Source: Sphingomonadales bacterium
GTDB lineage: Bacteria; Pseudomonadota; Alphaproteobacteria; SMXS01
NCBI GenBank assembly: GCA_022844405.1
Contig: JALHLV010000007.1
Coordinates: forward strand, 1 to 64,000
Length of the DNA stretch: 64,000 nt
Direction of reading: 5' to 3'
A program made the translations under genes and the position numbers. The notes under the pieces are model-generated. The model had not been told where the DNA came from. It ran no database searches and saw nothing but the letters and a program-made list of their open reading frames with translations. Shown here piece by piece: positions 1-64,000 of the stretch. How positions within the stretch are numbered: position 1 is the stretch's first letter; the number at the start of each line of letters is the position of its first letter.

Positions 1-591
1 CCCGGCGGCGTGCCTGGCCCGAGCCACCGCGAGCGTGTCTTCCAGCGACGCGACCGTATGTTCGGCCACCGCCCGCCGGTCGCGCGCGTCGCGCACGGCG
101 ATGTAGAGCCCGACGGCCGTCCGCCGTACCTCCAGCCGCGCCGCCGCCAGCCGCGCCTCCGCGCCCAGGGCCGAGGCCTGGGCGGCGTGCGCCCGGTTGC
201 GTTCGGCGCCCGAGAAGTCCGGCGTCCAGGCGAAGGAAACCGAGCCGGCGATGCTGTCCGTGCGCGCCGGATCGTCGCCCGGCTTCGAGGTTTGCGCCGA
301 TCCCCCAGCGTCGAGGCGTGGCGCCAGAGCCCCGCGCGCCGAGCGCAGGCTGCCCATGGCCTCGGCGGCGCGCGCTTCGGCCAGCGCCACGTCGTCGCCG
401 TCTTCCGCCAGGGCCAGGATACGGTCGAGCTCGGGATCGCCGTAAGCCCGCCACCAGCGATCGTCGATGTTGGCGGCCGGAAGCGACGGCTCGGTCCAGG
501 CCGCGGGGACGGCACGCGGCCGGGGCGTCTCCGGCATGGCGGCGCAGGCCACCAGGGCCAGCGGCAGCAACAGGAGCGGGGCGCGCTTCAC
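1..591 (-). CDS. TolC/OprM-type outer-membrane efflux lipoprotein (3' end beyond window)
   Basis: Partial gene. It reads leftwards off the window start, so only the N-terminal 197 codons are visible. The GTG start overlaps the stop of the HlyD gene as GTGA, showing translational coupling. The N-terminus is a lipoprotein signal (MKRAPLLLLPLALVAC) with the lipobox cysteine at residue 16. It is followed by WWRAYGDPELDRIL, a typical opening of RND/ABC-associated outer-membrane factors, and an Ala/Arg-rich helical region that would form the periplasmic coiled-coil barrel. Its likely job is to be the outer-membrane channel of the tripartite exporter encoded just upstream. The substrate is unknown. 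Confidence 0.82.
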   Translation of the reverse strand, partial: MKRAPLLLLPLALVACAAMPETPRPRAVPAAWTEPSLPAANIDDRWWRAYGDPELDRILALAEDGDDVALAEARAAEAMGSLRSARGALAPRLDAGGSAQTSKPGDDPARTDSIAGSVSFAWTPDFSGAERNRAHAAQASALGAEARLAAARLEVRRTAVGLYIAVRDARDRRAVAEHTVASLEDTLAVARARHAAG

Positions 592-1544
592 GAGGGACTC
601 CGCGCCGCGACGGGGGCCGCGTCGATGTAGACGTCCATGCGCTGGCCGACGAAGGCTGCCGACTGCCTGGGATCGAAGGCGTAGATCGCCTCGATGACCC
701 GCGTGTTGACCCGCTCGGCGCCGCCCGACAGCGCCCGTTTCTCGACCGCCTGAGGCTCGAAGCGGACGAAGGCGAGGGCAATGCGCTGGCCCGTGCGGCC
801 GCGCAGCGTCCCGGTCGCTTTCGCGCCAGCGGCGACGCGGGGCATGTCGGTTTCATCGATTTCGACCCGGACATGCAGTGGATCGGCGACGCCCATGGTC
901 ATCAGCGGCATCTGGACCGGTCCGGCGATGGCATATTCACCCACCCGCACGTCGATCCGGAACACGGTACCCGCGATCGGCGCGCGGACCGTCAGCCGGT
1001 CGATCTCGGTGCGCACGGCATCCGCCTGCGCCTGGGCGGACCCCAGGTTGGCCCGCGCCTGTTTCACCGCGGCGTCGGCCCGGTCGGCGCCGAACCGGCG
1101 CCGCGCCACCTCGTCCGTGCTCACCGCGCGCGGGTCGCGGACGGCCTCGAACATCGCCAGGCGCTGGCGCTCGTCGGCCAGCGCCACCTCGGCCGATGCC
1201 AGCGCCGCGCGGGAGGCCTCGACGCTCGCCTCCGCCTGGTCCAGAGCCGCCTGCTGGGCCCGGTCGTCGAGCCGGAACAGCGGCGCGGCCCGTTCGACCG
1301 CCTGGCCCGGCACGACGAAGACCTCGCGGACGACGCCGGGCAGGTCGCTGGCGATGGCGATCATTTCGCCGCGCGGTTCCACCACGCCGACACCGGCGAC
1401 CGCCGTGGCGAAGGGCGAGGCGGGCGGCGCCACGGGCGGCTCGGTGCGACCGCGCTCGGGCCTGATCGTCGAGACGATGGCGAAGGTCAGCAGGGCGACC
1501 GCCAGCACCGGCAGGCCGAAGCGCGAGAAAGGCTTAATGGACAT
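588..1544 (-). CDS. HlyD-family periplasmic adaptor (membrane fusion protein) of an ABC exporter
   Basis: 318 residues. One N-terminal membrane anchor (about residues 10-27) is followed by a first lipoyl/barrel segment with the GVVEPRGEMIAIASDLPGVV motif. A long Ala/Glu-rich coiled coil (about 95-165) comes next, and the second half-lipoyl returns at VRAPIAGTVFRIDVRVGEY. This is the layout of DevB/HlyD adaptors that bridge an inner-membrane ABC transporter to a TolC channel. The start overlaps the ATPase gene by 11 nt and the stop overlaps the TolC-like gene, so all four exporter genes look like one operon. Family assignment is firm; cargo cannot be predicted. Confidence 0.9.
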   Translation of the reverse strand: MSIKPFSRFGLPVLAVALLTFAIVSTIRPERGRTEPPVAPPASPFATAVAGVGVVEPRGEMIAIASDLPGVVREVFVVPGQAVERAAPLFRLDDRAQQAALDQAEASVEASRAALASAEVALADERQRLAMFEAVRDPRAVSTDEVARRRFGADRADAAVKQARANLGSAQAQADAVRTEIDRLTVRAPIAGTVFRIDVRVGEYAIAGPVQMPLMTMGVADPLHVRVEIDETDMPRVAAGAKATGTLRGRTGQRIALAFVRFEPQAVEKRALSGGAERVNTRVIEAIYAFDPRQSAAFVGQRMDVYIDAAPVAARSPS

Positions 1545-2250
1545 GCAGTTCCTCCGGCAGCGTATCGTCGGCCGAGTCGCCCGCGATGCGCCCGTCTTCC
1601 ATGGCGATGATCCGGTCGGCGTAGTGGTAGATGCGGTTGTCGTGGCTGACGACCAGCACGGCGCGGCCCGGGTCCGCGCTGACCTGCTTGAGAATGTCCA
1701 TGACCTGGCGCCCGGACTGCGCGTCGAGCGCCGCGGTCGGCTCGTCGCAGACGATGAGCGCCGGCGCGTGCACGATGGCGCGGGCGATGGCGACCCGCTG
1801 CTGCTGACCGCCGGAAAGCTGGCGCGGCAGCTTGTCGGCGTGCGCGCCCATGCCCAGCGTCTCCAGCACGGCGCGCGCCCGTCCGGCGCCGTCGCCCAGG
1901 CTCATGCCGCCGGCGACCAGCGGCATGGCCGCGTTCTCGGCGGCGGTGAGCGCCGGCAGCAGATTGTACTGCTGGAAGATGAAGCCGATCCGGTCGCGGC
2001 GGAACCTGACCTTCTCGGCGTCGGCCATGGCGGTGATGCGCCTGCCCATCACGTCGACGTCGCCGCCGGTCGGCCGCAGCGTGCCCGACAGGATCGACAG
2101 CAGCGTCGTCTTGCCGCAGCCCGACGGCCCCACCAGCATGGTCAGCCTTCCCATGTCCAAGGTGAAGTCGATGCCGTGCAGCACCTTGGTGCGCGTGCCG
2201 TTGGAGCCGAACTCCATCTCGATGCCGTGCGACTGGACCGCGTGGGCCAT
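1534..2250 (-). CDS. ABC transporter ATP-binding protein, MacB/LolD/DevA type
   Basis: 238 residues, a complete nucleotide-binding domain. Walker A is GPSGCGKT at 41-48, the Q-loop is FQQYNLL near 92-98, the signature is LSGGQQQR from 145, Walker B is LIVCDEPTAALD at about 165-176, and the switch His is in VVSHD. It would hydrolyse ATP in the cytoplasm to drive the FtsX-like permease encoded two bases upstream. The MacB/LolD/DevA subfamily typically works with a single-polypeptide FtsX-fold permease and an HlyD adaptor, which is the neighbourhood here. It is the middle gene of the exporter operon. Confidence 0.93.
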   Translation of the reverse strand: MAHAVQSHGIEMEFGSNGTRTKVLHGIDFTLDMGRLTMLVGPSGCGKTTLLSILSGTLRPTGGDVDVMGRRITAMADAEKVRFRRDRIGFIFQQYNLLPALTAAENAAMPLVAGGMSLGDGAGRARAVLETLGMGAHADKLPRQLSGGQQQRVAIARAIVHAPALIVCDEPTAALDAQSGRQVMDILKQVSADPGRAVLVVSHDNRIYHYADRIIAMEDGRIAGDSADDTLPEELHVH

Positions 2251-2252
2251 TT

Positions 2253-3398
2253 CTATCCCCTGAACACGATGGCTGGATCGACCCGGAACACCTTGAGCAG
2301 GCTGCCCAGCGACGCGATGGCGATGATCAGGCCGACCACCACCCCAACTCCCACCAGCACCTGCCAGCGGAGGATGAAGCCCTCGAGCGCTGGCACGTCC
2401 TGAGTGAAGCTGAAGAAGACGGCGCAGGTGCCGATCCCGAGGCAGAAGCCGAGGGCGCCGACCACCGCCGCCTGCAGCAGCACCATGCCGGCGATCTGGC
2501 GGTTGGTGGCGCCGATCGCCTTGAGCGCGCCGAACTGCTTCAGGTTCTCGATCACGAACAGGTAGAAGGTCTGCGCGGTGATCGCCGCGCCGACGATCAC
2601 CGCCAGCGCGATGGTGATGCCGAAGTTCACCGGGATGCCGGTACGCGTGAGGTAATAGAGAATGCTGCGCCAGGCGAAATCGTCCCGGGTGAGCGCCTGC
2701 AGCCCGGTCTCCGCCTCGATCCGACTCGCCAGAGCTTCCGCCGTCACGCCGTCACGGGCGCGCACCAGCACGAAGCTTAGCTTGTTGCGCGTCGGTGGCG
2801 TCACGGTGATCGCCTGGGAATAGCGCATATACGCGATGGGGAAGGTGATGAACGGCGCCGATGCGTCGACCAGCCCGCGCACCACCACCCGGCTGTCGTT
2901 GATCTCCGCTTCCTTGCCTATGGCCGCGAGCGGATCCTGGCCCGGCCAGATGAAATCGGCGCCCTGGGCGTCGAACAGGATGGCGTCGGGCTCGCGCAGG
3001 CTCTCCAGTCCGCCGGCCAGCCAGACCCGCGGCGCGCCCACCAGCGTCTCGTCGTCGACGCCCACGAGGCTGACCTGGTTGACCAGCCCGTCCGTCGTGC
3101 GGAACATCGCCAGGCCCTTGAACAACGGCACCGCCCAGGCGACGCCGTCGATGCTGCGCACCCGGCCAAGCGCCTCGTCGGGCAGGGCCTCGACCTCGTC
3201 GATATAGCGGACACGCGGATCCATCACCCAGACGTCGGCCTCGCGGACGTCGAGCACCTGGCTGGCGGTGCGGCTCATCAGGCCGATGAAGATCGAGACC
3301 TGCTGGCTCATCAGCAGCGTGGCGAACGCGATGCCGAAAATCAGGGCGATATACTTTGCCCGGTCTCCGGTCAGCATCTTGAGCGCGACTTGCCACAT
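2253..3398 (-). CDS. FtsX-like ABC transporter permease (DevC type)
   Basis: 381 residues. One membrane helix lies near the N-terminus (about 15-38), followed by a large periplasmic domain (about 40-255). Three C-terminal helices form the FtsX domain (about 258-285, 308-332, 345-370), with the sequence QTFYLFVIENLKQFGALKAIG between the first two. This topology is typical of MacB/LolC/DevC mechanotransmission permeases. It is the first gene of the leftward exporter operon. Its promoter should lie in the 93 bp gap shared with the divergent TetR gene. Start at 3398 gives the expected length; an SD-like GGAGA sits just upstream. Confidence 0.9.
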   Translation of the reverse strand: MWQVALKMLTGDRAKYIALIFGIAFATLLMSQQVSIFIGLMSRTASQVLDVREADVWVMDPRVRYIDEVEALPDEALGRVRSIDGVAWAVPLFKGLAMFRTTDGLVNQVSLVGVDDETLVGAPRVWLAGGLESLREPDAILFDAQGADFIWPGQDPLAAIGKEAEINDSRVVVRGLVDASAPFITFPIAYMRYSQAITVTPPTRNKLSFVLVRARDGVTAEALASRIEAETGLQALTRDDFAWRSILYYLTRTGIPVNFGITIALAVIVGAAITAQTFYLFVIENLKQFGALKAIGATNRQIAGMVLLQAAVVGALGFCLGIGTCAVFFSFTQDVPALEGFILRWQVLVGVGVVVGLIIAIASLGSLLKVFRVDPAIVFRG

Positions 3399-3425
3399 CC
3401 TCGGAAACTCTCCGTTCCGGGGTTG

Positions 3426-3445
3426 AACCGTAATCTGGTACGGTT
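3426..3445. promoter_or_regulatory. Palindromic operator candidate for the divergent TetR regulator
   Basis: A perfect 7 bp inverted repeat, AACCGTA-N6-TACGGTT, sits in the gap between the exporter operon and the tetR-type gene. A TTGACT hexamer (3444-3449) overlaps its right arm and could be a -35 box for the rightward gene, although the spacing to TAGAAT (3471-3476) is long. Size, symmetry and place fit a TetR-dimer site controlling both directions. Binding is inferred. Confidence 0.5.
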
Positions 3446-3491
3446 GACTGATCTGGTTTACCCTGAGAATTAGAATACTAGCCGGATCAGT

Positions 3492-4172
3492 ATGTCAAAT
3501 GACTCGATGCCGGCGCGGAGGTGGAAGATCGTCGAGGCCGTTGTGCAAAAACGCACCAGGGGTCGTCCCCGGGATACATCGAAGGACGCCGCCATCATTC
3601 TGGCGGCCCAGCGCCTGTTTCTCGACCGGGGCTTCGAAGGGACGAGCATGGATGCCATCGCCGAGGCCGCCGGCGTCGCCAAGGCCACCGTCTATGCGCG
3701 GTTCGGCGACAAGGAGGCGCTGCTCAAGGCGGCGATCACCGAGAAGTGCGGCCGCTTTCTCGACGCCGCAACCCTGGAGCCGCGCGCATCCCGGAACCTC
3801 AGACAGAGCCTATCGACGATCGCGCGCCGCTTCCTCGCGCTGGTGACCGACCCGGACGCGGTCAGCCTGCACCGGGTGATGATGGCCGAGGGGCAGCGCC
3901 ATCCGCGCCTGCCGGAGCTGTTCTTCCAGTCGGCGATCGAGCCCACGCAGGCAAGGCTGATCGCCTTCCTGCAAGCGGGGATCGACGACGGCCGGCTGGT
4001 CATCGACGATCCGCCGACCGCGGCCTGGCAGTTCCTCGCCATGGTGAAGGGCGAGGCGTTCATGCGCGCGATGCTATACCAGCCGCCGCGCCCCGCGGCC
4101 CAGATCGAGGCCTATCTCGATGCGTGCGTCGAGATGTTCCTCGCCGCCTATGGCCGCCCGCCGGAACGCTGA
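3492..4172 (+). CDS. TetR/AcrR-family transcriptional regulator
   Basis: 226 residues. The N-terminal helix-turn-helix spans about 25-75, with AAQRLFLDRGFEGTSMDAIA and GVAKATVYARFGDKEALL, the standard TetR recognition pattern ending in a YxxFxxKExL-like turn. The C-terminal half matches the TetR_C ligand-binding type seen in AcrR-like regulators. It is divergent from the four-gene exporter and likely represses it, and perhaps itself, through the palindrome at 3426-3445, releasing when a hydrophobic ligand binds. An in-frame ATG at 3507 is a possible alternative start; neither has a strong SD. Confidence 0.9.
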   Translation: MSNDSMPARRWKIVEAVVQKRTRGRPRDTSKDAAIILAAQRLFLDRGFEGTSMDAIAEAAGVAKATVYARFGDKEALLKAAITEKCGRFLDAATLEPRASRNLRQSLSTIARRFLALVTDPDAVSLHRVMMAEGQRHPRLPELFFQSAIEPTQARLIAFLQAGIDDGRLVIDDPPTAAWQFLAMVKGEAFMRAMLYQPPRPAAQIEAYLDACVEMFLAAYGRPPER

Positions 4173-4263
4173 CGGCATTTACCATCAACCGTGACTGTCG
4201 GCTCTGGCGCTGCGCGACCGACCGGTGCTAGCCTCCCGGAGAAACTTCAGGGGAGATACCGTC

Positions 4264-5544
4264 ATGAGCACCACGTTCGATCCCGTTCGTCCGTCCGCGC
4301 CCGAGCAGGTCGACCTGCTGCACAGGGACGTACTCGATTGTCCGCACATGGCCAACAAGGTGCTGCGCGAGCAGGCGCCGGTGTGGTGGAACGAGAAGCT
4401 GGGCGGCTTCGCGGTGTCGCGCTACGACGTCATCCGCCAGGTCATCATGGACCCCGCCAACTTCTCCAACTCCAAGAGCCAGGAGGACATGCCCATCCAG
4501 CAGGAGAAGATGCGGCGCATGATCGCCAAGTTCGAGGAGAAGGGCTGGGTGCCGGCGCGCACGCTGGCGGGCCGCGACGATCCCAACCACAAGCAGATGC
4601 GCGGCCTGTTCGAGCAGGCGTTCCGCGCCAGCCGCATCAAGGCCATGGATCCGTTCGTCGAGGAAACCGCCTACAAGCTGGCCGACGAGTTCATCGCCGC
4701 CGGCAATGAGTGCGACTTCGTCAAGGCCTTCGCCGTGCCGCTGCCGCTGATCGTCATCATCAAGCAGATGGGTGGCCGCATCGAGGACATGTGGGACATC
4801 AAGCGCTGGACCGACGCCTGGATCAAGCGCATCGGCCGCATGCAGACCGAGGAAGAGGACCTGCGCAGCGTCGAGCTGGAAGTGGAGATGCAGCACTATT
4901 TCCAGCCGATCTTCGAGCGTCTGCGCCGCGAACCCGACGACACTCTGCTGTCGGACCTGGTCAACGTGGTGATCCCTGAATGGGGCCGGCCGCTGAACGA
5001 CCACGAGTTGCACGCCGAGATCATGTCCGACGGCTTCGGAGGCGGTTCGGAGACGACGACCAACGCGCTGTCGGCCGGCGTCAAGCTGCTGATCGAGAAC
5101 CCGGATGCGTGGCAACTGCTGAAGGGCGACCCCGACAAATACATGCGCACCTTCATCGAGGAAGTGCTGCGCCTGGAATCGCCGGCGCACACCATGGTGC
5201 GCATCGCCCAGAAGGACTGCGAACTGGCGGGCACGTTCGTACCGAAGGGATCGGTGCTCTACGTGCGCTATACGGCGGGCAACCGGGACGATGAGCATTT
5301 TCCCAATCCGGACAAGCTGGACCTGGAGCGCGCCAACGCGGCGACGCATCTGGCGTTCGGCGGCGGGGTGCATCACTGCATGGGCGCGCCGCTCGCGAGG
5401 CGCGAGCTGTATTGGGGCTTCAAGGCCATCGTCGACCGCCTCGACGACATGTGGTTCATCCCCGGCAAGAACGACTTCCGCCACCAGCCCAACTTCGTCG
5501 TGCACGCCCTCGAGGAACTGCATATCGGCTACCGGGCCAAATAG
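4264..5544 (+). CDS. Cytochrome P450
   Basis: 426 residues, normal for a soluble bacterial P450. The start is placed at the ATG preceded by AGGGGAG rather than an upstream TTG/ATG-like codon. The I-helix oxygen-binding motif is GGGSETTTN, the K-helix ExxR is EEVLRLESP, and the haem loop is FGGGVHHCMGAPLARRE with Cys372 as axial ligand. It would insert oxygen into a hydrophobic substrate and needs a ferredoxin partner not seen in this window. The SDR that follows begins on the next base after the stop, so hydroxylation followed by alcohol oxidation is a plausible coupled function. The substrate is unknown. Confidence 0.95.
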   Translation: MSTTFDPVRPSAPEQVDLLHRDVLDCPHMANKVLREQAPVWWNEKLGGFAVSRYDVIRQVIMDPANFSNSKSQEDMPIQQEKMRRMIAKFEEKGWVPARTLAGRDDPNHKQMRGLFEQAFRASRIKAMDPFVEETAYKLADEFIAAGNECDFVKAFAVPLPLIVIIKQMGGRIEDMWDIKRWTDAWIKRIGRMQTEEEDLRSVELEVEMQHYFQPIFERLRREPDDTLLSDLVNVVIPEWGRPLNDHELHAEIMSDGFGGGSETTTNALSAGVKLLIENPDAWQLLKGDPDKYMRTFIEEVLRLESPAHTMVRIAQKDCELAGTFVPKGSVLYVRYTAGNRDDEHFPNPDKLDLERANAATHLAFGGGVHHCMGAPLARRELYWGFKAIVDRLDDMWFIPGKNDFRHQPNFVVHALEELHIGYRAK

Positions 5545-6303
5545 GTGGCGGAGGGTGGCAAGGTCGCGCTGGTCACCGGCGCGGGCAGCGGCATCGGCCG
5601 GGCGACCGCCTGGGCGCTGCTGGGCGCGGGCTACAGGGTCGCGTTCAACGGCCGCAAGCGCGAGAAGCTGGAGGAAGCCGCCGCCGCGAAGGATCCCGGT
5701 GGCGAGCGGACGCTGATCGTGCCGGGCGACGTCTCCGACCCCGACGCGGTCGAGGCCGTGTTTTCCGGCCTGATGCAGCGCTTCGGCCGGCTCGATCTGC
5801 TGTTCAACAACGCGGGCGGCGGTTCCGTGCCGGTGTCCATCGACGAGGTCAGCTACAAGGACTGGATGCGCGTTGTCGGCGCCAATCTGACCGGCACCTT
5901 CCTGTGCACCCAGCATGCTTTCCGGATCATGCGGGCGCAGGACCCGCAAGGCGGGCGGATCATCAACAACGGCTCCATCTCGGCCCATGTGCCGCGGCCC
6001 CATTCGTCGCCCTATGCCGCCACCAAGCACGGCGTCAGCGGCCTGACCAAGGCGACGGCGCTCGACGGCCGCGCCTACAACATCGCCTGCAGCCAGATCG
6101 ACATCGGCAACGCCGCGACCGGCCTGACCAGCCAGATGGCGATCGGCATGCTGCAGCCGGATGGCTCGACGAAGCCGGAGCCGCTGATGCATGTGGACGA
6201 CGTGGCGCGCGCCATCGTGTTCATGGACAGCCTGCCGCTCGACACCAACGTGCCGTCGCTCACCATCATGGCGACGCTGATGCCGTTCATCGGGCGGGGG
6301 TGA
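5545..6303 (+). CDS. Short-chain dehydrogenase/reductase (SDR)
   Basis: 252 residues. NAD(P)-binding TGAGSGIG lies near residue 12, the NNAGGG motif is near 90, the catalytic Ser is in NNGSISAH, and the catalytic YxxxK is YAATKHG. The GTG start directly abuts the P450 stop with no gap, and the stop overlaps the next start as TGATG. The gene is thus the middle of a tightly coupled three-gene unit. It probably oxidises an alcohol made by the P450 or a related step, using NAD(P). The C-terminus is shorter and lacks the common VDGG ending, suggesting a specialised subfamily. Confidence 0.92.
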
Positions 6304-7067
6304 TGTTCAGGTTCGCCGCCAACCTCAGCTTCCAGTTCGGCGACGCGGCATTCATGGACCGCTTCGAACGCGCCGCGAAAGCGGGCTTCACCGGCGTCGA
6401 ATACCTGTTCCCCTACGAGCACGACCCGAAGGAACTGGCCGCCCGGCTCCGCGATAACGGCCTGGAACAGGTGCTGTTCAACATGCCGCCGGGCGACTGG
6501 AGGGCAGGCGACCGGGGCCTCGCCGCCGTGCAAGGGAGGGAAGCCGAATTCCGCGCCTCGGTGGATGACGCGCTGCGCTACGCCGAGGCGCTGGCATGTC
6601 CGCGTATCCACGTCATGGCCGGCGTCGCGGGTGGGCCGGAGGCCGAAGCCGCCTACCTCGCCAATCTGGAATATGCCGCGCGCCGGTTCGAGCCTTACGG
6701 CGTCACGCCGCTGATCGAGCCGATCAACCGCCGCGACATGCCGGGCTATTTCCTCGCCGACTTCGACGACGCCGTGGAGGTGATCGCGGCGGTCGCCGGA
6801 ATCCGCCTCCAGTTCGACATCTATCACCGCCAGATCATCCACGGTGACGTCACCATGGGTCTCCGGTCGATGATGCCGGTGGTCCGTCACATGCAGATCG
6901 CCGGCGTCCCCGACCGCCACGAGCCGGACATCGGCGAGCTGGACGTCCGCCATGTCCTGGGTACCGTCCGCGAGCTGGGCTATGACGGCTGGATCGGCTG
7001 CGAATATCGCCCGAAGGGGGTGACGGAGGACGGATTGTCGTGGATGCGGAGCCTTGGACCCGGTTGA
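6303..7067 (+). CDS. hyi: Hydroxypyruvate-isomerase-like TIM-barrel protein
   Basis: 254 residues, the usual length for the Hyi/OtnI group of the xylose-isomerase-like AP-endonuclease superfamily. Visible motifs are [14 protein letters not shown] at the start, AGFTGVEYLFPYE, the metal-ligand glutamate in PLIEPINRRDMPGYFL, LQFDIYHRQI, and GYDGWIGCEYRPKG with a late Glu. Family members interconvert hydroxypyruvate and tartronate semialdehyde or 2-oxo-tetronates. The start overlaps the SDR stop by one base. Its presence with a P450 and an SDR is unusual for classic glyoxylate metabolism, so the true substrate may differ. Confidence 0.82.
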   Translation: MFRFAANLSFQFGDAAFMDRFERAAKAGFTGVEYLFPYEHDPKELAARLRDNGLEQVLFNMPPGDWRAGDRGLAAVQGREAEFRASVDDALRYAEALACPRIHVMAGVAGGPEAEAAYLANLEYAARRFEPYGVTPLIEPINRRDMPGYFLADFDDAVEVIAAVAGIRLQFDIYHRQIIHGDVTMGLRSMMPVVRHMQIAGVPDRHEPDIGELDVRHVLGTVRELGYDGWIGCEYRPKGVTEDGLSWMRSLGPG

Positions 7068-7133
7068 CGGCGATCAATGACAGCCGGGGCCTGGACTCCC
7101 AAGGTCTGGTGGAATGCACCCGGGAGGACTGTC

Positions 7134-7967
7134 ATGTTTCGCGACATTCTCGTGCCTTTGATGAACGTGCCGGAGGCGGATGCCAGCGCCACGCTGGAGA
7201 AAGTCGCCGCGACGGCGGCCAGGCTGGGCGGCGATGTTTCGGGCCTGGCGGTCGAGGTCGACTTCGCCCAGCCCGTCTACATGTACGGCGACGCGGTGGT
7301 CTTCATGTCCCAGGCATTTCTGGATGCCGAGGCAGCCCAGCACACCCGCGTGGAAGATCTGCTGCGTCGATTCGAACAGCATGCCGCGGTGGCCGGCGTC
7401 GCCAGTGAGTCCGAGATCGTCCGAGCGGCAGCCGGCGAGGTCGCCGGTCTGCTGGCGGAACGCGCGCGGACGCACGACCTGGCGATGTTCGTGCTGGGCG
7501 ATGACGATCATTACGCCCGCAACTGTGTCGAGGGGGTCATATTCGGCTCGGGCAGGCCGGTTCTGGTGCTGCCGCGGGCGGCGCCGGCAAGCGCCATGGC
7601 GAATGTGCTGATCACTTGGGACTTCAGCCGGGAAGCGGCCAGGGCCTTCGCGGATGCCATGCCCATCCTGCGCCAGGCGGCCAGCGTCACGGTCGTGCAT
7701 GTCGCGGACGACGGCGCGTCCTGGCATCCCGGCGCCAAGGCGCTGGAGCGGCACCTCGAACGCCTGGGCATCGGGGCCAGATACCACCAGCTCGCGAAGG
7801 GCACGCTGACCGTCCACCAGACGATCGAGGCCTATGCGCGCCACAACGGCGCCGACCTGGTCGTCATGGGCGCCTATGGCCACTCGCGCCTGCAGGAATT
7901 CGTGCTGGGCGGCGTGACGCGGGAGGTGCTGAAGGCGCCCTTCGTGCCGGTGCTGCTGTCGCACTAG
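7134..7967 (+). CDS. Tandem-domain universal stress protein (UspA family)
   Basis: 277 residues made of two Usp folds. The first begins MFRDILVPLMN and the second begins after ASAMANVLITWDFS near residue 145. The second carries the ATP-binding signature G-x2-G-x9-G in GAYGHSRLQEFVLGGVT; the first domain lacks a good one. The start is the ATG preceded by GGGAGG. Such tandem Usps are cytoplasmic and are usually induced by stress or growth arrest. The gene is convergent with the TauD-like gene 27 bp downstream. Confidence 0.9.
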   Translation: MFRDILVPLMNVPEADASATLEKVAATAARLGGDVSGLAVEVDFAQPVYMYGDAVVFMSQAFLDAEAAQHTRVEDLLRRFEQHAAVAGVASESEIVRAAAGEVAGLLAERARTHDLAMFVLGDDDHYARNCVEGVIFGSGRPVLVLPRAAPASAMANVLITWDFSREAARAFADAMPILRQAASVTVVHVADDGASWHPGAKALERHLERLGIGARYHQLAKGTLTVHQTIEAYARHNGADLVVMGAYGHSRLQEFVLGGVTREVLKAPFVPVLLSH

Positions 7968-7993
7968 CGGGCCGCAGGGGACGACGGCTGAAA

Positions 7994-8833
7994 CTAATAC
8001 GGCCTGTCCCCATCCACCGTCGCCCGGTGCATCACCCGGCGCTGGCCCTGGTAGTCGTTAAGCGCGTAGTGCTGGGTGCAGCGGTTGTCCCAGAAGCCGA
8101 CCTCATCCTGCCGCCAGCGGTGGCGGTAGACGAAGGGCGCGCTGGTGGCGTGGCGGCACAGGAAGTCCAGCAGCGGCTGGCTTTCGGTGCGGGTCATGCC
8201 CTTGAACTTGGTGGTGAACGCCTCGTTGACGAACAGCAGCTTACGGCCGGTTTCCGGATGGGTGCGCACGACCGGATGCTCGGCGCGACCGGACGCCTGC
8301 TCGGCGGCCATGGTCCGCATGGTGCGGCCGTCGTCGGTGTAGATGCCGTTGGTGCCGTAGATGTCCTCGGCGGTGTGGACGGCGACGAGGCCGTCCAGCA
8401 TCTGCTTCATGCCGCTGCTGAGCGCGTCGTAGGCCAGGTACATGTTGGCCCACATGGTGTCACCGCCCTTGGCCGGGATCTCCCGCGCGTAGAGGATGGA
8501 ACCCAGGGCGGGCTCCTGCTGGAAGGTCATGTCCGAGTGCCAGCCGCCGCCGAAATTGAACCGGTCGGTCGGCTCCTTGACGATGTTGAGCACCTCGGGA
8601 TGGCCGTCCAGCGGCTTCACATGCGGATGGACGTTGAGGGTGCCGAAGCGGCGGCCGAAATCCTTGTGCTGGTCGGGCGTCAGGTGCTGATCCGGGAAGA
8701 AGATCACCAGATGGTCGAGCAGCGCCTGGCGCACCTGGCCGAACACATTGCCGGTCATGGGCCGCGACAGGTTGACGCCGTGGATGCGGGCGCCCGCGGC
8801 CGAGCCCAGCGGTTCGATCTCGATGCCGGTCAT
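7994..8833 (-). CDS. TauD/TfdA-family Fe(II)/2-oxoglutarate dioxygenase
   Basis: 279 residues from the ATG with GGGAG upstream; a longer in-frame start exists at 8866. The metal triad is visible as H99-x-D101 (GGWHSDMTF) and H255 (RCTQHYALND), with R266/R270 positioned to bind 2-oxoglutarate. The family hydroxylates taurine, phenoxyacetates, alkyl sulfates and similar compounds with loss of sulfite, glyoxylate or aldehyde. It is divergent from the Rieske oxygenase, with 156 bp between starts, so shared control is likely. The substrate is not predictable from sequence. Confidence 0.93.
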   Translation of the reverse strand: MTGIEIEPLGSAAGARIHGVNLSRPMTGNVFGQVRQALLDHLVIFFPDQHLTPDQHKDFGRRFGTLNVHPHVKPLDGHPEVLNIVKEPTDRFNFGGGWHSDMTFQQEPALGSILYAREIPAKGGDTMWANMYLAYDALSSGMKQMLDGLVAVHTAEDIYGTNGIYTDDGRTMRTMAAEQASGRAEHPVVRTHPETGRKLLFVNEAFTTKFKGMTRTESQPLLDFLCRHATSAPFVYRHRWRQDEVGFWDNRCTQHYALNDYQGQRRVMHRATVDGDRPY

Positions 8834-8989
8834 GACATACTCCCGGTCAGTGGCGGTTGAAGGCATTGATACGCCTTCGGGCGACGGGCGCGCAACGTTG
8901 TCCCGACAGGTGAAAGATAACAGTTCATTAAAAAATCATTCGTGCTTAAACTGGCGTCCGAATCCGTGGACCGCCACGAGGAGAAACAC
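8834..8989. promoter_or_regulatory. Divergent promoter region between dioxygenase and Rieske oxygenase genes
   Basis: This is the only non-coding stretch serving both genes. It contains an AT-rich patch (about 8925-8950, including TTAAAAAATCATT) that stands out from the GC-rich surroundings and is the likeliest place for a promoter of the rightward gene. The SD for the Rieske gene is GAGGAGAAA at 8978-8986. No convincing operator palindrome was found. Confidence 0.4.
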
Positions 8990-10294
8990 ATGGTCGCGAT
9001 CGTCCGAGTTCAGGAAGCCGTCAAGACGCCGATCGAGAAGGCGCCCGAGCCTAATATGGGCGGGGACTACATCCCCAAGGAGCGCTATACCTCGCCCGAG
9101 TTCATGAAGCTCGAGTGGGAGCGGATGTGGACCAAAGTGTGGCTGATGGGGTGCCGCGAGGAGGAAATCCCCGAGACCGGCGACTATGTCACCCAGGACA
9201 TCGGTCCGGAATCGCTGCTGATCGTGCGCGGCGAGGACGGCAAGGCGCGGACCTTCTACAATGTCTGCAACCACCGCGGCAACCAGGTGAAGTTCGACGA
9301 ATGCGGCAACTCCCGCACCCTGCAGTGCGCCTATCACTTCTGGGAATACGACCTGACCGGCCGCCTGATCAACGTGCCGGACGAGCAGGATTTCACCCAG
9401 GGTTGCCCGAAGGACCAGCTGAGCCTGAAGACGGTCCACACCGACACCTGGGGCGGCTGGGTGTGGTTCAACCTGAACCCGGACGCCGAGCCGCTGCGCG
9501 ATTATCTCGGCATCGTGCCCGAGCATCTCGACCCGTACCATTTCGAGAAGATGCACCTGGTGCTCAATGTCACCATGGAATGGGACTGCAACTGGAAGAC
9601 GGCAGTCGACGCGTTCAACGAGATCTACCACGTCCAGTGCATCCATCCGGAGTTGTCCTACACGATCGACGACGTGGACATCCAGATCGACCTGTACGAG
9701 CGCCACAACCGCTACCTGGTGCCGTTCAAGACCTACAGCCCGCGCCTGGGCGAGGATCTGCAGGAGGTGCCCGAGCATCTCGCCGAGCAGATCAGCGCCA
9801 TCGGCATGGACCCGGCCGAGTACGAGGGCCGCGTGGCCGACATCCGCCGCGGCGTGCAGCTCTACAAGCGCGAGAACGAGAAGACGCTGGGCTTCGACTA
9901 TTCGGAGCTGAACGACGACCAGCTTTCGGATGACTACCACTACTGCATCTATCCGAACCTGACGTTCAACATCATGGCCGAGAGCTTCGGCCTGTTCCGC
10001 CAGCGTCCGCATCCGACCGACCCGAACAAGATGTTCTTCGACGTCTACCGCGTCGTCCATGTTCCGGAAGGCAAGCCGGTGCCGCCGCTGCCGGACCACG
10101 AGCAGCACAAGCACGGCGAGCGGTCGCTGGGCCTGGTGCTGGATCAGGATTCGGTGAACCTGCCGCATGTCCAGAAGGGCATGAACTCGGCGGCGTTCAA
10201 GGGCCTGTGGATCTCCAGCCAGGAGCGCCGCATCCGGCACAATCACAAGACGCTGATGGACTACATCAACGGCCGTTACAGCAACGACGCCTGA
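8990..10294 (+). CDS. Rieske non-haem iron oxygenase, catalytic (alpha) subunit
   Basis: 434 residues from the ATG with a strong GAGGAGAAA SD. The Rieske [2Fe-2S] site is C93-x-H95 and C113-x2-H116 (CNHRGNQ and CAYHFWEYDLTG). The mononuclear iron site is in AVDAFNEIYHVQCIHPE, with E211, H214 and H219. Length and motifs match single-component-type ring-hydroxylating or demethylating oxygenases, which need a separate reductase; none is visible nearby. The following gene encodes a small zinc-ribbon protein in the same direction and is likely co-expressed. The substrate is unknown. Confidence 0.95.
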   Translation: MVAIVRVQEAVKTPIEKAPEPNMGGDYIPKERYTSPEFMKLEWERMWTKVWLMGCREEEIPETGDYVTQDIGPESLLIVRGEDGKARTFYNVCNHRGNQVKFDECGNSRTLQCAYHFWEYDLTGRLINVPDEQDFTQGCPKDQLSLKTVHTDTWGGWVWFNLNPDAEPLRDYLGIVPEHLDPYHFEKMHLVLNVTMEWDCNWKTAVDAFNEIYHVQCIHPELSYTIDDVDIQIDLYERHNRYLVPFKTYSPRLGEDLQEVPEHLAEQISAIGMDPAEYEGRVADIRRGVQLYKRENEKTLGFDYSELNDDQLSDDYHYCIYPNLTFNIMAESFGLFRQRPHPTDPNKMFFDVYRVVHVPEGKPVPPLPDHEQHKHGERSLGLVLDQDSVNLPHVQKGMNSAAFKGLWISSQERRIRHNHKTLMDYINGRYSNDA

Positions 10295-10353
10295 CGCGGT
10301 GTTCGCCGCCCGTTGAAGTCCGGCTGGCAACCTGTGACGCGGGCTGGACGTTT

Positions 10354-10390
10354 CCCTTTCGTGAGCCCACATCAAGACTCACGAAACGGG
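10354..10390 (+). promoter_or_regulatory. Hairpin just upstream of the zinc-ribbon gene
   Basis: TTTCGTGAG (10357-10365) pairs perfectly with CTCACGAAA (10378-10386), and flanking CCC/GGG extend the stem with one bulged C. The 3' GGG is part of the CGGGAGA ribosome-binding site of the gene starting at 10399, so the structure would partly hide it. There is no T tract, which argues against a simple terminator. It may set the relative expression of the Rieske gene and its partner. Confidence 0.5.
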
Positions 10391-10398
10391 AGACATGG

Positions 10399-10836
10399 AT
10401 GTTCACGAAGGACGTGGCCGAACAGAACTGCATCCCCGGTCAGGTGGTTCTGTTCACCTCCGGCAAGTCCCATGACGTGCCCAGGTTTCTGGCCCGCGCG
10501 CTGCGGCCGTTCAACGTCGGCGAGGCGTTCCACGAATTCCACGGGATCGAGGGCGCGCTGCCCAAGTGGGAGACGTTCCTGACCTGGCTGCTGCAGCAGG
10601 GCTATGTCGAGGCCGTCGAGCATACGGAAGTGCACCTGACGGCATCCTGGGCCGATGGCGACAGCGTCGACATGCAGCCGATTTCCACCCAGGAAGACAT
10701 CATCGAGATGGCCGGCGGCAAGGCATGCCCGAAATGCGCCTCGCACCATGTCGTACCCGAGATGAAGGACGGCAAGGCCGACATGACGCGCCGGGTCTGC
10801 ACCTATTGCGGTCACCACTTCAGCGTGGCGGCCTGA
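10399..10836 (+). CDS. Small protein with C-terminal zinc ribbon, downstream of Rieske oxygenase
   Basis: 145 residues; start at the ATG after CGGGAGAC. I do not recognise a named family for the N-terminal two thirds, which are mixed alpha/beta. The last 40 residues hold four cysteines as CPKC (about 112) and CTYC (about 134), a clear zinc-ribbon arrangement. Same orientation and a 104 bp gap suggest co-transcription with the Rieske oxygenase. It could be an accessory or regulatory subunit of that enzyme; this is inference from position only. Confidence 0.75.
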   Translation: MFTKDVAEQNCIPGQVVLFTSGKSHDVPRFLARALRPFNVGEAFHEFHGIEGALPKWETFLTWLLQQGYVEAVEHTEVHLTASWADGDSVDMQPISTQEDIIEMAGGKACPKCASHHVVPEMKDGKADMTRRVCTYCGHHFSVAA

Positions 10837-10878
10837 CGGTCCGTTCTATTCTTGATGCAATGGTCCAACCCTGCCCGC

Positions 10879-10942
10879 GTCCCTGAGCTTGTCGAAGGGC
10901 CTGCATCAGCGTTCATGCAGGCCCTTCGACAAGCTCAGGGAC
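10879..10942. repeat. Intergenic inverted repeat, family 1 copy A
   Basis: A perfect 28 bp inverted repeat with an 8 nt loop: left arm 10879-10906 and right arm 10915-10942, with the core CCTGAGCTTGTCGAAGGG. The same core, with one change (GCC for GCT), forms copy B at 13582-13654. It lies between the zinc-ribbon gene and the convergent extensin-like gene. This places it as a dispersed palindromic repeat that can also act as a bidirectional transcription barrier. Confidence 0.9.
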
Positions 10943-10980
10943 ACGGTGAAAAAGGTGCACTGCATCTCCCCATCTGAAGA

Positions 10981-11721
10981 TCACTCGCAGATCCGGTAGC
11001 CATTCCGGCGCTCGATAAGATCGAAGTGCAAATGGTCCGCATGGGCCGCGTCGGTGCCAGGACCCAGCACCGTGGTGAAATACGCGCAGGCGCCGCCCCG
11101 GATCGCCGCCCGGAAGGCTCGGGCGTCGTCGGCGCTGCCCGGCCGGTCCATGATCGGCACCGCATCGCGGTCGCTGAATGAAATGCCGGCGATGTCGATG
11201 GCGTTGGCGTGTGCGTGCTCGCTGACCTTGGATTCGCCGTCGCCGCGCCGCGAGCGGCACTGATAGGAATCGCCGGTCGAGATGGCGATCGGCGTCGCCT
11301 TCAGGTGCAGTGTGGCGGACGGGAGCAGCACGTTTCTGGTCCACAAGGCGAGCGCCCTGGCCACCTCGCATCTCGTCGTCACCGCCGGTTTCAGCTCGAT
11401 CCCGACCGATGACACCGTCAGCGGGCGCTCGGCGCCGCAGCCGTCCTCGCCGGTGATCGGCTCCAGCACCGCGAACCTCACGCCCAGCGCCCTCAGCGCC
11501 GCCTCGCAGCCCAGGGCCTGGGCTTCGTCGTGAACGGGTGTGGGCGGCGGAGATGTGTCGTCTGGCAGTGGATCGGCCAGCAACGTGGGTGCCGCAGGCT
11601 CCAGCGCCGTCACGTCGATCGGCGCCGGCGCGGCCTCATGCACCTTCGGTGACCGGGTGAACGCCACGACGGCGACCAGCCCCACCAGCAACATGGTGAA
11701 AAGCAGGCCGATCTGCTTCAC
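10981..11721 (-). CDS. Extensin-like / peptidoglycan-hydrolase-fold protein
   Basis: 246 residues. An N-terminal membrane anchor (about 5-22) is followed by a Pro/Ala-rich linker (25-65) and an extensin-like C-terminal domain. Histidine/aspartate motifs SEHAHANAIDIAGI and HADHLHFDL match the zinc ligands of LAS-type D,D-peptidases such as MepA, and conserved cysteines are present (GCEAAL, DGCGAE, YQCRSRR). It probably acts on peptidoglycan in the periplasm. It lies three bases beyond the L,D-transpeptidase gene's stop and is likely in one operon with it. Confidence 0.85.
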   Translation of the reverse strand: MKQIGLLFTMLLVGLVAVVAFTRSPKVHEAAPAPIDVTALEPAAPTLLADPLPDDTSPPPTPVHDEAQALGCEAALRALGVRFAVLEPITGEDGCGAERPLTVSSVGIELKPAVTTRCEVARALALWTRNVLLPSATLHLKATPIAISTGDSYQCRSRRGDGESKVSEHAHANAIDIAGISFSDRDAVPIMDRPGSADDARAFRAAIRGGACAYFTTVLGPGTDAAHADHLHFDLIERRNGYRICE

Positions 11722-11724
11722 CGC

Positions 11725-12738
11725 CTAGTCCTCGAAGACGACCGTGACGCCCGGCTCGACCATCTTCGCCAGCGCCTCGGCGTCCCAGTTGGTCAGCCGG
11801 GCGCAGCCATGGCTGAAATGCTTGCCGATGGGCGAGGGCTCGGCGGTGCCGTGGATGCCGTAGGTCGGTTTGTCGAGGCCGATCCAGACGGTGCCCACCG
11901 GCCCGTTCGGACCGGGCGGTATCTGCATGGCCTTGGTGTTCTCGCCCTGTTTGAAGTTGACGTCCGGGCGGTACGAATAGTCGGGGTTGCGCACCACCAC
12001 CTTCACCTTGTGGGTGCCGCTGGGGCTGGGCAGCGCGTCGCTGCCGACGGTGACCGGGAAGAACGCCAGCAGCTTGCCGTCGGCGCCGAACGCCCGCAGG
12101 CTCGACGTCGCACGGCTGACCGTGACCTTGGCGGCCTTGCCGGTTTCCGGGCGCTGGCGCAGCGCGGCGACGGTGATCTCGGTGCCGGCCTTGCTCCAGT
12201 CCGCGTCCGGGTTCAGCAGCGTTATCAGCTTGATGTCCATGTGGAAGCGTTCTGCGAGCATCTCGTCGGCGCCGGTGAACGAGAGGTGCTTCAGCTTCGC
12301 CATCTCGGCATAGTCGGCCGGGATCTCGGCGACGAACGGGCCTTTCAGGTCCTCGTCGGTGATGGTGTAGGTGGTGAACACCGGTGCGCCGTCGGCCGAC
12401 AGCTTGGCCCAGGACTCGGCGTCCAGCTTGCCGTCCGATTGCAGGCCGTTGGCCTGCTCCCAGGCGGCCAGCGCCTTGGCGACGTTGTCGCCCATATAGC
12501 CGTCGATCACACCGGGCGAGAAATCCTGGCCGTCGAGCAGCACCTGCACCCTGAGGGCGAGCGCGCTGCGCGCATCGGCCTTGATCTCCGCGCCGTCGAA
12601 TGCGGCGGCGTTGATCTGCTCGGCTGTGAACGTCTCCTCGGCCGTATTGTCGGCAGCCGGCTTTTCAGACTCGGCGGCATGGACCGCGAACGGAAACAGC
12701 AGGACCGTGCAGGCGAGGGAAAGACGGGAGAGCGACAT
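11725..12738 (-). CDS. L,D-transpeptidase (YkuD) with peptidoglycan-binding domain
   Basis: 337 residues from the ATG that gives a clean Sec signal peptide (cleavage near VHAAESE, about residue 22). A PG_binding_1-like segment spans about 60-110 (LALRVQVLLDGQDFSPG...), and the YkuD catalytic domain spans about 205-335. Active-site residues are His296 (GIHGTAE), His310 and Cys312 in SHGCARL. It would form 3-3 peptidoglycan cross-links or attach proteins to the wall. It sits immediately upstream of the extensin-like gene. Confidence 0.93.
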   Translation of the reverse strand: MSLSRLSLACTVLLFPFAVHAAESEKPAADNTAEETFTAEQINAAAFDGAEIKADARSALALRVQVLLDGQDFSPGVIDGYMGDNVAKALAAWEQANGLQSDGKLDAESWAKLSADGAPVFTTYTITDEDLKGPFVAEIPADYAEMAKLKHLSFTGADEMLAERFHMDIKLITLLNPDADWSKAGTEITVAALRQRPETGKAAKVTVSRATSSLRAFGADGKLLAFFPVTVGSDALPSPSGTHKVKVVVRNPDYSYRPDVNFKQGENTKAMQIPPGPNGPVGTVWIGLDKPTYGIHGTAEPSPIGKHFSHGCARLTNWDAEALAKMVEPGVTVVFED

Positions 12739-12958
12739 GGGCCACCGCGCGTTGTGATCGGTGACACGTGAACAATCGGCGTGTCCCACGGTTCCAATCC
12801 TGGTTCCGTAAGGTCACCATCCCATGATCCGGCCATGAACGCGATCGGCGGCGCCACGGTCTCTCCGCGCGATGTACTCGGCCTCGATGCCGGCCGCTGC
12901 GGCCGGCTGCGCCAACGCTATCTGGATTAGCCCCCTGCGCCTGCGCTAGCCTCGCGCC

Positions 12959-13564
12959 ATGAAACCCCGAGCGATTTCCCGTGCCGAACTGCCCGTCGAC
13001 ACCATGGCGATGGCGCGCTTCCTGATCGGCAAGCTGCTGGTGCGCGACACCCCGGAAGGCCGCCGCACCGGACGGATCGTCGAGACCGAGGCCTATCCGC
13101 CGGGCGATGCCAGCGGTCACCATTTCCGGGGCGAGACGGCCGCCAACCGCTCCATGTTCCTCGAGCCGGGCAGGGCCTATGTCTATTTCATCTACGGCGT
13201 CCACTTCATGCTCAACGTCAGCTCGGAGCCGCCGCGAACCGGCGGCGGCGTGCTGCTCCGCGCGCTGGAACCGGTCGACGGCATCGAGCTGATGCAGGCA
13301 AGGCGCGGTCCGGTCCGCGACCGCGATCTGGCGCGAGGGCCGGGAAGGCTGGCGCAGGCCATGGCCATCGGGCCGGAGCTCAATGGCACAGACATGTGCC
13401 AGGAAGGGCCGATCTGGCTTGCCGAAGCGCCGAAGCCGGTGGACGAAATCGGCGTCAGCATCCGTATCGGCATCACGAAGGAAGCTCATCAATTGCGGCG
13501 CTATTTCGAGCGCGGCAATCCCAGCGTCAGCGGTTCAACTGCACTCAATCGTTCCGACGGTTGA
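12959..13564 (+). CDS. mpg: 3-methyladenine DNA glycosylase (AAG/Mpg family)
   Basis: 201 residues, the normal size of the bacterial AAG family. Key motifs are FLIGKLLVR near the start, the catalytic Glu in RIVETEAYPPGD, HHFRGETAANRSMF, GRAYVYFIYGVHFMLN (base-flipping tyrosines) and GPGRLAQAMAI. It removes alkylated and deaminated purines from DNA. It stands alone, with repeat copy B directly after its stop. Confidence 0.95.
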   Translation: MKPRAISRAELPVDTMAMARFLIGKLLVRDTPEGRRTGRIVETEAYPPGDASGHHFRGETAANRSMFLEPGRAYVYFIYGVHFMLNVSSEPPRTGGGVLLRALEPVDGIELMQARRGPVRDRDLARGPGRLAQAMAIGPELNGTDMCQEGPIWLAEAPKPVDEIGVSIRIGITKEAHQLRRYFERGNPSVSGSTALNRSDG

Positions 13565-13581
13565 GCAATACACCACATTCA

Positions 13582-13654
13582 CCGTGTCCCTGAGCCTGTC
13601 GAAGGGCTTTGCACAAATGCTGATGCAGGTCCTTCGACAGGCTCAGGGACACGG
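13582..13654. repeat. Intergenic inverted repeat, family 1 copy B
   Basis: Perfect 24 bp arms at 13582-13605 and 13631-13654 (core TCCCTGAGCCTGTCGAAGG), with a 25 nt imperfectly paired middle. It shares the core with copy A at 10879-10942, and again lies between convergent genes (mpg and the GST gene). The same position type in both copies suggests insertion or retention at operon ends. Confidence 0.9.
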
Positions 13655-13693
13655 ATAGAATATCGGTGGCACCCAGGCGGTCGGCGCTGACTC

Positions 13694-14461
13694 TCAGAAG
13701 TCCAGCGGCAGCTTCAGGTAGGTGCTGTAGATCCGGTCGCGGTGTTCGATGAGGATCGGATCGACCTCCAGCTTGCCGCCCATCTGGCCCCACACTTTCC
13801 TGAGGAATCCAGGCGTCGCCGACCACTCGGACGGAAGCTGGCGGACGCCGATCGACATGCAGGCCCAGAAGATGTCGGCCGCCGTCAGGCCGTCGCCGAC
13901 GAAATAGGCGCTGCCGCTTGCCTTCTGCTCATGAAGCTGGCTGGCGAGGAAGCGTAGCACCGAGGCGGCGCGCTCGGGCGCCCTTTCGACCTGCTCGCGG
14001 GAGGCGCCGTATTGCCGGTGCAGGATGTCGTCCCACGAGCCTTTCTCGGCGCTCGTGTCATTTGCGGCCTCCTGCGGGAACATCATGAAGCGGGAGTTCC
14101 AGGCGAAGCCGCCTTCGCCGCAGATTTCGTGGCAGATGCCGAACACCAGCGCCCGCAGCACGCGGTCGGCGGGCAACAACGCCGGCGCGGGGTTCAGCCG
14201 TTCGGCCAGCATCAGGATTTCCGCCCATCCGGCTCGGGCCGGCTCCTCGTTCCAGATGGCGACCGGCGCGTTGCGGTGGCCGGTCCAGGCCTTCAGGTCC
14301 TCGTTGGGCTGGGCCGCATGCTGGGCGACCGGCGTGAACGGGATGCCCTTCACATGGAACAGGCTTTTCGCCGCCTCGCAGAACGGGTTCGGTATGTTTT
14401 TCGTGACGGCCAGCCTGAGGCCGGGCAGATCGCGGGCGTCCTTGGCTTCGATATGGTCCAT
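13694..14461 (-). CDS. Glutathione S-transferase-like protein
   Basis: 255 residues from the ATG preceded by GGGGAGGA. The N-terminal thioredoxin-like part includes NIPNPFCEAAKSLFHVKGIPF, with a Cys-containing segment where GSTs hold their active site. The C-terminal all-helical domain contains YFVGDGLTAADIFWACM, a good match to the GST N-capping box (LTAADI). It may conjugate or reduce an electrophilic compound with glutathione. The exact class is unclear; it resembles proteins annotated only as GST-like. Confidence 0.8.
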   Translation of the reverse strand: MDHIEAKDARDLPGLRLAVTKNIPNPFCEAAKSLFHVKGIPFTPVAQHAAQPNEDLKAWTGHRNAPVAIWNEEPARAGWAEILMLAERLNPAPALLPADRVLRALVFGICHEICGEGGFAWNSRFMMFPQEAANDTSAEKGSWDDILHRQYGASREQVERAPERAASVLRFLASQLHEQKASGSAYFVGDGLTAADIFWACMSIGVRQLPSEWSATPGFLRKVWGQMGGKLEVDPILIEHRDRIYSTYLKLPLDF

Positions 14462-14590
14462 GCGGCGGTCCTCCCCGCGGCAAGACTGGCACGGATGTGG
14501 CCGGCTGTCTCGCGCCCGCCGCGCGGGCTCTCCCAATTTCGCGCGGAGTCTGCTACCTGTGGCGCGGGGCCGCATCGAGGGCAAAGGGCT

Positions 14591-15298
14591 GTGACCAGAC
14601 TGACATTGGTGATCGCCGCCGCGGCGTTTCTGGCGTTGGGCATGGCGCCGGTGCGTGCCGGCACGACCGAGGACGCAACCGCCGCCTATCAGCGCGGCGA
14701 CTATCCGCTCGCCATGCGGCTCTATCTGGGTCTCGCCGACGAGGGCGAGCCCATGGCGTTCTCGATCCTGGGCCTGATGCATGCCAGCGGGCAGGGCGTG
14801 CCGCAGAACTTCACCGAGGCCGCGCGCTGGTACCGGCTGGCGGCCGAGCAGGGTGTCGCGGTGTCGCAGGCGAGCCTCGCGGGCCTCTATTTCGAGGGCA
14901 AGGGCGTGCCCCGCGACGTGGCGGAGGCGATCCGCCTGTACCGGCTGGCGGCCGAGCAGGGCGACGCGTCGGCCCAGTTCAACCTGGCCAGCATCTATGA
15001 GGGCGGGCGGGGCGTGAACCCGGACTATACCGAGGCGATCTACTGGTTCCGGCGCGCCGCCGCCCTGGGCAACCCTTCGGCGCGCTACAGCCTGGCCGGC
15101 ATGTACCAGGCCGGGCGCGGCGCCGCCCAGGACGATGTCCGCGCCTATATGTGGCTCGACTTCGCGTCCTCGACCGGCTGGAGACTGGCGGTCAACGCCA
15201 AGAACAAGCTTGCAAAACGCATGACGGCCGACCAGATCGTGCAGGCGCGGCGGATGTACCTGTCGTGCCTCGAAAGTGGTTTCGAACTCTGCGACTGA
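14591..15298 (+). CDS. Exported Sel1-repeat (TPR-like) protein
   Basis: 235 residues from a GTG preceded by AAAGGG. A signal peptide ends near PVRAGTT (about residue 23). At least four Sel1-like repeats follow, each with the pattern A-x-YxLA-x-E/DxG-x2-x-A-x3-Lx-Yx-G-x-GVxxDxxEAxRWYRLAAEQG. The protein finishes with WLDFASSTGW and a Cys-rich tail (LSCLESGFELCD). Such proteins usually act as scaffolds in the periplasm. The rhomboid-like gene overlaps or closely follows it. Confidence 0.9.
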   Translation: MTRLTLVIAAAAFLALGMAPVRAGTTEDATAAYQRGDYPLAMRLYLGLADEGEPMAFSILGLMHASGQGVPQNFTEAARWYRLAAEQGVAVSQASLAGLYFEGKGVPRDVAEAIRLYRLAAEQGDASAQFNLASIYEGGRGVNPDYTEAIYWFRRAAALGNPSARYSLAGMYQAGRGAAQDDVRAYMWLDFASSTGWRLAVNAKNKLAKRMTADQIVQARRMYLSCLESGFELCD

Positions 15299-16184
15299 TC
15301 GGCAACCCTTGGACCTGATTTCGGTACGGCTGTGCCCGTCACAAACCGACGCGGACCAGCATGCGCTGGTGCTGACCGCGGTCGGCATCCAGTCTCACAG
15401 CGTTGTCGAGGACGACGGCATCATGCTCTATGTCGCCATCACCGACGCGGCCGAGGTGGTCCGGCAGCTCGCCGCCTATGACGAGGAAGAGGCGCGCCGC
15501 GCCCGCAAGCCGTCCCGCGCCAGACTCCTCGTTCCCAAGCCCGAGGGACCGCTGGCGTTCGTCGCCGTGATGCTGTTCTTCTTCGTCGCTCCCGACGCAT
15601 CGGCGTGGCGCATCGACTGGCTGAGCAAGGGCGCGGCCCAGGCCGGGCTGATCATGCAGGGCGAATGGTGGCGCACGGTCACCGCGCTGTTCCTGCATGC
15701 CGACGGGTGTCATCTGCTGGGCAATCTGGGCATGGGCGTCGTGGTCGGGCTGCTGGTCGCGCAACTGCTGGGATCGGGCGTCGCGTGGTTCGCCATCCTG
15801 ATCGCGGGCGTCCTCGGCAACGCCCTCAACGCCGCGATCCAGCTGCCGACGCACACCGCCATCGGCGCCTCGACCGCCATATTCGGCGGTATCGGGCTGC
15901 TGGCCGGCTTCACCCAGGTGTCGTCGTCGGCGCCGTGGCATCGCGGCGCCCGGCGATGGGCGCCTGCGGGCGCGGGCCTGGCGCTGCTGGTGCTGATGGG
16001 GACGGCGGGCGAGAAGACCGACATCTGGGCGCATGTGACCGGATTCCTGACCGGCGGGCTGATGGGCCTGGCGTTCGGCCGCTACGGCGACGGGCTGGTT
16101 TCCCGGCTGCGGCTGCAGGCGCTTTGCGGCGTGGCCACCGTGGTGTTCATCGGCATCGCGTGGCTGGTCGCTCTCCGCGCCTAG
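15276..16184 (+). CDS. Rhomboid-family intramembrane serine protease
   Basis: 302 residues from the GTG at 15276, which overlaps the Sel1 gene by 23 nt; a TTG at 15309 is an equally possible start. A soluble N-terminal part of about 85 residues precedes six membrane helices. Rhomboid motifs are visible: HADGCHLLGN (HxxxHxxxN) in the second helix, the nucleophile Ser in GASTAIFGG and the catalytic His in HVTGFLTGGL. It would cleave membrane-protein substrates within the bilayer. The small N-terminal domain may be a substrate-recognition part. Confidence 0.88.
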   Translation: MVSNSATDRQPLDLISVRLCPSQTDADQHALVLTAVGIQSHSVVEDDGIMLYVAITDAAEVVRQLAAYDEEEARRARKPSRARLLVPKPEGPLAFVAVMLFFFVAPDASAWRIDWLSKGAAQAGLIMQGEWWRTVTALFLHADGCHLLGNLGMGVVVGLLVAQLLGSGVAWFAILIAGVLGNALNAAIQLPTHTAIGASTAIFGGIGLLAGFTQVSSSAPWHRGARRWAPAGAGLALLVLMGTAGEKTDIWAHVTGFLTGGLMGLAFGRYGDGLVSRLRLQALCGVATVVFIGIAWLVALRA

Positions 16185-16283
16185 CAAGAGCGCCGGGCCA
16201 TCGTGGCGGCCCATTTATAACGGTTGCCATGATACGGCGCCGGATGATATCGGCGGAAAAGGCATTCGTCGGGGAGGACGTTC

Positions 16284-17039
16284 ATGAACAGGGTTGCAGG
16301 CAAGATCGCGCTGGTCACCGGCGCGGCGTCGGGGCTGGGCAAGGCCATCGCCGAGCGGCTGGCGGCGGAAGGCGCGACCGTGGTGCTGACGGATATCGAC
16401 GCGGGCGCCGGCGAAGCGGTCGCCGCCGCTATCGGCAAGGGCGCGTCGTTCCACCGCCACGACGTTACCAGCGGCGACGACTGGGCGCGGATCATCGGCG
16501 CCGTCGAGCAGGCGCACGGACGGCTCGACGTGCTGGTCAACAATGCCGGCATCACCCTGATGGGCACCATCGAGGACATTTCCATCGAGGCGTGGAAGAA
16601 GACCTTCGAGGTCGACGTGGAGAGCGTCTACTGGGGCTGCCGCACCGGCATCGGGTTGATGAAGAAAACCGGCGGCTCGATCGTCAATATGGCGTCGGGC
16701 GCGGGCATCAAGGCGAGTTCGGCGCTGGTGGCCTACAACGCGGCGAAGGCGGCCGTCATCGCGGCCACCAAGTCCATCGCCCTGCATTGCGGCCAGCAGC
16801 GCTACGGCATCCGCGTCAACGCGGTGGCGCCCGGCGCGATCCGGACGCCGATCATCGACAAGGTGCTGGCGCAGGTTCCCGACCCGGACGCCATGCTCAA
16901 GGGCATGGAAGCCAGCCACCCGGTCGGCCATCTCGGCCAGCCCAGCGACATCGCCAGCATCGTGCTCTACCTGGCGTCGGACGAATCCAGCTTCGCCACC
17001 GGCGCGGTGTTCTCGGTGGACGGGGGCATGATTCTCTAA
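16284..17039 (+). CDS. Short-chain dehydrogenase/reductase (SDR)
   Basis: 251 residues. It has the classical SDR signature: TGAASGLG at about 12-19, NNAGIT near 88, Ser in VNMASGAG, YNAAK catalytic pair and SVDGGM at the C-terminus. It probably oxidises a secondary alcohol or reduces a ketone using NAD(H), judging from TDID after beta-2 (an Asp often favours NAD). It is convergent with the P450 gene, with a 28 bp palindrome and a repeat fragment between them. Substrate unknown. Confidence 0.93.
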   Translation: MNRVAGKIALVTGAASGLGKAIAERLAAEGATVVLTDIDAGAGEAVAAAIGKGASFHRHDVTSGDDWARIIGAVEQAHGRLDVLVNNAGITLMGTIEDISIEAWKKTFEVDVESVYWGCRTGIGLMKKTGGSIVNMASGAGIKASSALVAYNAAKAAVIAATKSIALHCGQQRYGIRVNAVAPGAIRTPIIDKVLAQVPDPDAMLKGMEASHPVGHLGQPSDIASIVLYLASDESSFATGAVFSVDGGMIL

Positions 17040-17046
17040 CGCGGCT

Positions 17047-17077
17047 GGATTGCTGCGTCGCTACGCTCCTCGCAATG
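17047..17077. repeat. Half copy of intergenic repeat family 2
   Basis: This stretch (TGGATTGCTGCGTCGCTACG and on to CTCCTCGCAATG) matches the right half of the repeat at 22975-23076 with a few changes. Only the half element is present, and it runs directly into the 28 bp palindrome at 17076-17103. Confidence 0.7.
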
Positions 17078-17103
17078 GCTTAGGAAACGCGTTTCCTAAG
17101 CCA
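17076..17103. terminator. 28 bp perfect palindrome at the 3' end of the P450 gene
   Basis: TGGCTTAGGAAACG is followed directly by its reverse complement. The palindrome includes the P450 stop codon (17096-17098) and lies between two convergent genes, so it may end transcription from both sides. There is no clear T tract, so a role as a structural barrier or repeat edge is as likely. Confidence 0.5.
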
Positions 17104-18421
17104 CCTTGTCGAACTTGACGTGCAGTTCCTTCAGCGCGCGGACCCACATGCCGTGGACGTGGTCGTAGGTGTTCTTCTCCGGCACCGGGCGGAAATCGTG
17201 GGCCCGCCGCAGCAGGATGTCCCAGGCGCAGTTCTGCTCGAAGCGGCTCAGCGACGCGCCGGGGCAGTGGTGCTCGCCCAGGCTGAAGGCCAGGTGCCGG
17301 CCCGCGTTCTTGCGGCCGAGCTGAAGCTGGTCCGGCTCCGGGAACATGCGGTGGTCGTGATTGCCGGCGCCGAAGCGGATGCTGAGCGTGGCGCCCTTCG
17401 GCACCTTCACGCCGTTGATCTCGGTGTCTTCCTTGACGAAGCGGTACAGGCCCTGGGTCGGGCTCTCCATGCGCAGCACCTCCTCGACGAAGTTCTTCAC
17501 CTTGGACAGGTCCGCCTGCAGCTCCTTGTAAACCTCGGGGAAGCGGAACAGCAGCCACATGCCGTTGGAGATGGCGAAGGTGGTGGTCTCGTTGCCGCCG
17601 ATCAGCAGGTGGTCGATGATGCCGATGATCTCGTGCTCGTGCAGCGGCCGGTGCCTGTCCAGCTCGACGTCGAACAGCTCGGTCTTCGTCAGGTGGGTGA
17701 TGATGTCGTCCCTGGGGTTCTTCAGCTTGTCCTTGATGGTGTCGTGGATGTAGTGCTGCAGCTCGATGTGTTTCTCGACCGCCCAGCGCTCCTGTTCCTC
17801 GGTGAGCCCGCGCGAGAACGGCCAGACCCAGGCGAACGACCACTCCTTCAGCTTGGGCAGGTCCATGCGCGGGAAGCCCAGCAGCTCGGCGATGACCATC
17901 ATCGGCAGCGGCTCGGCGAATTCCTTCATGAATTCGATCTCGCCCTTGTCGATCCAGCTGTCGATCAGCTCGTTGATGGTGGCGCGGATGAACGGCTCCT
18001 TCTGCCGCACGGCGCCCATGGTCAGCTTGGGGTCGACGAGACCGCGGTAGTGCTGGTGCTTGGGCATGTTCTCGCCCAGCGACGTATACCGGCGCCAGCC
18101 CTTCTCATCGTAGAGCGCCCGGTTCGCGGGGAACTTGATCAGCGGCTCGGTCGCCTGCACGTCGCCAGCCGTGGTGAAGAGCTCCGGCCGCCGGATGATG
18201 TATTCCAGGTCCTCGTAGCGCGTGACCACGTGCATGCCGATCTGCGGCATGAAATACACCGGCGATTCCTCGCGGATGATGTCATAGGCCGGGAACCAGT
18301 TTTCCTGCACCACCGGATCCATGAAGCTGATCTCGGCGGCGGACTTGAACGGGCAGCCCGATGCGGCGGCCTGATTGCCGGTAATTGGGCTGAGGTTGGC
18401 TTCCTTGTTCACGGCGGTCAT
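17096..18421 (-). CDS. Cytochrome P450
   Basis: 441 residues. The I-helix motif is IGGNETT (274-280), ExxR is EEVLRMES (314-317), and the haem loop is FSLGEHHCPGASLSR with Cys386 as ligand. The sequence is clearly different from the P450 at 4264. A 30-residue N-terminal extension includes SGCPFKSAAE. The enzyme would hydroxylate a hydrophobic compound; redox partners are not nearby. It is transcribed alone, with 72 bp to the phosphoesterase gene upstream. Confidence 0.95.
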   Translation of the reverse strand: MTAVNKEANLSPITGNQAAASGCPFKSAAEISFMDPVVQENWFPAYDIIREESPVYFMPQIGMHVVTRYEDLEYIIRRPELFTTAGDVQATEPLIKFPANRALYDEKGWRRYTSLGENMPKHQHYRGLVDPKLTMGAVRQKEPFIRATINELIDSWIDKGEIEFMKEFAEPLPMMVIAELLGFPRMDLPKLKEWSFAWVWPFSRGLTEEQERWAVEKHIELQHYIHDTIKDKLKNPRDDIITHLTKTELFDVELDRHRPLHEHEIIGIIDHLLIGGNETTTFAISNGMWLLFRFPEVYKELQADLSKVKNFVEEVLRMESPTQGLYRFVKEDTEINGVKVPKGATLSIRFGAGNHDHRMFPEPDQLQLGRKNAGRHLAFSLGEHHCPGASLSRFEQNCAWDILLRRAHDFRPVPEKNTYDHVHGMWVRALKELHVKFDKVA

Positions 18422-18493
18422 CTCCCCGATGTCGGCGGCCCGGCGCGGCCGGGCCCGTGCGAGGCGCCATCATAAAAGTCATCCGTGCATGAG

Positions 18494-19303
18494 TCACGGG
18501 GTTGTTGGATGGTCCAGCACCAATTCCTCGACGGCGGCGGCCGCGAACCGCTTTTCGTCGGGCTGGTAGTCCCAGCGTTCGACGGCGCAGCGTCCCGGCT
18601 GGTCGTAGCGGACCAGATTCACCGAATTGTCGGCCTCGTGACGGATGCGCCACGACAGCGCCGTGCCGGCCTGCACCGCCCACACCGGCCGCGGCAGGCC
18701 GGGCCGCGCTTCGTGCAGGGCGCTGATGTAGGGCAGGTGGATGTGGCCGCCCATGATGATGTCGGCGCCGGCCGCCGCCCAGTCGCGGACCGCGCGGTCG
18801 TGGCCGCGCAGCAGGTCCTTCTCGTCCTGTTTGCGGATCACGCAGACCGGCTGGTGGGTGACGACGATGCGCAGCTGCCGGGGTGCCGCCGCCCGCAGCC
18901 GCGTGGCGACCCGTTCGATCTGTTTGCTCGAAATCTCGCCGTCGATGTGGCGGTAGCGGCGCGTGGTCTTGACCGTCAGCACCAGCAGTGCGTCGTTCTC
19001 GAAGGCCGGCTCAAGGTCGTCGCCGAACACCCGCTGGAAGCCCGCATAGGGCGCGAACAGCCGGGCGGGCAGGTTGTAGAGCGGCACGTCGTGATTGCCC
19101 GGGATAACCAGCCACGCCGGCACGTGCAGCCGGTCGACGAAGGCGCGCGCCTGGTCGAACTCGCGCGTGCGGGCGCGCTGGGTGATGTCGCCGGACAGGA
19201 TCGCCAGGTCGGGCGCCTGGTCCTCGACCAGCCGCAGCAGCGCCTCGGCGACCGGCGCGCGGACGGTGCCGAAATGCGGGTCGGAGATCTGGATGATCTT
19301 CAT
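18494..19303 (-). CDS. Calcineurin-like metallophosphoesterase
   Basis: 269 residues. All metal-binding motifs are present: DPHFG near residue 8, GDITQ near 38, GNHD near 70, THQPV near 150 and GGHIHLPY near 187. It may act on a phosphodiester such as cAMP or a phospholipid head group. The start overlaps the stop of the lipid-kinase gene as ATGA, so the two are translationally coupled, hinting that it works on phospholipid or phosphate signalling. The substrate remains open. Confidence 0.92.
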   Translation of the reverse strand: MKIIQISDPHFGTVRAPVAEALLRLVEDQAPDLAILSGDITQRARTREFDQARAFVDRLHVPAWLVIPGNHDVPLYNLPARLFAPYAGFQRVFGDDLEPAFENDALLVLTVKTTRRYRHIDGEISSKQIERVATRLRAAAPRQLRIVVTHQPVCVIRKQDEKDLLRGHDRAVRDWAAAGADIIMGGHIHLPYISALHEARPGLPRPVWAVQAGTALSWRIRHEADNSVNLVRYDQPGRCAVERWDYQPDEKRFAAAAVEELVLDHPTTP

Positions 19304-20259
19304 TTCGGCGGCTCGGCCGCGCCGGGCGGCGGCAACAGCGCCCAGAGCGGTTCGTCGGCGACGCGGAATTCCAGCGGCCCGCGCAGCCAGACGACCTCGC
19401 CGTCGATCGCCACCTTGACCCGCCGCCCTGGCCGCGAGCTGGTCTTCACCGTCATCCGCCGGAAACTAAACGTGGCCACATCGGGTTCCTCGCCGAGCTT
19501 GCCCAGCATGCCGCGCGCCGTCAGCCACAACAACTCCATGGTGCCGACGGGGCGCAGCCTGACGGCGGCGAGGCGGCCCGAATCGACCGCCCGGTCCAGC
19601 TTGATGCCCACCTGCCGCATCTGCAGCGGGTTGTTGCCGACGAACAGGGTCAGCGCCGGCACGGTCCGGCTGGCGCCGTCCAGTTCCATGGTGAGCTGGA
19701 GCGGCCGGTGCTTGCGGCGGATCAGCGTCGCGATGCCCGCCAGCAGCGCGTTGAGCCGGCCGCGCCCGTAGCGCTGCTTGAAGGCCTCGCGGTCCTCCAG
19801 CAATTGCGGGTACAGGCCGACGCTGGCATTGATCAGGAAGATGCGGTCGTTGACGAAGCCGACCTGGGCGGGCCGCAGCTCCGCGGTGAGCAAGGCCCGC
19901 GTCGCCGCCTCGATCTCGAGCGGAATGCCGTGCCAGCGGCCGAAATAGTTGAAGGTTCCCTGTGGCAGGGCGCCGAACGCGCACCCGCTCCCCAGCACCG
20001 CCTGGGCGACGGTATTGATGGTGCCGTCGCCGCCGGCGACGATCACGGCGCCGTTCTCGGCCTTGGCGCGGTCGATGGTGCCGTGGATGGTCTGGCCGAT
20101 CCGCGACGGGTCGCTGACCAGCGCGACCTCACACGCGCGCCCGGCCTCGGTCAGCACCCGCTCGATGGTTTCGACGGTGCTTTCCTTGTCGTCCCTGCCG
20201 GCGCCGGCATTGACGATCACGAACAGCTTGGTCCGGGGCGTGTAGTCGATCGGCGGCAT
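19300..20259 (-). CDS. Diacylglycerol-kinase-domain lipid kinase (YegS/DgkB-like)
   Basis: 319 residues. The DAGKc catalytic domain shows VNAGAGRDDK near the start and the nucleotide loop VAGGDGTINTVAQ near 78. GALPQGTFNYFGR follows, where most relatives have GTxNDFAR, so the usual Asp is replaced by Tyr. The C-terminal beta domain holds IDGE near 292. It should phosphorylate a lipid such as diacylglycerol or a sphingoid base at the membrane face. It is coupled to the phosphoesterase by a 4 nt overlap. Confidence 0.9.
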   Translation of the reverse strand: MPPIDYTPRTKLFVIVNAGAGRDDKESTVETIERVLTEAGRACEVALVSDPSRIGQTIHGTIDRAKAENGAVIVAGGDGTINTVAQAVLGSGCAFGALPQGTFNYFGRWHGIPLEIEAATRALLTAELRPAQVGFVNDRIFLINASVGLYPQLLEDREAFKQRYGRGRLNALLAGIATLIRRKHRPLQLTMELDGASRTVPALTLFVGNNPLQMRQVGIKLDRAVDSGRLAAVRLRPVGTMELLWLTARGMLGKLGEEPDVATFSFRRMTVKTSSRPGRRVKVAIDGEVVWLRGPLEFRVADEPLWALLPPPGAAEPPK

Positions 20260-20293
20260 GGTCGGCCTCGAGTGCGGCTTTCAAATGGGAAAA

Positions 20294-20330
20294 CGGCGGG
20301 GTATGGACAACCCCGCCGCCCTCTTTTTGC
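20294..20330 (-). terminator. GC-rich hairpin with flanking T/A tracts
   Basis: CGGCGGGGT (20294-20302) pairs with ACCCCGCCG (20310-20318) around a 7 nt loop. On the minus strand TTTT follows the stem, and on the plus strand CTCTTTTT follows it. It lies between the DUF1328 gene and the lipid kinase gene, both on the minus strand, so it should terminate the former. Confidence 0.75.
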
Positions 20331-20367
20331 TCGCGAAAGCCCGTCGTCGGGCGGAGGCGGCGCGCCG

Positions 20368-20541
20368 CTACGTTATCGCCTTGCCGATGAACAGACCGAT
20401 CAGCAGCAGGATCACGAAAATCGCGAGCGCCAGGAAGAACAGGAACTTGGCGATGCCGGCCGCGGCGCCGGCGATGCCGGTGAAGCCGAGCAGACCGGCG
20501 ATGACGGCCACGACGGCGAAGATCAGGGCCCATTTGAGCAT
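20368..20541 (-). CDS. Small two-helix membrane protein, DUF1328 family
   Basis: 57 residues from the ATG with a GGAGGA SD. The whole protein is two hydrophobic helices ([20 protein letters not shown] and [20 protein letters not shown]) joined by the [10 protein letters not shown] turn. This is the DUF1328/YtjA pattern. Function is unknown; family members are often among the highly expressed stress-related small proteins. It is followed by a strong hairpin terminator. Confidence 0.9.
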
Positions 20542-20653
20542 GGAAAGTCCTCCGGTTTTTAACTGGGGCTTCAACGTCATCGCCTGGCGGTTGGTTCCGC
20601 GCGCCCATCGATCTAAGTGAAGTCGCTCAGCACGATTATCGGGAGACACGGGC

Positions 20654-20938
20654 ATGGCTCAGGCGGAATGGAACGGCAAGGTCGTTGCCCGTTCGGATGA
20701 CACGGTGGTCGTCGAGGGCAACCACTATTTTCCCGAGGATGCGGTGCCGCCCGCGCTGCTGAAGCCCAGCGACACCACCAGCGTGTGCCCGTGGAAGGGC
20801 ACGGCGCACTATTACACGCTGATGGTCGACGGCCAGGAGAACAGGGACGCCGTCTGGTACTATCCGGACCCCAAGCCGGCGGCCAAGGAGATCAAGGGCC
20901 GCGTCGCCTTCTGGAAGGGCGTGAAGGTTTCCGCGTAG
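20654..20938 (+). CDS. DUF427 domain protein
   Basis: 94 residues, a single compact domain with the hallmarks [27 protein letters not shown] and [25 protein letters not shown]427 proteins are conserved in many bacteria without known biochemistry. It is convergent with the TPM-domain gene, three bases apart. The single cysteine in VCPWKG is family-typical. Confidence 0.93.
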
Positions 20939-20941
20939 CGC

Positions 20942-21556
20942 TCAGATGAGCGTCACCCGGTTGGCCAGCTCGTCCCGGTCGCCGGGCGCCGGCGGGAACT
21001 CCTTTTCCAGCAGCGCGGTGCAACGCTCCACGGCCTCGACGAAGCCGTCGGCCAGCCTGCCGCCGCGGAGCTTCGCGGCGAAGGCGTCGACCACGGTGTC
21101 CCAGGCCTGCTCCGGGATGCGTTCGCCGATGGCGCGGTCGACCAGGATCTCGATGTGCCGCTCGGCCAGCGACACGAACAGCAGCACGCCGAGGCGCTCG
21201 GCGGTGCGCCGCTGGACGACGGCGGCGAACTGCAGCCGCGCCAGCTTGGCGGCTTCCTCGCGCCGCAGCGATGGCGGCGCCAGCAGCGGCCGCAGCCTAG
21301 GCAGATGCAGCACCACGCCGGCGACCACCAGCACCAGCACCTGGCCGCCGAACACATGGGTGGCGTCGAGCGCCGGCTGCAGCAGCGACAGCGCGCCGCC
21401 CGCGAGCAGCGCCAGCAGCGCCGCCCACAGCGCCGGCCAGGCCTCGTAACCGTCCGCCACCTGCGCGAGGACCAGCGCGAACTCGGCGCTGGTGCGTTTC
21501 TCGGCGGCGGCGACGGCCGCTTCGATCCGTGACTGGTCGTCGGGGTTCAGCTTCAT
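20942..21556 (-). CDS. TPM-domain membrane protein (second TPM gene of the LemA cluster)
   Basis: 204 residues from the ATG two bases past the upstream stop. Two membrane helices lie at about 40-85. The C-terminal portion carries a TPM-like fold (RTAERLGVLLFVSLAERHIEILVDRAIGERIP). This form, without a signal peptide, often follows a secreted TPM protein and LemA. The three-gene order LemA, TPM, TPM is conserved in many proteobacteria. Function of the set is unsettled (envelope or stress related). Confidence 0.85.
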   Translation of the reverse strand: MKLNPDDQSRIEAAVAAAEKRTSAEFALVLAQVADGYEAWPALWAALLALLAGGALSLLQPALDATHVFGGQVLVLVVAGVVLHLPRLRPLLAPPSLRREEAAKLARLQFAAVVQRRTAERLGVLLFVSLAERHIEILVDRAIGERIPEQAWDTVVDAFAAKLRGGRLADGFVEAVERCTALLEKEFPPAPGDRDELANRVTLI

Positions 21557-21557
21557 T

Positions 21558-22295
21558 TCACCACCGTCCCGAGGCGCCGCCGCCCCCGAACGACCCGCCG
21601 CCGCCCGAGAACCCGCCGCCACCGCTTGAAAATCCGCCGCCGCCCCAGCCGCTCGACGCTGTGCTCCAGATGCCCCGGCGGCCGCGCCTGCCGAAGATCA
21701 TGCGCAGAATGACGAACAGGAAGAACAGGCCGAAATACAGGAACGGAATCCCCGCGCCGTCGCCGGCCGGACCGGCGACCGGCTGCGCCTGTGGCGCGCC
21801 CTGCCAGCCGAGGGCGTTGAGGATGGCCGCGGTGCCGTTGACGATGCCGCCCTCGAAGTCGCCCTGTTTGAACGACGGGATGATCTGCTGCTCGATGATC
21901 GCGCGGCTCTGCGCGTCGGTCAGCTCGCCTTCCAGGCCGTAGCCGACCTCGATGCGCACCTGGCGGTCATTGGGCGCGACGAGCAGGATGGCGCCGCTGT
22001 CCTTGTCCTTCTGGCCGATGCCCCAGTCGCGGCCGAGGCCGACGCCGTATTCCTCGATCGCCTGGCCGTCCAGGCTCTTGATCGTGGCGACGACCAGCTG
22101 CTTGCCGGTATCGCGCTCCAGGCCTTCCAGCCAGCTGGTCAGCTTGCCTTCGGCGGCGTCCGACAGGATGCCCGCCTGGTCGACCACGCGGCCGGTCAGT
22201 TTCGGATAGTCCGGCGCCGCCGCCACGGGCAGGGCGAAGCACAAAAACGCCAGGGCCAGCGCGGCCCAGGCGCCTTTGTGCAAGGTATGCGTCAC
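21558..22295 (-). CDS. YgcG-type secreted TPM-domain protein with Gly-rich tail
   Basis: 245 residues. A signal peptide ends near VAAAPDYP (about residue 27), and the TPM domain spans about 33-155 (GRVVDQAGILSDAAEGKL, VEVGYGLEGELTDA-like core). One membrane helix lies near 185-205. The C-terminus is a Gly/Ser-rich tail with repeated GGGGF units, which is normal for the family. The start overlaps the LemA stop by 4 nt. It is probably membrane-anchored with the TPM domain outside the cytoplasm. Confidence 0.92.
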   Translation of the reverse strand: MTHTLHKGAWAALALAFLCFALPVAAAPDYPKLTGRVVDQAGILSDAAEGKLTSWLEGLERDTGKQLVVATIKSLDGQAIEEYGVGLGRDWGIGQKDKDSGAILLVAPNDRQVRIEVGYGLEGELTDAQSRAIIEQQIIPSFKQGDFEGGIVNGTAAILNALGWQGAPQAQPVAGPAGDGAGIPFLYFGLFFLFVILRMIFGRRGRRGIWSTASSGWGGGGFSSGGGGFSGGGGSFGGGGASGRW

Positions 22296-22894
22296 TGGAA
22301 GGTCACTTTCGGCACCGTCTGGGACTGTGCGTCGGCGGCGAAGGTCTCCTTCACCGTGGCATCGGGATAAAAGATGCCGGCGATCCAGCGGCCCGGAATG
22401 GTGCGCAGCTCGGTGTTGTATTTCTGCACCGACTGGATGTAGTCGCGCCGCGCCACCGCGATGCGGTTCTCGGTGCCCTCGAGCTGCGACTGCAGCGCCA
22501 GGAAGTTCTGGTTGGCCTTCAGGTCGGGATAGCGCTCCACCACCACCATCAGCCGGGCGAGGGCGCTCGACAGCTCCGACTGGTTCTGCTGGAACTGTCT
22601 GAAGGCTTCCGGATTTTCGGTGATGTTGGCCGGCAGCGTCATCTGCGTGGCCTTGGCGCGGGCCTCGACCACGGCGGTCAGCGTCTCCTGTTCGTGCGCC
22701 GCATAGCCCTTGACCGTCTCGACCAGGTTGGGGATCAGGTCGGCGCGGCGCTGGTACTGGTTCTGCACCTGGCTCCAGGCGGCCTTTACCTCCTCGTCAT
22801 AGGTCGGCACGTTGTTGATGCCGCAGGCCGAAAGGCCGACGGCGAGCGCCATGGCCAGGAACACTTTCTGGCCGGAAAGCAAAGCACGGATCAT
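22292..22894 (-). CDS. lemA: LemA family lipoprotein
   Basis: 200 residues from the ATG preceded by GGGAGAGGA. The lipobox is in VGLSACGIN (Cys near 24). The LemA coiled-coil core is clear: VQNQYQRRADLIPNLVETVKG, then LMVVVERYPDLKANQNFLALQ and IAVARRDYIQSVQKYN. It is the first gene of the LemA/TPM/TPM operon, linked by a 4 nt overlap. The role is unknown but envelope-associated. Confidence 0.95.
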   Translation of the reverse strand: MIRALLSGQKVFLAMALAVGLSACGINNVPTYDEEVKAAWSQVQNQYQRRADLIPNLVETVKGYAAHEQETLTAVVEARAKATQMTLPANITENPEAFRQFQQNQSELSSALARLMVVVERYPDLKANQNFLALQSQLEGTENRIAVARRDYIQSVQKYNTELRTIPGRWIAGIFYPDATVKETFAADAQSQTVPKVTFQ

Positions 22895-22974
22895 GGGACG
22901 GTCCTCTCCCTGGGGTGCGACACTGTAGCACGCTGACGGCATGTAGTGATGAATGCGGCGCTACTCAACCCTGG

Positions 22975-23076
22975 CCGTCATTGCGAGAAGGCGAAGCCGA
23001 CGAAGCAACCCAGGCGTTGGTGGCGCTTCACCGTTGCTTCTGGGTTGCCGCGTCGCTGCGCTCCTCGCAATGACGG
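22975..23076. repeat. Intergenic inverted repeat, family 2 full copy
   Basis: CCGTCATTGCGAG (22975-22987) is the reverse complement of CTCGCAATGACGG (23064-23076). Inside, GAAGCAACCCAG and CTTCTGGGTTGC give a second pairing. It lies just before the DUF1345 gene. The motif CATTGCGAG...GAAGCAA resembles dispersed palindromes seen in many alphaproteobacteria, which is recall and not a search result. A half copy occurs at 17047-17077. Confidence 0.88.
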
Positions 23077-23123
23077 GAGGAAAAAACGCATGCTACACTC
23101 CGCCAGACGAAACGAGGCCAACC

Positions 23124-23747
23124 ATGTCCCATCATTTCCGGCGGCATCTGTGGTTCTACCAGGCGGCGCTGCTGGGCGTGCTGACCTGGGCCGTGCTTGG
23201 CCGTCTGGAACAGCCGCTGCGGCTCGCGCTGGCGGGCGACGTGTTCTTTCTCGCCTACCTGGTTTCGGCGGCGTGGCGCATCGACACGTCCCCGCCCGAC
23301 GTGATCCGCGAGCGCGCCGCGGTCGGCGACGAGGGCATCATCGTCATCGTGCTGATGACGCTGGCCGCCGTCGTGCTCAGCTTCGTCGCCATCTTCGGGC
23401 TGGTGAACGCGCCCGGCGCCGGGCACTTGCCGCTGCTCCTGCTGTCGCTGGCCAGCGTGCCGCTGGGCTGGCTTACCCTGCATACGGTGATGGCCTGGCA
23501 CTACGCCCATGAGTATTACGGCCCGCGCACCGAGGGCGGCCTGGATTTCCCCGGCACCAAGGATCCGGAGGTGTGGGACTTCCTCTATTTCTCCTTCGTC
23601 ATCGGCATGACCGCCCAGGTCTCCGACGTGGCGATCACCGACGCCGGGCTGCGCCGCCTGGCGACGCTTCACAGCGTTGCGTCGTTCTTCTTCAACACGG
23701 TGATCGTCGCGCTGGCGGTGAACGTCGCCATCGCCCAGGCGAGGTAG
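23124..23747 (+). CDS. DUF1345 integral membrane protein
   Basis: 207 residues from the ATG after the repeat. Five hydrophobic helices are visible. The family hallmark is in the middle and C-terminal part: LHTVMAWHYAHEYYG, then LDFPGTKDPEVWDFLYFSFVIGMTAQVSDVAI. Function unknown. The FPG...WDF/YFSF...G-x-T-x-QVSDV motif makes family assignment firm. Confidence 0.92.
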   Translation: MSHHFRRHLWFYQAALLGVLTWAVLGRLEQPLRLALAGDVFFLAYLVSAAWRIDTSPPDVIRERAAVGDEGIIVIVLMTLAAVVLSFVAIFGLVNAPGAGHLPLLLLSLASVPLGWLTLHTVMAWHYAHEYYGPRTEGGLDFPGTKDPEVWDFLYFSFVIGMTAQVSDVAITDAGLRRLATLHSVASFFFNTVIVALAVNVAIAQAR

Positions 23748-23837
23748 CCCACCCCAGCCGATTTTGCGAGAAATCAGGTTTTTTTGGCAGGGACGCTGGT
23801 CTAGTGTCCCGCCAGACCGCAGCAGGGAGCGACGCGC

Positions 23838-24302
23838 ATGGAAACCATCGGAATCGGCTTCTACTTCGAGGACATCCACGAGGGCTTCCAGTTCCGCACC
23901 CTGGGCCGCTCCGTCACCGAGGCCGACATCGCCAACTTCCTGGGCGCCACCGGCATCACCGAGGTGCTGTTCACCAATTTGGACTATCTGCAGAACCACA
24001 CCGACTTCCCGGCGCGCCTCGTCCCCGGCGCCCAGGTGTTCGCCGTCGCCGAAGGCCTGGTGATGACCGCCTCGATCCAGCAGACCGGCGTCGCTTTCCT
24101 GGGCATGGACCTGAACATCGAAGGCCCGGTCTTCGCCAACGACACGCTGCATGTGGAAGTCGAGGTCATCGAAGCGCGCCGCACCAGCAAGCGCCCCGAC
24201 CGCGCCCTGGTGCGCACCCGCAACACGGTGAAGAAGCAGGACGGCAAGACGGTGATGGTCTACACGCCGCTGCGGATGATGAAGTGCCGCACGGCGGGGT
24301 GA
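23838..24302 (+). CDS. MaoC-like hot-dog-fold protein (dehydratase/thioesterase type)
   Basis: 154 residues; ATG preceded by GGGAG. The sequence DIHEGFQFRTLGRSVTEADIANFLGATG is the standard MaoC opening. It is followed by RLVPGAQVFAVAEGLV and NDTLHVEVEVIEARRTSKRP, typical of hot-dog folds. The catalytic Asp/His pair of true enoyl hydratases (DxxxxH) is not obvious: residues around YLQNHTDFPARL may replace it. It may bind or hydrate a CoA ester. Stand-alone gene. Confidence 0.82.
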   Translation: METIGIGFYFEDIHEGFQFRTLGRSVTEADIANFLGATGITEVLFTNLDYLQNHTDFPARLVPGAQVFAVAEGLVMTASIQQTGVAFLGMDLNIEGPVFANDTLHVEVEVIEARRTSKRPDRALVRTRNTVKKQDGKTVMVYTPLRMMKCRTAG

Positions 24303-24398
24303 TCGTCCGCTCTCAGGGGGTGGCACGTTACCGCCTTGTTGCGTAGGCTGTGGCGGCGGCGCGGGCCATTCGCAGCGCCGGAGAAGGGGGATGACACC

Positions 24399-24722
24399 AT
24401 GCCGTTTTATCTGATCCAGGCCGACTACAGCGCCGAGGGCGCCAAACGCCTGGCCGGTCATCCGCAGCACCGCGAGGAGGCGCTCGCCAAGGCCATCGCC
24501 TCGCTCGGTGGCAAGATGCTTCATTTCTTCTACAGCTTCGGCGACTACGACGCCGTCGTCCTGGCCGAGCTTCCCGACAACCAGGCCGCCGCCGCGCTGT
24601 CGCTGGCATCCGATTCGGCGGGCGCCACGCGGAAGGTGTACACGACCGTGCTGCTGACGGTGGCCGAGGCCATGGACGCCATGGGCCGGGCCAAGCCGGG
24701 CACCTACACGCCGCCCGCCTAA
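24399..24722 (+). CDS. GYD-domain protein
   Basis: 107 residues. The start is the ATG giving MPFYLIQADYS; a longer in-frame version begins at 24336. The family signature is HFFYSFGDYDAVVLAELPD near 50-68, after which the family is named (G-D/Y-D). The fold is a dimeric ferredoxin-like barrel with no known catalytic role. It follows the MaoC gene by 96 bp in the same direction. Confidence 0.9.
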   Translation: MPFYLIQADYSAEGAKRLAGHPQHREEALAKAIASLGGKMLHFFYSFGDYDAVVLAELPDNQAAAALSLASDSAGATRKVYTTVLLTVAEAMDAMGRAKPGTYTPPA

Positions 24723-24750
24723 AACGCCTAATCGGTTCGTCCGGAAGGCC

Positions 24751-25452
24751 TTACGCCCGGTCGGCGTAGATCATGCGGCCCTGGCCGAGGCGTTCCAGGA
24801 CCGTGTTCAGCTTGTCCTGCTCAAAGGCGAAGCAGCCCTGGCTGCGGCCCAGCACGCCGTGCTCGCGGATCATGTCGGTGCTGACATACCAGGCGCCGTG
24901 GACGACGATGGCGCGGTCATAGGCGTTGTCGTTGGAAGGATCGAGGCCGTCGAGCCGCATGGAGCGGCCGTGCTGGCCGATGTAGAAATCCCCCGTGCGA
25001 TAGGCGCCGGACGACGTGGCTTCCGAGCCGACGGTGTTGGAGAAGCTCTTCAGCCAGCCGGTGTGCCTGGGGTCCGAACCCTTGCCGTGGGCGACAAGCA
25101 ACGAACTGACCTTGCCGTCGCCCACATTGACCAGGTGGAAGCGCGCCTGGCGCGAGGCCTGGGAGAAATCGGCGACCGCGATGACGTCCTTGTTCGGGAT
25201 GCCGGCCTGGTGCTTTTCCAGCGCCGCGAGGGCGCGGCGCAGCAGGGCGGGATCGAGGCTGCCCTTGCCCGGGAACTTTTCGGGTTGCAGCTTGTTGACG
25301 GCGAGAGCGGGGCTCGCGAGAGCCGCGGTTGCCATGCCTGCAATGCCTGCGCCCAGAATGGCGCGCCGTGATAAATCCAAGCTGCTGTCCTCCGCACGAC
25401 CTTGGCGCGCTAGTTGTACCTGCTCGTTTGCGGGATCGGCGGAGCCGTTCAC
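24751..25452 (-). CDS. Murein L,D-transpeptidase catalytic-domain family protein, Tat-type signal
   Basis: 233 residues from a GTG; shorter starts are possible. SRRAILGAGIAGMATAALASPALA is a twin-arginine signal with hydrophobic core (given here as the region 28-51). The catalytic part has LVAHGKGS, NTVGSEATSSGAYRTG, DRAIVVHGAWYVS and GRSQGCFAFE with a cysteine in the S-x-G-C-F pattern, matching the YkuD_2 group. It would act on peptidoglycan in the periplasm. It is the second L,D-transpeptidase-type gene of the window. Confidence 0.85.
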   Translation of the reverse strand: MNGSADPANEQVQLARQGRAEDSSLDLSRRAILGAGIAGMATAALASPALAVNKLQPEKFPGKGSLDPALLRRALAALEKHQAGIPNKDVIAVADFSQASRQARFHLVNVGDGKVSSLLVAHGKGSDPRHTGWLKSFSNTVGSEATSSGAYRTGDFYIGQHGRSMRLDGLDPSNDNAYDRAIVVHGAWYVSTDMIREHGVLGRSQGCFAFEQDKLNTVLERLGQGRMIYADRA

Positions 25453-25572
25453 CTGTGGATCACTGTCTGCTTATACAGGCGGCGCGGTGAAAAGCCACTG
25501 CCTGAAAGAACAGCAGTGTCGGCTTTCCGCCTACGTAACGATCACAAATCGGGAAATCTCCATGAGGCGCAA

Positions 25573-25956
25573 TCACTTGGATTTTCGCTTCGCCTTCTTT
25601 TCGGCATCGAGCCGGGCGATTTCCGCCAGCCGCGCCGCGATGATCGCGCGCACCAGGGCCTCGGGCAGCGGGTGCTCGGGGGTGAACTGGACGGTGCCCT
25701 TGGACGTCCGCCAGCCCTGCAACGCCTGGCCCAGTTCATCGAACAACTCGCCGCTCATGCCGAACAGCGAGCAGTGGTGCTTGAAGGCCGCGAACGACAC
25801 CAGCGCGCGGCCCTGCTTGTAGCTCGGCATGCCGTAGCTGATCTGCTCGGTCGCGCCCGGCGCGGCGTCGCGGATCACCGCACGCAGGGTTTGCAGCGTC
25901 GACCGGGCGGGCTCCGGCACGGCGGCGAGGTAGTCGTCGACGGAGGCGGGCGGCAT
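25573..25956 (-). CDS. DUF1801 (YdhG-like) protein
   Basis: 127 residues from the ATG with AAGGAGAG at a good distance; an ATG six codons upstream (25974) is an alternative. Family features are SVDDYLAAVPEPARSTL, ATEQISYGMPSYKQGRALVSFAAFKHHCSLFG, and a Lys-rich C-terminus (KKAKRKSK). DUF1801 proteins adopt the YdhG fold; biochemical function is unknown. Confidence 0.92.
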   Translation of the reverse strand: MPPASVDDYLAAVPEPARSTLQTLRAVIRDAAPGATEQISYGMPSYKQGRALVSFAAFKHHCSLFGMSGELFDELGQALQGWRTSKGTVQFTPEHPLPEALVRAIIAARLAEIARLDAEKKAKRKSK

Positions 25957-26097
25957 GGCGGTTCTCTCCTTCATTCCCCGTCAGCATATGGTTGATGCGG
26001 CGTCGCGCGCCATGGGATCCTTGGGTCCCGGAGAAAGCCGGCTCAAGGCGGTTGGTCCGCCGTTCCGGCTGATGTACGGTTCCGGCCTTGGCCATGA

Positions 26098-27798
26098 TTG
26101 ACCCACGAACCGCCCGTGAACCCGCACCGCATCGACGTCACCACGCTGGGCGACCTGTTGCTGCGCGCCGCCGACCGGTGGCCGGACAACGACGCCGTGG
26201 TGTTTCCCGATGGCCGCCGGACCTTCGCCCAACTGGCCGCCCGCGGCTACGAGACCGCCCGGTCGCTGATCGCGCTGGGCGTCCGGCCCGGCGAGCATGT
26301 CGGCATCCTGATGCCCAACGGCCTGACCTTCCTCGACCTGCTGTTCGGCTGCGCGCTGGCGGGCGCCGTGCCCGTGCCGCTCAACGGCCGCTACAAGGCG
26401 CATGAGATGGGCTATGTGGTCGAGAACGCCGATCTCGTCGCGCTGCTGACCAGCGACACCATCTCGGAGTTCGCCGACTTCGCGGCCATCCTGAACGGCG
26501 CGTTTCCCGACCTGAAGCATCAGGCCGATCCGCCCCGCGTGTCGCTGGCGGGCGCGCCGATGCTGCGCACGCTGGTGATGGTTGGCGCGCCGGTGCCCGG
26601 TTTCATGGACGGGCGCGATTTCGAGGCGCTGCGGAGTGGCGCCACCGATCAGGACGTGGACCGCTGCCGGGTCGCCGTCGCGCTCAAGGATCCGTGCGTC
26701 ATGATGTACACCTCGGGCACCACGGCCAATCCGAAGGGTTGCCTGCTGTCGCACGAGGCGGTGATCCGCAACGCCTTCGCCATGAACCGCGAGAAATACT
26801 TCTTCGGCCCCGACGACCGCTGCTGGGATCCGCTGCCCCTGTTCCACATGGCGGCGATCCTGCCCATGCTGACCATGTTCACGGGCGGCGCGGCGATGCT
26901 CTCCATGCTGCATTTCGAGCCGGGCGCGGCGCTGCGGATGATCGAGGAGGAGCGGGCGACCGTCCTCTTCCCGCTATTCCCGACGGTGATGACCGGCCTG
27001 ATCAACCACCCGGACTTCGCCACGCGCGACCTCGGCCGCGTCCGCCGCGTTTCCAATACCGGCCCGGCCGACACGCTGCGCCAGTTCCAGGCCGCCATGC
27101 CGTGGGCGGTCCACACCAGCGCCTACGGCATGACCGAGAACGGCGGCGGCATGTGCATGGGCAGCCCGTCGGACAGCGAGGAACAGCGCATGGGTGCCTG
27201 CGGCACGCCGCTCAGCGGCATGGAGATTGCCATCATCGATCCCGAGACCGGCGCCGCGCTGCCGACGGGCGTGAAGGGCGAATTGAAGGTGCGCGGCTAT
27301 TCCGTCTTCGGCGGCTACTACAAGGACCCCGAGAAGACCGCCGAGGTGCTGCGCGACGGCTGGTTCCACACCGGCGATCTGTGCTCGGTGGATGCCGATG
27401 GCCACGTCACCTGCCACGGCCGCATCAAGGACATGCTGAAGGTGGGCGGCGAGAACGTGGCCGCCGTCGAGATCGAGGCCTTCCTGATGACCCATCCGGA
27501 GGTCAAGCTCGCCCAGGTGATCGGCGTGCCGGACGCGCGGTTGCAGGAGGTGGCGGCCGCCTTCGTCGAGCTGAAGCCCGGCGCGGCGGCGACCGGGGAG
27601 GAGATCATCGGCTTTTGCCGCAGCCGCATCGCCAGCTTCAAGGTGCCGCGCCATGTGCGCTTCGTCACCGACTGGCCCATGTCCGCCTCGAAGGTGCAGA
27701 AATTCCGGCTGCGCGAGATGTTCGAGGGCGGCTTTCCAGCCAGCGCCGATGACGGTAAGGTCGCGGCCGGAGCGCGACCAACGGGGAGACGGTCATGA
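26098..27798 (+). CDS. AMP-dependent acyl-CoA synthetase/ligase
   Basis: 566 residues from a TTG at 26098; GTG at 26116 is an alternative start. ANL-superfamily motifs are complete: P-loop YTSGTTANPKG, PLFHMAAIL, YGMTENGG, GWFHTGDLCS, GRIKDMLKVGGENV and the C-terminal catalytic Lys in SASKVQKFRL. It activates a carboxylic acid as its CoA thioester. The stop overlaps the start of a molybdopterin oxidoreductase by ATGA, an unusual pairing that suggests the two act on the same compound. Confidence 0.94.
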   Translation: MTHEPPVNPHRIDVTTLGDLLLRAADRWPDNDAVVFPDGRRTFAQLAARGYETARSLIALGVRPGEHVGILMPNGLTFLDLLFGCALAGAVPVPLNGRYKAHEMGYVVENADLVALLTSDTISEFADFAAILNGAFPDLKHQADPPRVSLAGAPMLRTLVMVGAPVPGFMDGRDFEALRSGATDQDVDRCRVAVALKDPCVMMYTSGTTANPKGCLLSHEAVIRNAFAMNREKYFFGPDDRCWDPLPLFHMAAILPMLTMFTGGAAMLSMLHFEPGAALRMIEEERATVLFPLFPTVMTGLINHPDFATRDLGRVRRVSNTGPADTLRQFQAAMPWAVHTSAYGMTENGGGMCMGSPSDSEEQRMGACGTPLSGMEIAIIDPETGAALPTGVKGELKVRGYSVFGGYYKDPEKTAEVLRDGWFHTGDLCSVDADGHVTCHGRIKDMLKVGGENVAAVEIEAFLMTHPEVKLAQVIGVPDARLQEVAAAFVELKPGAAATGEEIIGFCRSRIASFKVPRHVRFVTDWPMSASKVQKFRLREMFEGGFPASADDGKVAAGARPTGRRS

Positions 27799-29912
27799 CC
27801 ATCCAGCACAAGCGGACCTTCTGCCGCGTCTGCGAGCCGTCCTGCGGCATGATCGCCACCGTCGAGGACGGCAGGCTGACGGCGCTGCAGCCTGACCGCG
27901 AGCATCCGGTCACCAAAGGCTTCGTCTGCCACAAGGGCCTCTACGGCCTCGACATCCACAACGATCCGGACCGGCTGAACGTCCCGCTGAGGCGGGTTGG
28001 CCCCGGCAAGTTCGAGGAAATTTCCTGGGACGAAGCGCTGGACGGGATCGCCACCGGCCTGCAGCGCATCATCGCCCGGGACGGCGCGCGGGCGATTGCC
28101 GGCTACCGGGGCAATCCGTCCGCGTTCAATGCGTTGTTCGGACCGGCCTGGGGCAGCTTCATGGCCGGTCTGGGCGACGTCCGCATGTTCAGCTCGGGCA
28201 CCCAGGACGCGGCCAACAAGCCGGTCGGGGCCGAGGCCAGTTTCGGCAGCCGCACGGTCCACACCATCCCGGACATCGCCCACACGGATTTCCTGCTGAT
28301 CTTCGGCGAGAACCCGGCGGTCAGCCACATGACCTACATGTCGATCGCCGATCCGGTCGGCGTCTTGCGTGAGGCCGAGGCGCGCGGCGCGCGGATCGTC
28401 TATGTCAACCCGCGCACCATCGAGACCGCCCGCTTCGCCGGCAAGGTGCTCCACATCCGCCCCGACACCGACGCCTACCTGATGGCGGCCATGCTGCACG
28501 AGATCGACAGTACCGTGGGTTTCGACGCCGATGCGGTCGCCCGGCACGGCCGGAATGTCGATGAGCTGCGCGCCTTCGTGGCGGCTTATCCCGCCGAGCG
28601 TGTCGCGGGCATCACCGGCATCGACGCCGGCACCATCCGCGCGCTGGCCCGCGACTACGCGGCGGCAGCCAGCGCCGGCATCCATATCGCCACCGGCGTC
28701 AACATGGGCCGGCAGGGCACGCAGGCCTACTGGCTGATGAACATGCTGGCCTTCGTCACCGGCAATCTGGGCCGCAAAGGCGGCAACATCTTCTCGCCCG
28801 GCTTCTATACCCGCAGCGCGTCGGCGGGCCGCGGCAGCACTGACGAGGCCGAGTACCTGGACACGCCGTTCGGCGCGGTTCGTAAGCCCGGCGGCGTCGG
28901 CATCACCCTGCCCGGCGTGCTGATGGCCGACATGATCCTGGATGAGGGGGACCCGATCCGCGCCATGATCGTCAACGCGGGCAATCCGGTGCTGTCGGTG
29001 GGCGGCGAGGCGCGAACCCGCCGGGCGCTGGAGTCGCTGGAGCTGCTGGTCTGCGTCGACATCTACCGCAGCCCGACGGCCGAGATGGCGCATTACGTCC
29101 TGCCCGCCGCCGGGGCGTTCGAGCGCGAGGACGTCAACGCGCTGGGTATCGGGCTGCAGCACCAGCCCTTCGTGCAATATACCGACGCCGTCGTCGCGCC
29201 GGCGTTCGAGCGGAAGCCGGAATGGTGGATCTATGGCCAGCTGGCCCGGCGCATGGGCCTGCCTTCAATCCTCGACGAGGGAGACCACCCGGATCTCTGG
29301 GGCCGGATGAACGCCATGCTGCGCTCCAGCGGCCATTCGATGGACGAGTTGAGGCGCGACGAGGTGATCGTGCTCGCCCAGCCCGACCCTGAGGCATTCT
29401 TCGACAGCGTCATCCAGACCGAGGACAAGCGGGTGGAGTGCTTCCCGCCCATGCTCGCCGTAGCCCGCGAGCGGATGGAGGCGATCTTCCGCGAGCTCGA
29501 CGCCGAACCGCGCGGCCAGCTCAAGCTGATCACCCGCCGCGACGGCTACATGATGAACACCTGGTACGCCAACCTGCCGCGGATGAAGCGCAAGGGCAGG
29601 GACCGCAACTTCCTGCTGATGCATCCGGACGACGCCAGGTCCCGGCAACTCCACGATGGCGCAAAAGTGAATGTGCGGTCGCAATGGGGCGAGCGGGACA
29701 TCGAGCTGAAGTTCGACGCCGACATGATGCCGGGCGTGGTCGCGATCAACCATGGCTGGGGCCACGGCACCGCGGCGGGCATGCGGGTCGCCAGCGCCAC
29801 CGCCGGCGTCAACGCCAACGCGCTGCTGCCGTCCGGACCGGGCACGTTCGAGCCGGTGTCCAACCAGGCCCATATGACCGGTATTTCCGTCGAGGTAACC
29901 GTCGCGCGCTAA
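27795..29912 (+). CDS. Molybdopterin-dependent oxidoreductase (DMSO-reductase superfamily)
   Basis: 705 residues. The N-terminal [4Fe-4S] site is Cys10, Cys13, Cys17 and Cys45 (CRVCEPSCG and GFVCHKG). Molybdopterin segments follow, with GENPAVSHMTYMS, VYVNPRTIETARFAGKVLHI and the C-terminal dinucleotide-binding part (HPDDARSRQLHDGAKV, NHGWGHG). No Tat signal is seen, so the enzyme is likely cytoplasmic. It is translationally coupled to the acyl-CoA ligase. Family members oxidise or reduce formate, thiols, acids or N/S-oxides; none can be chosen here. Confidence 0.93.
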   Translation: MTIQHKRTFCRVCEPSCGMIATVEDGRLTALQPDREHPVTKGFVCHKGLYGLDIHNDPDRLNVPLRRVGPGKFEEISWDEALDGIATGLQRIIARDGARAIAGYRGNPSAFNALFGPAWGSFMAGLGDVRMFSSGTQDAANKPVGAEASFGSRTVHTIPDIAHTDFLLIFGENPAVSHMTYMSIADPVGVLREAEARGARIVYVNPRTIETARFAGKVLHIRPDTDAYLMAAMLHEIDSTVGFDADAVARHGRNVDELRAFVAAYPAERVAGITGIDAGTIRALARDYAAAASAGIHIATGVNMGRQGTQAYWLMNMLAFVTGNLGRKGGNIFSPGFYTRSASAGRGSTDEAEYLDTPFGAVRKPGGVGITLPGVLMADMILDEGDPIRAMIVNAGNPVLSVGGEARTRRALESLELLVCVDIYRSPTAEMAHYVLPAAGAFEREDVNALGIGLQHQPFVQYTDAVVAPAFERKPEWWIYGQLARRMGLPSILDEGDHPDLWGRMNAMLRSSGHSMDELRRDEVIVLAQPDPEAFFDSVIQTEDKRVECFPPMLAVARERMEAIFRELDAEPRGQLKLITRRDGYMMNTWYANLPRMKRKGRDRNFLLMHPDDARSRQLHDGAKVNVRSQWGERDIELKFDADMMPGVVAINHGWGHGTAAGMRVASATAGVNANALLPSGPGTFEPVSNQAHMTGISVEVTVAR

Positions 29913-29956
29913 ATCGGGGCAGTCGCCCTGCGCGAACGCGGGTGCGCCCAGCGGCG

Positions 29957-30469
29957 CTAGGCGAAGCGCGCGAGGAAATCGTCGATGTCGCGCGGTGTCC
30001 GCAAATGGAAAACGGTCTTGGCGGACCGGCGCGATTCAAGTGCCGCCAGCAGCCTGGGACGCTCAAGGCGATGTCCATGCCAGACGAGACGCACAACGCT
30101 CAATGGGCGAGTTCGAGCTGGCCAATCCCCGGGTGCGACCGGCGTTCCGAGGAACAGCCTCCCGACCTGGCGCTTCGTCCACCGCCAGCAATGAAGCCAT
30201 AGCGGAAGGTCGATCATGACGATGGTGTCGGCCGCGTCGAAACGTGTCTCGATGGTGCGCCAGGGGCCAAGGCCATCGATGATCCAGGTACCCCGGGCCA
30301 GGAGCGATGCGTGGATCTCGACGAACTCGTCGTCCCTGACATACCGCCCGTTGTCGGCCCACCGCAGGATATCAACGGAGAAATAGGGCAGCGATCGCGC
30401 CGCACTGAGGCGGCGCGAAAGCGTGGACTTGCCACCACCCACATTGCCGACGACCGCTACCCTGACCAT
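29957..30469 (-). CDS. P-loop kinase-like protein (adenylate-kinase / topology-modulation type)
   Basis: 170 residues from MVRVAVVGNVGGGKST; an in-frame ATG 18 nt upstream is possible. Walker A is GNVGGGKST at about 8-16. The lid-like stretch WIIDGLGPWRTIETRFDAADTIVMIDLP has the pattern seen in FlaR/adenylate-kinase-like proteins: xIxDG, then the R-F-x-AD-x-xxxxD-x-P arrangement. The C-terminal HLRTPRDIDDFL is also typical. It likely phosphorylates a small molecule; substrate unknown. Confidence 0.82.
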   Translation of the reverse strand: MVRVAVVGNVGGGKSTLSRRLSAARSLPYFSVDILRWADNGRYVRDDEFVEIHASLLARGTWIIDGLGPWRTIETRFDAADTIVMIDLPLWLHCWRWTKRQVGRLFLGTPVAPGDWPARTRPLSVVRLVWHGHRLERPRLLAALESRRSAKTVFHLRTPRDIDDFLARFA

Positions 30470-30559
30470 GGCATCATGATATGCCAATTCAATTCAAAAT
30501 CGAACTACTCGCATACCAGGATCCAACACAAGGCGACCCGCCGTGACGGGAGCGGCAAC

Positions 30560-31036
30560 CTACAAATTAAGTTTCTTGTGTTCGGTAAGGTCTGGCTTGC
30601 GGTCCTTGCCGCGCGCCTTGGCCATTTCCCACATGGTCTTGATGTTGCTGCTCGTGCCGTCCCAGAACTCGGCGTAGGACGGCGTCACGGTGACCGCGAC
30701 CACATTGGCGCGCTCGGGTCCGCCGACGAACCAGGCGTCAGCCGCCTTGTTCCAGAGGTCCTTGATCAGGCCGCGATCAGTGCTGACCGACGCCCGGCCG
30801 GAAACCGAGATGAAGTTCCGGTCGGTGGGGGCGATGAAGGCAAGAAGGATGTCCTGGTCCTGCTCGAGTTGCGCCGTCATCGAAGTGGCGTTCTCGACCA
30901 GGAAGCGGATGACGCCGGCATCCTTGTCCGCTCTCGGCGACATGGGCCGCGAGCGCATGGTGTCGCCGTCATGGGTCGTCGCCATGCAGAACGCGAAATC
31001 GTCGAGCAGATCCCATAGTTCTTGCTGATCCGACAT
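30560..31036 (-). CDS. Pyridoxamine-phosphate-oxidase-like FMN split-barrel protein
   Basis: 158 residues; ATG with a clear AAGGAGAG SD. The general-stress-protein-26 pattern is visible: LLDDFAFCMATTHDGDTMRSRPMSP, VIRFLVENATSMTAQLEQDQDILLAFI, FISVSGRASVSTDRGLIKDLWN and WFVGGPERANVVAVTVTPSYAEFWD. It probably binds FMN or F420 and may act in stress defence. It lies 90 bp from the kinase-like gene, same strand. Confidence 0.9.
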   Translation of the reverse strand: MSDQQELWDLLDDFAFCMATTHDGDTMRSRPMSPRADKDAGVIRFLVENATSMTAQLEQDQDILLAFIAPTDRNFISVSGRASVSTDRGLIKDLWNKAADAWFVGGPERANVVAVTVTPSYAEFWDGTSSNIKTMWEMAKARGKDRKPDLTEHKKLNL

Positions 31037-31188
31037 CGTTCTCTCCTTGTGTTGTGAGTAGGAGCAACGGCTTAACCGCCGGTTGGTTCCGGCCTGGTCT
31101 GCGCGGGATAGCCATCGCATTTTCAAGGGATCGGAATAGCGAGAGATCAGGGCTTGGGGATCAGTTGAAAGGTGTGGTCCCAGCAGGA

Positions 31189-31205
31189 CAGTGTTCCAAA
31201 CACTG
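31189..31205. promoter_or_regulatory. 17 bp palindrome CAGTGTT-CCA-AACACTG
   Basis: Perfect 7 bp arms around 3 bp, in the 283 bp gap between the divergent split-barrel gene and the secreted-protein gene. The surrounding DNA is less GC-rich than the window average. It could be an operator for either gene; no regulator gene is adjacent. Confidence 0.35.
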
Positions 31206-31319
31206 GAGATGTTCACGAACAGCTGGTGTACTCTGCCTGACGTCTGCAGTTTACGGGTTGTTGCACCCGTGGTTTGAACGCGATCAACAATGGCTATATC
31301 TTCATAGAGTGGGTGTAGA

Positions 31320-31805
31320 ATGGTGCGTAAAGTTCGGATTTTAATAGGATTGTTGTTTTTCCATATGTACAGTTCCGTGGCGATGGCAGGGGTGTATACG
31401 GATGACCTGGGAAAGTGCCTCGTCAAATCGTCGAGTGCCAAGGATCAGTCCAGGTTGGTGGAATGGGTATTTCAGGCCATGGCCCTTCACCCTGACGTAG
31501 AGCCTTATGCCACGATCACGCCCGAACAGCGCGATGCAACCAACAAGGCGGCTGCCGCGATGATGGAGCGCCTCGTCTTCGTCGATTGCCGAACGGAAGC
31601 CGTCGAGGCGATGAAATATGAGGGAGGCAGCGCGCTGGAATCGTCGTTCAACGTGCTCGGTCAGGTCGCCATGCGGGGCCTCATGAACGATCCTGGCGTC
31701 AGCGCGGGATTGTCTGACTTCGGTAAACATTTCGATATGACCAAGTGGGCCGATATTGGCAAGGAGGCAGGGTTGAACCCACCAGCCAATCCGTCTGCCA
31801 AGTAG
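31320..31805 (+). CDS. Secreted protein of unknown function
   Basis: 161 residues. A signal peptide (MVRKVRILIGLLFFHMYSS...) ends near AMAGVYTDD (about residue 24). The mature part is largely helical, has two cysteines (GKCLVK and VDCRTEA) that could form a disulfide, and ends with a Pro/Asn tail. I do not recognise the family. The upstream half of the gene and its promoter region are richer in A/T than neighbouring genes, so recent acquisition is possible. Confidence 0.7.
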   Translation: MVRKVRILIGLLFFHMYSSVAMAGVYTDDLGKCLVKSSSAKDQSRLVEWVFQAMALHPDVEPYATITPEQRDATNKAAAAMMERLVFVDCRTEAVEAMKYEGGSALESSFNVLGQVAMRGLMNDPGVSAGLSDFGKHFDMTKWADIGKEAGLNPPANPSAK

Positions 31806-32126
31806 TCTGAACTATTTTTTGGTTGCGGTCAGAGGCGGCAGGTTATGGCCCGAGAAGCCGGCATGGAGAACGCGGGCGGTGGCGAAGTGGCGCACGCATT
31901 TCTTGCCGACGCACGTGGAACCGGAGGCGTCTGGTCGATAGTCTTACCGTTTACATCCCTCTTTCCGGCGGCGCGAAACGTGGTAACCTGACGTCCTGCA
32001 GCGCGGCGGATATTTCGCATTGGGCCGACGCGCTGCCTAGACCGGCATCTCCGGGGGGAGAGCAGGCCGGTCCCGCATCTTAGAGGCCAGCATCGTTGTG
32101 AAGTGCCGCTCGCGAGGGGATGGGCA
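31806..32126. other. Intergenic region before the cytochrome cluster
   Basis: 321 bp with no convincing gene on either strand. Just after the secreted-protein stop there is a short TATTTTTTGG stretch that could help termination. The remainder should contain the promoter of the cytochrome cluster. I see no clear -35/-10 pair or long palindrome. GAGGGG at 32114-32119 is the likely ribosome-binding site for the next gene. Confidence 0.5.
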
Positions 32127-34562
32127 ATGCAGTGGTGTCGGTTTCGGCTGATGGCGGCTCTGGCCGCGATTTTCATGTTCGGTGCGGCTGTCTCGGGCGA
32201 GGCCCGGGCGCAGAGCATGCTCAGCGGCGACTATGTCGCCACCAATGCCCCGTACACGGAAAGCGAACGGGCAGGGCGCGAGGTCTGGTTCTTCGCGACG
32301 GCGTTCAACGACCGCTTCTTCACCTATGCCTATCCGCAGCGCCTCGGTGCCGCCATCGACTGGTACAAGGTGCTGGCGGCGGAACATCATGACCAGCTGT
32401 TCCAAGGCTGGGGCGCCATTCCCGATCCCGATTGCTGCATTCCCGGCGAAGCCGACTGCCCGGCCAAGAGCTTGGAGCAGACCTATGGCTTCCCCTATTG
32501 CCCGGGCGACTCCGACCTGCTGAACCATGTGGGCAAGGAGGGATACAAGGATCCCGCCTGCCTGTTCCAGGACGGCCCCTACAACATGTCGACGCCGCAC
32601 GGCGCCAAGGACCAGCGCCAGAGCGCCTGCGACCTGCGGTTCGGCACCTCGACCGGCGCGCTCGGGTTGCGGAAATTCCCCAATCCGCGCTTCGACGCGA
32701 AGAAATGGAAGGCGCTCAACGGCTCGCTGGCGTCATGGGACGGCTACCGAAAGTTCCTGTCGAATGACCCGGCCAAGGCGGACAGCCGGATGAACCGGCT
32801 GTTCGATGGTTCGATCGAGCCGCCGTTCCGCATCGGCATGGCCTGCGGCGCCTGCCACATCAGCTACAAGCCGGAGAATCCGCCCGCCGATCCCAACCAT
32901 CCCGAGTGGGAGAACATCGACGGCCTGGTCGGCAACCAGTACAGCCGCATCTCGCAGCTGCTCGCCTCGGGCATGGAGAAGCACCGGCTGGAATGGCAGC
33001 TCATCGGCTGGGCGCGGCCCGGCACGGTCGACACCTCGGCGCTGCCGATGGACACGGCCTCCAACCCGGGCACCATGAACGCCATCATCAACTTCATGAA
33101 GCGGCCGCTGCACGACCACGAGGTGCTGAAGTGGCGCAAGGCCTCGACCTGCGCCTCGGGCGCCGATCCGGCAGTTTGCTGGTGCGAGCCGGGCAAGCCC
33201 GGCAAGTGCTGGGAGCGGTCGCTGAAGACCGAGAAGGTCGCTCACGTCCTGAAGGGCGGCGAGGACTCCATCGGCTACAACGAAGCCATCCAGCGGGTTT
33301 ACTTCAACATCGGGTCGTGCGCCGAGCAGTGCTGGATGAACCATATCCCGGACCTGCGCGCCGTCGATCCGGCCCAGCGCAACTACGGCCAGACGCCGTT
33401 CGACATCGGCCAGTGCCGCCGCGACTGCGCCAGCTTCCGCGCGATCGAGGACCGGCTCGACGACGTGGTGGCGTTCTTCCTCACCGCGCGTCCGACCGAC
33501 CTCTTCACGGCGCGCGGCATGGGCAGCGAGCGCGACCTTGAAGTGGCGCTGGAGCGTGAGTTCGGCCCCGGCGCGGTCACCCAGGGCCGCAAGGTGTTCG
33601 CCCAGAGCTGCGCCCGTTGCCATTCCAGCCAGAAGGGACCTTACGACAACGTCGATTTCCGCGCCGTCGATCCGGCCGATCCGACCTTGCGGGTCGACTG
33701 GCTGGGCAACGACGAACCGACGCTTGCCTCGGAGGTCGGCACCTACAATGCGCGTGCGCTGCACGCCAACCACATGGAGAGCCGGGTCTGGGCGCAGTAT
33801 GCGTCGAACACGCTGCACCAGCGGCCGGCCGATCCCAACCTGAAGGAACTGCTGAAGGGGAATGGACGCGGCTACTACCGCAACATCTCGCTGCTCAGCG
33901 TCTGGGCGCATGCGCCGTTCATGCACAACAACGCCGTCGGCCCGGAGATCTGCGGCAAGCCGACCGATCCGGACTACGACCTCTACACGTCGCCCTATGT
34001 GGACGCCGCCGGCAAGGCGCTGGCCAATCCGCCGGCCTGCTGGCCGTTCGATCCATCGGTCGAAGGGCGCTACAAGCTTTACAAGGCGTCCATGGAGGAG
34101 CTGCTGAACCCGGCGTCGCGGGTGCCGAAGATGTTCATCACCCAGGACGACATCATCGTCGACGTGGCGCCCGAGCTGAAGATCGGCGACATCACCACGG
34201 GACTGACCCTGAAGATTCCCAAGGGCTTCCCGGCGGTGGCGCTGAACAGCCTGCGCTACAAGGACCTGATGCACGACATGGTGCTGCTCGAGCGGCACGA
34301 GGACAGGCTGGACGGCAAGTACAAGGGCGTGCTGACGCCGGCGCAATATGCCGACCTGAAGACCGGGCTCAAGGAACTGCGCGACCGGCTGCTGCGGGAG
34401 CGGGAGAAGGCTATCGTCGACATCACCGGCGATCCCAACACCTTCGTGCAACGCTACTATTCGAACGTGCTCGACCGGGTCGAGAACAAGGGCCACCGCT
34501 TCGGCGAGGACCTGTCGCCCACCGACAAGAAGGCGCTGATCGCCTTCATGGCGACGTTGTGA
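32127..34562 (+). CDS. Large dihaem c-type cytochrome, first gene of the cytochrome cluster
   Basis: 811 residues. A signal peptide ends near GEARAQS (about residue 29). Two haem c sites are visible: CGACH at 240-244 and CARCH at 495-499. The segment between them has many cysteines (for example CWCEPGKPGKC, CAEQC), so disulfides are likely. Near the C-terminal third, SVWAHAPFMHNNAVGPE resembles the W-x-x-APYLHNGSVP motif of the two later proteins, placing it in the same broad dihaem superfamily although it is larger. It is exported to the periplasm. Function is unknown; oxidation of an organic substrate or electron relay are candidates. Confidence 0.85.
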   Translation: MQWCRFRLMAALAAIFMFGAAVSGEARAQSMLSGDYVATNAPYTESERAGREVWFFATAFNDRFFTYAYPQRLGAAIDWYKVLAAEHHDQLFQGWGAIPDPDCCIPGEADCPAKSLEQTYGFPYCPGDSDLLNHVGKEGYKDPACLFQDGPYNMSTPHGAKDQRQSACDLRFGTSTGALGLRKFPNPRFDAKKWKALNGSLASWDGYRKFLSNDPAKADSRMNRLFDGSIEPPFRIGMACGACHISYKPENPPADPNHPEWENIDGLVGNQYSRISQLLASGMEKHRLEWQLIGWARPGTVDTSALPMDTASNPGTMNAIINFMKRPLHDHEVLKWRKASTCASGADPAVCWCEPGKPGKCWERSLKTEKVAHVLKGGEDSIGYNEAIQRVYFNIGSCAEQCWMNHIPDLRAVDPAQRNYGQTPFDIGQCRRDCASFRAIEDRLDDVVAFFLTARPTDLFTARGMGSERDLEVALEREFGPGAVTQGRKVFAQSCARCHSSQKGPYDNVDFRAVDPADPTLRVDWLGNDEPTLASEVGTYNARALHANHMESRVWAQYASNTLHQRPADPNLKELLKGNGRGYYRNISLLSVWAHAPFMHNNAVGPEICGKPTDPDYDLYTSPYVDAAGKALANPPACWPFDPSVEGRYKLYKASMEELLNPASRVPKMFITQDDIIVDVAPELKIGDITTGLTLKIPKGFPAVALNSLRYKDLMHDMVLLERHEDRLDGKYKGVLTPAQYADLKTGLKELRDRLLREREKAIVDITGDPNTFVQRYYSNVLDRVENKGHRFGEDLSPTDKKALIAFMATL

Positions 34563-34573
34563 GGAGGCCGGCC

Positions 34574-35491
34574 ATGCACGCGCTCATCCGTACTGCCGTC
34601 GTCCTGTCGCTGGCCGCCGCCGGCCTCGCCGCCTGCGACAGGAAGCCCGACATCCCGTTCGCGCCCACCGACACCAGCCTGCGCGACCCGGACAATCCCA
34701 CGAAGGTGTTCTACACCGACATGGCCCGGGTCGAGCACGACTACCCGCTCACCCGCGAGCAGCGGCTGGCGCTGACGCCGGAGAACCTGAAGAGTTTCAC
34801 CCAGGAGGAAATCGACCAGATCTATGGCCGACTGACCGCCGGTCCGATCCCGAACGGCGGCCATGAGGGCGACCTGTTCTTTGCCCGAGGCGAGGACCTG
34901 AAGTCCCGGCTGGACGAGATCGTCGGCGGCATCGGCGGGCGCATCACCGACACCAAGGTAAAGACGCTGGAGAACGTCGGCCGCCATTTGTGGAAGGGCA
35001 AGATGTTCTACCGCGAGGAGGGCGTGCTGCGGAACTTCATCGAGGACCCGAAATCGCTCGATGCGCTGATCGACAACCCGGAGGCGATGATGAAGACCGA
35101 GATCGCCCGCAAGGGCTGGCTCGGCATGATCGACAAGCAGACCACCGTCTACCTGATGTTCCCGGCCAAGCTCTATTGTGGCCAGAGCCTGCTGGACGGC
35201 CGGCGCGAGTCCGTCATCGTCGACTACAACTATGGCGACGAGATCGCGGGCTACCAGGAGCGACCGGACAGTCTGGCAGGCCGCAACGGCCTGAGGGTGC
35301 GCGACGAGGTGCGCATGGTCCGGCCCGGCTTCTATCTGGGCCGCGCCTACATGAACCGGATCTTCCTGCTGAACTTCACCGTCTACAACGAGGCCGACGC
35401 CAAGGCGGGCGAGCAGGCGTTCCGCGACGGCGCACCCATCAAGGAGGACTGCTGGGCCGGCGAACAGGTTGCGCAGGCCGGTCAGAACTGA
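34574..35491 (+). CDS. Haem-less lipoprotein of the cytochrome cluster
   Basis: 305 residues; ATG with GAGGAGG SD, 11 bp after the first cytochrome. The lipobox is in AAAGLAACDRK (Cys near 21). There is no CxxCH. The body is rich in charged residues with segments TREQRLALTPENLKSFTQEEIDQIYGRL and VGRHLWKGKMFYREEGVLRNFIEDP. Two later cysteines (LYCGQS, EDCWAG) may pair. I do not recognise the family. Position suggests it is a membrane-anchored partner that docks the cytochromes. Confidence 0.75.
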   Translation: MHALIRTAVVLSLAAAGLAACDRKPDIPFAPTDTSLRDPDNPTKVFYTDMARVEHDYPLTREQRLALTPENLKSFTQEEIDQIYGRLTAGPIPNGGHEGDLFFARGEDLKSRLDEIVGGIGGRITDTKVKTLENVGRHLWKGKMFYREEGVLRNFIEDPKSLDALIDNPEAMMKTEIARKGWLGMIDKQTTVYLMFPAKLYCGQSLLDGRRESVIVDYNYGDEIAGYQERPDSLAGRNGLRVRDEVRMVRPGFYLGRAYMNRIFLLNFTVYNEADAKAGEQAFRDGAPIKEDCWAGEQVAQAGQN

Positions 35492-35536
35492 CCGGCCATG
35501 AAGGGGGCGGCAAAGGGGACGGGAGGAGGTTTGCCG

Positions 35537-37063
35537 ATGGCTGCTGCAATCGCCACGATCCTGGCAATGCCTTCCGTCTCCCGCGCTGCGCCGCTGCTGC
35601 TGGCCGATCCGGCGCGGCCCGGCGAGACGCAGCCCGCGCCCGGGCGGTCGCTCTTCGATGAACTGTTCAAGCCTGGCGGAACCTACGATTTGCCCTATCC
35701 GTTCACGCGGCTGAGCGCCGCCATCGAGCAGCGGAATGGCGGCGTGCGGCCGCGGGCGGTGTTGATCCCGCTGGGCCGTTCGCTGCAGCGGCTGTCGGCG
35801 GACCCCGACTATTTCGCTTCGCCGCGCGTGGTGCTGGGCGTCGATGCGGCGGGTGAAAGGGCCGTGTCCTATCTGAAGGACCGGCTGTTCATCGGCTACC
35901 AGCCGGCATCGGCGTCCATGGAGGTGATCAGCTACAACGAGTCGGCCGGCCGCTTCGAATTCCAGGTGGTCAGCAACTACACGGATGCGCGCCAGCCGCT
36001 GGTCGAATACGCCGACCGGGAATTGTGCACCAGCTGCCATCAGGGCCACGGCCCGATCTTTCCCATCGCCCAGTGGAACGAGACCAACGCCAATCCCGGC
36101 ATCGCCGCGCGGATGGCCGGGCTGGGCGCGGCATTTCATGGGGTGCCCGTGAAACGCGGCATCGACGAGCCCGACGCGCTGGACCAGGCGGTGTTGCGCG
36201 CCAACCGGTTGAGCCTCGCCCAATTCTACTGGCAACGGGTCTGCGCCGCCGCAACGGCCATGAAGCCCGCCGATTGCCGCGCCCGGCTGCTGCTCGCGGC
36301 GCTGCGCTGGCGGCTCGGCGGATCGCGCGGCCCGTGGCAAGCGGTCGAGGACGCGGATCTGGCGAAAGCCCTCCACGCTGCCGTCGCGACGCTGGCGCCC
36401 GCCGGACTGGCGGTGCCCAATCCCAGCCTGCCCGACCGCAATCCGCTGATCGAACTCGACGCCGGCGTGAAGCCCATGGAGGTCGTAGAGCCTGAAGGCG
36501 TCTACGACCCGGCCGCACCGCGCCCGCCGCGCCTGCTGGCCGCGCCATCGGATGATGTGCTGGCGACGGCAGTCGCGATTGTCGGCGAGTCCTTCGCGCC
36601 GGATGCCATCGCCCGGCTGGCGGCCGTGCTGGCGGGGCAGGGCGGCCACAGCGTCAGCTTCGCGGCTGCCTGCATTGTCGAGAATGCGGCCGGCGAAATG
36701 CGCTTCGAGTGCGTCGATCCATCGTTCGGCCTGTCGGGCTACGCGGCGGCCGGCGGTGGCGCTGTCACCCGACTGGTATTGAAGGGCTACGCGCCGCTCT
36801 CGGGACTGACGGTGCTATCCGGCAAGAATGGCGGCGAGTTGCACCTCGTCGAGAACGCCTATGGATTTCCGGCACGCCTCGCCACCGGCGAGCGCCTGTC
36901 GCCGCTGCGGCTCGCGGGCGGCAAGGCGGAAATCACCGTCACCGACGACATCGCCACCCTGCGACACGCCGTCACGGCGCTGGACCTGTCGGATGACGGC
37001 CCGCTGCAGGCGTCGGCGATTGCGCCCGCGCTGGCCGCCTCCATCGCGCGGGCGCCGTCATGA
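35537..37063 (+). CDS. Monohaem c-type cytochrome-like exported protein
   Basis: 508 residues from the ATG with a GGGAGGAGG SD; an upstream in-frame ATG at 35498 lacks one. A signal-like N-terminus ends near SVSRAAP. There is a single haem motif, CTSCHQGHGP, at 164-168 in the chosen numbering. The rest has no recognisable domain: an Ala-rich helical middle and a beta-rich C-terminus with VENAYGFPARLATGERLSPL. The stop overlaps the next start by ATGA. Function unknown; probably part of the same periplasmic complex. Confidence 0.78.
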   Translation: MAAAIATILAMPSVSRAAPLLLADPARPGETQPAPGRSLFDELFKPGGTYDLPYPFTRLSAAIEQRNGGVRPRAVLIPLGRSLQRLSADPDYFASPRVVLGVDAAGERAVSYLKDRLFIGYQPASASMEVISYNESAGRFEFQVVSNYTDARQPLVEYADRELCTSCHQGHGPIFPIAQWNETNANPGIAARMAGLGAAFHGVPVKRGIDEPDALDQAVLRANRLSLAQFYWQRVCAAATAMKPADCRARLLLAALRWRLGGSRGPWQAVEDADLAKALHAAVATLAPAGLAVPNPSLPDRNPLIELDAGVKPMEVVEPEGVYDPAAPRPPRLLAAPSDDVLATAVAIVGESFAPDAIARLAAVLAGQGGHSVSFAAACIVENAAGEMRFECVDPSFGLSGYAAAGGGAVTRLVLKGYAPLSGLTVLSGKNGGELHLVENAYGFPARLATGERLSPLRLAGGKAEITVTDDIATLRHAVTALDLSDDGPLQASAIAPALAASIARAPS

Positions 37064-38661
37064 AGACATGGCTGTCCCGGCTGGCCGACCGGATCGTCGC
37101 GTTGTTGCTCTGTCTGTGGCGCCGCCGCTGGTGGATCGTTCTCGCCGTCGTCCTGATGCTGCTCGCCCTGGGATTGTGGATATGGTGGCATTTCAGCCGG
37201 GACGAGCCACAGGTATTCGACGATCCCGTGCAGCATTTCAAATATGGCTCTACCGGCGGCGACCGTATCGCCGGCATTCCCATCGGCATCTGGAAGGGCC
37301 TGCCCAAGCTCTGCGCGCCCTATTTCGGCGGCGACACCTGGGAAGCGCTGGGCTTCAATTTCGAGCCCGGCATGGACCGGCCGGTGGGCACCACCATGCG
37401 GCGCACGGTCGGCCTCGACCGCGTGTTCCTCAACTGCGCCGCCTGCCATACCGGCACCTGGCGTGCCGATCCCACGGGCAAGCGGACGCTGGTGGTCGGC
37501 ATGCCGGCAAACCGGCTGGACCTCGTGCGGTTCGCGCGCGGGCTCGGGGCCTGCGCCGCCGACGAGCGGTTCAATCCGTGGCAGGTGATCCAGGCGGCCG
37601 AGGACGCCGGCGCGCAGTATTCGGCGATCGAGAAGTACCAGCTCACCCTCGCTGTGCCGGTCATGAAGGAGTTCCTGATCCTGGCGCGGCACCGCTTCCG
37701 CTTCTTCGACCGCGAGCCGGAATCCGGCGTCGGGCGGTTCGACACCTTCAACCCCGCCAAGGCGCTGCTCAACTGGCCGCTCGAGACGCTGCCGGACGAG
37801 GAGATGATCGGCAATGTGGACTATCCCTCGCTGTGGCTGCAGGGCAAGCGCGAGGGCATGCGGCTGCACTGGGACGGCAACAATGATTCCGTCGAGGAGC
37901 GCAACCGCAGCGCCTCGTTCGGCAGCGGCGGCGTACCGACCACGCTCGATCGGGACTCGGTCGAGCGCATCGCCGGATGGCTGCGTGACCAGGCCGTGCC
38001 GCCCGCGTATCCGTTTCCCATCGACCCGGCGCGCGCGACGCGGGGCAAGCAGCTCTACGGCGTCTATTGCGCCGCCTGCCACGGCACAACCGGCCGGGAT
38101 TTCTCCGGCGATTTGGTCGGCACGGTGGTGCCCATCGACAAGATCCGCACCGATCCGTGCCGACTCGACAACTACACCTACGCGCTTGCCGTCGAGCAGT
38201 CGAACCTCTACGCCGCCTATTCGGACGAGCGGTTCCGCCGCTTCCGCAAGACCCATGGCTACGCCAACATGCCGCTCGACGGGATCTGGCTGCGCGCGCC
38301 GTACCTGCACAACGGCTCGGTCCCGACCATCCGCGATCTGCTGGAGCCCGCCGAGAGCCGTCCCGCCGTGTTCTACCGGGGCAACGACGTGATCGACCGT
38401 CGGAAGCTGGGCTTCGTCTCCGACCTGCCGTCGCAGAGCAACGAAACATTCTTCCGTTACGAAACCCGCTGCGTCGACGGTCCCGACCGCAAGATCGCCT
38501 GCGCGAAGGAGTTGAATCCGGAAAACCTGTTCCCGGACAACCGCTGCGTCGCCGGTCCCTGGGCTGGCAACGGCAACCGGGGCCATGACGGTCCTGAATA
38601 CGGCACCGACCTGCTGCCCGACGACAAGGATGCCATCGTTGAGTACCTCAAGACCTTCTGA
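37060..38661 (+). CDS. Dihaem c-type cytochrome, RoxA-like group (paralogue 1)
   Basis: 533 residues. One N-terminal membrane helix (about 24-44) anchors it. Haem sites are CAACH at 126-130 and CAACH at 337-341. The stretch GYANMPLDGIWLRAPYLHNGSVPT (about 400-423) is the motif I associate with RoxA-like rubber oxygenases and dihaem MauG/CcpA-like proteins, where it packs near the second haem. It shares QHFKYGSTGGDRIAGIP with the next protein. Start overlaps the preceding stop (ATGA). It is likely a periplasm-facing oxidase, peroxidase or oxygenase. Confidence 0.85.
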   Translation: MKTWLSRLADRIVALLLCLWRRRWWIVLAVVLMLLALGLWIWWHFSRDEPQVFDDPVQHFKYGSTGGDRIAGIPIGIWKGLPKLCAPYFGGDTWEALGFNFEPGMDRPVGTTMRRTVGLDRVFLNCAACHTGTWRADPTGKRTLVVGMPANRLDLVRFARGLGACAADERFNPWQVIQAAEDAGAQYSAIEKYQLTLAVPVMKEFLILARHRFRFFDREPESGVGRFDTFNPAKALLNWPLETLPDEEMIGNVDYPSLWLQGKREGMRLHWDGNNDSVEERNRSASFGSGGVPTTLDRDSVERIAGWLRDQAVPPAYPFPIDPARATRGKQLYGVYCAACHGTTGRDFSGDLVGTVVPIDKIRTDPCRLDNYTYALAVEQSNLYAAYSDERFRRFRKTHGYANMPLDGIWLRAPYLHNGSVPTIRDLLEPAESRPAVFYRGNDVIDRRKLGFVSDLPSQSNETFFRYETRCVDGPDRKIACAKELNPENLFPDNRCVAGPWAGNGNRGHDGPEYGTDLLPDDKDAIVEYLKTF

Positions 38662-40120
38662 TGCGAGACCCACGCCGCCCAAGTGGCGCCGCCGCGCCCT
38701 CATCGCGCTGGCCGTCGTGCTGCTGGGCTGCGTTCTGGCGGGCGTCCTGTTCTGGTGGAAGTTCCTCAAGACCGAGGACCAGGCGTTCACCGCCGATCCC
38801 GAAACCGCTGCCAGCGCCGATCTGCAGCGCTTCAAGTACGGCACCTTGGGCGGCGACCTGATCGCCGGCATTCCCTATCCGATCCTGTTCATCCTGCCGC
38901 GCGTGTTTCCCGACAAGATCGGCGAGGGTGGCGGCTACGGCGCGTTCGGCCTGCCGTGGGAGCCGGGCCAGCGCCTCCCCATGGGCTTTTCGATCAAGCG
39001 CAAGGGTTTCGAGCGGGTCACCGTGAACTGCGCGCTGTGCCACACCACCCAGTACCGGCTCGTCCCCGGCGAGAACCCGCGCTTCGCCGTCGGCGGGCCC
39101 GGGCACACGGTCGATATTCAGCGGCTGCTGCGGTTCCTGTTCGCCTGCGCCCATGACGAACGGTTCACCGCCGACCGGCTGTTGCCCGAAATGGCGTTGC
39201 ACTTCCCCATGGATGCGGCCGACGTGGCGCTTTACAAGATGGTGCTAATCCCCGGCATGCGCGCCGCGCTGCTCGAGGCCGAGCGTCAGCTCGCCTGGAT
39301 GGACAAGCGGCCCGACTGGGGACCCGGCCGCGACGATGCGTTCGGCCTGCCGAAATTCGTGCTGACCCAGGCGGACGACGACGGCACCTTGTCGACCACG
39401 GATTTCCCGTCGCTGTGGAAGTTGGGCCAGCGCAAGGGCGGGCTTTTTCACGCGGGCGGCGAGGCGACCGAGCTGTCGATCGTGGTGGCCACCTCGGCGC
39501 TGGGCACCGGCGCGTTGCCCGGCCCGGGCTTCGACCGCCACAACGACTGGACCGAAGCCTTCATCCAGGATCTGGCGCCGCCGCCATTTCCCGGCCAGAC
39601 CGATCCGGCGAGAGCGGCGGAGGGATCATCGGTGTTCGCCCGGCACTGCGCTGGATGCCACGCCATCGGCGGCGAGCGCACCGGCACGTCGATTCCGCTC
39701 GCCGAGATCGGCACCGATCCGGAACACGTGAAGACCTGGCAGGAAAAGGACGCGCGGCGGATGAAGAAGGTCGGCGCCGCGCTCGGCGTCAAGGAGGCGC
39801 CGATGATCGCGGCCGCCGGCTACGTAGCCAAGGCGCTGGTCGGCGTCTGGCTGCTCGGGCCTTACCTGCACAACGGCTCGGTGCCGACGCTGATGGATCT
39901 GCTGGCACCGCCGCACGAGCGTCCCCGCATATTCTGGCGCGGCTACGACCTGGTGGACCAGGATCGTGTAGGGTTCGTGTCCTCAGGCCCCGAAGCCGAG
40001 AAGGCCGGCTTCCGCTTCGACACCGGCCTTCGCGGCAACGGCAATGCCGGCCATGCCTGGGGTACGGACCTGACGCCCGAGCAGAAGCTGGCACTGATCG
40101 AGTATCTGAAGCGCCTGTAG
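38630..40120 (+). CDS. Dihaem c-type cytochrome, RoxA-like group (paralogue 2)
   Basis: 496 residues from the ATG 32 bp inside the preceding gene; other starts (TTG 38639, ATG 38585) are in frame. One membrane helix follows KWRRR (about 22-45). Haem sites are CALCH at 134-138 and CAGCH at 340-344. LLGPYLHNGSVPTLMDLL (about 408-425) repeats the key motif of paralogue 1. Pairwise similarity (FKYGxxGGDxIAGIP, ACHxxx, W-x-x-x-PYLHNGSVPT) shows a tandem duplication. It is the last gene of the cluster. Confidence 0.85.
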   Translation: MPSLSTSRPSDARPTPPKWRRRALIALAVVLLGCVLAGVLFWWKFLKTEDQAFTADPETAASADLQRFKYGTLGGDLIAGIPYPILFILPRVFPDKIGEGGGYGAFGLPWEPGQRLPMGFSIKRKGFERVTVNCALCHTTQYRLVPGENPRFAVGGPGHTVDIQRLLRFLFACAHDERFTADRLLPEMALHFPMDAADVALYKMVLIPGMRAALLEAERQLAWMDKRPDWGPGRDDAFGLPKFVLTQADDDGTLSTTDFPSLWKLGQRKGGLFHAGGEATELSIVVATSALGTGALPGPGFDRHNDWTEAFIQDLAPPPFPGQTDPARAAEGSSVFARHCAGCHAIGGERTGTSIPLAEIGTDPEHVKTWQEKDARRMKKVGAALGVKEAPMIAAAGYVAKALVGVWLLGPYLHNGSVPTLMDLLAPPHERPRIFWRGYDLVDQDRVGFVSSGPEAEKAGFRFDTGLRGNGNAGHAWGTDLTPEQKLALIEYLKRL

Positions 40121-40165
40121 CAGGGGCGGGAGCGGGCGGACCGGCCCCCGCGTCCGAGCTGATGG

Positions 40166-40489
40166 CTAGTGCTGGCGCTTGCCGGTGGCCAGGCCGCTGG
40201 CGGCGTCGCGCGGCGACTTGACGTCGCAGGTCGAGGCGTCGGTCACCTTCTTGCCGCTGGCGTCGGTGCACGCGCCCGACGCGCAGACCGACGCGTCGGT
40301 CACCGGCTTGCCGCTGGCGTCGGTGCAGACCGAACTGCTGGACGACGGGCCGCCGGCCGCCTTTTCCATCAGTTTGGGCGAGCTCTTGTCCATCTCGGCG
40401 GCGAAAGCCGAACCCGAGAGGGCGAGAGCGAACACGGCGCCAAGCGCCGAACCAAGCAGAGTTCCCTGTTTCATGATGTGTCTCGGCAT
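40166..40489 (-). CDS. Small exported protein with two Cys-bracketed repeats
   Basis: 107 residues from the ATG with GAGGGGG upstream; ATG at 40474 would give 102. The signal peptide ends near GSAFAAEM. The mature part holds two near-identical units, CTDASGKPVTDASVC and CTDASGKKVTDASTC, separated by ASGA; the DNA is repeated too. It ends in a basic tail. No family is recognised. It is convergent with the cytochrome cluster, 45 bp away. It may be a disulfide-stabilised periplasmic or surface protein. Confidence 0.7.
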   Translation of the reverse strand: MPRHIMKQGTLLGSALGAVFALALSGSAFAAEMDKSSPKLMEKAAGGPSSSSSVCTDASGKPVTDASVCASGACTDASGKKVTDASTCDVKSPRDAASGLATGKRQH

Positions 40490-40642
40490 GAGAGTGTGCC
40501 CCCTCGATGGAAGGTAGCATCCCATTCCGGTTGCGCAATAGTATCGCCATAGGATGACCTCCATGAATACGTCAGCCGCCACGGTGTTTGTACGACACCC
40601 GGCGGCAGGCAACGTCGGCGGCGGCCAGGCAATGGGGATGGG

Positions 40643-41665
40643 ATGAACCTCCGGGAAATTCTCGCGCGGGATGTGGCTGTCCATGTGCCCGCGCATTCGG
40701 TCAGCATCATGACGCGGACCAATGCCGGTCTGGCGACCGACGCCCGCCTGATCAAGCGGCTGGTCGAGGCGAGCGGCTTGTCCGGCCATATCTATTACGC
40801 CCGCCGCCGCAATGCCTATGGCCTGCCGGCGCGCCTCGGTCTGCGCTCGCGCCTGCTGTTGGGCGGTCGCGACGAGACGAGGATCAACTTCTTCATACAG
40901 GATGTCCGCCAGGGCTGGCTTGGACTTGCCCAGCGCAATGTCTTCGTGCCGAACCAGGAATTCTGCTATCCGGGCAGCGTGGGCTTGCTGGACCGGGTCG
41001 ACATGGTGATGTGCAAGTCGCGTCATGCCGAGGAGATTTTCCGCGGCCTGGGCGCCAGTGCCCGCTATACCGGCTTCACCTCTGACGATCGCTACGATCC
41101 CGCCATTGCCCGCCACCGGCGCAAGTTCCTGCATGTGGCGGGCGCCACCAAACAGAAGGGGACGGCGCCGCTTCTCGAGCTTTGGCGCGCTCACCCGGAA
41201 TGGCCGGAACTGGTCGCGGTGGTGCGCCACGACTGGATCGATCCGGCGCGGCACGGCGCGGCGAACATCACCCTGATCGGCAGGCGTCTGTCGGCGGCGG
41301 AGGTGGCGGTGCTGCAGAACGAATGCCCCGTCCACATCTGTCCTTCGGAAGCCGAAGGCTTCGGCCTGGCCCTTTGCGAGGGCCTGTCCTGCGGGGCCGT
41401 GGTCATCACGACCGATGGCCCTCCGATGAATGAGCTGATCCGTCCCGGACACGGCATCCTGGCGGCCTATCGCGGCACCAGGCCGAGAACCGTGGGCACG
41501 GGGTATTTCATCGACCCCGCGGCGCTGGAGGCGGCCATCGAAGACATCATTGCCATGGGCGACGCGGAGGTCGCCGCCATCGGACAGCGCGCCAGGCGTT
41601 TTTACCTGGAGGAAAGGGCCGCCTTCGAGGACCGTTTCGCGCGCGTTCTGGCGGACCTGCATTAG
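40643..41665 (+). CDS. GT4-type glycosyltransferase
   Basis: 340 residues. The C-terminal donor-binding half is clear: HVAGATKQKGTAPLLELW, ITLIGRRLSAAEVAVLQNECPVHICPSEAEGFGLALCEGLSCG (EX7E between the two glutamates), followed by VVITTDGPPMNEL. The N-terminal half is less conserved, with FFIQDVRQGW and NVFVPNQEFC. It would transfer a sugar to an acceptor in the cytoplasm. No polysaccharide cluster surrounds it; the methyltransferase follows 58 bp later. Confidence 0.85.
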   Translation: MNLREILARDVAVHVPAHSVSIMTRTNAGLATDARLIKRLVEASGLSGHIYYARRRNAYGLPARLGLRSRLLLGGRDETRINFFIQDVRQGWLGLAQRNVFVPNQEFCYPGSVGLLDRVDMVMCKSRHAEEIFRGLGASARYTGFTSDDRYDPAIARHRRKFLHVAGATKQKGTAPLLELWRAHPEWPELVAVVRHDWIDPARHGAANITLIGRRLSAAEVAVLQNECPVHICPSEAEGFGLALCEGLSCGAVVITTDGPPMNELIRPGHGILAAYRGTRPRTVGTGYFIDPAALEAAIEDIIAMGDAEVAAIGQRARRFYLEERAAFEDRFARVLADLH

Positions 41666-41723
41666 CAAGGGAGCCGACGTTGCGACGACCCACATGCCGG
41701 CGGCACGATTTCAGGAGACACAG

Positions 41724-42497
41724 GTGAACGGCAGACACCGGGACGGCAGCGCGGGCGATGTCGATTACGGACGGGTGCGCGACGTCTACAGCCGATTCCG
41801 CCGGCCCGACCCGGCCATCGCCGCCTTCATCGAGGCGCTGCTGGGCGATGCCCGCACGGTGTTGAACGTTGGCGCCGGCGCTGGCTCCTACGAGCCGGTG
41901 ACGCGGACCGTCACCGCCGCCGAGCCCTCGGCATCCATGCGCGCCCAGCGGCCGTCCCATCTCCCGACGGCCATCGATGCGGTGGCCGAGAGCCTGCCGT
42001 TCGCCGACGGCAGCTTCGACGCGGCCATGACGACGTTCTCCGTGCATCAATGGACCGATCCGGACGCGGGTCTGCGAGAAATGCGCCGGGTGGCGCGTGG
42101 GCCGGTCCTGGTAATGACCTGCGATCCCGCCGAGGTGGAGCGCTTCTGGCTGAACGATTACTGCCCCGACGTGCTCGGGACCGAGGCGAGGCGTTATCCG
42201 GGCATCGATCGTATCGCCGCATCGATCGGCAACGGCCGCGTCCTGCCGGTGCCGATTCCGCTCGCCTGCGAGGACGGCTTCAACGAGGCCTATTACGGCC
42301 GCCCGGAAATGCTGTTGCGGGCCGACGCTCGTCTGGCCTGCTCGGCGTGGAGCTTCGTCGAGCCATCCGCGGTGGCGCGCTTCGAGGAGCATCTCGGCCG
42401 TGCGCTGACATCCGGCGAATGGGATGCCCGCTTCGGTCACCTGCGTCGCCAGCCCGTGTTCGAGGGCTCGCTGAAGATGGTGATCGGACGGCCGTGA
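41724..42497 (+). CDS. Class I SAM-dependent methyltransferase
   Basis: 257 residues from the GTG with AGGAGA five bases upstream; ATG 41694 is an alternative. SAM motif I is [14 protein letters not shown], the acidic loop is [25 protein letters not shown], and [15 protein letters not shown] is a typical post-motif helix/strand. It resembles UbiE/methyltransferase_11 proteins. The acceptor is unknown; vicinity of the glycosyltransferase suggests a modified sugar or small lipid. Confidence 0.88.
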
Positions 42498-42588
42498 CCG
42501 GCGGTCCTCATCGACGGACCGGACGTTGCCCGCGATGGGCGCTGGCCTGTATGCTGGGGGTCCGCCCCGCGCCGAACGGAGAAGTGCC

Positions 42589-42987
<399 letters not shown>

Positions 42988-43887
42988 CTATTGCCACAGC
43001 GCCGCTTCGCGCGCCGGCACCGGGCGGATGCGCGGATAGTAGGGGCTGCGCAGCGGATCACCGGGCTTCAGCTTCAGCTTCAGGCCGGGCGTCAGCGGCA
43101 CGGTGGGGCGGCTGTCGGGACGGGTGGCAAAGACGATGTCGTCGCCGTAGAGCCGTGCCGACAGGGTGCGGCGGCGCCGGCCATTGGTGGTGTGGCCGCC
43201 GCCGTGCAGCACGCCGGGGTGCAGCAGCACAACGTCGCCGGGGGTGATGTCGAACGAGACGATGTTCCACTTCTCACGCTCTTCCTCTATATTAGGAAGG
43301 CGCGGTAAGTCCTTGCCGTAGAAACCTTTTGTCGGATCGACGGCCGCGTCGGGCGGGCTGAATCCGTCATACATGACCTGGCGGTGGGAGCCGGGGATGA
43401 ACTCCAGGCATTCCTCCTTGGGGATCGGGTCGAGGGTGATCCACATGGAGGCGATCTGCTCGCCGGCGACCGGCCAGTAGGGCGTGTCCTGGTGCCACGG
43501 CGTCTTGCGGCAAAAGCCGCCTTCCTTGACGAAGACATGGTCGAACAGTAGCCAGATATTCTCCGAGCCGATCAGCTTCGAGATCATGTCGGCGATCGGG
43601 CTGTCGTAGAGCAGACGCTGGAACTCGGGCGTCACGGCGAAGTGGCGCACCATGTCCCTGAACTCGCCGGGCAGGCCCTTGAAGAAGGTCTGGATGTTGG
43701 GGCTGCCGCTGGCGATGATGCGCTGGATGCCGTAGTCGATCAGCGTCAGCCATTCCGGGTGCAGCGCCTGGGGCAGATAGACGACGCCGTCGCGCCGGTA
43801 CTGCTCGATCACCGCGGGCGTGATCAGCCCCAGCGGATCGTCCCATGGCTTGGCGCTGTTCGGCGCGATCTGTTCGGCAAGCTGCAT
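42988..43887 (-). CDS. Phytanoyl-CoA dioxygenase (PhyH) family protein
   Basis: 299 residues from the ATG after GGGGAGAG. Iron ligands are H132-x-D134 in [12 protein letters not shown] and a late His in [16 protein letters not shown] (His228 likely), with an Arg a few residues on ([14 protein letters not shown]) for 2-oxoglutarate. PhyH enzymes hydroxylate CoA esters, sterol-like or other natural compounds. Substrate not predictable. Single gene, 83 bp from the next upstream gene on the same strand. Confidence 0.92.
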
Positions 43888-43970
43888 CCCACTCTCCCCG
43901 TTGGTCGCAAGCACTCGTGACGGTAAAACTAGCGCGCTTTTGCGCGCCGCGAAACTGTCAGGAATCGCCG

Positions 43971-45260
43971 TCAGGATTTCGCCGTCGTCACCGGCGCCAG
44001 CAGCCTGGTGCCGTAGAGCGCGCCCAGCGCCGCGACCACGAACACCAGCACCTCGCCGCCATGGGCGGGCAGGGCGAAACCGACGAGGTTGATGCCGAGG
44101 ACGTAGAGGCCGACGACGACCGCCGCGCTCAGCACGGCGATGCCCAGCGATTTCGCGAATGCCCCGGCGGTCTTCGAGCGCGAACGCTTGCGCAGCAGGC
44201 CGCCGACCACGCCGCCGACCAGCGCCGCGCCGAGGAAGCGCCATGGGAATACGAACTCGACCTCGGCCGCCGCGCCGTCGAGGCCGCCGCCGCGGGCGGT
44301 GACCTTGCCGGTGCCGACGGATTCCGAGCGGATCGAGACCTTTGCGTTGCCGGCCTTGTCGAGCATCGCCTCGGTCGCCGACAGCCGGCCCATGGTGCTG
44401 GCAAGCTGCAGCGTGTTGTCGCGCGCGGCATCGGCCGCCTGTGCGCTCACCAGCACATCGGCGGTTTCCAGACCCCAGCCCTGGATGCGCGGCGGGGTGA
44501 TGGCGACGCCCAGCGTCGGCCGCACCTTCAGGATCAGCTCTTCGCCGGCGGGCGCCACGTTGGAGACGACGGTGACCTTTACCTCGGCGTCGGGCGCCTC
44601 GGCGGCTACCTTGATGTCCCTGTAGGGCGGGGCGGTCTGGGCGATGCTGACCGTGTCCGGGTCGGTGGCGACGGGGCCGAGCACCTGGAAGGCGATGGGC
44701 GACGCCAGGGTTTTCGCGCCGCTGGCGTCCACCTGGATGACGCCGACGCTGATGCCGCCCTCGAACCGGTTGGTCGCGGGATTGAAGCGCAGCGGGGCGC
44801 GCGGGAACGCGACCGCCTTCAGGATCAGTTCCTTTGCCTGTGTATCCGTGGTCTGCACCACGCCCTGGAAGACGGCGGCCTGGCTGCGCATGGAATCCGG
44901 AATCGACAGCTTGACGATGTCCTTCGTGGTCTGCTCCGCGGTGGCGTCGAGCTTGATGTAGCGGGTGTCGCCCAGCCGGAGCGGCGCGGTCGGGGCAACC
45001 GGCACGGCTTCCGGCGCGGCGGGTTCCACCGGCCTGACCGCCACTTCAGGAGAGATCGCCGGCGTCTCGAGCAAGACCGCGCGGTTGCGCAGGATGTGCT
45101 GGCGCAGGGTCCGGATCTCCTCGGGCGACCGCACGGCCTCGGTCGCTGGGAGCTCCCGCACGTGTCGCGGCGGGTCCTGCGCCGGCGACGACGCCGGCCA
45201 CAGCGCCGTCACCGCCATTGTACACAGCGCCAATCCGCGAGCCAGATCAATCATTTGCAT
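43971..45260 (-). CDS. Exported protein with C-terminal membrane helices, unknown function
   Basis: 429 residues from the ATG with a GAGGGG SD; a GTG 21 bases upstream is in frame. It has a signal peptide (ending about SSPAQDPP), a Pro/Ala-rich linker, then a long beta-rich region (about 85-320) with repeated Ig-like strands ([44 protein letters not shown]). Three membrane helices follow (about 325-345, 360-385, 395-415), with a basic KRSRSK loop. I know no family. The layout suggests an adhesion-type or tethering envelope protein. Confidence 0.7.
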
Positions 45261-45380
45261 GAAGCCACCCCTCGTCCCCACCGGCCAGTCTCGGTACGGA
45301 TTCAGGCGGGATTATGGCCGTGTGGCGGGAGCGCGGTTTTGCACTATGATCCAGCGGTTGGAAATTGCTTTTCCGGTCCC

Positions 45381-45812
45381 ATGGCAGACGCGCTGCAACC
45401 GTTCCACTTGGCGTTTCCCGTGCACGACATCGCGGCCGCACGGGCGTTCTACGGCGATCTGCTGGGCTGCCCGGAAGGGCGCAGCGCGGAGACCTGGGTC
45501 GATTTCAACCTGTTCGGCCACCAGATCGTCGCCCATCTACATCCTGGGCTGGAGCCGGGGAACCGCGCCCATCACAACCCGGTCGACGGCGACGACGTGC
45601 CGGTGCCGCATTTCGGCGTCGTGCTGTCGACCGAGGACTGGGAGGTGCTGGCGGCCCGGCTGAAGGCGGCTGGCATCGGCTTCGTCGTCGAGCCCCATGT
45701 CCGCTTCAAGGGCGAGGTCGGCGAGCAGGCCACCATGTTCTTCCTCGATCCGTCGGGCAACGCGCTGGAATTCAAGGCGTTCCGCGACCTCGGCAAGCTG
45801 TTCGCGAAATAG
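45381..45812 (+). CDS. VOC-superfamily (glyoxalase/dioxygenase-fold) protein
   Basis: 143 residues. The first beta-alpha-beta unit begins [23 protein letters not shown] with a metal-ligand His, and [10 protein letters not shown] follows. The second has [11 protein letters not shown] (His) and [17 protein letters not shown] (Glu). These ligands fit a VOC metal site. The length fits single-domain glyoxalase-like proteins. The reaction is unknown. Confidence 0.9.
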
Positions 45813-45936
45813 CGTCAGGGGGGACCGGCATCGCCGGTCCGGCACTTAGCAGTGGACGCCCGCCCGCCTGCGGACTTAACCTTCGAACCAGGCTTTTCTC
45901 GCCCGGAGCGGGCGTCGCCAGACACGGATCACGGCC

Positions 45937-46776
45937 ATGGATGTTCATCTCGCGGAAGAGCGCATGCTGGTCCTGCAGGACCAGTTCAACATGGATCATG
46001 CGGAGGGCCGGGCGTCGACCAAGAAGATCGACGCCTTCGGCGCGCTGGCCAAGGTGGCCGGCTTCCTGTCGCGGCCCAAGGACGACGAGTTCGAGCTGAT
46101 CTACCGCGAGCACCGGCTGCAGCCGTTCTGGCGGGTGGCGTGCACCTTCGTGTCGGCCTATGAGCGCCACCGCGATCACGCGGTGAAGCTGGCGCCGGAA
46201 GTGCGCCAGGTGGCAATCGCCGGCGAGACCCATCAGGTGGTCGATCACGCGGTGACCCTGCACGTGCTCGAAACCTGCCGCGAGGAGACGAAGCGCGACA
46301 TTTATTTCGACGCGCTGACCGGCCAGCCGGGCGCCGACCTCACCAGCCGGCTGCGCTTCCCGACCATTCCGGCGACCGAGGAAAGCCTGGCGGCGTTCAC
46401 CGAAAACGGCACCGTCGTGGTGCCGCCGCAGGCCACCTCGTCGGTGGTCGTGCGCGAGGTGCTGGGCAGCCTGGTCAACAAGATCAAGGCCGACAAGGTG
46501 CTGGAGGAGACGGTGACCTTCGAGGCCATCGACCTGTATTACCGCCCGGTCTACGCCTTCCGCTACCGCCGCCAGGGCAAGGAAGCGGTCGTCGAGTTCG
46601 ACGGCCTGACCGGCGACGTGAGGACGGGCGGCGCCACTTTCGAGACCTATGTCGGCAAGATTCTCGAAACCCGCTTCCTGCTCGACGCGGGCGCCGAGGT
46701 GGCGAACCTGTTCCTGCCTGGCGCCACACTGGTGAAGGTGCTGGTCGCCAAGGGCATGGAACTGCGGAGCCGCTGA
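45937..46776 (+). CDS. Hypothetical protein with C-terminal beta domain
   Basis: 279 residues. It starts MDVHLAEERMLVLQ. Two parts can be seen: a helical/mixed N-terminal part with ELIYREHRLQPFWRVACTFVSAYERHRDH, and a C-terminal part with VTFEAIDLYYRPVYAFRYRRQGKEAVVEFDGLTGDV followed by a hydrophobic helix (AEVANLFLPGATLVKVLVAKG). The YxPVYxFxYxxxGKxxVxxDGxTGxV pattern occurs in several bacterial membrane-associated proteins of unknown function. It is four bases ahead of an SDR gene and probably co-translated. No function is claimed. Confidence 0.72.
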   Translation: MDVHLAEERMLVLQDQFNMDHAEGRASTKKIDAFGALAKVAGFLSRPKDDEFELIYREHRLQPFWRVACTFVSAYERHRDHAVKLAPEVRQVAIAGETHQVVDHAVTLHVLETCREETKRDIYFDALTGQPGADLTSRLRFPTIPATEESLAAFTENGTVVVPPQATSSVVVREVLGSLVNKIKADKVLEETVTFEAIDLYYRPVYAFRYRRQGKEAVVEFDGLTGDVRTGGATFETYVGKILETRFLLDAGAEVANLFLPGATLVKVLVAKGMELRSR

Positions 46777-46780
46777 GGCC

Positions 46781-47581
46781 ATGGCCCGGCTCGACGGCAA
46801 GGTCGCGCTGGTCAGCGGCGGGGCGCGCGGTATCGGCAAGGCCATCGCCGCATCCATGGCCGCCGAGGGCGCGCGGGTGGTGCTCACCGACATCCTCGAC
46901 GTCGAAGGCGATGCCGCCGCCACGGAAATCCGCGTGCAAGGCGGGCAGGCGCTCTACGTTTCCCATGACGTGACATCCGAGGATGGCTGGCGCGCCGCGC
47001 TGGACGCCGCGAACGAGGAATTCGGCGGTCTCGACGTGCTGGTCAACAACGCCGGCCTGTTCCTCAGCAGGCCGCTGGCCGAGACCAGCGTCGCCGACAT
47101 GAACCGCATGCTGGCCGTCAACGTGGTCGGGCTGATGCTGGGCAGCAAGCTGGCGCTGCCGTTCCTCGCCGCGCGTGCCCCAAACTGGGACGGCGGCGGC
47201 TCCATCATCAACCTGTCATCCGTCGCCGGCCTGATCGGCGCGTCGTTCCAGACCGTTTATTGCATGACCAAGGGCGCGGTGCGGCTGTTCTCCAAGTCGC
47301 TTGCCATGGAATGCGCCGACCTGAAACTCAACATCAGGGTCAACTCGATCCATCCCGGCGTCATCGACACCGACATGGCGGTCGAGGTGGCGCGCGGCCA
47401 GATGGAGGCCCGCGCCATGGATGCGGGCAAGGTCCAGCGCTTGTTGGTCGGCGGCCATCCGCTCGGCCGCCTCGGCAGGCCCAGGGACATCGCCGACGCG
47501 GCGGTGTTCCTCGCGTCCGGCGAAAGCTCCTTCATGACCGGAACCGAGTTGGTCGTCGATGGTGGCATGACGGCGCGGTAG
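46781..47581 (+). CDS. Short-chain dehydrogenase/reductase (SDR)
   Basis: 266 residues. The cofactor motif is GGARGIG near 12-18, NNAGLF is near 88, the catalytic Ser is in INLSSVAG, and YCMTK is the Tyr/Lys pair. TDILD after beta-2 favours NAD. The C-terminus ends VVDGGMTAR. It resembles 3-alpha/20-beta-hydroxysteroid-type and cyclopentanol-type SDRs. It follows the hypothetical 45937 gene by four bases. Confidence 0.93.
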   Translation: MARLDGKVALVSGGARGIGKAIAASMAAEGARVVLTDILDVEGDAAATEIRVQGGQALYVSHDVTSEDGWRAALDAANEEFGGLDVLVNNAGLFLSRPLAETSVADMNRMLAVNVVGLMLGSKLALPFLAARAPNWDGGGSIINLSSVAGLIGASFQTVYCMTKGAVRLFSKSLAMECADLKLNIRVNSIHPGVIDTDMAVEVARGQMEARAMDAGKVQRLLVGGHPLGRLGRPRDIADAAVFLASGESSFMTGTELVVDGGMTAR

Positions 47582-47602
47582 AGTTAGATGCCGAGATACA
47601 GC

Positions 47603-47893
<291 letters not shown>

Positions 47894-47900
47894 TCAGCAG

Positions 47901-48605
47901 CTAAGTATCCTGCGCCGTCATTAACCGCGTATTCGCCGTAATCTCGCGCGTTGGCTTGTCGGTATGCGACGACAGCACGCCCAGCAGCGCCTTCCACACC
48001 GCATCCGCGTCGCCCGCCGCGCCGTCGCCGCGCAGCCTGGCGTAGTTGAGGCCGGCGGCCTTCTCCGCAAGGTCGCGGACCGTGCGGCAGCCGGCCGGGA
48101 AGCGCCCAGGGTCGAACAGCGGGAGGAAGAACGCGAGCGCCAGGGTCATCATGGCGGCCGGCCAGTTCATCGGCAGCGGCGGCATGCCGAAGGCGAAGCC
48201 GACGGTGGCCGCGAGAGAGAGGATGATCGCGGCCGAGCTCAGCCGCGAGCCCTCGTGCTCGGGCAGCTTCAGGCCGGTCTGGGCGGCGAGACTCTTCAGG
48301 AACCGCCGCGGCTGAAGCGGCGCCAGTTCGCGCAGCTTCATGTCGGGCGTCACCGCGTCGCCTTTGCCGAGTTCGCGGAGGCCGCGGCGCAGATAGTAGT
48401 ACGCCAGCGTGCCGGCATTCGCCTTGCCGCCGTCCTCGGCGGGTCCCAGCCGGATGATCAGCGACCGGTAGATGTCGCCGACGAAATACCACATCTGGGT
48501 CTCGGCGAAGGGCAGACCGACGCCGAACGACGCCTCCAGGTCCTGCACCAGCGCGGCCTGGCCGAACTCACCCTTCAGGGCCAGCGCGTCGGCGGTCCCG
48601 TGCAT
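47901..48605 (-). CDS. Membrane protein made of ACP-like segments without the Ser site
   Basis: 234 residues; ATG two bases beyond the upstream SDR stop. Part of it reads like degenerate acyl carrier protein. DLEASFGVGLPFAE...VGDIYRSL copies helices II-IV; VTPDMKLRELAPLQPRRFLKSLAAQTGLKLP copies helix I/II; TVRDLAEKA and VWKALLGVLSS...ITANTRL are further fragments. The phosphopantetheine serine (DSL) is missing at each place. Two membrane helices lie at about 120-165. Likely a membrane protein that borrows an ACP-like fold; function unknown. Confidence 0.6.
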   Translation of the reverse strand: MHGTADALALKGEFGQAALVQDLEASFGVGLPFAETQMWYFVGDIYRSLIIRLGPAEDGGKANAGTLAYYYLRRGLRELGKGDAVTPDMKLRELAPLQPRRFLKSLAAQTGLKLPEHEGSRLSSAAIILSLAATVGFAFGMPPLPMNWPAAMMTLALAFFLPLFDPGRFPAGCRTVRDLAEKAAGLNYARLRGDGAAGDADAVWKALLGVLSSHTDKPTREITANTRLMTAQDT

Positions 48606-48607
48606 GC

Positions 48608-49384
48608 TCAGTTGCGCGAACTCATGCCGCCGTCGACGGTGTAGATCACGCCGCTGGTGTAGCCCGAGCGTTCCGAGGCGAGGAACGCCACCAGGTCGCC
48701 GATCTCGCGCGGCCTGGCGCCGCGTCCCTGCGGCATGGCGGCGGTCAATTCGCGCCAGCGGTTCTCGTCGCCCCATTTGGCCTGGGCCTGGCCTTTCAAC
48801 AGGGTCACCATGCGGTCGGTCTCGACCGGGCCCGGATTGATGCCGACGGCGCGGATGTTGTCCTCCAGCAGACTGCGGCCGCCGAGCGCGCGGGTGAACG
48901 CCATCAGCGACGCGTTGCCCGCCGAGCCGGTGATGTAGTTGAAGTCGAACCGTTCGCCCGCGGCCCCGATGACGTTGACGATCACGCCCTGGCCGCGCGC
49001 TTTCATGGCGGCATATACCAGCCTGGTCAGGTTGATATAGCCGAACACCTTCAGCTCCCAGGCGTGCCGCCAGCGCGACTCGTCGATGTCGCTGATCGAG
49101 CCGCGCGGGATGTCGCCGGCGTTGTTCACCAGGATGTCGATATCGGCGCACTCGGCGGCGAGGCGGTCCAGGTCGTCGCGGTTGCGCAGATCCACCACAT
49201 GGGCGGTCACCTGCACCTGGCAGGCGGCACGCAGCCGGTCCACATGCGCCCTCAGCGCGTCCTCGCTGCGGGCGGCGAGATGAACGTTACAGCCTTCTTC
49301 CGCAAGCGCCTCGGCGGCGGCGAGGCCGATGCCCTTGGATGCGCCGGTCACCAGCGCCGTCTTGCCTCTCAGATTCAGGTCCAT
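48608..49384 (-). CDS. Atypical SDR lacking the catalytic lysine
   Basis: 258 residues from MDLNLRGK. The cofactor loop TGASKGIG and NNAGDIPRG are standard. In the active site, NVIGAAGERFDFNYITGSAGN has the Tyr but not Lys at the +4 place (YITGS). The usual catalytic Ser is also hard to place (VIGAAG). The sequence after it (NASLMAFTRALGG) is otherwise well conserved, so this is a subfamily feature and not damage. It might bind NAD(P) and reduce by another route, or be regulatory. The ACP-like membrane gene follows on the same strand. Confidence 0.88.
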   Translation of the reverse strand: MDLNLRGKTALVTGASKGIGLAAAEALAEEGCNVHLAARSEDALRAHVDRLRAACQVQVTAHVVDLRNRDDLDRLAAECADIDILVNNAGDIPRGSISDIDESRWRHAWELKVFGYINLTRLVYAAMKARGQGVIVNVIGAAGERFDFNYITGSAGNASLMAFTRALGGRSLLEDNIRAVGINPGPVETDRMVTLLKGQAQAKWGDENRWRELTAAMPQGRGARPREIGDLVAFLASERSGYTSGVIYTVDGGMSSRN

Positions 49385-49477
49385 CTTTGTCCTCGCGCGA
49401 TCGGTCGGCGCAACCCTAGCCGACAAGCTGCCGCTGGCAAACGGTCAGTTGGATGGGGTGGTCCCTGAAAGCGCCTG

Positions 49478-51097
49478 TCAGCCCTTCTTCTCGGTCCCCA
49501 GCGCGCGCAGCAACGGTGGGTCGCGGTCATAGAGGTCGGGGAAGAAGCGCATGGTGCCGTCGCGGTCGAGCTGGGCGGTCCAGTACATAATGACGATCGG
49601 CATCGTGTGCTTGAGGATGATGTTCTGGGTGTGGCCGGCCGCCAGTACCTCTTCGACGCGCGCCTTGGGCCAGTCCGTGTCGCCCGTCAGCAGGTAATCG
49701 GCCAGCGCCATGGGGTTCTCCACCCGGATGCATCCCGAGCTGGCGGCCCGGTCGGCGCGGTCGAACAGCGCGCGGTTCGGCGTGTCGTGCAGGTAGACGG
49801 CATGCTCGTTGGGGAACAGGAATTTCACCCGACCCAGGGAATTGTCGTTGCCCGGCCGCTGGACGAGATTGTACGGAAAGCGGCGTCGTGCCTGTTGCCA
49901 GTCGATCGTGCCCGGATCGACCTCGGCGCCTCCGGCGTCGACCACGGCGATGTTGTGCGAGGCCAGGTAGGACGGGTCCCTGGCGATCTTGGGCAGCAAA
50001 TCCTGCTTCAGGATCGTCGGCGGCACGGTCCAGGTCGGATTGAGCACGACCGTCCGCATGTTCGACTTGAACATCGGCGTCTGCCGGTAGGTCTTGCCGA
50101 CGACCACACGGGTATCCCAGACCGGCACGCCGCCCTTCACCACATAGAGGTGGAAGCCCGAGATGTTGACGACAATGAACTCGTCGCCGAGCTGGTTCAG
50201 CACCCAGCGGGCGCGCTCCAGGTTGATCCGGAGCTGGTCGACGCGCTGCTGGGCGGTGATGTTGAGCTCGCTGACCGTCCGCTTGCCGACGGCGCCGTCC
50301 GGATCGATGCCGTGCAGCTCCTGGAAGCGCTTTGACGCAGCGACCAGTTCGTCGTCGTACAGGTTGGGATCGGCGGGCGTGGTGGCGGTGTATTCACCCG
50401 ACGCCGCCAGCCGGATGCGCAGCGCCGCCACACGCGGGTCGGTCATGCCCGGCTTCAGCGTCTCGCCGGCCTCGACCGTGCCCGAGCCGCCTTCCGCCAC
50501 ATAGGCGCGCTGGGCGGCCAGCGCCTTCTTGAGCTGGTCGTAGAACCAGTGGTGCGGTGCCAGGTCCTTCGCCGCCGCGACCATGTCGTCCCGCGCCGTC
50601 ACCTCGGCGACCAGCTTGAGGAAATCCGCGGGCTTGGTGGGCGCGCTGATGTTCCAGTTCGGATCGAACGCGCGCGGATCGGTCTTGCCGTAGTGCAGGT
50701 GGATGGCGAGGCGCGCCAGCGCGTCGGTCGCGACCAGGTCGAGTCGCGCGGCCTGCTCGGGATCGCGGCCGTCCGTGGCCGCGATCAGCGCGGTCAGCGC
50801 CGCCAGGTGATAGTCCTCGGGCAGCAGGCCGTCCCCGGTCACCCCGGCGATGGCGCCGGTCAGCGCCTTCAGCTCGTCCTGGTCGGTCCACAGCGGTTTG
50901 TAATCGCGCTGCGCATAGAGCGCCGCGAGCAGCGCCGGCTGCGCGAGGGTCGCGTCGCCGATCCTGGGCGCGGGGGTTGCGGCCATGGCCGGGGCGAGCA
51001 CCCGCAGCGCATCTTGGGTCTCGCCGGCGACGGCAAGTCCGGGAAGCAACGCGGAAACCAGGAAAAGGGCGGTGAAGGCGCGGCGAAAATTTTTCAT
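49478..51097 (-). CDS. YcbB/LdtD-type L,D-transpeptidase
   Basis: 539 residues, typical for the large YcbB class. A signal peptide ends near LAVAGETQ. An N-terminal scaffold (GLLPEDYHLAAL), a PG_binding_1-like segment (DPRVAALRIRLAASGEY, about 218-275) and a YkuD domain (305-500) follow. The domain has His437 (YLHDTPNRALFDRADRA) and Cys456 (ASSGCIRV). It would form 3-3 cross-links in peptidoglycan. It is the third L,D-transpeptidase-type protein in this window. Confidence 0.93.
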   Translation of the reverse strand: MKNFRRAFTALFLVSALLPGLAVAGETQDALRVLAPAMAATPAPRIGDATLAQPALLAALYAQRDYKPLWTDQDELKALTGAIAGVTGDGLLPEDYHLAALTALIAATDGRDPEQAARLDLVATDALARLAIHLHYGKTDPRAFDPNWNISAPTKPADFLKLVAEVTARDDMVAAAKDLAPHHWFYDQLKKALAAQRAYVAEGGSGTVEAGETLKPGMTDPRVAALRIRLAASGEYTATTPADPNLYDDELVAASKRFQELHGIDPDGAVGKRTVSELNITAQQRVDQLRINLERARWVLNQLGDEFIVVNISGFHLYVVKGGVPVWDTRVVVGKTYRQTPMFKSNMRTVVLNPTWTVPPTILKQDLLPKIARDPSYLASHNIAVVDAGGAEVDPGTIDWQQARRRFPYNLVQRPGNDNSLGRVKFLFPNEHAVYLHDTPNRALFDRADRAASSGCIRVENPMALADYLLTGDTDWPKARVEEVLAAGHTQNIILKHTMPIVIMYWTAQLDRDGTMRFFPDLYDRDPPLLRALGTEKKG

Positions 51098-51157
51098 CCG
51101 CCATCTTAACGCATTATTCCTTAAAGAAAAATTACCAGTACCGGCTCGGATCGCCCG

Positions 51158-51586
51158 CTACACGATCTTCACCAGCTCCACGGCGAAGGTCAGCGCCTTG
51201 CCGGCCAGCTCGTGGTTGCCGTCGAGTGTCACGGTGTCGTCGTCGAAGTCGGTGACGGTGACGACCATGGGGCTGCCACTGGCACGGCCGGCCTGGAGTT
51301 GCAGGCCCTTCTCGACCTTGACGTGGCCGGGAAGCCGGCTGCGTTCGATTTGCTGGATCAGCCGCTCGTCGACCTCGCCATAGGCCTCTTCCGGGTCGAT
51401 GCGGACAGTGCGGCTCTCGCCTTCCGACAAGCCCATCACAGCAGCGTCGAAGCCCGGGATCACCTGGCCCGCGCCCAGGGTGAATTCCAGCGGCTCACGG
51501 CCCACCGAGCTGTCGAACTGGCTGCCGTCGTCGAGGGTGCCGGTGTAATGGATCAGGACGGTGTCGCCCGGCTTCGCGATGGCCAT
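51158..51586 (-). CDS. SlyD-type FKBP peptidyl-prolyl isomerase
   Basis: 142 residues. FKBP half-domain: GDTVLIHYTGTLDDGSQFDSS, EFTLGAGQVIPGFDAAVMGLSEGE, then EEAYGEVDERL before the insert-in-flap domain (IERSRLPGHVKVEKGLQLQA...), and the closing GNHELAGKALTFAVELV. The C-terminal His-rich metal-binding tail of E. coli SlyD is absent. It would act as a folding helper in the cytoplasm. Single gene. Confidence 0.93.
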   Translation of the reverse strand: MAIAKPGDTVLIHYTGTLDDGSQFDSSVGREPLEFTLGAGQVIPGFDAAVMGLSEGESRTVRIDPEEAYGEVDERLIQQIERSRLPGHVKVEKGLQLQAGRASGSPMVVTVTDFDDDTVTLDGNHELAGKALTFAVELVKIV

Positions 51587-51734
51587 GGAGCTTCCTTTCG
51601 GAGTGGCGAACGTCGCGCGGCCGCCGGTGAATGAACCGCGAACCTAAGGTCGGGGCGCGGCCCGTTCAAGACTCTTTGTTGACGCCGTCCGGCGCGGGTG
51701 CCAGCGTTTCGGCGGGGTTGCGGGGGAGGCGGGC

Positions 51735-52181
51735 ATGAACGAGCCGAAGGTCGCGCCGGTGATGAACAAGGGCCTGATGCGCCTGTTCACGCGGCTGAAC
51801 GTGTTTGTCTACAAAGCGTCGGGCGGGCGGCTGATGAACCGGATGTACGGCACGCCGATCTGCGTCGTCACCATGACCGGCGCCAAGTCCGGCAAGAAGC
51901 GGACGATCCCGCTGATGTACAACCCGAACGGCGATGACGTCATCCTCGTCGCCTCGCTCGGCGGCGCGCCCCAGAACCCGCTCTGGTACTACAACCTTGT
52001 GGCGTACCCGGACATCGAGATCCAGGTCGGCGCGGTGAAGCGGCGAATGCGGTGCCGACAGGCCTCGCCAGACGAGAAGGCGGCGCTGTGGCCGGCGATC
52101 GTCGCCAACTTTCCCAGCTACGACGCCTACCAGCGGCGGACGGACCGCGACATTCCGGTGATGATCTGCTCGCCGGTATGA
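51735..52181 (+). CDS. Deazaflavin (F420)-type nitroreductase-family protein
   Basis: 148 residues. The family fold is seen in LMRLFTRLNVFVYKASGGRLMNRMYGTPICVVTMTGAKSGKKRTIPLMY and ILVASLGGAPQNPLWYYNLVAYPDIEIQVG. This matches the deazaflavin-dependent (Ddn-like) split-barrel group, in which the Lys/Arg patch (TGAKSGKKRT) binds the deazaflavin phosphate tail. F420 use is typical of actinobacteria but family members occur in alphaproteobacteria. Substrate unknown. Confidence 0.88.
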   Translation: MNEPKVAPVMNKGLMRLFTRLNVFVYKASGGRLMNRMYGTPICVVTMTGAKSGKKRTIPLMYNPNGDDVILVASLGGAPQNPLWYYNLVAYPDIEIQVGAVKRRMRCRQASPDEKAALWPAIVANFPSYDAYQRRTDRDIPVMICSPV

Positions 52182-52695
52182 GAGGGGAATCGATTAAGTG
52201 CACTGTCACCGTAACCAGTGGGCTATGGTGGAGCTCGTGACTCGACCAGCCCAAGTCCCTCACCATCCGACTTCGCGGTCGCTTATAAAAACCCGCGGGC
52301 GTTTAGCAAAGTTGTAGCAAGGCAGTACGTTCCGTTCGACGAGTACCTAGAGAATAAATTAAGGTCTTATTTGGGGTTTTCGGAAAAAAAGAGGTCCTAT
52401 GAGAGCTACCATTATGGTCCTTTAATCTATCCAGATCCCCAAATCCCTGAAGAACCAACTCCAAAAGGGCGGACAGACTGGACCGAACCGCCCCTGCCTA
52501 CCCGCCGCCGCCGTTAATGCTGGATCGTCCTGTGGGCTGTGGTTGTGGTCCTGTGTTGGCAATGCAATCCAATATCCGGTAGCGTCGGTGAGCATCCCTC
52601 TCCATCGACCTGCGATCGCGAATTTTATGCGGCGATGGTAGGCTGCTATCAGACTAAGGCCAAAGGTAAGACGGGCCCTGCAGATTGAGCACACA
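52182..52695. other. Less GC-rich region with one doubtful reading frame
   Basis: 514 bp between the deazaflavin-type gene and the remnant at 52696. Composition is noticeably more A/T-rich (runs of A and T near 52300-52400) than its flanks. It contains one doubtful frame (52218-52517) on the plus strand. No RNA gene or repeat was found. It may be an old insertion, in line with the transposase remnant and toxin-antitoxin genes nearby. Confidence 0.45.
52218..52517 (+). CDS. Doubtful small protein in a low-GC patch
   Basis: 99 residues from a GTG without a clear SD. The protein is Pro/Tyr/Arg-rich (YESYHYGPLIYPDPQIPEEP, ending PPLPTRRRR) and matches no family I know. Its codon use is unlike the neighbours because the patch is less GC-rich. 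It could be foreign or not a gene. Listed because the frame is continuous and its amino-acid mix is not a mere GC shadow. Confidence 0.3.
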   Translation: MGYGGARDSTSPSPSPSDFAVAYKNPRAFSKVVARQYVPFDEYLENKLRSYLGFSEKKRSYESYHYGPLIYPDPQIPEEPTPKGRTDWTEPPLPTRRRR

Positions 52696-52827
52696 ATGGC
52701 CGACGCCGTGCAGCATATCGCCGATCGTACGGCGCTGATGGACGTGATGCTGAGGAAGCGCATCAACGGCGAATGGAAGATCACCCGTCACCTGGTCGCG
52801 CGCGGCCGGCGCGTCCAATCGGACTAG
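52696..52827 (+). pseudogene. Possible SnoaL/NTF2-like remnant with an internal deletion
   Basis: 43 codons. The start MADAVQHIADRTALMDVM looks like the usual opening of SnoaL-like (NTF2-fold) domains, and INGEWKITRHLVARG looks like their ending (xGxWKIxxxxxxR). The roughly 90 residues normally between are missing. A fused remnant after deletion is the simplest reading, but the piece is short, so the call is tentative. Confidence 0.3.
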
Positions 52828-52832
52828 AAAGG

Positions 52833-53321
52833 ATGGATGTGCGGCAGGGTGCGTGGCAAATACTCCGCTTCCTCGCGAGCCGGCGCGTCCAGCTGGGCGT
52901 CGTCATATTCTTCAACGTGTTGATCGCCATCCTCAGCACGGTATGGTTCAGCCAGTTGCTGCCGGATCGCCCGTCGATAGTCGCGCCACACCCCTCGAAT
53001 ATGCTGATCGCCCAGATCGCTTTCAGCGCATGCGGGGTTGTCTGTGCGGCCTCCCTGGCGGCGCTCAGCGCCCGGCTGCTGACGCTCGCTATGGCCGCCG
53101 CCGCCGCGGGCCTCCTGGTCCTGCTCGCCTTCCTGGGGTTCGTGTATTACCAGGTGATCCACATGTGGACAGATGCTGGCTTGCCGACGGATGTGTTTCT
53201 CGCGGAAACCCGCAACATGGCCATTCTGCTGGCGACGATCGCCGGTAACATCTGTCTCGCGGTGCGCGGCTGGCGGGAGTCCCGCGCGGCAAAGGCCGCC
53301 ACGCACTCGGGGGCGCCGTAA
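52833..53321 (+). CDS. Small membrane protein, unknown function
   Basis: 162 residues from ATG 52833 (an AAAGG lies immediately before it, unusually close). Four hydrophobic helices are visible, at about 15-33, 45-70, 75-97 and 112-130, with a basic N-terminus and a basic C-terminal end (RGWRESRAAKAATHSG). No family recognised. It lies between the remnant and the transposase pseudogene, in the accessory patch. Confidence 0.6.
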   Translation: MDVRQGAWQILRFLASRRVQLGVVIFFNVLIAILSTVWFSQLLPDRPSIVAPHPSNMLIAQIAFSACGVVCAASLAALSARLLTLAMAAAAAGLLVLLAFLGFVYYQVIHMWTDAGLPTDVFLAETRNMAILLATIAGNICLAVRGWRESRAAKAATHSGAP

Positions 53322-53355
53322 ATCCCTGTCCCTTCCGATAGCCTCTTTCCGGTGA

Positions 53356-54066
53356 TTTCCGTCCATATCGACGATGGAGGCCACCGAGAATCGGCCGCGA
53401 AACAAGCCTCCCTCGGGCCTCGACGGCGCGCGAAAGCGGCGCATCCTTACCGAGAGCAAGGTGCGTCCGGTCGTTGTTGTAATAGTCGGCATATGCCGCG
53501 AGCACGCGGCGCAGGTGGGTTTCGTTGAGGATGATCATATGGTCGAGTTAGTCGCGGCGGATCGAGCCAATGAGCCGTTCCACATGGCCGTTCTGCCACG
53601 GCGAATGGGGCATGATCGGGCGGTCGCGGATGCCCATGGCGCGCACCCGCCGGCGAAACGCCAGCCCGATGCACCATCGTTGTCGCGCACCAGGAATTCG
53701 GGCGCGGTGTCCCACGGGAACGCCTCGGTGATCTGCCGCGCCAGCCACAGGGCGGTGGGATGGTCGGCCACGTCGGTGCGCAGGACGACGCGGCGGCCGA
53801 GGCCCAGCGCGACAAAGCCATAGAGCCGTTTGAACCCGAGCGTCCGCACGGTGAACATGTCGATGGCGGCGATGGCATCGGCATGGTTGCGCAGGAAGGT
53901 CGCCCAGCTCTGGCTGGGCCGGCCCCGGCGCGGCACCATGTACCGGGACACGGTCGACTGCGCCACGCGGTAGCCGAGCATGAGCAGCTCGCCGTGGATG
54001 CGCGGCGCGCCCCAGAGCGGGTTCTCCAGGCTCATGCGCTGGATCAGGCCGCCATCGAAATTCCAT
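53356..54066 (-). pseudogene. Frameshifted, 5'-truncated DDE transposase/integrase (IS remnant)
   Basis: Pieces of one integrase-core protein occur in order in different frames. MSLENPLWGAPRIHGELLMLGY... AAIDMFTVRTLGFKRLYGFVAL... EFLVRDNDG lies in the frame 54035-53535. FRRRVRAMGIRDRPIMPHSPWQNGHVERLIGSIRRD lies in another frame. HLRRVLAAYADYYNNDRTHLALGKDAPLSRAVEARGRLVSRPILGGLHRRYGR follows in the frame of 53538. At least two frameshifts or stops disrupt it, and the N-terminal helix-turn-helix is missing. The DDE acidic residues are split between frames, so it is inactive. Confidence 0.85.
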
Positions 54067-54085
54067 TGCTCGCCGCCGTGAGGGC

Positions 54086-54535
54086 TCAGGTCGAGGGCAG
54101 ACCGTCGGCGGGATCGTTGAACGCGATACCCAGCGGCGCGAAGTGCCTGCCGTTGCTGGTCATCAGGACGAGATCATGGGCGGCGGCGGTCGCGGCGATG
54201 GCGACATCCGGGAAGCCGGGGTGACGCCCTGCGGCAAGGGCGCTGTCCGACAGCGCGCCGGCGATTCTGCCCGTCCTCGCATCGAAGGAAAGGATGCGCT
54301 CGGCGCCCTCGTCGAGCAGGGCATCCAGCCATCGGGCAAGTCCATCAGCCCGGTCCGTGCCGCCGGAGCGCCGTAACTTGCAGATACCTTGCTCGATCTC
54401 GGAAACCGTCACCGCCGAGACATAGAGTTCTTCGCCATGGGCCCGCACCCACGCGACGAGAGCGTCGTCGGGCGCCGCGCGCCCGGGCGCCAGCAAAGAC
54501 AGGACCGAGGTATCGAGCAGGAAGCCGGAACTCAA
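54086..54535 (-). CDS. vapC: VapC-type PIN-domain toxin
   Basis: 149 residues. PIN-domain acidic residues: Asp8 in FLLDTSVLS, Glu46 in TVSEIEQG and Asp110 in GFPDVAIAATA, with LVLMTSNGRHF near 125. VapC toxins cut specific tRNA or rRNA. The start overlaps the antitoxin stop by ATGA, the usual toxin-antitoxin coupling. The IS remnant ends immediately downstream of this gene. Confidence 0.92.
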   Translation of the reverse strand: MSSGFLLDTSVLSLLAPGRAAPDDALVAWVRAHGEELYVSAVTVSEIEQGICKLRRSGGTDRADGLARWLDALLDEGAERILSFDARTGRIAGALSDSALAAGRHPGFPDVAIAATAAAHDLVLMTSNGRHFAPLGIAFNDPADGLPST

Positions 54536-54774
54536 AGATCGATCTCACGTGGCGGCGTCCGGTCGCGCTCGAACTCGATCCCGCCGGGAAATGAGAGCAG
54601 TAGGTCGGCGAATGAGGGACGCTGATCGGGATAGAGGCGCCTTGCGTCCTCCACCGGCACCAGCACAGCCGCCGGTCGCCCGTGCCGCGTGATGGTGGTC
54701 GCCTGGCCGTTCTCGGCGGCTTCGACCAGCGCCGAGAACTTGGCCTTGGCGTCACGGATTTGAATGGATTTCAC
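54532..54774 (-). CDS. Phd/YefM-type antitoxin paired with VapC
   Basis: 80 residues. N-terminal MKSIQIRDAKAKFSALVEAAENGQATTITRHGRPAAVLVPV is the Phd fold that binds DNA. The C-terminal part (SFADLLLSFPGGIEFERDRTPPREIDL) matches the toxin-wrapping tail. It is upstream of and coupled to the PIN toxin. Auto-repression of the pair is usual; a small palindrome (TGAC-N8-GTCA, 54790-54805) lies just upstream and may be the operator. Confidence 0.9.
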   Translation of the reverse strand: MKSIQIRDAKAKFSALVEAAENGQATTITRHGRPAAVLVPVEDARRLYPDQRPSFADLLLSFPGGIEFERDRTPPREIDL

Positions 54775-54789
54775 CGGCGACCCTCATTG

Positions 54790-54805
54790 TGACTACATGA
54801 GGTCA
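54790..54805. promoter_or_regulatory. Weak operator candidate TGAC-N8-GTCA upstream of the VapC/antitoxin pair
   Basis: Four-base arms on both sides of an 8 bp centre, 16 bp before the antitoxin start on the minus strand. The AT-rich sequence just beyond (CATAATATAGG) could contain a -10 element. The arms are short, so chance symmetry is possible. Confidence 0.3.
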
Positions 54806-54849
54806 TAATATAGGCTTCCAACCGCCGGTTCAACCGTCGCCGGAGTGAA

Positions 54850-55269
54850 TCAGGCAGCTTCCACGTCCAGCACGATCCGCTTTCCCAGTAACGCAAGGGC
54901 TCGCGTGACTTGCTCGATGTGGCTCCGGTGGTCGAGATCGATCAAGCGCCGGACAACTGTTTCCGTCACGCCCAACCGCTTCGCAAGTTCCGTGTTGGAC
55001 ACACGCGCCGCCTTCATGGCGACGTAAAGCGCAAGCTTGGATGCCTGCAGGGGCGGAACGGCGATGGCATCTGGTCTCGATCCTGGCTGAGGGAGCGGCC
55101 GGCCGAACTCGATGTATCCGCCCAACGCCGCCACCAGCGCGTCAACCGCCTGTTCGCGGGCTTCCTCTACCGTATCGCCATCAGTGATGGCCTCGGGAAT
55201 CTGAGGGAACCGCACGAGATAGCTTCCATCCTCCTGCGGGGTGATGGTGACATCGTAGACGTAACGCAT
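54850..55269 (-). CDS. hicB: HicB-type antitoxin
   Basis: 139 residues. The N-terminal HicB partial RNase-H fold is seen in YDVTITPQEDGSYLVRFPQIPEAITDGDTVEEAREQAVDAL. A C-terminal helix-turn-helix (NTELAKRLGVTETVVRRLIDLDHRSHIEQV) binds DNA. It follows hicA by 15 bp on the same strand, giving the usual toxin-first order. The palindrome at 55507-55524 is a likely target. Confidence 0.95.
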   Translation of the reverse strand: MRYVYDVTITPQEDGSYLVRFPQIPEAITDGDTVEEAREQAVDALVAALGGYIEFGRPLPQPGSRPDAIAVPPLQASKLALYVAMKAARVSNTELAKRLGVTETVVRRLIDLDHRSHIEQVTRALALLGKRIVLDVEAA

Positions 55270-55284
55270 GGTATCTCTCCGTAT

Positions 55285-55494
55285 CTAAAAGTCGGCCTTG
55301 TCAAGCCCAAGCTGTTCGATCATGGCGTGCATGGTGCCGATCGGGATGTCTCCAGTTCGATAAGGAACGATTGTGAAGCGATTACCGTAGGTGAGGCGGG
55401 CGTGACTCCCTTTGCCTTGGCGACTTTCCATTACGCTTACGCCGTCGCGCTTTCCGATCTGCTTGGCCCGCTTAATGAATTGTCGCGTATTCAT
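55285..55494 (-). CDS. hicA: HicA-type mRNA interferase toxin
   Basis: 69 residues from MNTRQFIKRAKQIG. The catalytic His is His31 in RQGKGSHARLTYGNRFTIVPYRTGDIPIGTMHAMIEQLGL, a good HicA match. It would degrade mRNA in a translation-dependent manner. An in-frame ATG six codons upstream (55512) is less likely because it overlaps the palindrome. Confidence 0.93.
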   Translation of the reverse strand: MNTRQFIKRAKQIGKRDGVSVMESRQGKGSHARLTYGNRFTIVPYRTGDIPIGTMHAMIEQLGLDKADF

Positions 55495-55506
55495 TACCTG
55501 CAATAA

Positions 55507-55524
55507 TCGCACATATATGTGCGA
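55507..55524. promoter_or_regulatory. HicAB operator palindrome
   Basis: TCGCACATATATGTGCGA is an 18 bp perfect palindrome located 13 bp upstream of the hicA start. A second, imperfect site (GCGCACATATG) lies about 30 bp further upstream, near 55548-55558. Two sites with a shared half (CGCACATAT) fit repression by HicB or HicAB. Binding is inferred. Confidence 0.65.
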
Positions 55525-55585
55525 ATCCCAATCTAAAATACGTTTATGCGCACATATGCTGGAGTTCCTCGCGAGCGTCGCTGCT

Positions 55586-56317
55586 TTACTGTTTCAGCCT
55601 TCTATCGAACATCTCCGACATCTTCCGCCAGGCGATCTCGGCGCGGTCCTTCACATAGGCCGGGCGCTGCGGGAAGCAGAAGCCGTGCTCGGTCTCGGGG
55701 TGGATCTCGCATTCGTAGGACACGCCGCGGTCCTCAAGCGCCTTGGTCAGGGTCGGGATCACGTCGTCGCTGACCCATGGATCATGCGCGGCGAAGCCGA
55801 GATAGAGTTCGCCCTTGATGTTTGGGACCAGCAGGTGCGGCGAGTCCGGCTTGTCGGTGACGATGCCGACGCCGTAGAGCGAGGCGGTGGCGACGATCTT
55901 GTCCGGGAACGTGCCGGCGGCGGCCACCACATACTGGCCGCTCATGCAGTAGCCGACGCAGCCATAGGGCGCCTTGGCGGCCGGATGAGCCTCCAGGTAG
56001 TCGATCATGCCCTGGGTGTCGCGCATCACCCGGTCGACATCGAGCGTGGCCATGGTCGCCATCACCAGCTTGAATACATTGTCCCGGTCCATGGAGAAAT
56101 CGAACCGCAACTGGCCGTTGCGGTAGTACATGTCCGGCAACAGGCAGAAATAGCCCTGCGAGGCGATGCGCCGGGCGAAATCGCGCAGCTCCTCGCGGAT
56201 GCCGGGCGCGTCCATGTAGAGGATCACGGCCGGAAACGGACCCTTGCCGTCGGGATGGACGACGAAGCTGCCCATCTTCCCGTCCGGTGTTACCACGTCG
56301 ATCTCGAACTCCGCCAT
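55586..56317 (-). CDS. Dienelactone hydrolase family protein
   Basis: 243 residues from the ATG preceded by GGGAGACG. Alpha/beta-hydrolase with the Cys nucleophile (Cys124 in VGYCMSGQYV), as in dienelactone hydrolase, and the late acid and His in AAHDPW and ETEHGFCFPQ. Other features are AVILYMDAPGIREELRDFARRIASQGYFCLLPDMYYR. It would hydrolyse a lactone or ester, fitting degradation of aromatic or terpenoid compounds. It is divergent from the LLM oxidoreductase, 97 bp apart. Confidence 0.93.
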   Translation of the reverse strand: MAEFEIDVVTPDGKMGSFVVHPDGKGPFPAVILYMDAPGIREELRDFARRIASQGYFCLLPDMYYRNGQLRFDFSMDRDNVFKLVMATMATLDVDRVMRDTQGMIDYLEAHPAAKAPYGCVGYCMSGQYVVAAAGTFPDKIVATASLYGVGIVTDKPDSPHLLVPNIKGELYLGFAAHDPWVSDDVIPTLTKALEDRGVSYECEIHPETEHGFCFPQRPAYVKDRAEIAWRKMSEMFDRRLKQ

Positions 56318-56414
56318 GTGCGTCTCCCGTCGCTGAATCCGGCATGCATTCATTCTTTGGTTGGCTATAGTATCCGCCACGGGGACGAGTGAAAGTCATT
56401 TCGGGGAGGATGCC

Positions 56415-57305
56415 ATGCTGATCGGAGCAAGTTTTCCGGGCGTCGAGATCGGTAACGATCCTGGCGCCATCAGGGACTTCGCGCAGGGTGCGGAAGACCT
56501 GGGTTTCGACTACATCACCACCACGGATCATGTCCTGGGCGTCGATCCCAAGGGCGATCCCAGGATCTTCGCGCCCTACAAGCTGGAGGACGCGTTCCAC
56601 GAGCCGTTCGTGCTCTACGGCTTCATCGCCGCCTGCACCAAGCGTGTCGGGCTTGCCACCGGCATCCTGATCCTGCCGCAGCGCCAGGCGGTGCTGGTCG
56701 CCAAGCAGTCGGCCGAGGTCGACGTATTGTCCGGCGGCCGGCTTCGGCTGGGCATCGGCGTCGGCTGGCAGGCCAGCGAGTACACGGCGCTCGGCATGGA
56801 CTGGCACACCAGGGGCAAACGCTCCGAGGAGCAGGTCGCCATCATGCGGGCGCTGTGGATGAACCGGACCACCGCGTTCAAGGGCCAGTACCATGAGATG
56901 GCCGAGCAGGGCCTCAACCCCAACTCCATCCAGAAGCCGATCCCCATCTGGTTCGGCGGCATGTCCGACGCCGTCGCCGACCGGGTCGGCCGCATCGGCG
57001 ACGGCTGGATTCCGATCGGCACGCCGGAGCAGCTCAAGCCCCAGTTCGAGATCATGCACAGGGCCGCCGAGAAAGCCGGCCGCGACCCGAAGAGCATCGG
57101 CCTGGAAGCGATGACCGGCTTCCAGAACGCCTTCCGCGACAAGCCCGCCGCCACCATGGACCAGGCCCTGCAGGGCGCCGACATCTGGAAGAAGGCCGGC
57201 GCCACCCACCTCGCCATCGGCACCTCGATGATCGGCCTGAACACGGATGTGGCCGCTCACCTCAAGCTGCTGAAAGAGGTGAAGGACGGCGTCCAAGCAC
57301 TTTGA
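56415..57305 (+). CDS. LLM-class (F420-dependent type) oxidoreductase
   Basis: 296 residues from the ATG with CGGGGAGGA. The TIM-barrel luciferase-like signature is visible: GAEDLGFDYITTTDHVLG, LATGILILPQRQAVLVAKQSAEVDVLSGGRLRLGIGVGWQASEY, IPIWFGGMSDAVADRVGRIGDGW. This pattern belongs to the group annotated as F420-dependent LLM oxidoreductases. It is followed by an enoyl-CoA hydratase and an acyl-CoA dehydrogenase in the same direction. It might reduce or oxidise a carbonyl or alkene in that route. Confidence 0.9.
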   Translation: MLIGASFPGVEIGNDPGAIRDFAQGAEDLGFDYITTTDHVLGVDPKGDPRIFAPYKLEDAFHEPFVLYGFIAACTKRVGLATGILILPQRQAVLVAKQSAEVDVLSGGRLRLGIGVGWQASEYTALGMDWHTRGKRSEEQVAIMRALWMNRTTAFKGQYHEMAEQGLNPNSIQKPIPIWFGGMSDAVADRVGRIGDGWIPIGTPEQLKPQFEIMHRAAEKAGRDPKSIGLEAMTGFQNAFRDKPAATMDQALQGADIWKKAGATHLAIGTSMIGLNTDVAAHLKLLKEVKDGVQAL

Positions 57306-57336
57306 ATCCATCAGGAAAGAGAGAAAGGTAAGTTCC

Positions 57337-58128
57337 GTGGAATACAAGAACATGATCATCGAGAAGGACGGCGCGGTCGATTGGGTGACCTTCAACCGCC
57401 CGGACAACCTCAACGCGCTGAGCCGCCAGTTCGTGCGCGAGCTGAACCACTATTTCGGCAGCCTGGAGACCAACTACGACGTCCGCGTCGTGGTGCTGAA
57501 GGGGAACGGGCGTGCGTTCTGCGCCGGCCTCGACATGAAGGATCCGGAACGGCCGCTCGACAGCACAACCAACACCGGCATGAAGAGCCAGCGCAATTTC
57601 TCGGGCATCATCATGCGTATGCGCCGCTGCCCGCAGCCGATCATCGGCCTCCTCCACGGCTTTGCGGCCGGCGGCGGCTTCTCGATCGCGCTGGGCTGCG
57701 ACGTGCGCATCGCCGCCGAAGGCACCAAGATGAACTGCGCTTTCATCAAGATCGGCCTGTCCGGCTGCGAGATGGGCGCGTCCTATCATTTGCCGCGCCT
57801 GGTCGGCTCGTCGGTCGCCGCCGAGTTGCTCTACACCGGCCGCTTCATCGACGCCGACCGTGCCCTGCGCACGGGCCTTGTGTCGGAAGTGGTGCCCATG
57901 GACCAGCTCGTCGCCGCTGGCAAGTCGCTGGCCGACGACATGATCGCCACCGCGCCGCTGGGCCTGCGCATGACCAAGGAATGCTTCTGGGCCAACGTCG
58001 ACGGCAACGACCTGAACAGTGCCATCGCCATGGAGGACCGCAACCAGATCCTGGCCGTCTCCAACGGCGACGTGGCCGAAGGCGTCAGGTCGTTCCTGGA
58101 GAAGCGCAAGCCGAACTACGCGGCTTGA
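57337..58128 (+). CDS. Enoyl-CoA hydratase/isomerase (crotonase) family protein
   Basis: 263 residues from a GTG with AAAGG upstream. CoA-binding/oxyanion motifs are NGRAFCAGLDMKDPE and HGFAAGGGFSIALGCDVRIAAEGTK, and a conserved Glu is in GLSGCEMGASYHLPRLVG. Hydratases usually have two catalytic Glu; only one is obvious, so an isomerase or other crotonase reaction is possible. It is 31 bp past the LLM oxidoreductase and 22 bp ahead of the acyl-CoA dehydrogenase. Confidence 0.93.
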   Translation: MEYKNMIIEKDGAVDWVTFNRPDNLNALSRQFVRELNHYFGSLETNYDVRVVVLKGNGRAFCAGLDMKDPERPLDSTTNTGMKSQRNFSGIIMRMRRCPQPIIGLLHGFAAGGGFSIALGCDVRIAAEGTKMNCAFIKIGLSGCEMGASYHLPRLVGSSVAAELLYTGRFIDADRALRTGLVSEVVPMDQLVAAGKSLADDMIATAPLGLRMTKECFWANVDGNDLNSAIAMEDRNQILAVSNGDVAEGVRSFLEKRKPNYAA

Positions 58129-58150
58129 TTGAGGCGAAGCGGAGGACGGC

Positions 58151-59317
58151 TTGGATTTCGCCCTGACCGACGAACAGCAGGCCGTCCGCCGGGCCATCGA
58201 GAAGCTCTGCGCACCGTTCGACGACGCCTACTGGCTCGCGCGCGACACCGACGCCCGGTTCCCCGAGGAATTCGTCCGCGCGGTGATCTCGGGCGGCTGG
58301 CTGGGCATCGCCATGCCGGAAGAGGTGGGCGGCGCGGGCCTCGGCGTCACCGAGGCGGCGCTGATGATGCACGCCATCAGCCGCTCGGGCGCCGGCTTCT
58401 CGGGCGCGTCATCGGTGCACATGAACATCTTCGGGCTGAACCCGGTCGTGGTGTTCGGCACCGAGGAGCAGCGCTGGCGCATCTTGCCGAAGATCATCAA
58501 GGGCGAGGACCGGGCCTGTTTCGGCGTCACCGAGCCGGACGCCGGCCTCAACACCACGGCGATCAAGACCCGGGCCGAACGGGTCGGCAACGGCTACGTC
58601 ATCAACGGCAAGAAGGTCTGGACATCGACCGCCCAGACCGCCAACAAGATCCTCATCCTGGTGCGCACCACGCCGCGCGAGCAGTGCGCCAAGCCGACGC
58701 TGGGCCTCAGCCTGTTCTACACCGACCTGGACCGCCGCTATTGCGACGTGCGCGAGATCCACAAGATGGGCCGCGCTTCCGTCGACTCGAACGAGGTGTT
58801 CATCGACGGCCTGCCGGTGCCCGAGGAAGACCGGATCGGCGAGGAGGGCAGGGGCTTCGAGTACCTGCTGCACGGCCTCAACCCGGAGCGGGTGCTGATC
58901 GCCGCCGAGTGCGTCGGGCTGGGGCAGGCGGCACTGGCCAAGGCCGCGCACTATGCGGGCGAACGGATCGTGTTCGACCGGCCGATCGGCAAGAACCAGG
59001 CGATCCAGCACCCGCTGGCGCTGGACTGGATGCAGCTCGAGGCCGCGTTCCTGATGGTGCTGAAGGCCGCCAACCTCTACGACCGCGGCGAGCCCTGCGG
59101 CGCCGAGGCCAACGCCGCCAAGTACCTGTCGGCCGAGGCCGGCTTCACCGCCTGCCAGAACGCGGTGCTGACTCATGGCGGCTTCGGCTATGCCAAGGAG
59201 TTCCATGTGGAGCGCTACATGCGCGAGAGCATGCTGGGTCGCATCGCGCCGGTCAGCCCGCACATGATCCTGAACTTCATCGGCGAACGGGTGCTGGGGC
59301 TGCCGAAGTCGTATTGA
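58151..59317 (+). CDS. Acyl-CoA dehydrogenase
   Basis: 388 residues. TTG start with a perfect GGAGGA SD. FAD/acyl-CoA-binding signatures are CFGVTEPDAGLNTTAIKTRAERVGNGYVINGKKVWTSTAQ near the middle, and HGGFGYAKEFHVERYMRESM near the C-terminus. It would dehydrogenate an acyl-CoA, transferring electrons to ETF. With the upstream crotonase, this is a beta-oxidation-like module. Substrate chain unknown. Confidence 0.95.
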   Translation: MDFALTDEQQAVRRAIEKLCAPFDDAYWLARDTDARFPEEFVRAVISGGWLGIAMPEEVGGAGLGVTEAALMMHAISRSGAGFSGASSVHMNIFGLNPVVVFGTEEQRWRILPKIIKGEDRACFGVTEPDAGLNTTAIKTRAERVGNGYVINGKKVWTSTAQTANKILILVRTTPREQCAKPTLGLSLFYTDLDRRYCDVREIHKMGRASVDSNEVFIDGLPVPEEDRIGEEGRGFEYLLHGLNPERVLIAAECVGLGQAALAKAAHYAGERIVFDRPIGKNQAIQHPLALDWMQLEAAFLMVLKAANLYDRGEPCGAEANAAKYLSAEAGFTACQNAVLTHGGFGYAKEFHVERYMRESMLGRIAPVSPHMILNFIGERVLGLPKSY

Positions 59318-59429
59318 GCGTCTCGACACGCCGCTGGCGCGCTGGCGCAAATCGGCGGCGGACGGTTGCGCGGTCCGGCGGCTTGTTCTAGCGTTGCAAC
59401 CGAACCGATACCATCCAAGGGGAAGACCA

Positions 59430-60329
59430 ATGGCAGACGTAGATCCCGCCGACTATCATGAGAGTGGCCGGTCGTCGCCCACGGGCATGACGTTCTGGGG
59501 CAAGGACAAGAAGAAGGTCCTGCTGGTGACCCGCGGCCATCCGTTTGCCCGCGATCAGTTTTACAAGATCTTCGAAGCCAACCCGGACATCGAGTATTCG
59601 GCCGTGGAGCATCCGGCCGCGCAGCTGATGTTCAACCCGGACTTCGCCAAGAACTTCGACTGCTACGTGCAGTACGACATGCCCGGCATCGAGTTCAACG
59701 GCGCGGGAGAGGGCATGCCGCGCTTCGTCGATCCGCCGCAGTCCTACAAGGACGGCGTCATGGCCATGCTGGAAGCAGGCTTCCCGCTGGTCATCATGCA
59801 CCACACCTGCGCCGCCTGGCCGGCCTGGCCCGAATGGTCCGAGATCGTCGGCGGCCACTTCCTCTACGTGCCGATGAAGTCGCGCGGCGTGGACAAGCAG
59901 GACTCCGGCTACAACATCGACGTGCCCCACAAGGTCACGCCGGTGATGAAGCACCCGATCACCGAGGGCATCGAACCGTTCGACATCGTCGACGAGGTCT
60001 ACATGTCCGAGGTGTTCGAGGACTCGGTGGTGCCGCTGTTCCGCAGCTCGTGGGACTTCACCGACAAGAACTTCTTCTCCTCGGCGCTGGCGCTGAAGGG
60101 CAAGTACTACTCCAACGAGGGCTGGTCGCACCCGCCCAGCAGCAATCTGGTCGGCTGGATCAAGACCTACAAGAACAGCCCGATCGTCTATCTGCAGTTC
60201 GGCGACGGTCCGGCGACCTACCAGAACGAAACCTTCCGCAAGATCCTGCGCCAGGCCATCAACTGGGCCTGCTCGGCCGAGGCGAAGGCCTGGGCGCGCG
60301 AATACAACGCCAAGAAGGCCGCCGAGTAA
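59430..60329 (+). CDS. ThuA-like domain protein
   Basis: 299 residues from the ATG with AAGGGGAAG; upstream in-frame codons are unlikely starts. KKVLLVTRGHPFARDQFYKIFEANPDIEYSAVEHP and FPLVIMHHTCAAWPAWPEWSEIVGGHFLYVP resemble the ThuA (class I glutamine-amidotransferase-like) fold. HPITEGIEPFDIVDEVYMSEVF and the closing VYLQFGDGPATYQNETFRKILRQAINWAC are also typical. Function unclear; some relatives act on sugars or sugar-like substrates. Confidence 0.85.
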   Translation: MADVDPADYHESGRSSPTGMTFWGKDKKKVLLVTRGHPFARDQFYKIFEANPDIEYSAVEHPAAQLMFNPDFAKNFDCYVQYDMPGIEFNGAGEGMPRFVDPPQSYKDGVMAMLEAGFPLVIMHHTCAAWPAWPEWSEIVGGHFLYVPMKSRGVDKQDSGYNIDVPHKVTPVMKHPITEGIEPFDIVDEVYMSEVFEDSVVPLFRSSWDFTDKNFFSSALALKGKYYSNEGWSHPPSSNLVGWIKTYKNSPIVYLQFGDGPATYQNETFRKILRQAINWACSAEAKAWAREYNAKKAAE

Positions 60330-60352
60330 GCCGTCGCCCGCTTTCGGTCACG

Positions 60353-60383
60353 GGAAGGGACCCGCGGGTCCCTTCCTTCGTTT
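60353..60383 (+). terminator. Rho-independent terminator after the ThuA-like gene
   Basis: GGAAGGGACCC (60353-60363) pairs with GGGTCCCTTCC (60366-60376) to give a perfect stem, followed by TTCGTTT. It lies 24 bp after the ThuA-like stop in a 155 bp gap, pointing to termination of the rightward catabolic operon. Confidence 0.85.
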
Positions 60384-60484
60384 CCGGGCAGTTGACCGGC
60401 GGCGCGTGGCTGCCGAATATCCGTTACGTCGCTACGCGCCCGCCTGCTAAGCTACGGCAATCTTGCCGTTTTTTGGGGAAACGG

Positions 60485-60805
60485 ATGGGCTTGCGCGAAG
60501 GTCGGTTGATGGTCTGGGTGCTGGTGGCCAGCGCGCTGCTGGCCGGCTGCGGCGTCAATCCGCGCGAGACCAGGAACGAGAAACGCTACGTCAAGATCTG
60601 CACCCAGTATATCGGCGCGAAATACGCCAACGCCGATGCCCTGTGCCGTTGCCAATGGAAGGGCATCCGCGCCGAGGTGCCGAAGGAGAACCTGGAGGAG
60701 TTCTTCTTCAAGCTGACCGCGGGACGCCGGTTCGAGACCAAGGCCTCGAGGATGATCGACCGGATTTCCGAGCAGTGCCTCGCCGAGCTGGGGCCGGGCA
60801 CGTGA
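60485..60805 (+). CDS. Small lipoprotein, unknown function
   Basis: 106 residues; ATG after GGGGAAACGG. The lipobox is in VASALLAGCGVN (Cys near 21). The mature part is a helical protein with three further cysteines (KICTQY, ALCRCQ) and a C-terminal EQCLAEL. No family recognised. It is convergent with the SDR gene, four bases apart. Confidence 0.8.
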   Translation: MGLREGRLMVWVLVASALLAGCGVNPRETRNEKRYVKICTQYIGAKYANADALCRCQWKGIRAEVPKENLEEFFFKLTAGRRFETKASRMIDRISEQCLAELGPGT

Positions 60806-60809
60806 CGCC

Positions 60810-61574
60810 TTACATCGCCGTCATGCCGCCGTCGACCGTGAACTCCGCGCCGGTCACGTAGCTCGACTCGTCGGACGCCAGGTAGAGGATGCAGTTGGCG
60901 ATGTCCTCGGGCTCGCCCAGACGGCTGATCGGGAAGTTGGCCGTCACGGCGCGGCCGGCTTCCTTGTTCGCGCTGTCGCGCGCGCCGGCCTGCATGTTGG
61001 TCCAGATCACGCCGGGATGCACCGAGTTGCAGCGGATGTTGTCCTGGCCCACTTCGAGCGCGATCGACTTGGTCATCAGCCGCACGCCGCCCTTCGACGC
61101 CGAATAGGCGATGCAGCGCTGCAGGCCGATCAGGCCCGCCACCGACGACAGGTTGACGATGGAGCCACCACCGGCCTTGCGCATTTCCGGCACGGCGTAT
61201 TTGGTGCCCAGGAAGACGCTGGTCAGGTTGACGTTGATCTGCCGGTTCCAGTCATCGAGCGACAACTCGTCGAGCAGCTTGAGGACCGCGATGCCCGCGT
61301 TGTTCACCAGCACGTCGAGCCGGCCATAGGTTTCGATGGTCCGGGCGATGACTGCCTTCCAGCCGTCCTCGGACACCACGTCCTGGCGCAGCGCGATGGC
61401 TTCGCCGCCGGCGTCGCGGATCTTCCGGGCGCAGTCCTGCGCGCCCGTTTCGTCGATGTCCGTCACCACCAGCCTGGCGCCTTCGCGCGCCAGCGTCATC
61501 GCGGTGGTCCGGCCCAGGCTGGGATCGGAGGCGGCGCCCGTGACGATGGCGATTTTTCCCTGAACGCGTCCCAT
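60810..61574 (-). CDS. Short-chain dehydrogenase/reductase (SDR)
   Basis: 254 residues. The cofactor loop is TGAASDPSLG, two residues longer than the canonical TGxxxGxG. NNAGIA, Ser in NLSSVAG, YSASK and VDGGMTAM are standard. TDIDE after beta-2 points to NAD. The protein probably oxidises a secondary alcohol. It is divergent from the MDR reductase gene, with a 147 bp gap. Confidence 0.93.
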   Translation of the reverse strand: MGRVQGKIAIVTGAASDPSLGRTTAMTLAREGARLVVTDIDETGAQDCARKIRDAGGEAIALRQDVVSEDGWKAVIARTIETYGRLDVLVNNAGIAVLKLLDELSLDDWNRQINVNLTSVFLGTKYAVPEMRKAGGGSIVNLSSVAGLIGLQRCIAYSASKGGVRLMTKSIALEVGQDNIRCNSVHPGVIWTNMQAGARDSANKEAGRAVTANFPISRLGEPEDIANCILYLASDESSYVTGAEFTVDGGMTAM

Positions 61575-61721
61575 GATTTTCTCCCGTTTCGTGGGTTGCT
61601 ACGCGGCGCGAGTATGGCAACAGGGTATGCGTGATTGAAAGCCAATTCGCCTTGTGGACGGCCACTTTCGTGCTACGTTCCCGGCCGGGAACAACAGTCA
61701 CGAATGAAGGGAAGCGGGGAC

Positions 61722-62732
61722 ATGTCCAACCGCAGCAATCGCCAGTTTCTGATCGCCGCCCGGCCGGAAGGCATGATCAAGGAAAGCGACTTCAAATATG
61801 TCGAGACGCCGGTTCCCGAGCCGGGTCCGGGCGAGTTCCTGATCCACCAGGAGATCGTCGCCGTCGAGCCGGCGCTGCGCGGCCAGATGGAGAACCGCGC
61901 CAACTACGCCGCGCCGCTGCAGATCGGCGACGTGATGCGCGCGCTGGGCGCGGGCACCGTCGTCGAATCCAACAACCCGGACTACGCGGTGGGCCAGCGT
62001 GTGCTCGGCCTGTTCGGCTTCCAGGACTATCTGGTGTCGGACGGCACGGGCATGGTCAGTCGCATTCCGGACGGCGTGTCCGGCGAGGCGGCGCTCTACG
62101 TGTTCGGCGGCACCGGCTTTACCGCCTATTACGGCATGGCCGAGGTCGGCAAGCCGACGCCGGGCTGCAACGTGCTCGTTTCGGGCGCGGCGGGCGCCGT
62201 CGGCTCGCTGGCCGGGCAGATCGCCAGGATCATGGGCGCGGGCAGGGTGGTCGGCATCGCCGGCTCGGACGAGAAGTGCCGCTGGCTGACCGAGGAACTC
62301 GGTTTCGACGCCGCCATCAACTACAAGACCGAGGACGTCGCCGCGCGGGTCAAGGAGCTGTTCCCGAAGGGCCTCGACATCTACTACGACAATGTGGGCG
62401 GCGACATTCTCGACATCGCGCTGGCCAACCTGGCCATGAACGCCCGCGTCGTCATCTGCGGCGGCATCTCGCGCTACAACAAGGCCGGACCCATCGAAGG
62501 GCCGAAGAACTATTTCAACCTGGTCTATTCGCGCGCGACCATGACCGGCTTCATCATCGTCGACCACGTCCACCGCTACAAGGAATGGACCCAGATCATG
62601 GGCCAGTGGATCGCCGACGGGAAGCTGAAGTACCGCATCGACATGCTGGAGGGCTTCGAGAACCTGCCGAAAGGCCTGATCCGGCTGTTTACCGGCGACA
62701 ATATCGGCAAGCAGCTTATCCGCATCGGATAG
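61722..62732 (+). CDS. Zinc-less MDR oxidoreductase (alkenal/prostaglandin reductase group)
   Basis: 336 residues from MSNRSNRQFLIAARPEG. This opening (RxFLxAARPxG) is typical of CurA/YncB-like NADPH-dependent enone reductases. The Rossmann motif is VSGAAGAVGSLAGQIA near 160; catalytic zinc ligands are absent. IYYDNVGGDILDIAL and GFIIVDHVHRYKEW support the group. It would reduce an alpha,beta-unsaturated ketone or aldehyde with NADPH. Confidence 0.93.
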   Translation: MSNRSNRQFLIAARPEGMIKESDFKYVETPVPEPGPGEFLIHQEIVAVEPALRGQMENRANYAAPLQIGDVMRALGAGTVVESNNPDYAVGQRVLGLFGFQDYLVSDGTGMVSRIPDGVSGEAALYVFGGTGFTAYYGMAEVGKPTPGCNVLVSGAAGAVGSLAGQIARIMGAGRVVGIAGSDEKCRWLTEELGFDAAINYKTEDVAARVKELFPKGLDIYYDNVGGDILDIALANLAMNARVVICGGISRYNKAGPIEGPKNYFNLVYSRATMTGFIIVDHVHRYKEWTQIMGQWIADGKLKYRIDMLEGFENLPKGLIRLFTGDNIGKQLIRIG

Positions 62733-62741
62733 GCCGCCGGG

Positions 62742-63134
62742 TCACGCCAGCTTCAGCACGAAGCCGACCAGCGCGCCCAGCACCAGGATGTAGATCGGCG
62801 GCATGGTCAGCAGCAGGCCTCCGACGCGCTTTTCCGGCGCGCTGTAGTAGCCGAGCGCGTACCACAGGCGCCCGATGGGCCAGATGGCGCCGATCCCGGC
62901 GGCCCACAGCGGATCGACCGCCCAGGCGAACAGCCAGATGCCGGGCAGGAACAGCACCAGATGCTCCAGCGTGTTCTGGTGCGCCCGCACATAGCACTCA
63001 TATTCGGGCGGTCCGCTGTGCGACGGCGCCTTGATCTTGAACTTCGACCGCGCGCTGCCGGCCTTGAACAGGGTGAAGTAATAGACGAGCAAACCCACGC
63101 AGCTCACGATTCCTACATAGATATAGTTTTCCAT
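62742..63134 (-). CDS. MAPEG-family membrane protein
   Basis: 130 residues with four hydrophobic helices. The MAPEG signature is in YECYVRAHQNTLEHLVLFLPGIWLFAW, followed by GRLWYALGYYSAPEKRVGGLLLT. Members are glutathione-linked membrane proteins acting on lipophilic electrophiles. It is convergent with the reductase gene (nine bases) and upstream of the ABM gene on the same strand. Confidence 0.93.
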   Translation of the reverse strand: MENYIYVGIVSCVGLLVYYFTLFKAGSARSKFKIKAPSHSGPPEYECYVRAHQNTLEHLVLFLPGIWLFAWAVDPLWAAGIGAIWPIGRLWYALGYYSAPEKRVGGLLLTMPPIYILVLGALVGFVLKLA

Positions 63135-63216
63135 GCCTCATGACTCCCGGGCGGCAGGAACCGTCCGGAGCGCGGCGCGCTCCGGTCCGGCGGGGACGAC
63201 TCGATCGGTGTGCCTG

Positions 63217-63561
63217 TCAGGCGGTGAAGAAATCCGCGCGCGGCTTGCCCTGCGGATCGTAGACGGGCTCGGACAGATCGACCCTGTACTTCTTCACGGC
63301 GGCCGACTTCAGGCCCGACTGTCCCAGATGGGCGGCCATGTCGGTGTACCAGTGGTCGGCCAGGTGCACCGCCAGATCCTCCTGGGTGTCCCATTCCTCG
63401 AACACGTAGACGCGGCCCGGATTGAGCGGGTCCAGCGTCCAGGCATAATGGACGCAGCCCTTTTCGGTATAGGCACCCTCGATATGCTTGCGGGCACTGA
63501 GAATCGACTGTTCCGCGGTGGCAGGGTCGAACTCCAGAATTCCGGCGACGATAACGGTCAT
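63217..63561 (-). CDS. Antibiotic-biosynthesis-monooxygenase (ABM) domain protein
   Basis: 114 residues from the ATG with GGGGAAG; an ATG four codons upstream is in frame. The dimeric ferredoxin-like ABM core is visible in MTVIVAGILEFDPATAEQSILSARKHIEGAYTEKGCVHYAWTLDP and RVYVFEEWDTQEDLAVHLADHW. Members are cofactor-free monooxygenases or quinol-handling proteins. It lies 176 bp from the divergent P450 gene. Confidence 0.9.
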   Translation of the reverse strand: MTVIVAGILEFDPATAEQSILSARKHIEGAYTEKGCVHYAWTLDPLNPGRVYVFEEWDTQEDLAVHLADHWYTDMAAHLGQSGLKSAAVKKYRVDLSEPVYDPQGKPRADFFTA

Positions 63562-63737
63562 GGTCTTCCCCATTACAGATGCGACTGGCACTTCCTGCAC
63601 GATCATGCGCCCTCGGCGCAAGCGGCATATCGGCACGAACCTTCCGCGGCCGCGCACGGCGCTTTTTGCGGTCGGCAACATGCGGTGGTGTGATAAAAGC
63701 ACCGTCGGTGAACTTTTTGTCAAGGCAGGAGCGGCGT

Positions 63738-64000
63738 ATGAACAAGGCCCTCGAAGAATTCAACTTCTTCGACCCGGAGGTGATGAAGTGCCCGTTCGAC
63801 TTCTATGAAAAGGCGAGGGCCGAGGCGCCGGTTTACCGGATGCCGGGCGCCGACGTCTATTTCATCACCCAATACGCCGACGTGAAGCTGGTCGCCCGCA
63901 AGCCCAAGCAGTTCTCCAGCGAATTCGGCCGGCTGATGCAGTCCGCCGAGCCGGACCCCCGCGTCGCGGCGGAGTATGCCAAGGGCTATCCGGGCGTCGC
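63738..64000 (+). CDS. Cytochrome P450, N-terminal part (continues beyond window)
   Basis: 87 codons are visible from the ATG preceded by CAGGAG. The N-terminal features EFNFFDPEVMKCPFDFYEKARAEAPVYRMPGADVYFITQYADVKLVARKP are the usual P450 opening (CPFDFYxxxRxxAPVYR, WhxVTxyxDVxxxxRxP type). The haem domain lies outside the window. It is the third P450-type gene here. Confidence 0.9.
   Translation, partial: MNKALEEFNFFDPEVMKCPFDFYEKARAEAPVYRMPGADVYFITQYADVKLVARKPKQFSSEFGRLMQSAEPDPRVAAEYAKGYPGV

Follow-up and report, generated by a model that had tools for sequence, protein, structure and literature searches.

A haem-less protein with a lipobox encoded inside a RoxA-like di-haem cytochrome cassette: a candidate lipid-handling partner

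The window, a 64,000-nucleotide stretch of DNA from a Sphingomonadales bacterium, encodes a group of cytochromes, and among their genes lies one for a protein of 305 residues that has no haem motif. A sequence-only reading had described this protein as a lipoprotein of no recognised family, possibly an anchor or substrate-binding partner of the cytochromes and perhaps the marker gene for the whole system. The question is what a protein without haem does among haem enzymes, and how closely it is tied to them. Among RoxA-like di-haem proteins, two of which are encoded here, are rubber oxygenases and, in Pseudomonas aeruginosa, the pair that forms the oleate diol synthase, according to the available portions of two published accounts (PMC10837239; PMC4496055). 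The reading we favour, held tentatively and with a little under even confidence, is that the 305-residue protein is a membrane-anchored, haem-less partner to a di-haem system that oxidises lipids in the periplasm, and that it probably handles lipid itself. We know of no role for RoxC and most other RoxA-like members. If the protein is a dedicated haem-less partner, one sub-type of RoxA-like systems could be recognised from its sequence and the complex purified through it, and clusters of other haem oxidases with the same domain would be linked to these systems. As a lipoprotein in an operon it is ordinary; it is of interest for a domain common to unrelated haem-oxidase clusters.

The gene, its cassette and its N-terminus

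The open reading frame is a real gene under purifying selection, because its product is 54-98% identical to nine relatives (alignment A1, in which the 54% row, L010, is shortened by a contig end) and the Ka/Ks ratios of the window gene are low (0.16 against L002, 0.10 against L003, 0.12 against L004, 0.22 against L022 and 0.21 against L023). A purine-rich GAGGAGG stands partly inside and partly just ahead of the 11-nt gap that separates the gene from cyt819, and the genome holds a single copy (E<=1e-3). The sequence-only reading was right about the length of the protein, the absence of CxxCH, the LAAC lipobox and the position between cytochromes, with cyt819 upstream and cyt521, cyt533 and cyt511 downstream (Table 1). 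Its statement that no family is recognised also stands: no Pfam, NCBIfam or PHROGs family matched at E<=1, and solved structures gave only chance-level matches by sequence (E 0.9 or worse). The Pfam and NCBIfam searches, at the same threshold, returned none of the periplasmic substrate-binding families of transporters. The protein has a lipobox cysteine, Cys21, ending its signal sequence, as expected of a bacterial lipoprotein, and none of the two CxxCH motifs expected of RoxA, RoxB or RoxC. AlphaFold gave no usable model of either the full protein (10 aligned rows) or the core (9 rows), with a mean pLDDT of 34.5 for both.

Table 1. Positions of the cassette genes, of parts of the 305-residue protein and of related clusters (window numbering unless a locus is named)
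Feature	Position	Strand	Description
cyt819	32103..34562	+	Large protein, 2 CxxCH; weak RoxA/CCP similarity (NF040606 31.2 bits, cut-off 150); start codon not certain
Haem-less protein with apparent membrane anchor, 305 aa	34574..35491	+	ATG start; no CxxCH
Signal sequence with lipobox	34574..34636	+	LAAC, Cys21, Asp at +2; from sequence
Core domain, about residues 68-271	34775..35386	+	Common to stand-alone proteins of 147-192 aa; hhalign E 1.8e-19
cyt521	35498..37063	+	1 CxxCH; no Pfam/NCBIfam family
cyt533	37060..38661	+	RoxA-like di-haem, 2 CxxCH, N-terminal hydrophobic stretch
cyt511	38585..40120	+	RoxA-like di-haem, 2 CxxCH, N-terminal hydrophobic stretch; start perhaps inner ATG at 38630
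Gammaproteobacteria-like cluster with core domain	L020 8438-17890; L086 843-9518; L087 9736-18415

A plasmid search with the 305-residue protein as query gave no match, viral contigs searched with its profile gave 51 pattern matches and no relatives, and literature titles and abstract beginnings held no account of the protein or its cassette. The protein is real and rare, and its family is without description in those titles and abstract beginnings. The copy in L003 is 94% identical to the window protein; the name Candidatus Kuenenia in the public record of that sequence is probably wrong.

The gene is the second of a tight five-gene cassette, cyt819-305aa-cyt521-cyt533-cyt511, in which 6 nt lie between it and cyt521, cyt521 overlaps cyt533 by 4 nt, and cyt533 and cyt511 also overlap. 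Thirteen distinct full-length loci were compared, the window included (L002, L003 and L004 agree in contig and match length with the hits in G007, G005 and G006, and were therefore taken as the same and counted once). The gene lies directly downstream of cyt819 in all of them, separated from it by -4 to 26 nt for the start codons chosen. The five-gene order is kept in nine of the ten relatives readable to the cassette end (L002, L003, L005-L009, L022 and L023); in the tenth, L021, cyt521 was not found, and the cassettes of L004 and L010 stop at contig ends. In L006-L008 cyt521 aligned only in part, at 33-38% identity.

Upstream of the cassette, positions 26098-29912 of the window hold genes which we take from their sequence to be AMP-ligase-like and molybdopterin-oxidoreductase-like. 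A molybdopterin-oxidoreductase-like gene also lies upstream in L002, L004 and L022; none was found in the stretches read of L005-L010, L021 and L023, and the L003 contig starts at the cassette, leaving its upstream neighbours out of view. Downstream, positions 42526-42987 presumably encode an MsrB-like methionine sulphoxide reductase and positions 42988-44244 a phytanoyl-CoA-dioxygenase-like protein, both named from sequence, and open reading frames resembling these two lie near the cassette in L022.

The window protein has the features of an exported lipoprotein, and most of its orthologues have an anchor-like N-terminus by one means or another. Classed from sequence and hydropathy alone, a strict lipobox is present in 6 of the 13 orthologues, or 7 if the LGAC of L023 is counted. 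Five others (L006-L010) have an N-terminal hydrophobic stretch without a lipobox, so that 12 of the 13 carry an apparent anchor, and the L021 orthologue has a plain signal-like N-terminus that lacks a lipobox. The lipobox described earlier as perfect is therefore so in the window protein but is not a trait of the family. The broader proposal of an anchored partner is supported by the conserved cassette and the frequency of apparent anchors.

The five loci of the window's genus have Asp at position +2 of the lipobox. In Escherichia coli, Asp at this position retains a lipoprotein in the inner membrane. By analogy, the lipoproteins of the window's genus would stay in that membrane, in agreement with the hydrophobic N-termini seen in the other orthologues and in cyt533 and cyt511. 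A conserved segment, PDIPFAP..SL.DPDNP, lies between the anchor and the core. Two cysteines, C202 and C293, are present in all eight full-length orthologues of alignment A2, and both short homologues in that alignment lack cysteine at these positions; the pair probably forms a disulphide.

Co-occurrence with the cassette cytochromes

Among 385 alphaproteobacterial genomes, the 305-residue protein was found in 5 (E<=1e-3) and cyt819 in 7 (E<=1e-10), these being the same 5 together with G079 and G360; no genome had the 305-residue protein only. The cyt819 of G079 is a fragment at a contig end in a genome that is 82% complete, and the G360 relative is 34% identical. In a sample of the order, 6 of 10 genomes, the window's own included, encode the 305-residue protein. 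A strong pair of matches to NF040606, the di-haem cytochrome c peroxidase model related to RoxA, occurs in five of these six and in none of the four genomes without the protein, where the best matches have E values of 2e-5 to 1e-4 or are absent. In the sixth genome, G006 (78% complete), the contig breaks off within cyt521. The tie to the neighbouring cytochromes that the sequence-only reading had proposed to check is thus present in five of five class genomes and 13 of 13 loci, all with cyt819.

At L072 (positions 3567-13165), which belongs to G360, a gene for an OYE-type flavoprotein is followed by relatives of cyt533, cyt511 and cyt819 and then by a GMC-type oxidoreductase gene, with a patatin-like gene adjoining. 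No homologue of the 305-residue protein was found in the 19.5 kb read of this locus or in the G360 genome at E<=1e-3. Because L072 has relatives of these three cytochromes without the protein, the protein marks a sub-type and not the whole di-haem family. Its suggested value as a marker gene is accordingly narrowed: it holds for the orthologues and fails for the system as a whole.

A core domain found beside other haem oxidases

The core domain, with the motifs WxGKxF, AKxY..S..DGxE..DY and RDExR..PGxYLG, is the common part of a larger family without a name, six short homologues of which were found. Samples at the level of the phylum yielded L019 (147 aa), L020 (155 aa) and L062 (192 aa); the profile matched in 5 of 398 genomes there, a count that includes the window's own genome and a false match in G581. 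The latter (20 bits) was rejected, as by its sequence we take the protein to be the small subunit of exonuclease VII. Two more came from L020's family, in which 3 of the 66 genomes sampled had a match, that of L020 itself among them. A further one, L064, lies on a Nocardia replicon and has a signal-like N-terminus; it was found with L020 as query and not directly with the window protein. Aligned by hhalign, the orthologues matched four of the short homologues at E 1.8e-19, and the core of the 305-residue protein has three insertions that are absent from L019. In one more class sample the single positive among 219 genomes was L020's own, and among 66 sampled genomes of G599's family it was G599 itself, so the wider family looks rare in these samples.

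Five of the six short homologues have no evident signal or membrane anchor, and five of the six are encoded among genes for other haem or flavin oxidases (DyP-like, catalase-like, GMC, animal haem peroxidase). L019 has a cyt819 relative (28% identical), a GMC oxidoreductase, the domain, an unnamed 430-aa protein, and DyP-like and catalase-like proteins, and L062 has GMC, the domain, a relative of the 430-aa protein, and DyP-like and catalase-like proteins. In L020, L086 and L087 the domain is followed by a catalase-like protein and an animal haem peroxidase, and the other strand encodes the 430-aa protein and a DyP/catalase-like fusion; this cluster is possibly a bacterial lipid-oxidation pathway. 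As these three loci come from one bacterial family, the independent cases among the five clusters number about three. The catalase-like label is weak (21.4 bits in Pfam for L020 against a cut-off of 25, and no match for L062), and the DyP-like matches fall on both sides of their cut-offs. L064 has the domain without any of these oxidase partners.

Frequent homologues away from cytochrome genes had been named beforehand as evidence that would count against the proposed partnership. Among the orthologues there are none (0 of 13), but in the wider family 5 of the 6 short homologues, each read over 18-19.5 kb, lie without a relative of the cassette cytochromes (L019 is the exception), and 4 of those 5 are beside other haem oxidases. 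The five oxidase clusters thus resemble the window cassette in sharing the core domain, there as a short protein, but differ from it in that other oxidase families replace the RoxA-like pair and the domain is without an evident anchor. A bolder view, which we consider rather doubtful, is that the core is a haem-less lipid- or hydroperoxide-handling module, not described before, that would serve chemically different bacterial lipid oxygenases: c-type di-haem proteins of the RoxA-like kind in the Alphaproteobacteria and, outside them, proteins of the animal-haem-peroxidase, catalase-like and DyP-like kinds. The window cassette would then be a new membrane-anchored bacterial oxylipin machine.

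Likeness of motifs led us to suspect, presumptively, a link with DUF4334/GXWXG (PF14232, PF14231; structure 4mve), in which the motif order is similar, W-G-K-x-F and then a Y..D motif. Pfam gave no match to either family for the 305-residue protein, two orthologues or four short homologues. With hhalign, a combined profile reached E 1e-3 against 9 and 2e-3 against 14 DUF4334 sequences, with a probability of 12-22% at best; none of 200 shuffled decoys and none of 104 chunks of real families scored as high. The short-homologue profile alone gave E 0.026 and 0.008, with 3 of 200 shuffled decoys scoring as high, the orthologue or short-homologue profile alone had hhalign probabilities of 1-6%, and HMMER gave no support (E>100 at Z 20000). 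Addition of five DUF4334 members lowered the combined score from 30.9 to 28.3 and raised those of the short-homologue and orthologue profiles from 20.5 to 23.5 and from 19.9 to 25.3, respectively. The link is a weak lead and not membership; if true, it would supply a known fold (4mve). No DUF4334 protein was found in a sample of 58 class genomes or in 14 control genomes, and those located were on plasmids except for one on a Nocardia record. At L073 1489-3165 this Nocardia gene comes immediately after a gene that from its sequence looks GMC-oxidase-like, an arrangement also seen for the core domain in L019 and L062.

The di-haem neighbours and a possible role

Both cyt533 (158.1 bits) and cyt511 (173.6 bits) passed the 150-bit cut-off of NF040606 in hmmscan; in a six-frame search of the whole genome the cyt511 frame of the window alone exceeded it, and cyt533 did not. 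Their joint profile matches RoxA (4b2n) at E 5.1e-28, and with 42-70 bits (best 69.5) they fall short of the RoxA, RoxB and RoxC equivalogs, for which the cut-offs are 900-1000 bits. RoxC proteins are described in the accessible text of one report as mostly predicted haem-containing lipoproteins (PMC10837239). The cassette therefore recalls the RoxA/RoxB/RoxC group both in its RoxA-like neighbours and in having a predicted lipoprotein, but the 305-residue protein, unlike members of that group, lacks a haem motif and did not match their models.

The roles of RoxA residues W302 and F317 were taken from the part of PMC4496055 that was available, and their equivalents were counted on the printed alignment to RoxA 4b2n. 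In alignment A5, which is without L002, L004, L007 and L010 for both types and without L003 for the cyt533 type, the W302 equivalent is present in 9 of 9 cyt533-type and 5 of 10 cyt511-type rows, and the F317 equivalent in 8 of 9 and 1 of 10, respectively. The window cyt533 keeps both residues. The cyt511 proteins of the window, L003, L022 and L023 have Ala and Leu at the two positions and that of L021 has Ala and Phe, whereas L005, L006, L008, L009 and L072 have Trp at the W302 position.

The oleate diol synthase of P. aeruginosa, PA2077/PA2078, oxygenates fatty acids in the periplasm, as stated in the accessible parts of two papers (PMC4496055; PMC5155153). There PA2077, a dioxygenase, keeps the W302-equivalent Trp, and PA2078, which has Ser at this position, converts the hydroperoxide (PMC4496055). 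The window pair is like PA2078-PA2077 (FadCcp) in being a tandem of RoxA-related di-haem proteins, one with and one without the W302 equivalent, a likeness drawn from the published description and residues and not from sequence comparison (PMC4496055; PMC5155153). Unlike the window cassette, PA2078-PA2077 has no haem-less partner and no counterpart of cyt819 or cyt521 that is mentioned in the available text of PMC4496055.

Because the cyt533/cyt511 pair resembles PA2077 (Trp kept) and PA2078 (Ser), we infer that lipid is oxidised in two steps in the periplasm and that the haem-less protein acts there as the substrate-handling or docking subunit. Under this scheme cyt533, with its Trp302 and Phe317 equivalents, would carry out the dioxygenase-like step, and cyt511, whose window copy has neither, a PA2078-like step converting the hydroperoxide. 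The 305-residue protein may help these haem enzymes to handle a fatty substrate, and binding of the substrate by it is plausible. The core domain would bind a hydrophobic compound (an unsaturated fatty acid, a terpenoid or a hydroperoxide) in, or released from, the membrane, and would present it to, or pass it between, cyt533 and cyt511. Complex formation, a lipid substrate and binding by the core are thus predictions drawn from the sequences and their arrangement. The PDIPFAP..SL.DPDNP segment and the two cysteines would then suit the protein to the periplasm and help it to dock on the di-haem proteins.

A somewhat unlikely alternative is that the 305-residue protein is a structural anchor or helps in assembly, tethering exported cyt819, which seems to have only a signal sequence, to the membrane beside cyt533 and cyt511 without touching the substrate. 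This would account for the position of the gene directly after cyt819 at every locus, for anchor-like N-termini reached by differing means in all but one orthologue, and for the long conserved segment that separates anchor from core. The polar motifs conserved in the core, however, resemble a binding or active site more than a tether, the L021 N-terminus is signal-like without a lipobox, and anchoring is unlikely where the short homologues stand beside other haem oxidases with no evident signal.

Those same polar residues, invariant in very distant members and including K, Y, S, D, E, Y, D, E and R, could belong to an enzyme, and the domain stays while its partner haem enzymes vary. That the 305-residue protein itself converts a lipid hydroperoxide from the haem proteins, as an isomerase, cyclase or hydrolase, is nevertheless improbable in our judgement, as no known enzyme family was matched in Pfam, NCBIfam or solved structures, chance-level matches aside. 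We give very little credence to the view that the protein is a common envelope lipoprotein whose function has nothing to do with its operon neighbours: the tie to the cytochromes is known here solely from genome data, which leaves some room for this view, but the orthologues were found only with cyt819, at all loci and in all positive genomes of the class sample.

For a lipid-handling partner of the di-haem proteins, the genes around the cassette also bear on the kind of substrate: lipid hydrolases beside some cassettes speak for a lipid, and the failure to find their relatives beside the window's and several other cassettes speaks against it. The hydrolase search covered stretches of 8-19 kb and the 64 kb window. 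By tblastn with three query proteins (E<=1e-6), no patatin or LCAT-like relatives were found in the window, L002-L005, L009, L010, L022 or L023. A patatin gene lies near the cassette in L006, L007 and L008, which form one clade, and in L072, and an LCAT-like gene is present in L021.
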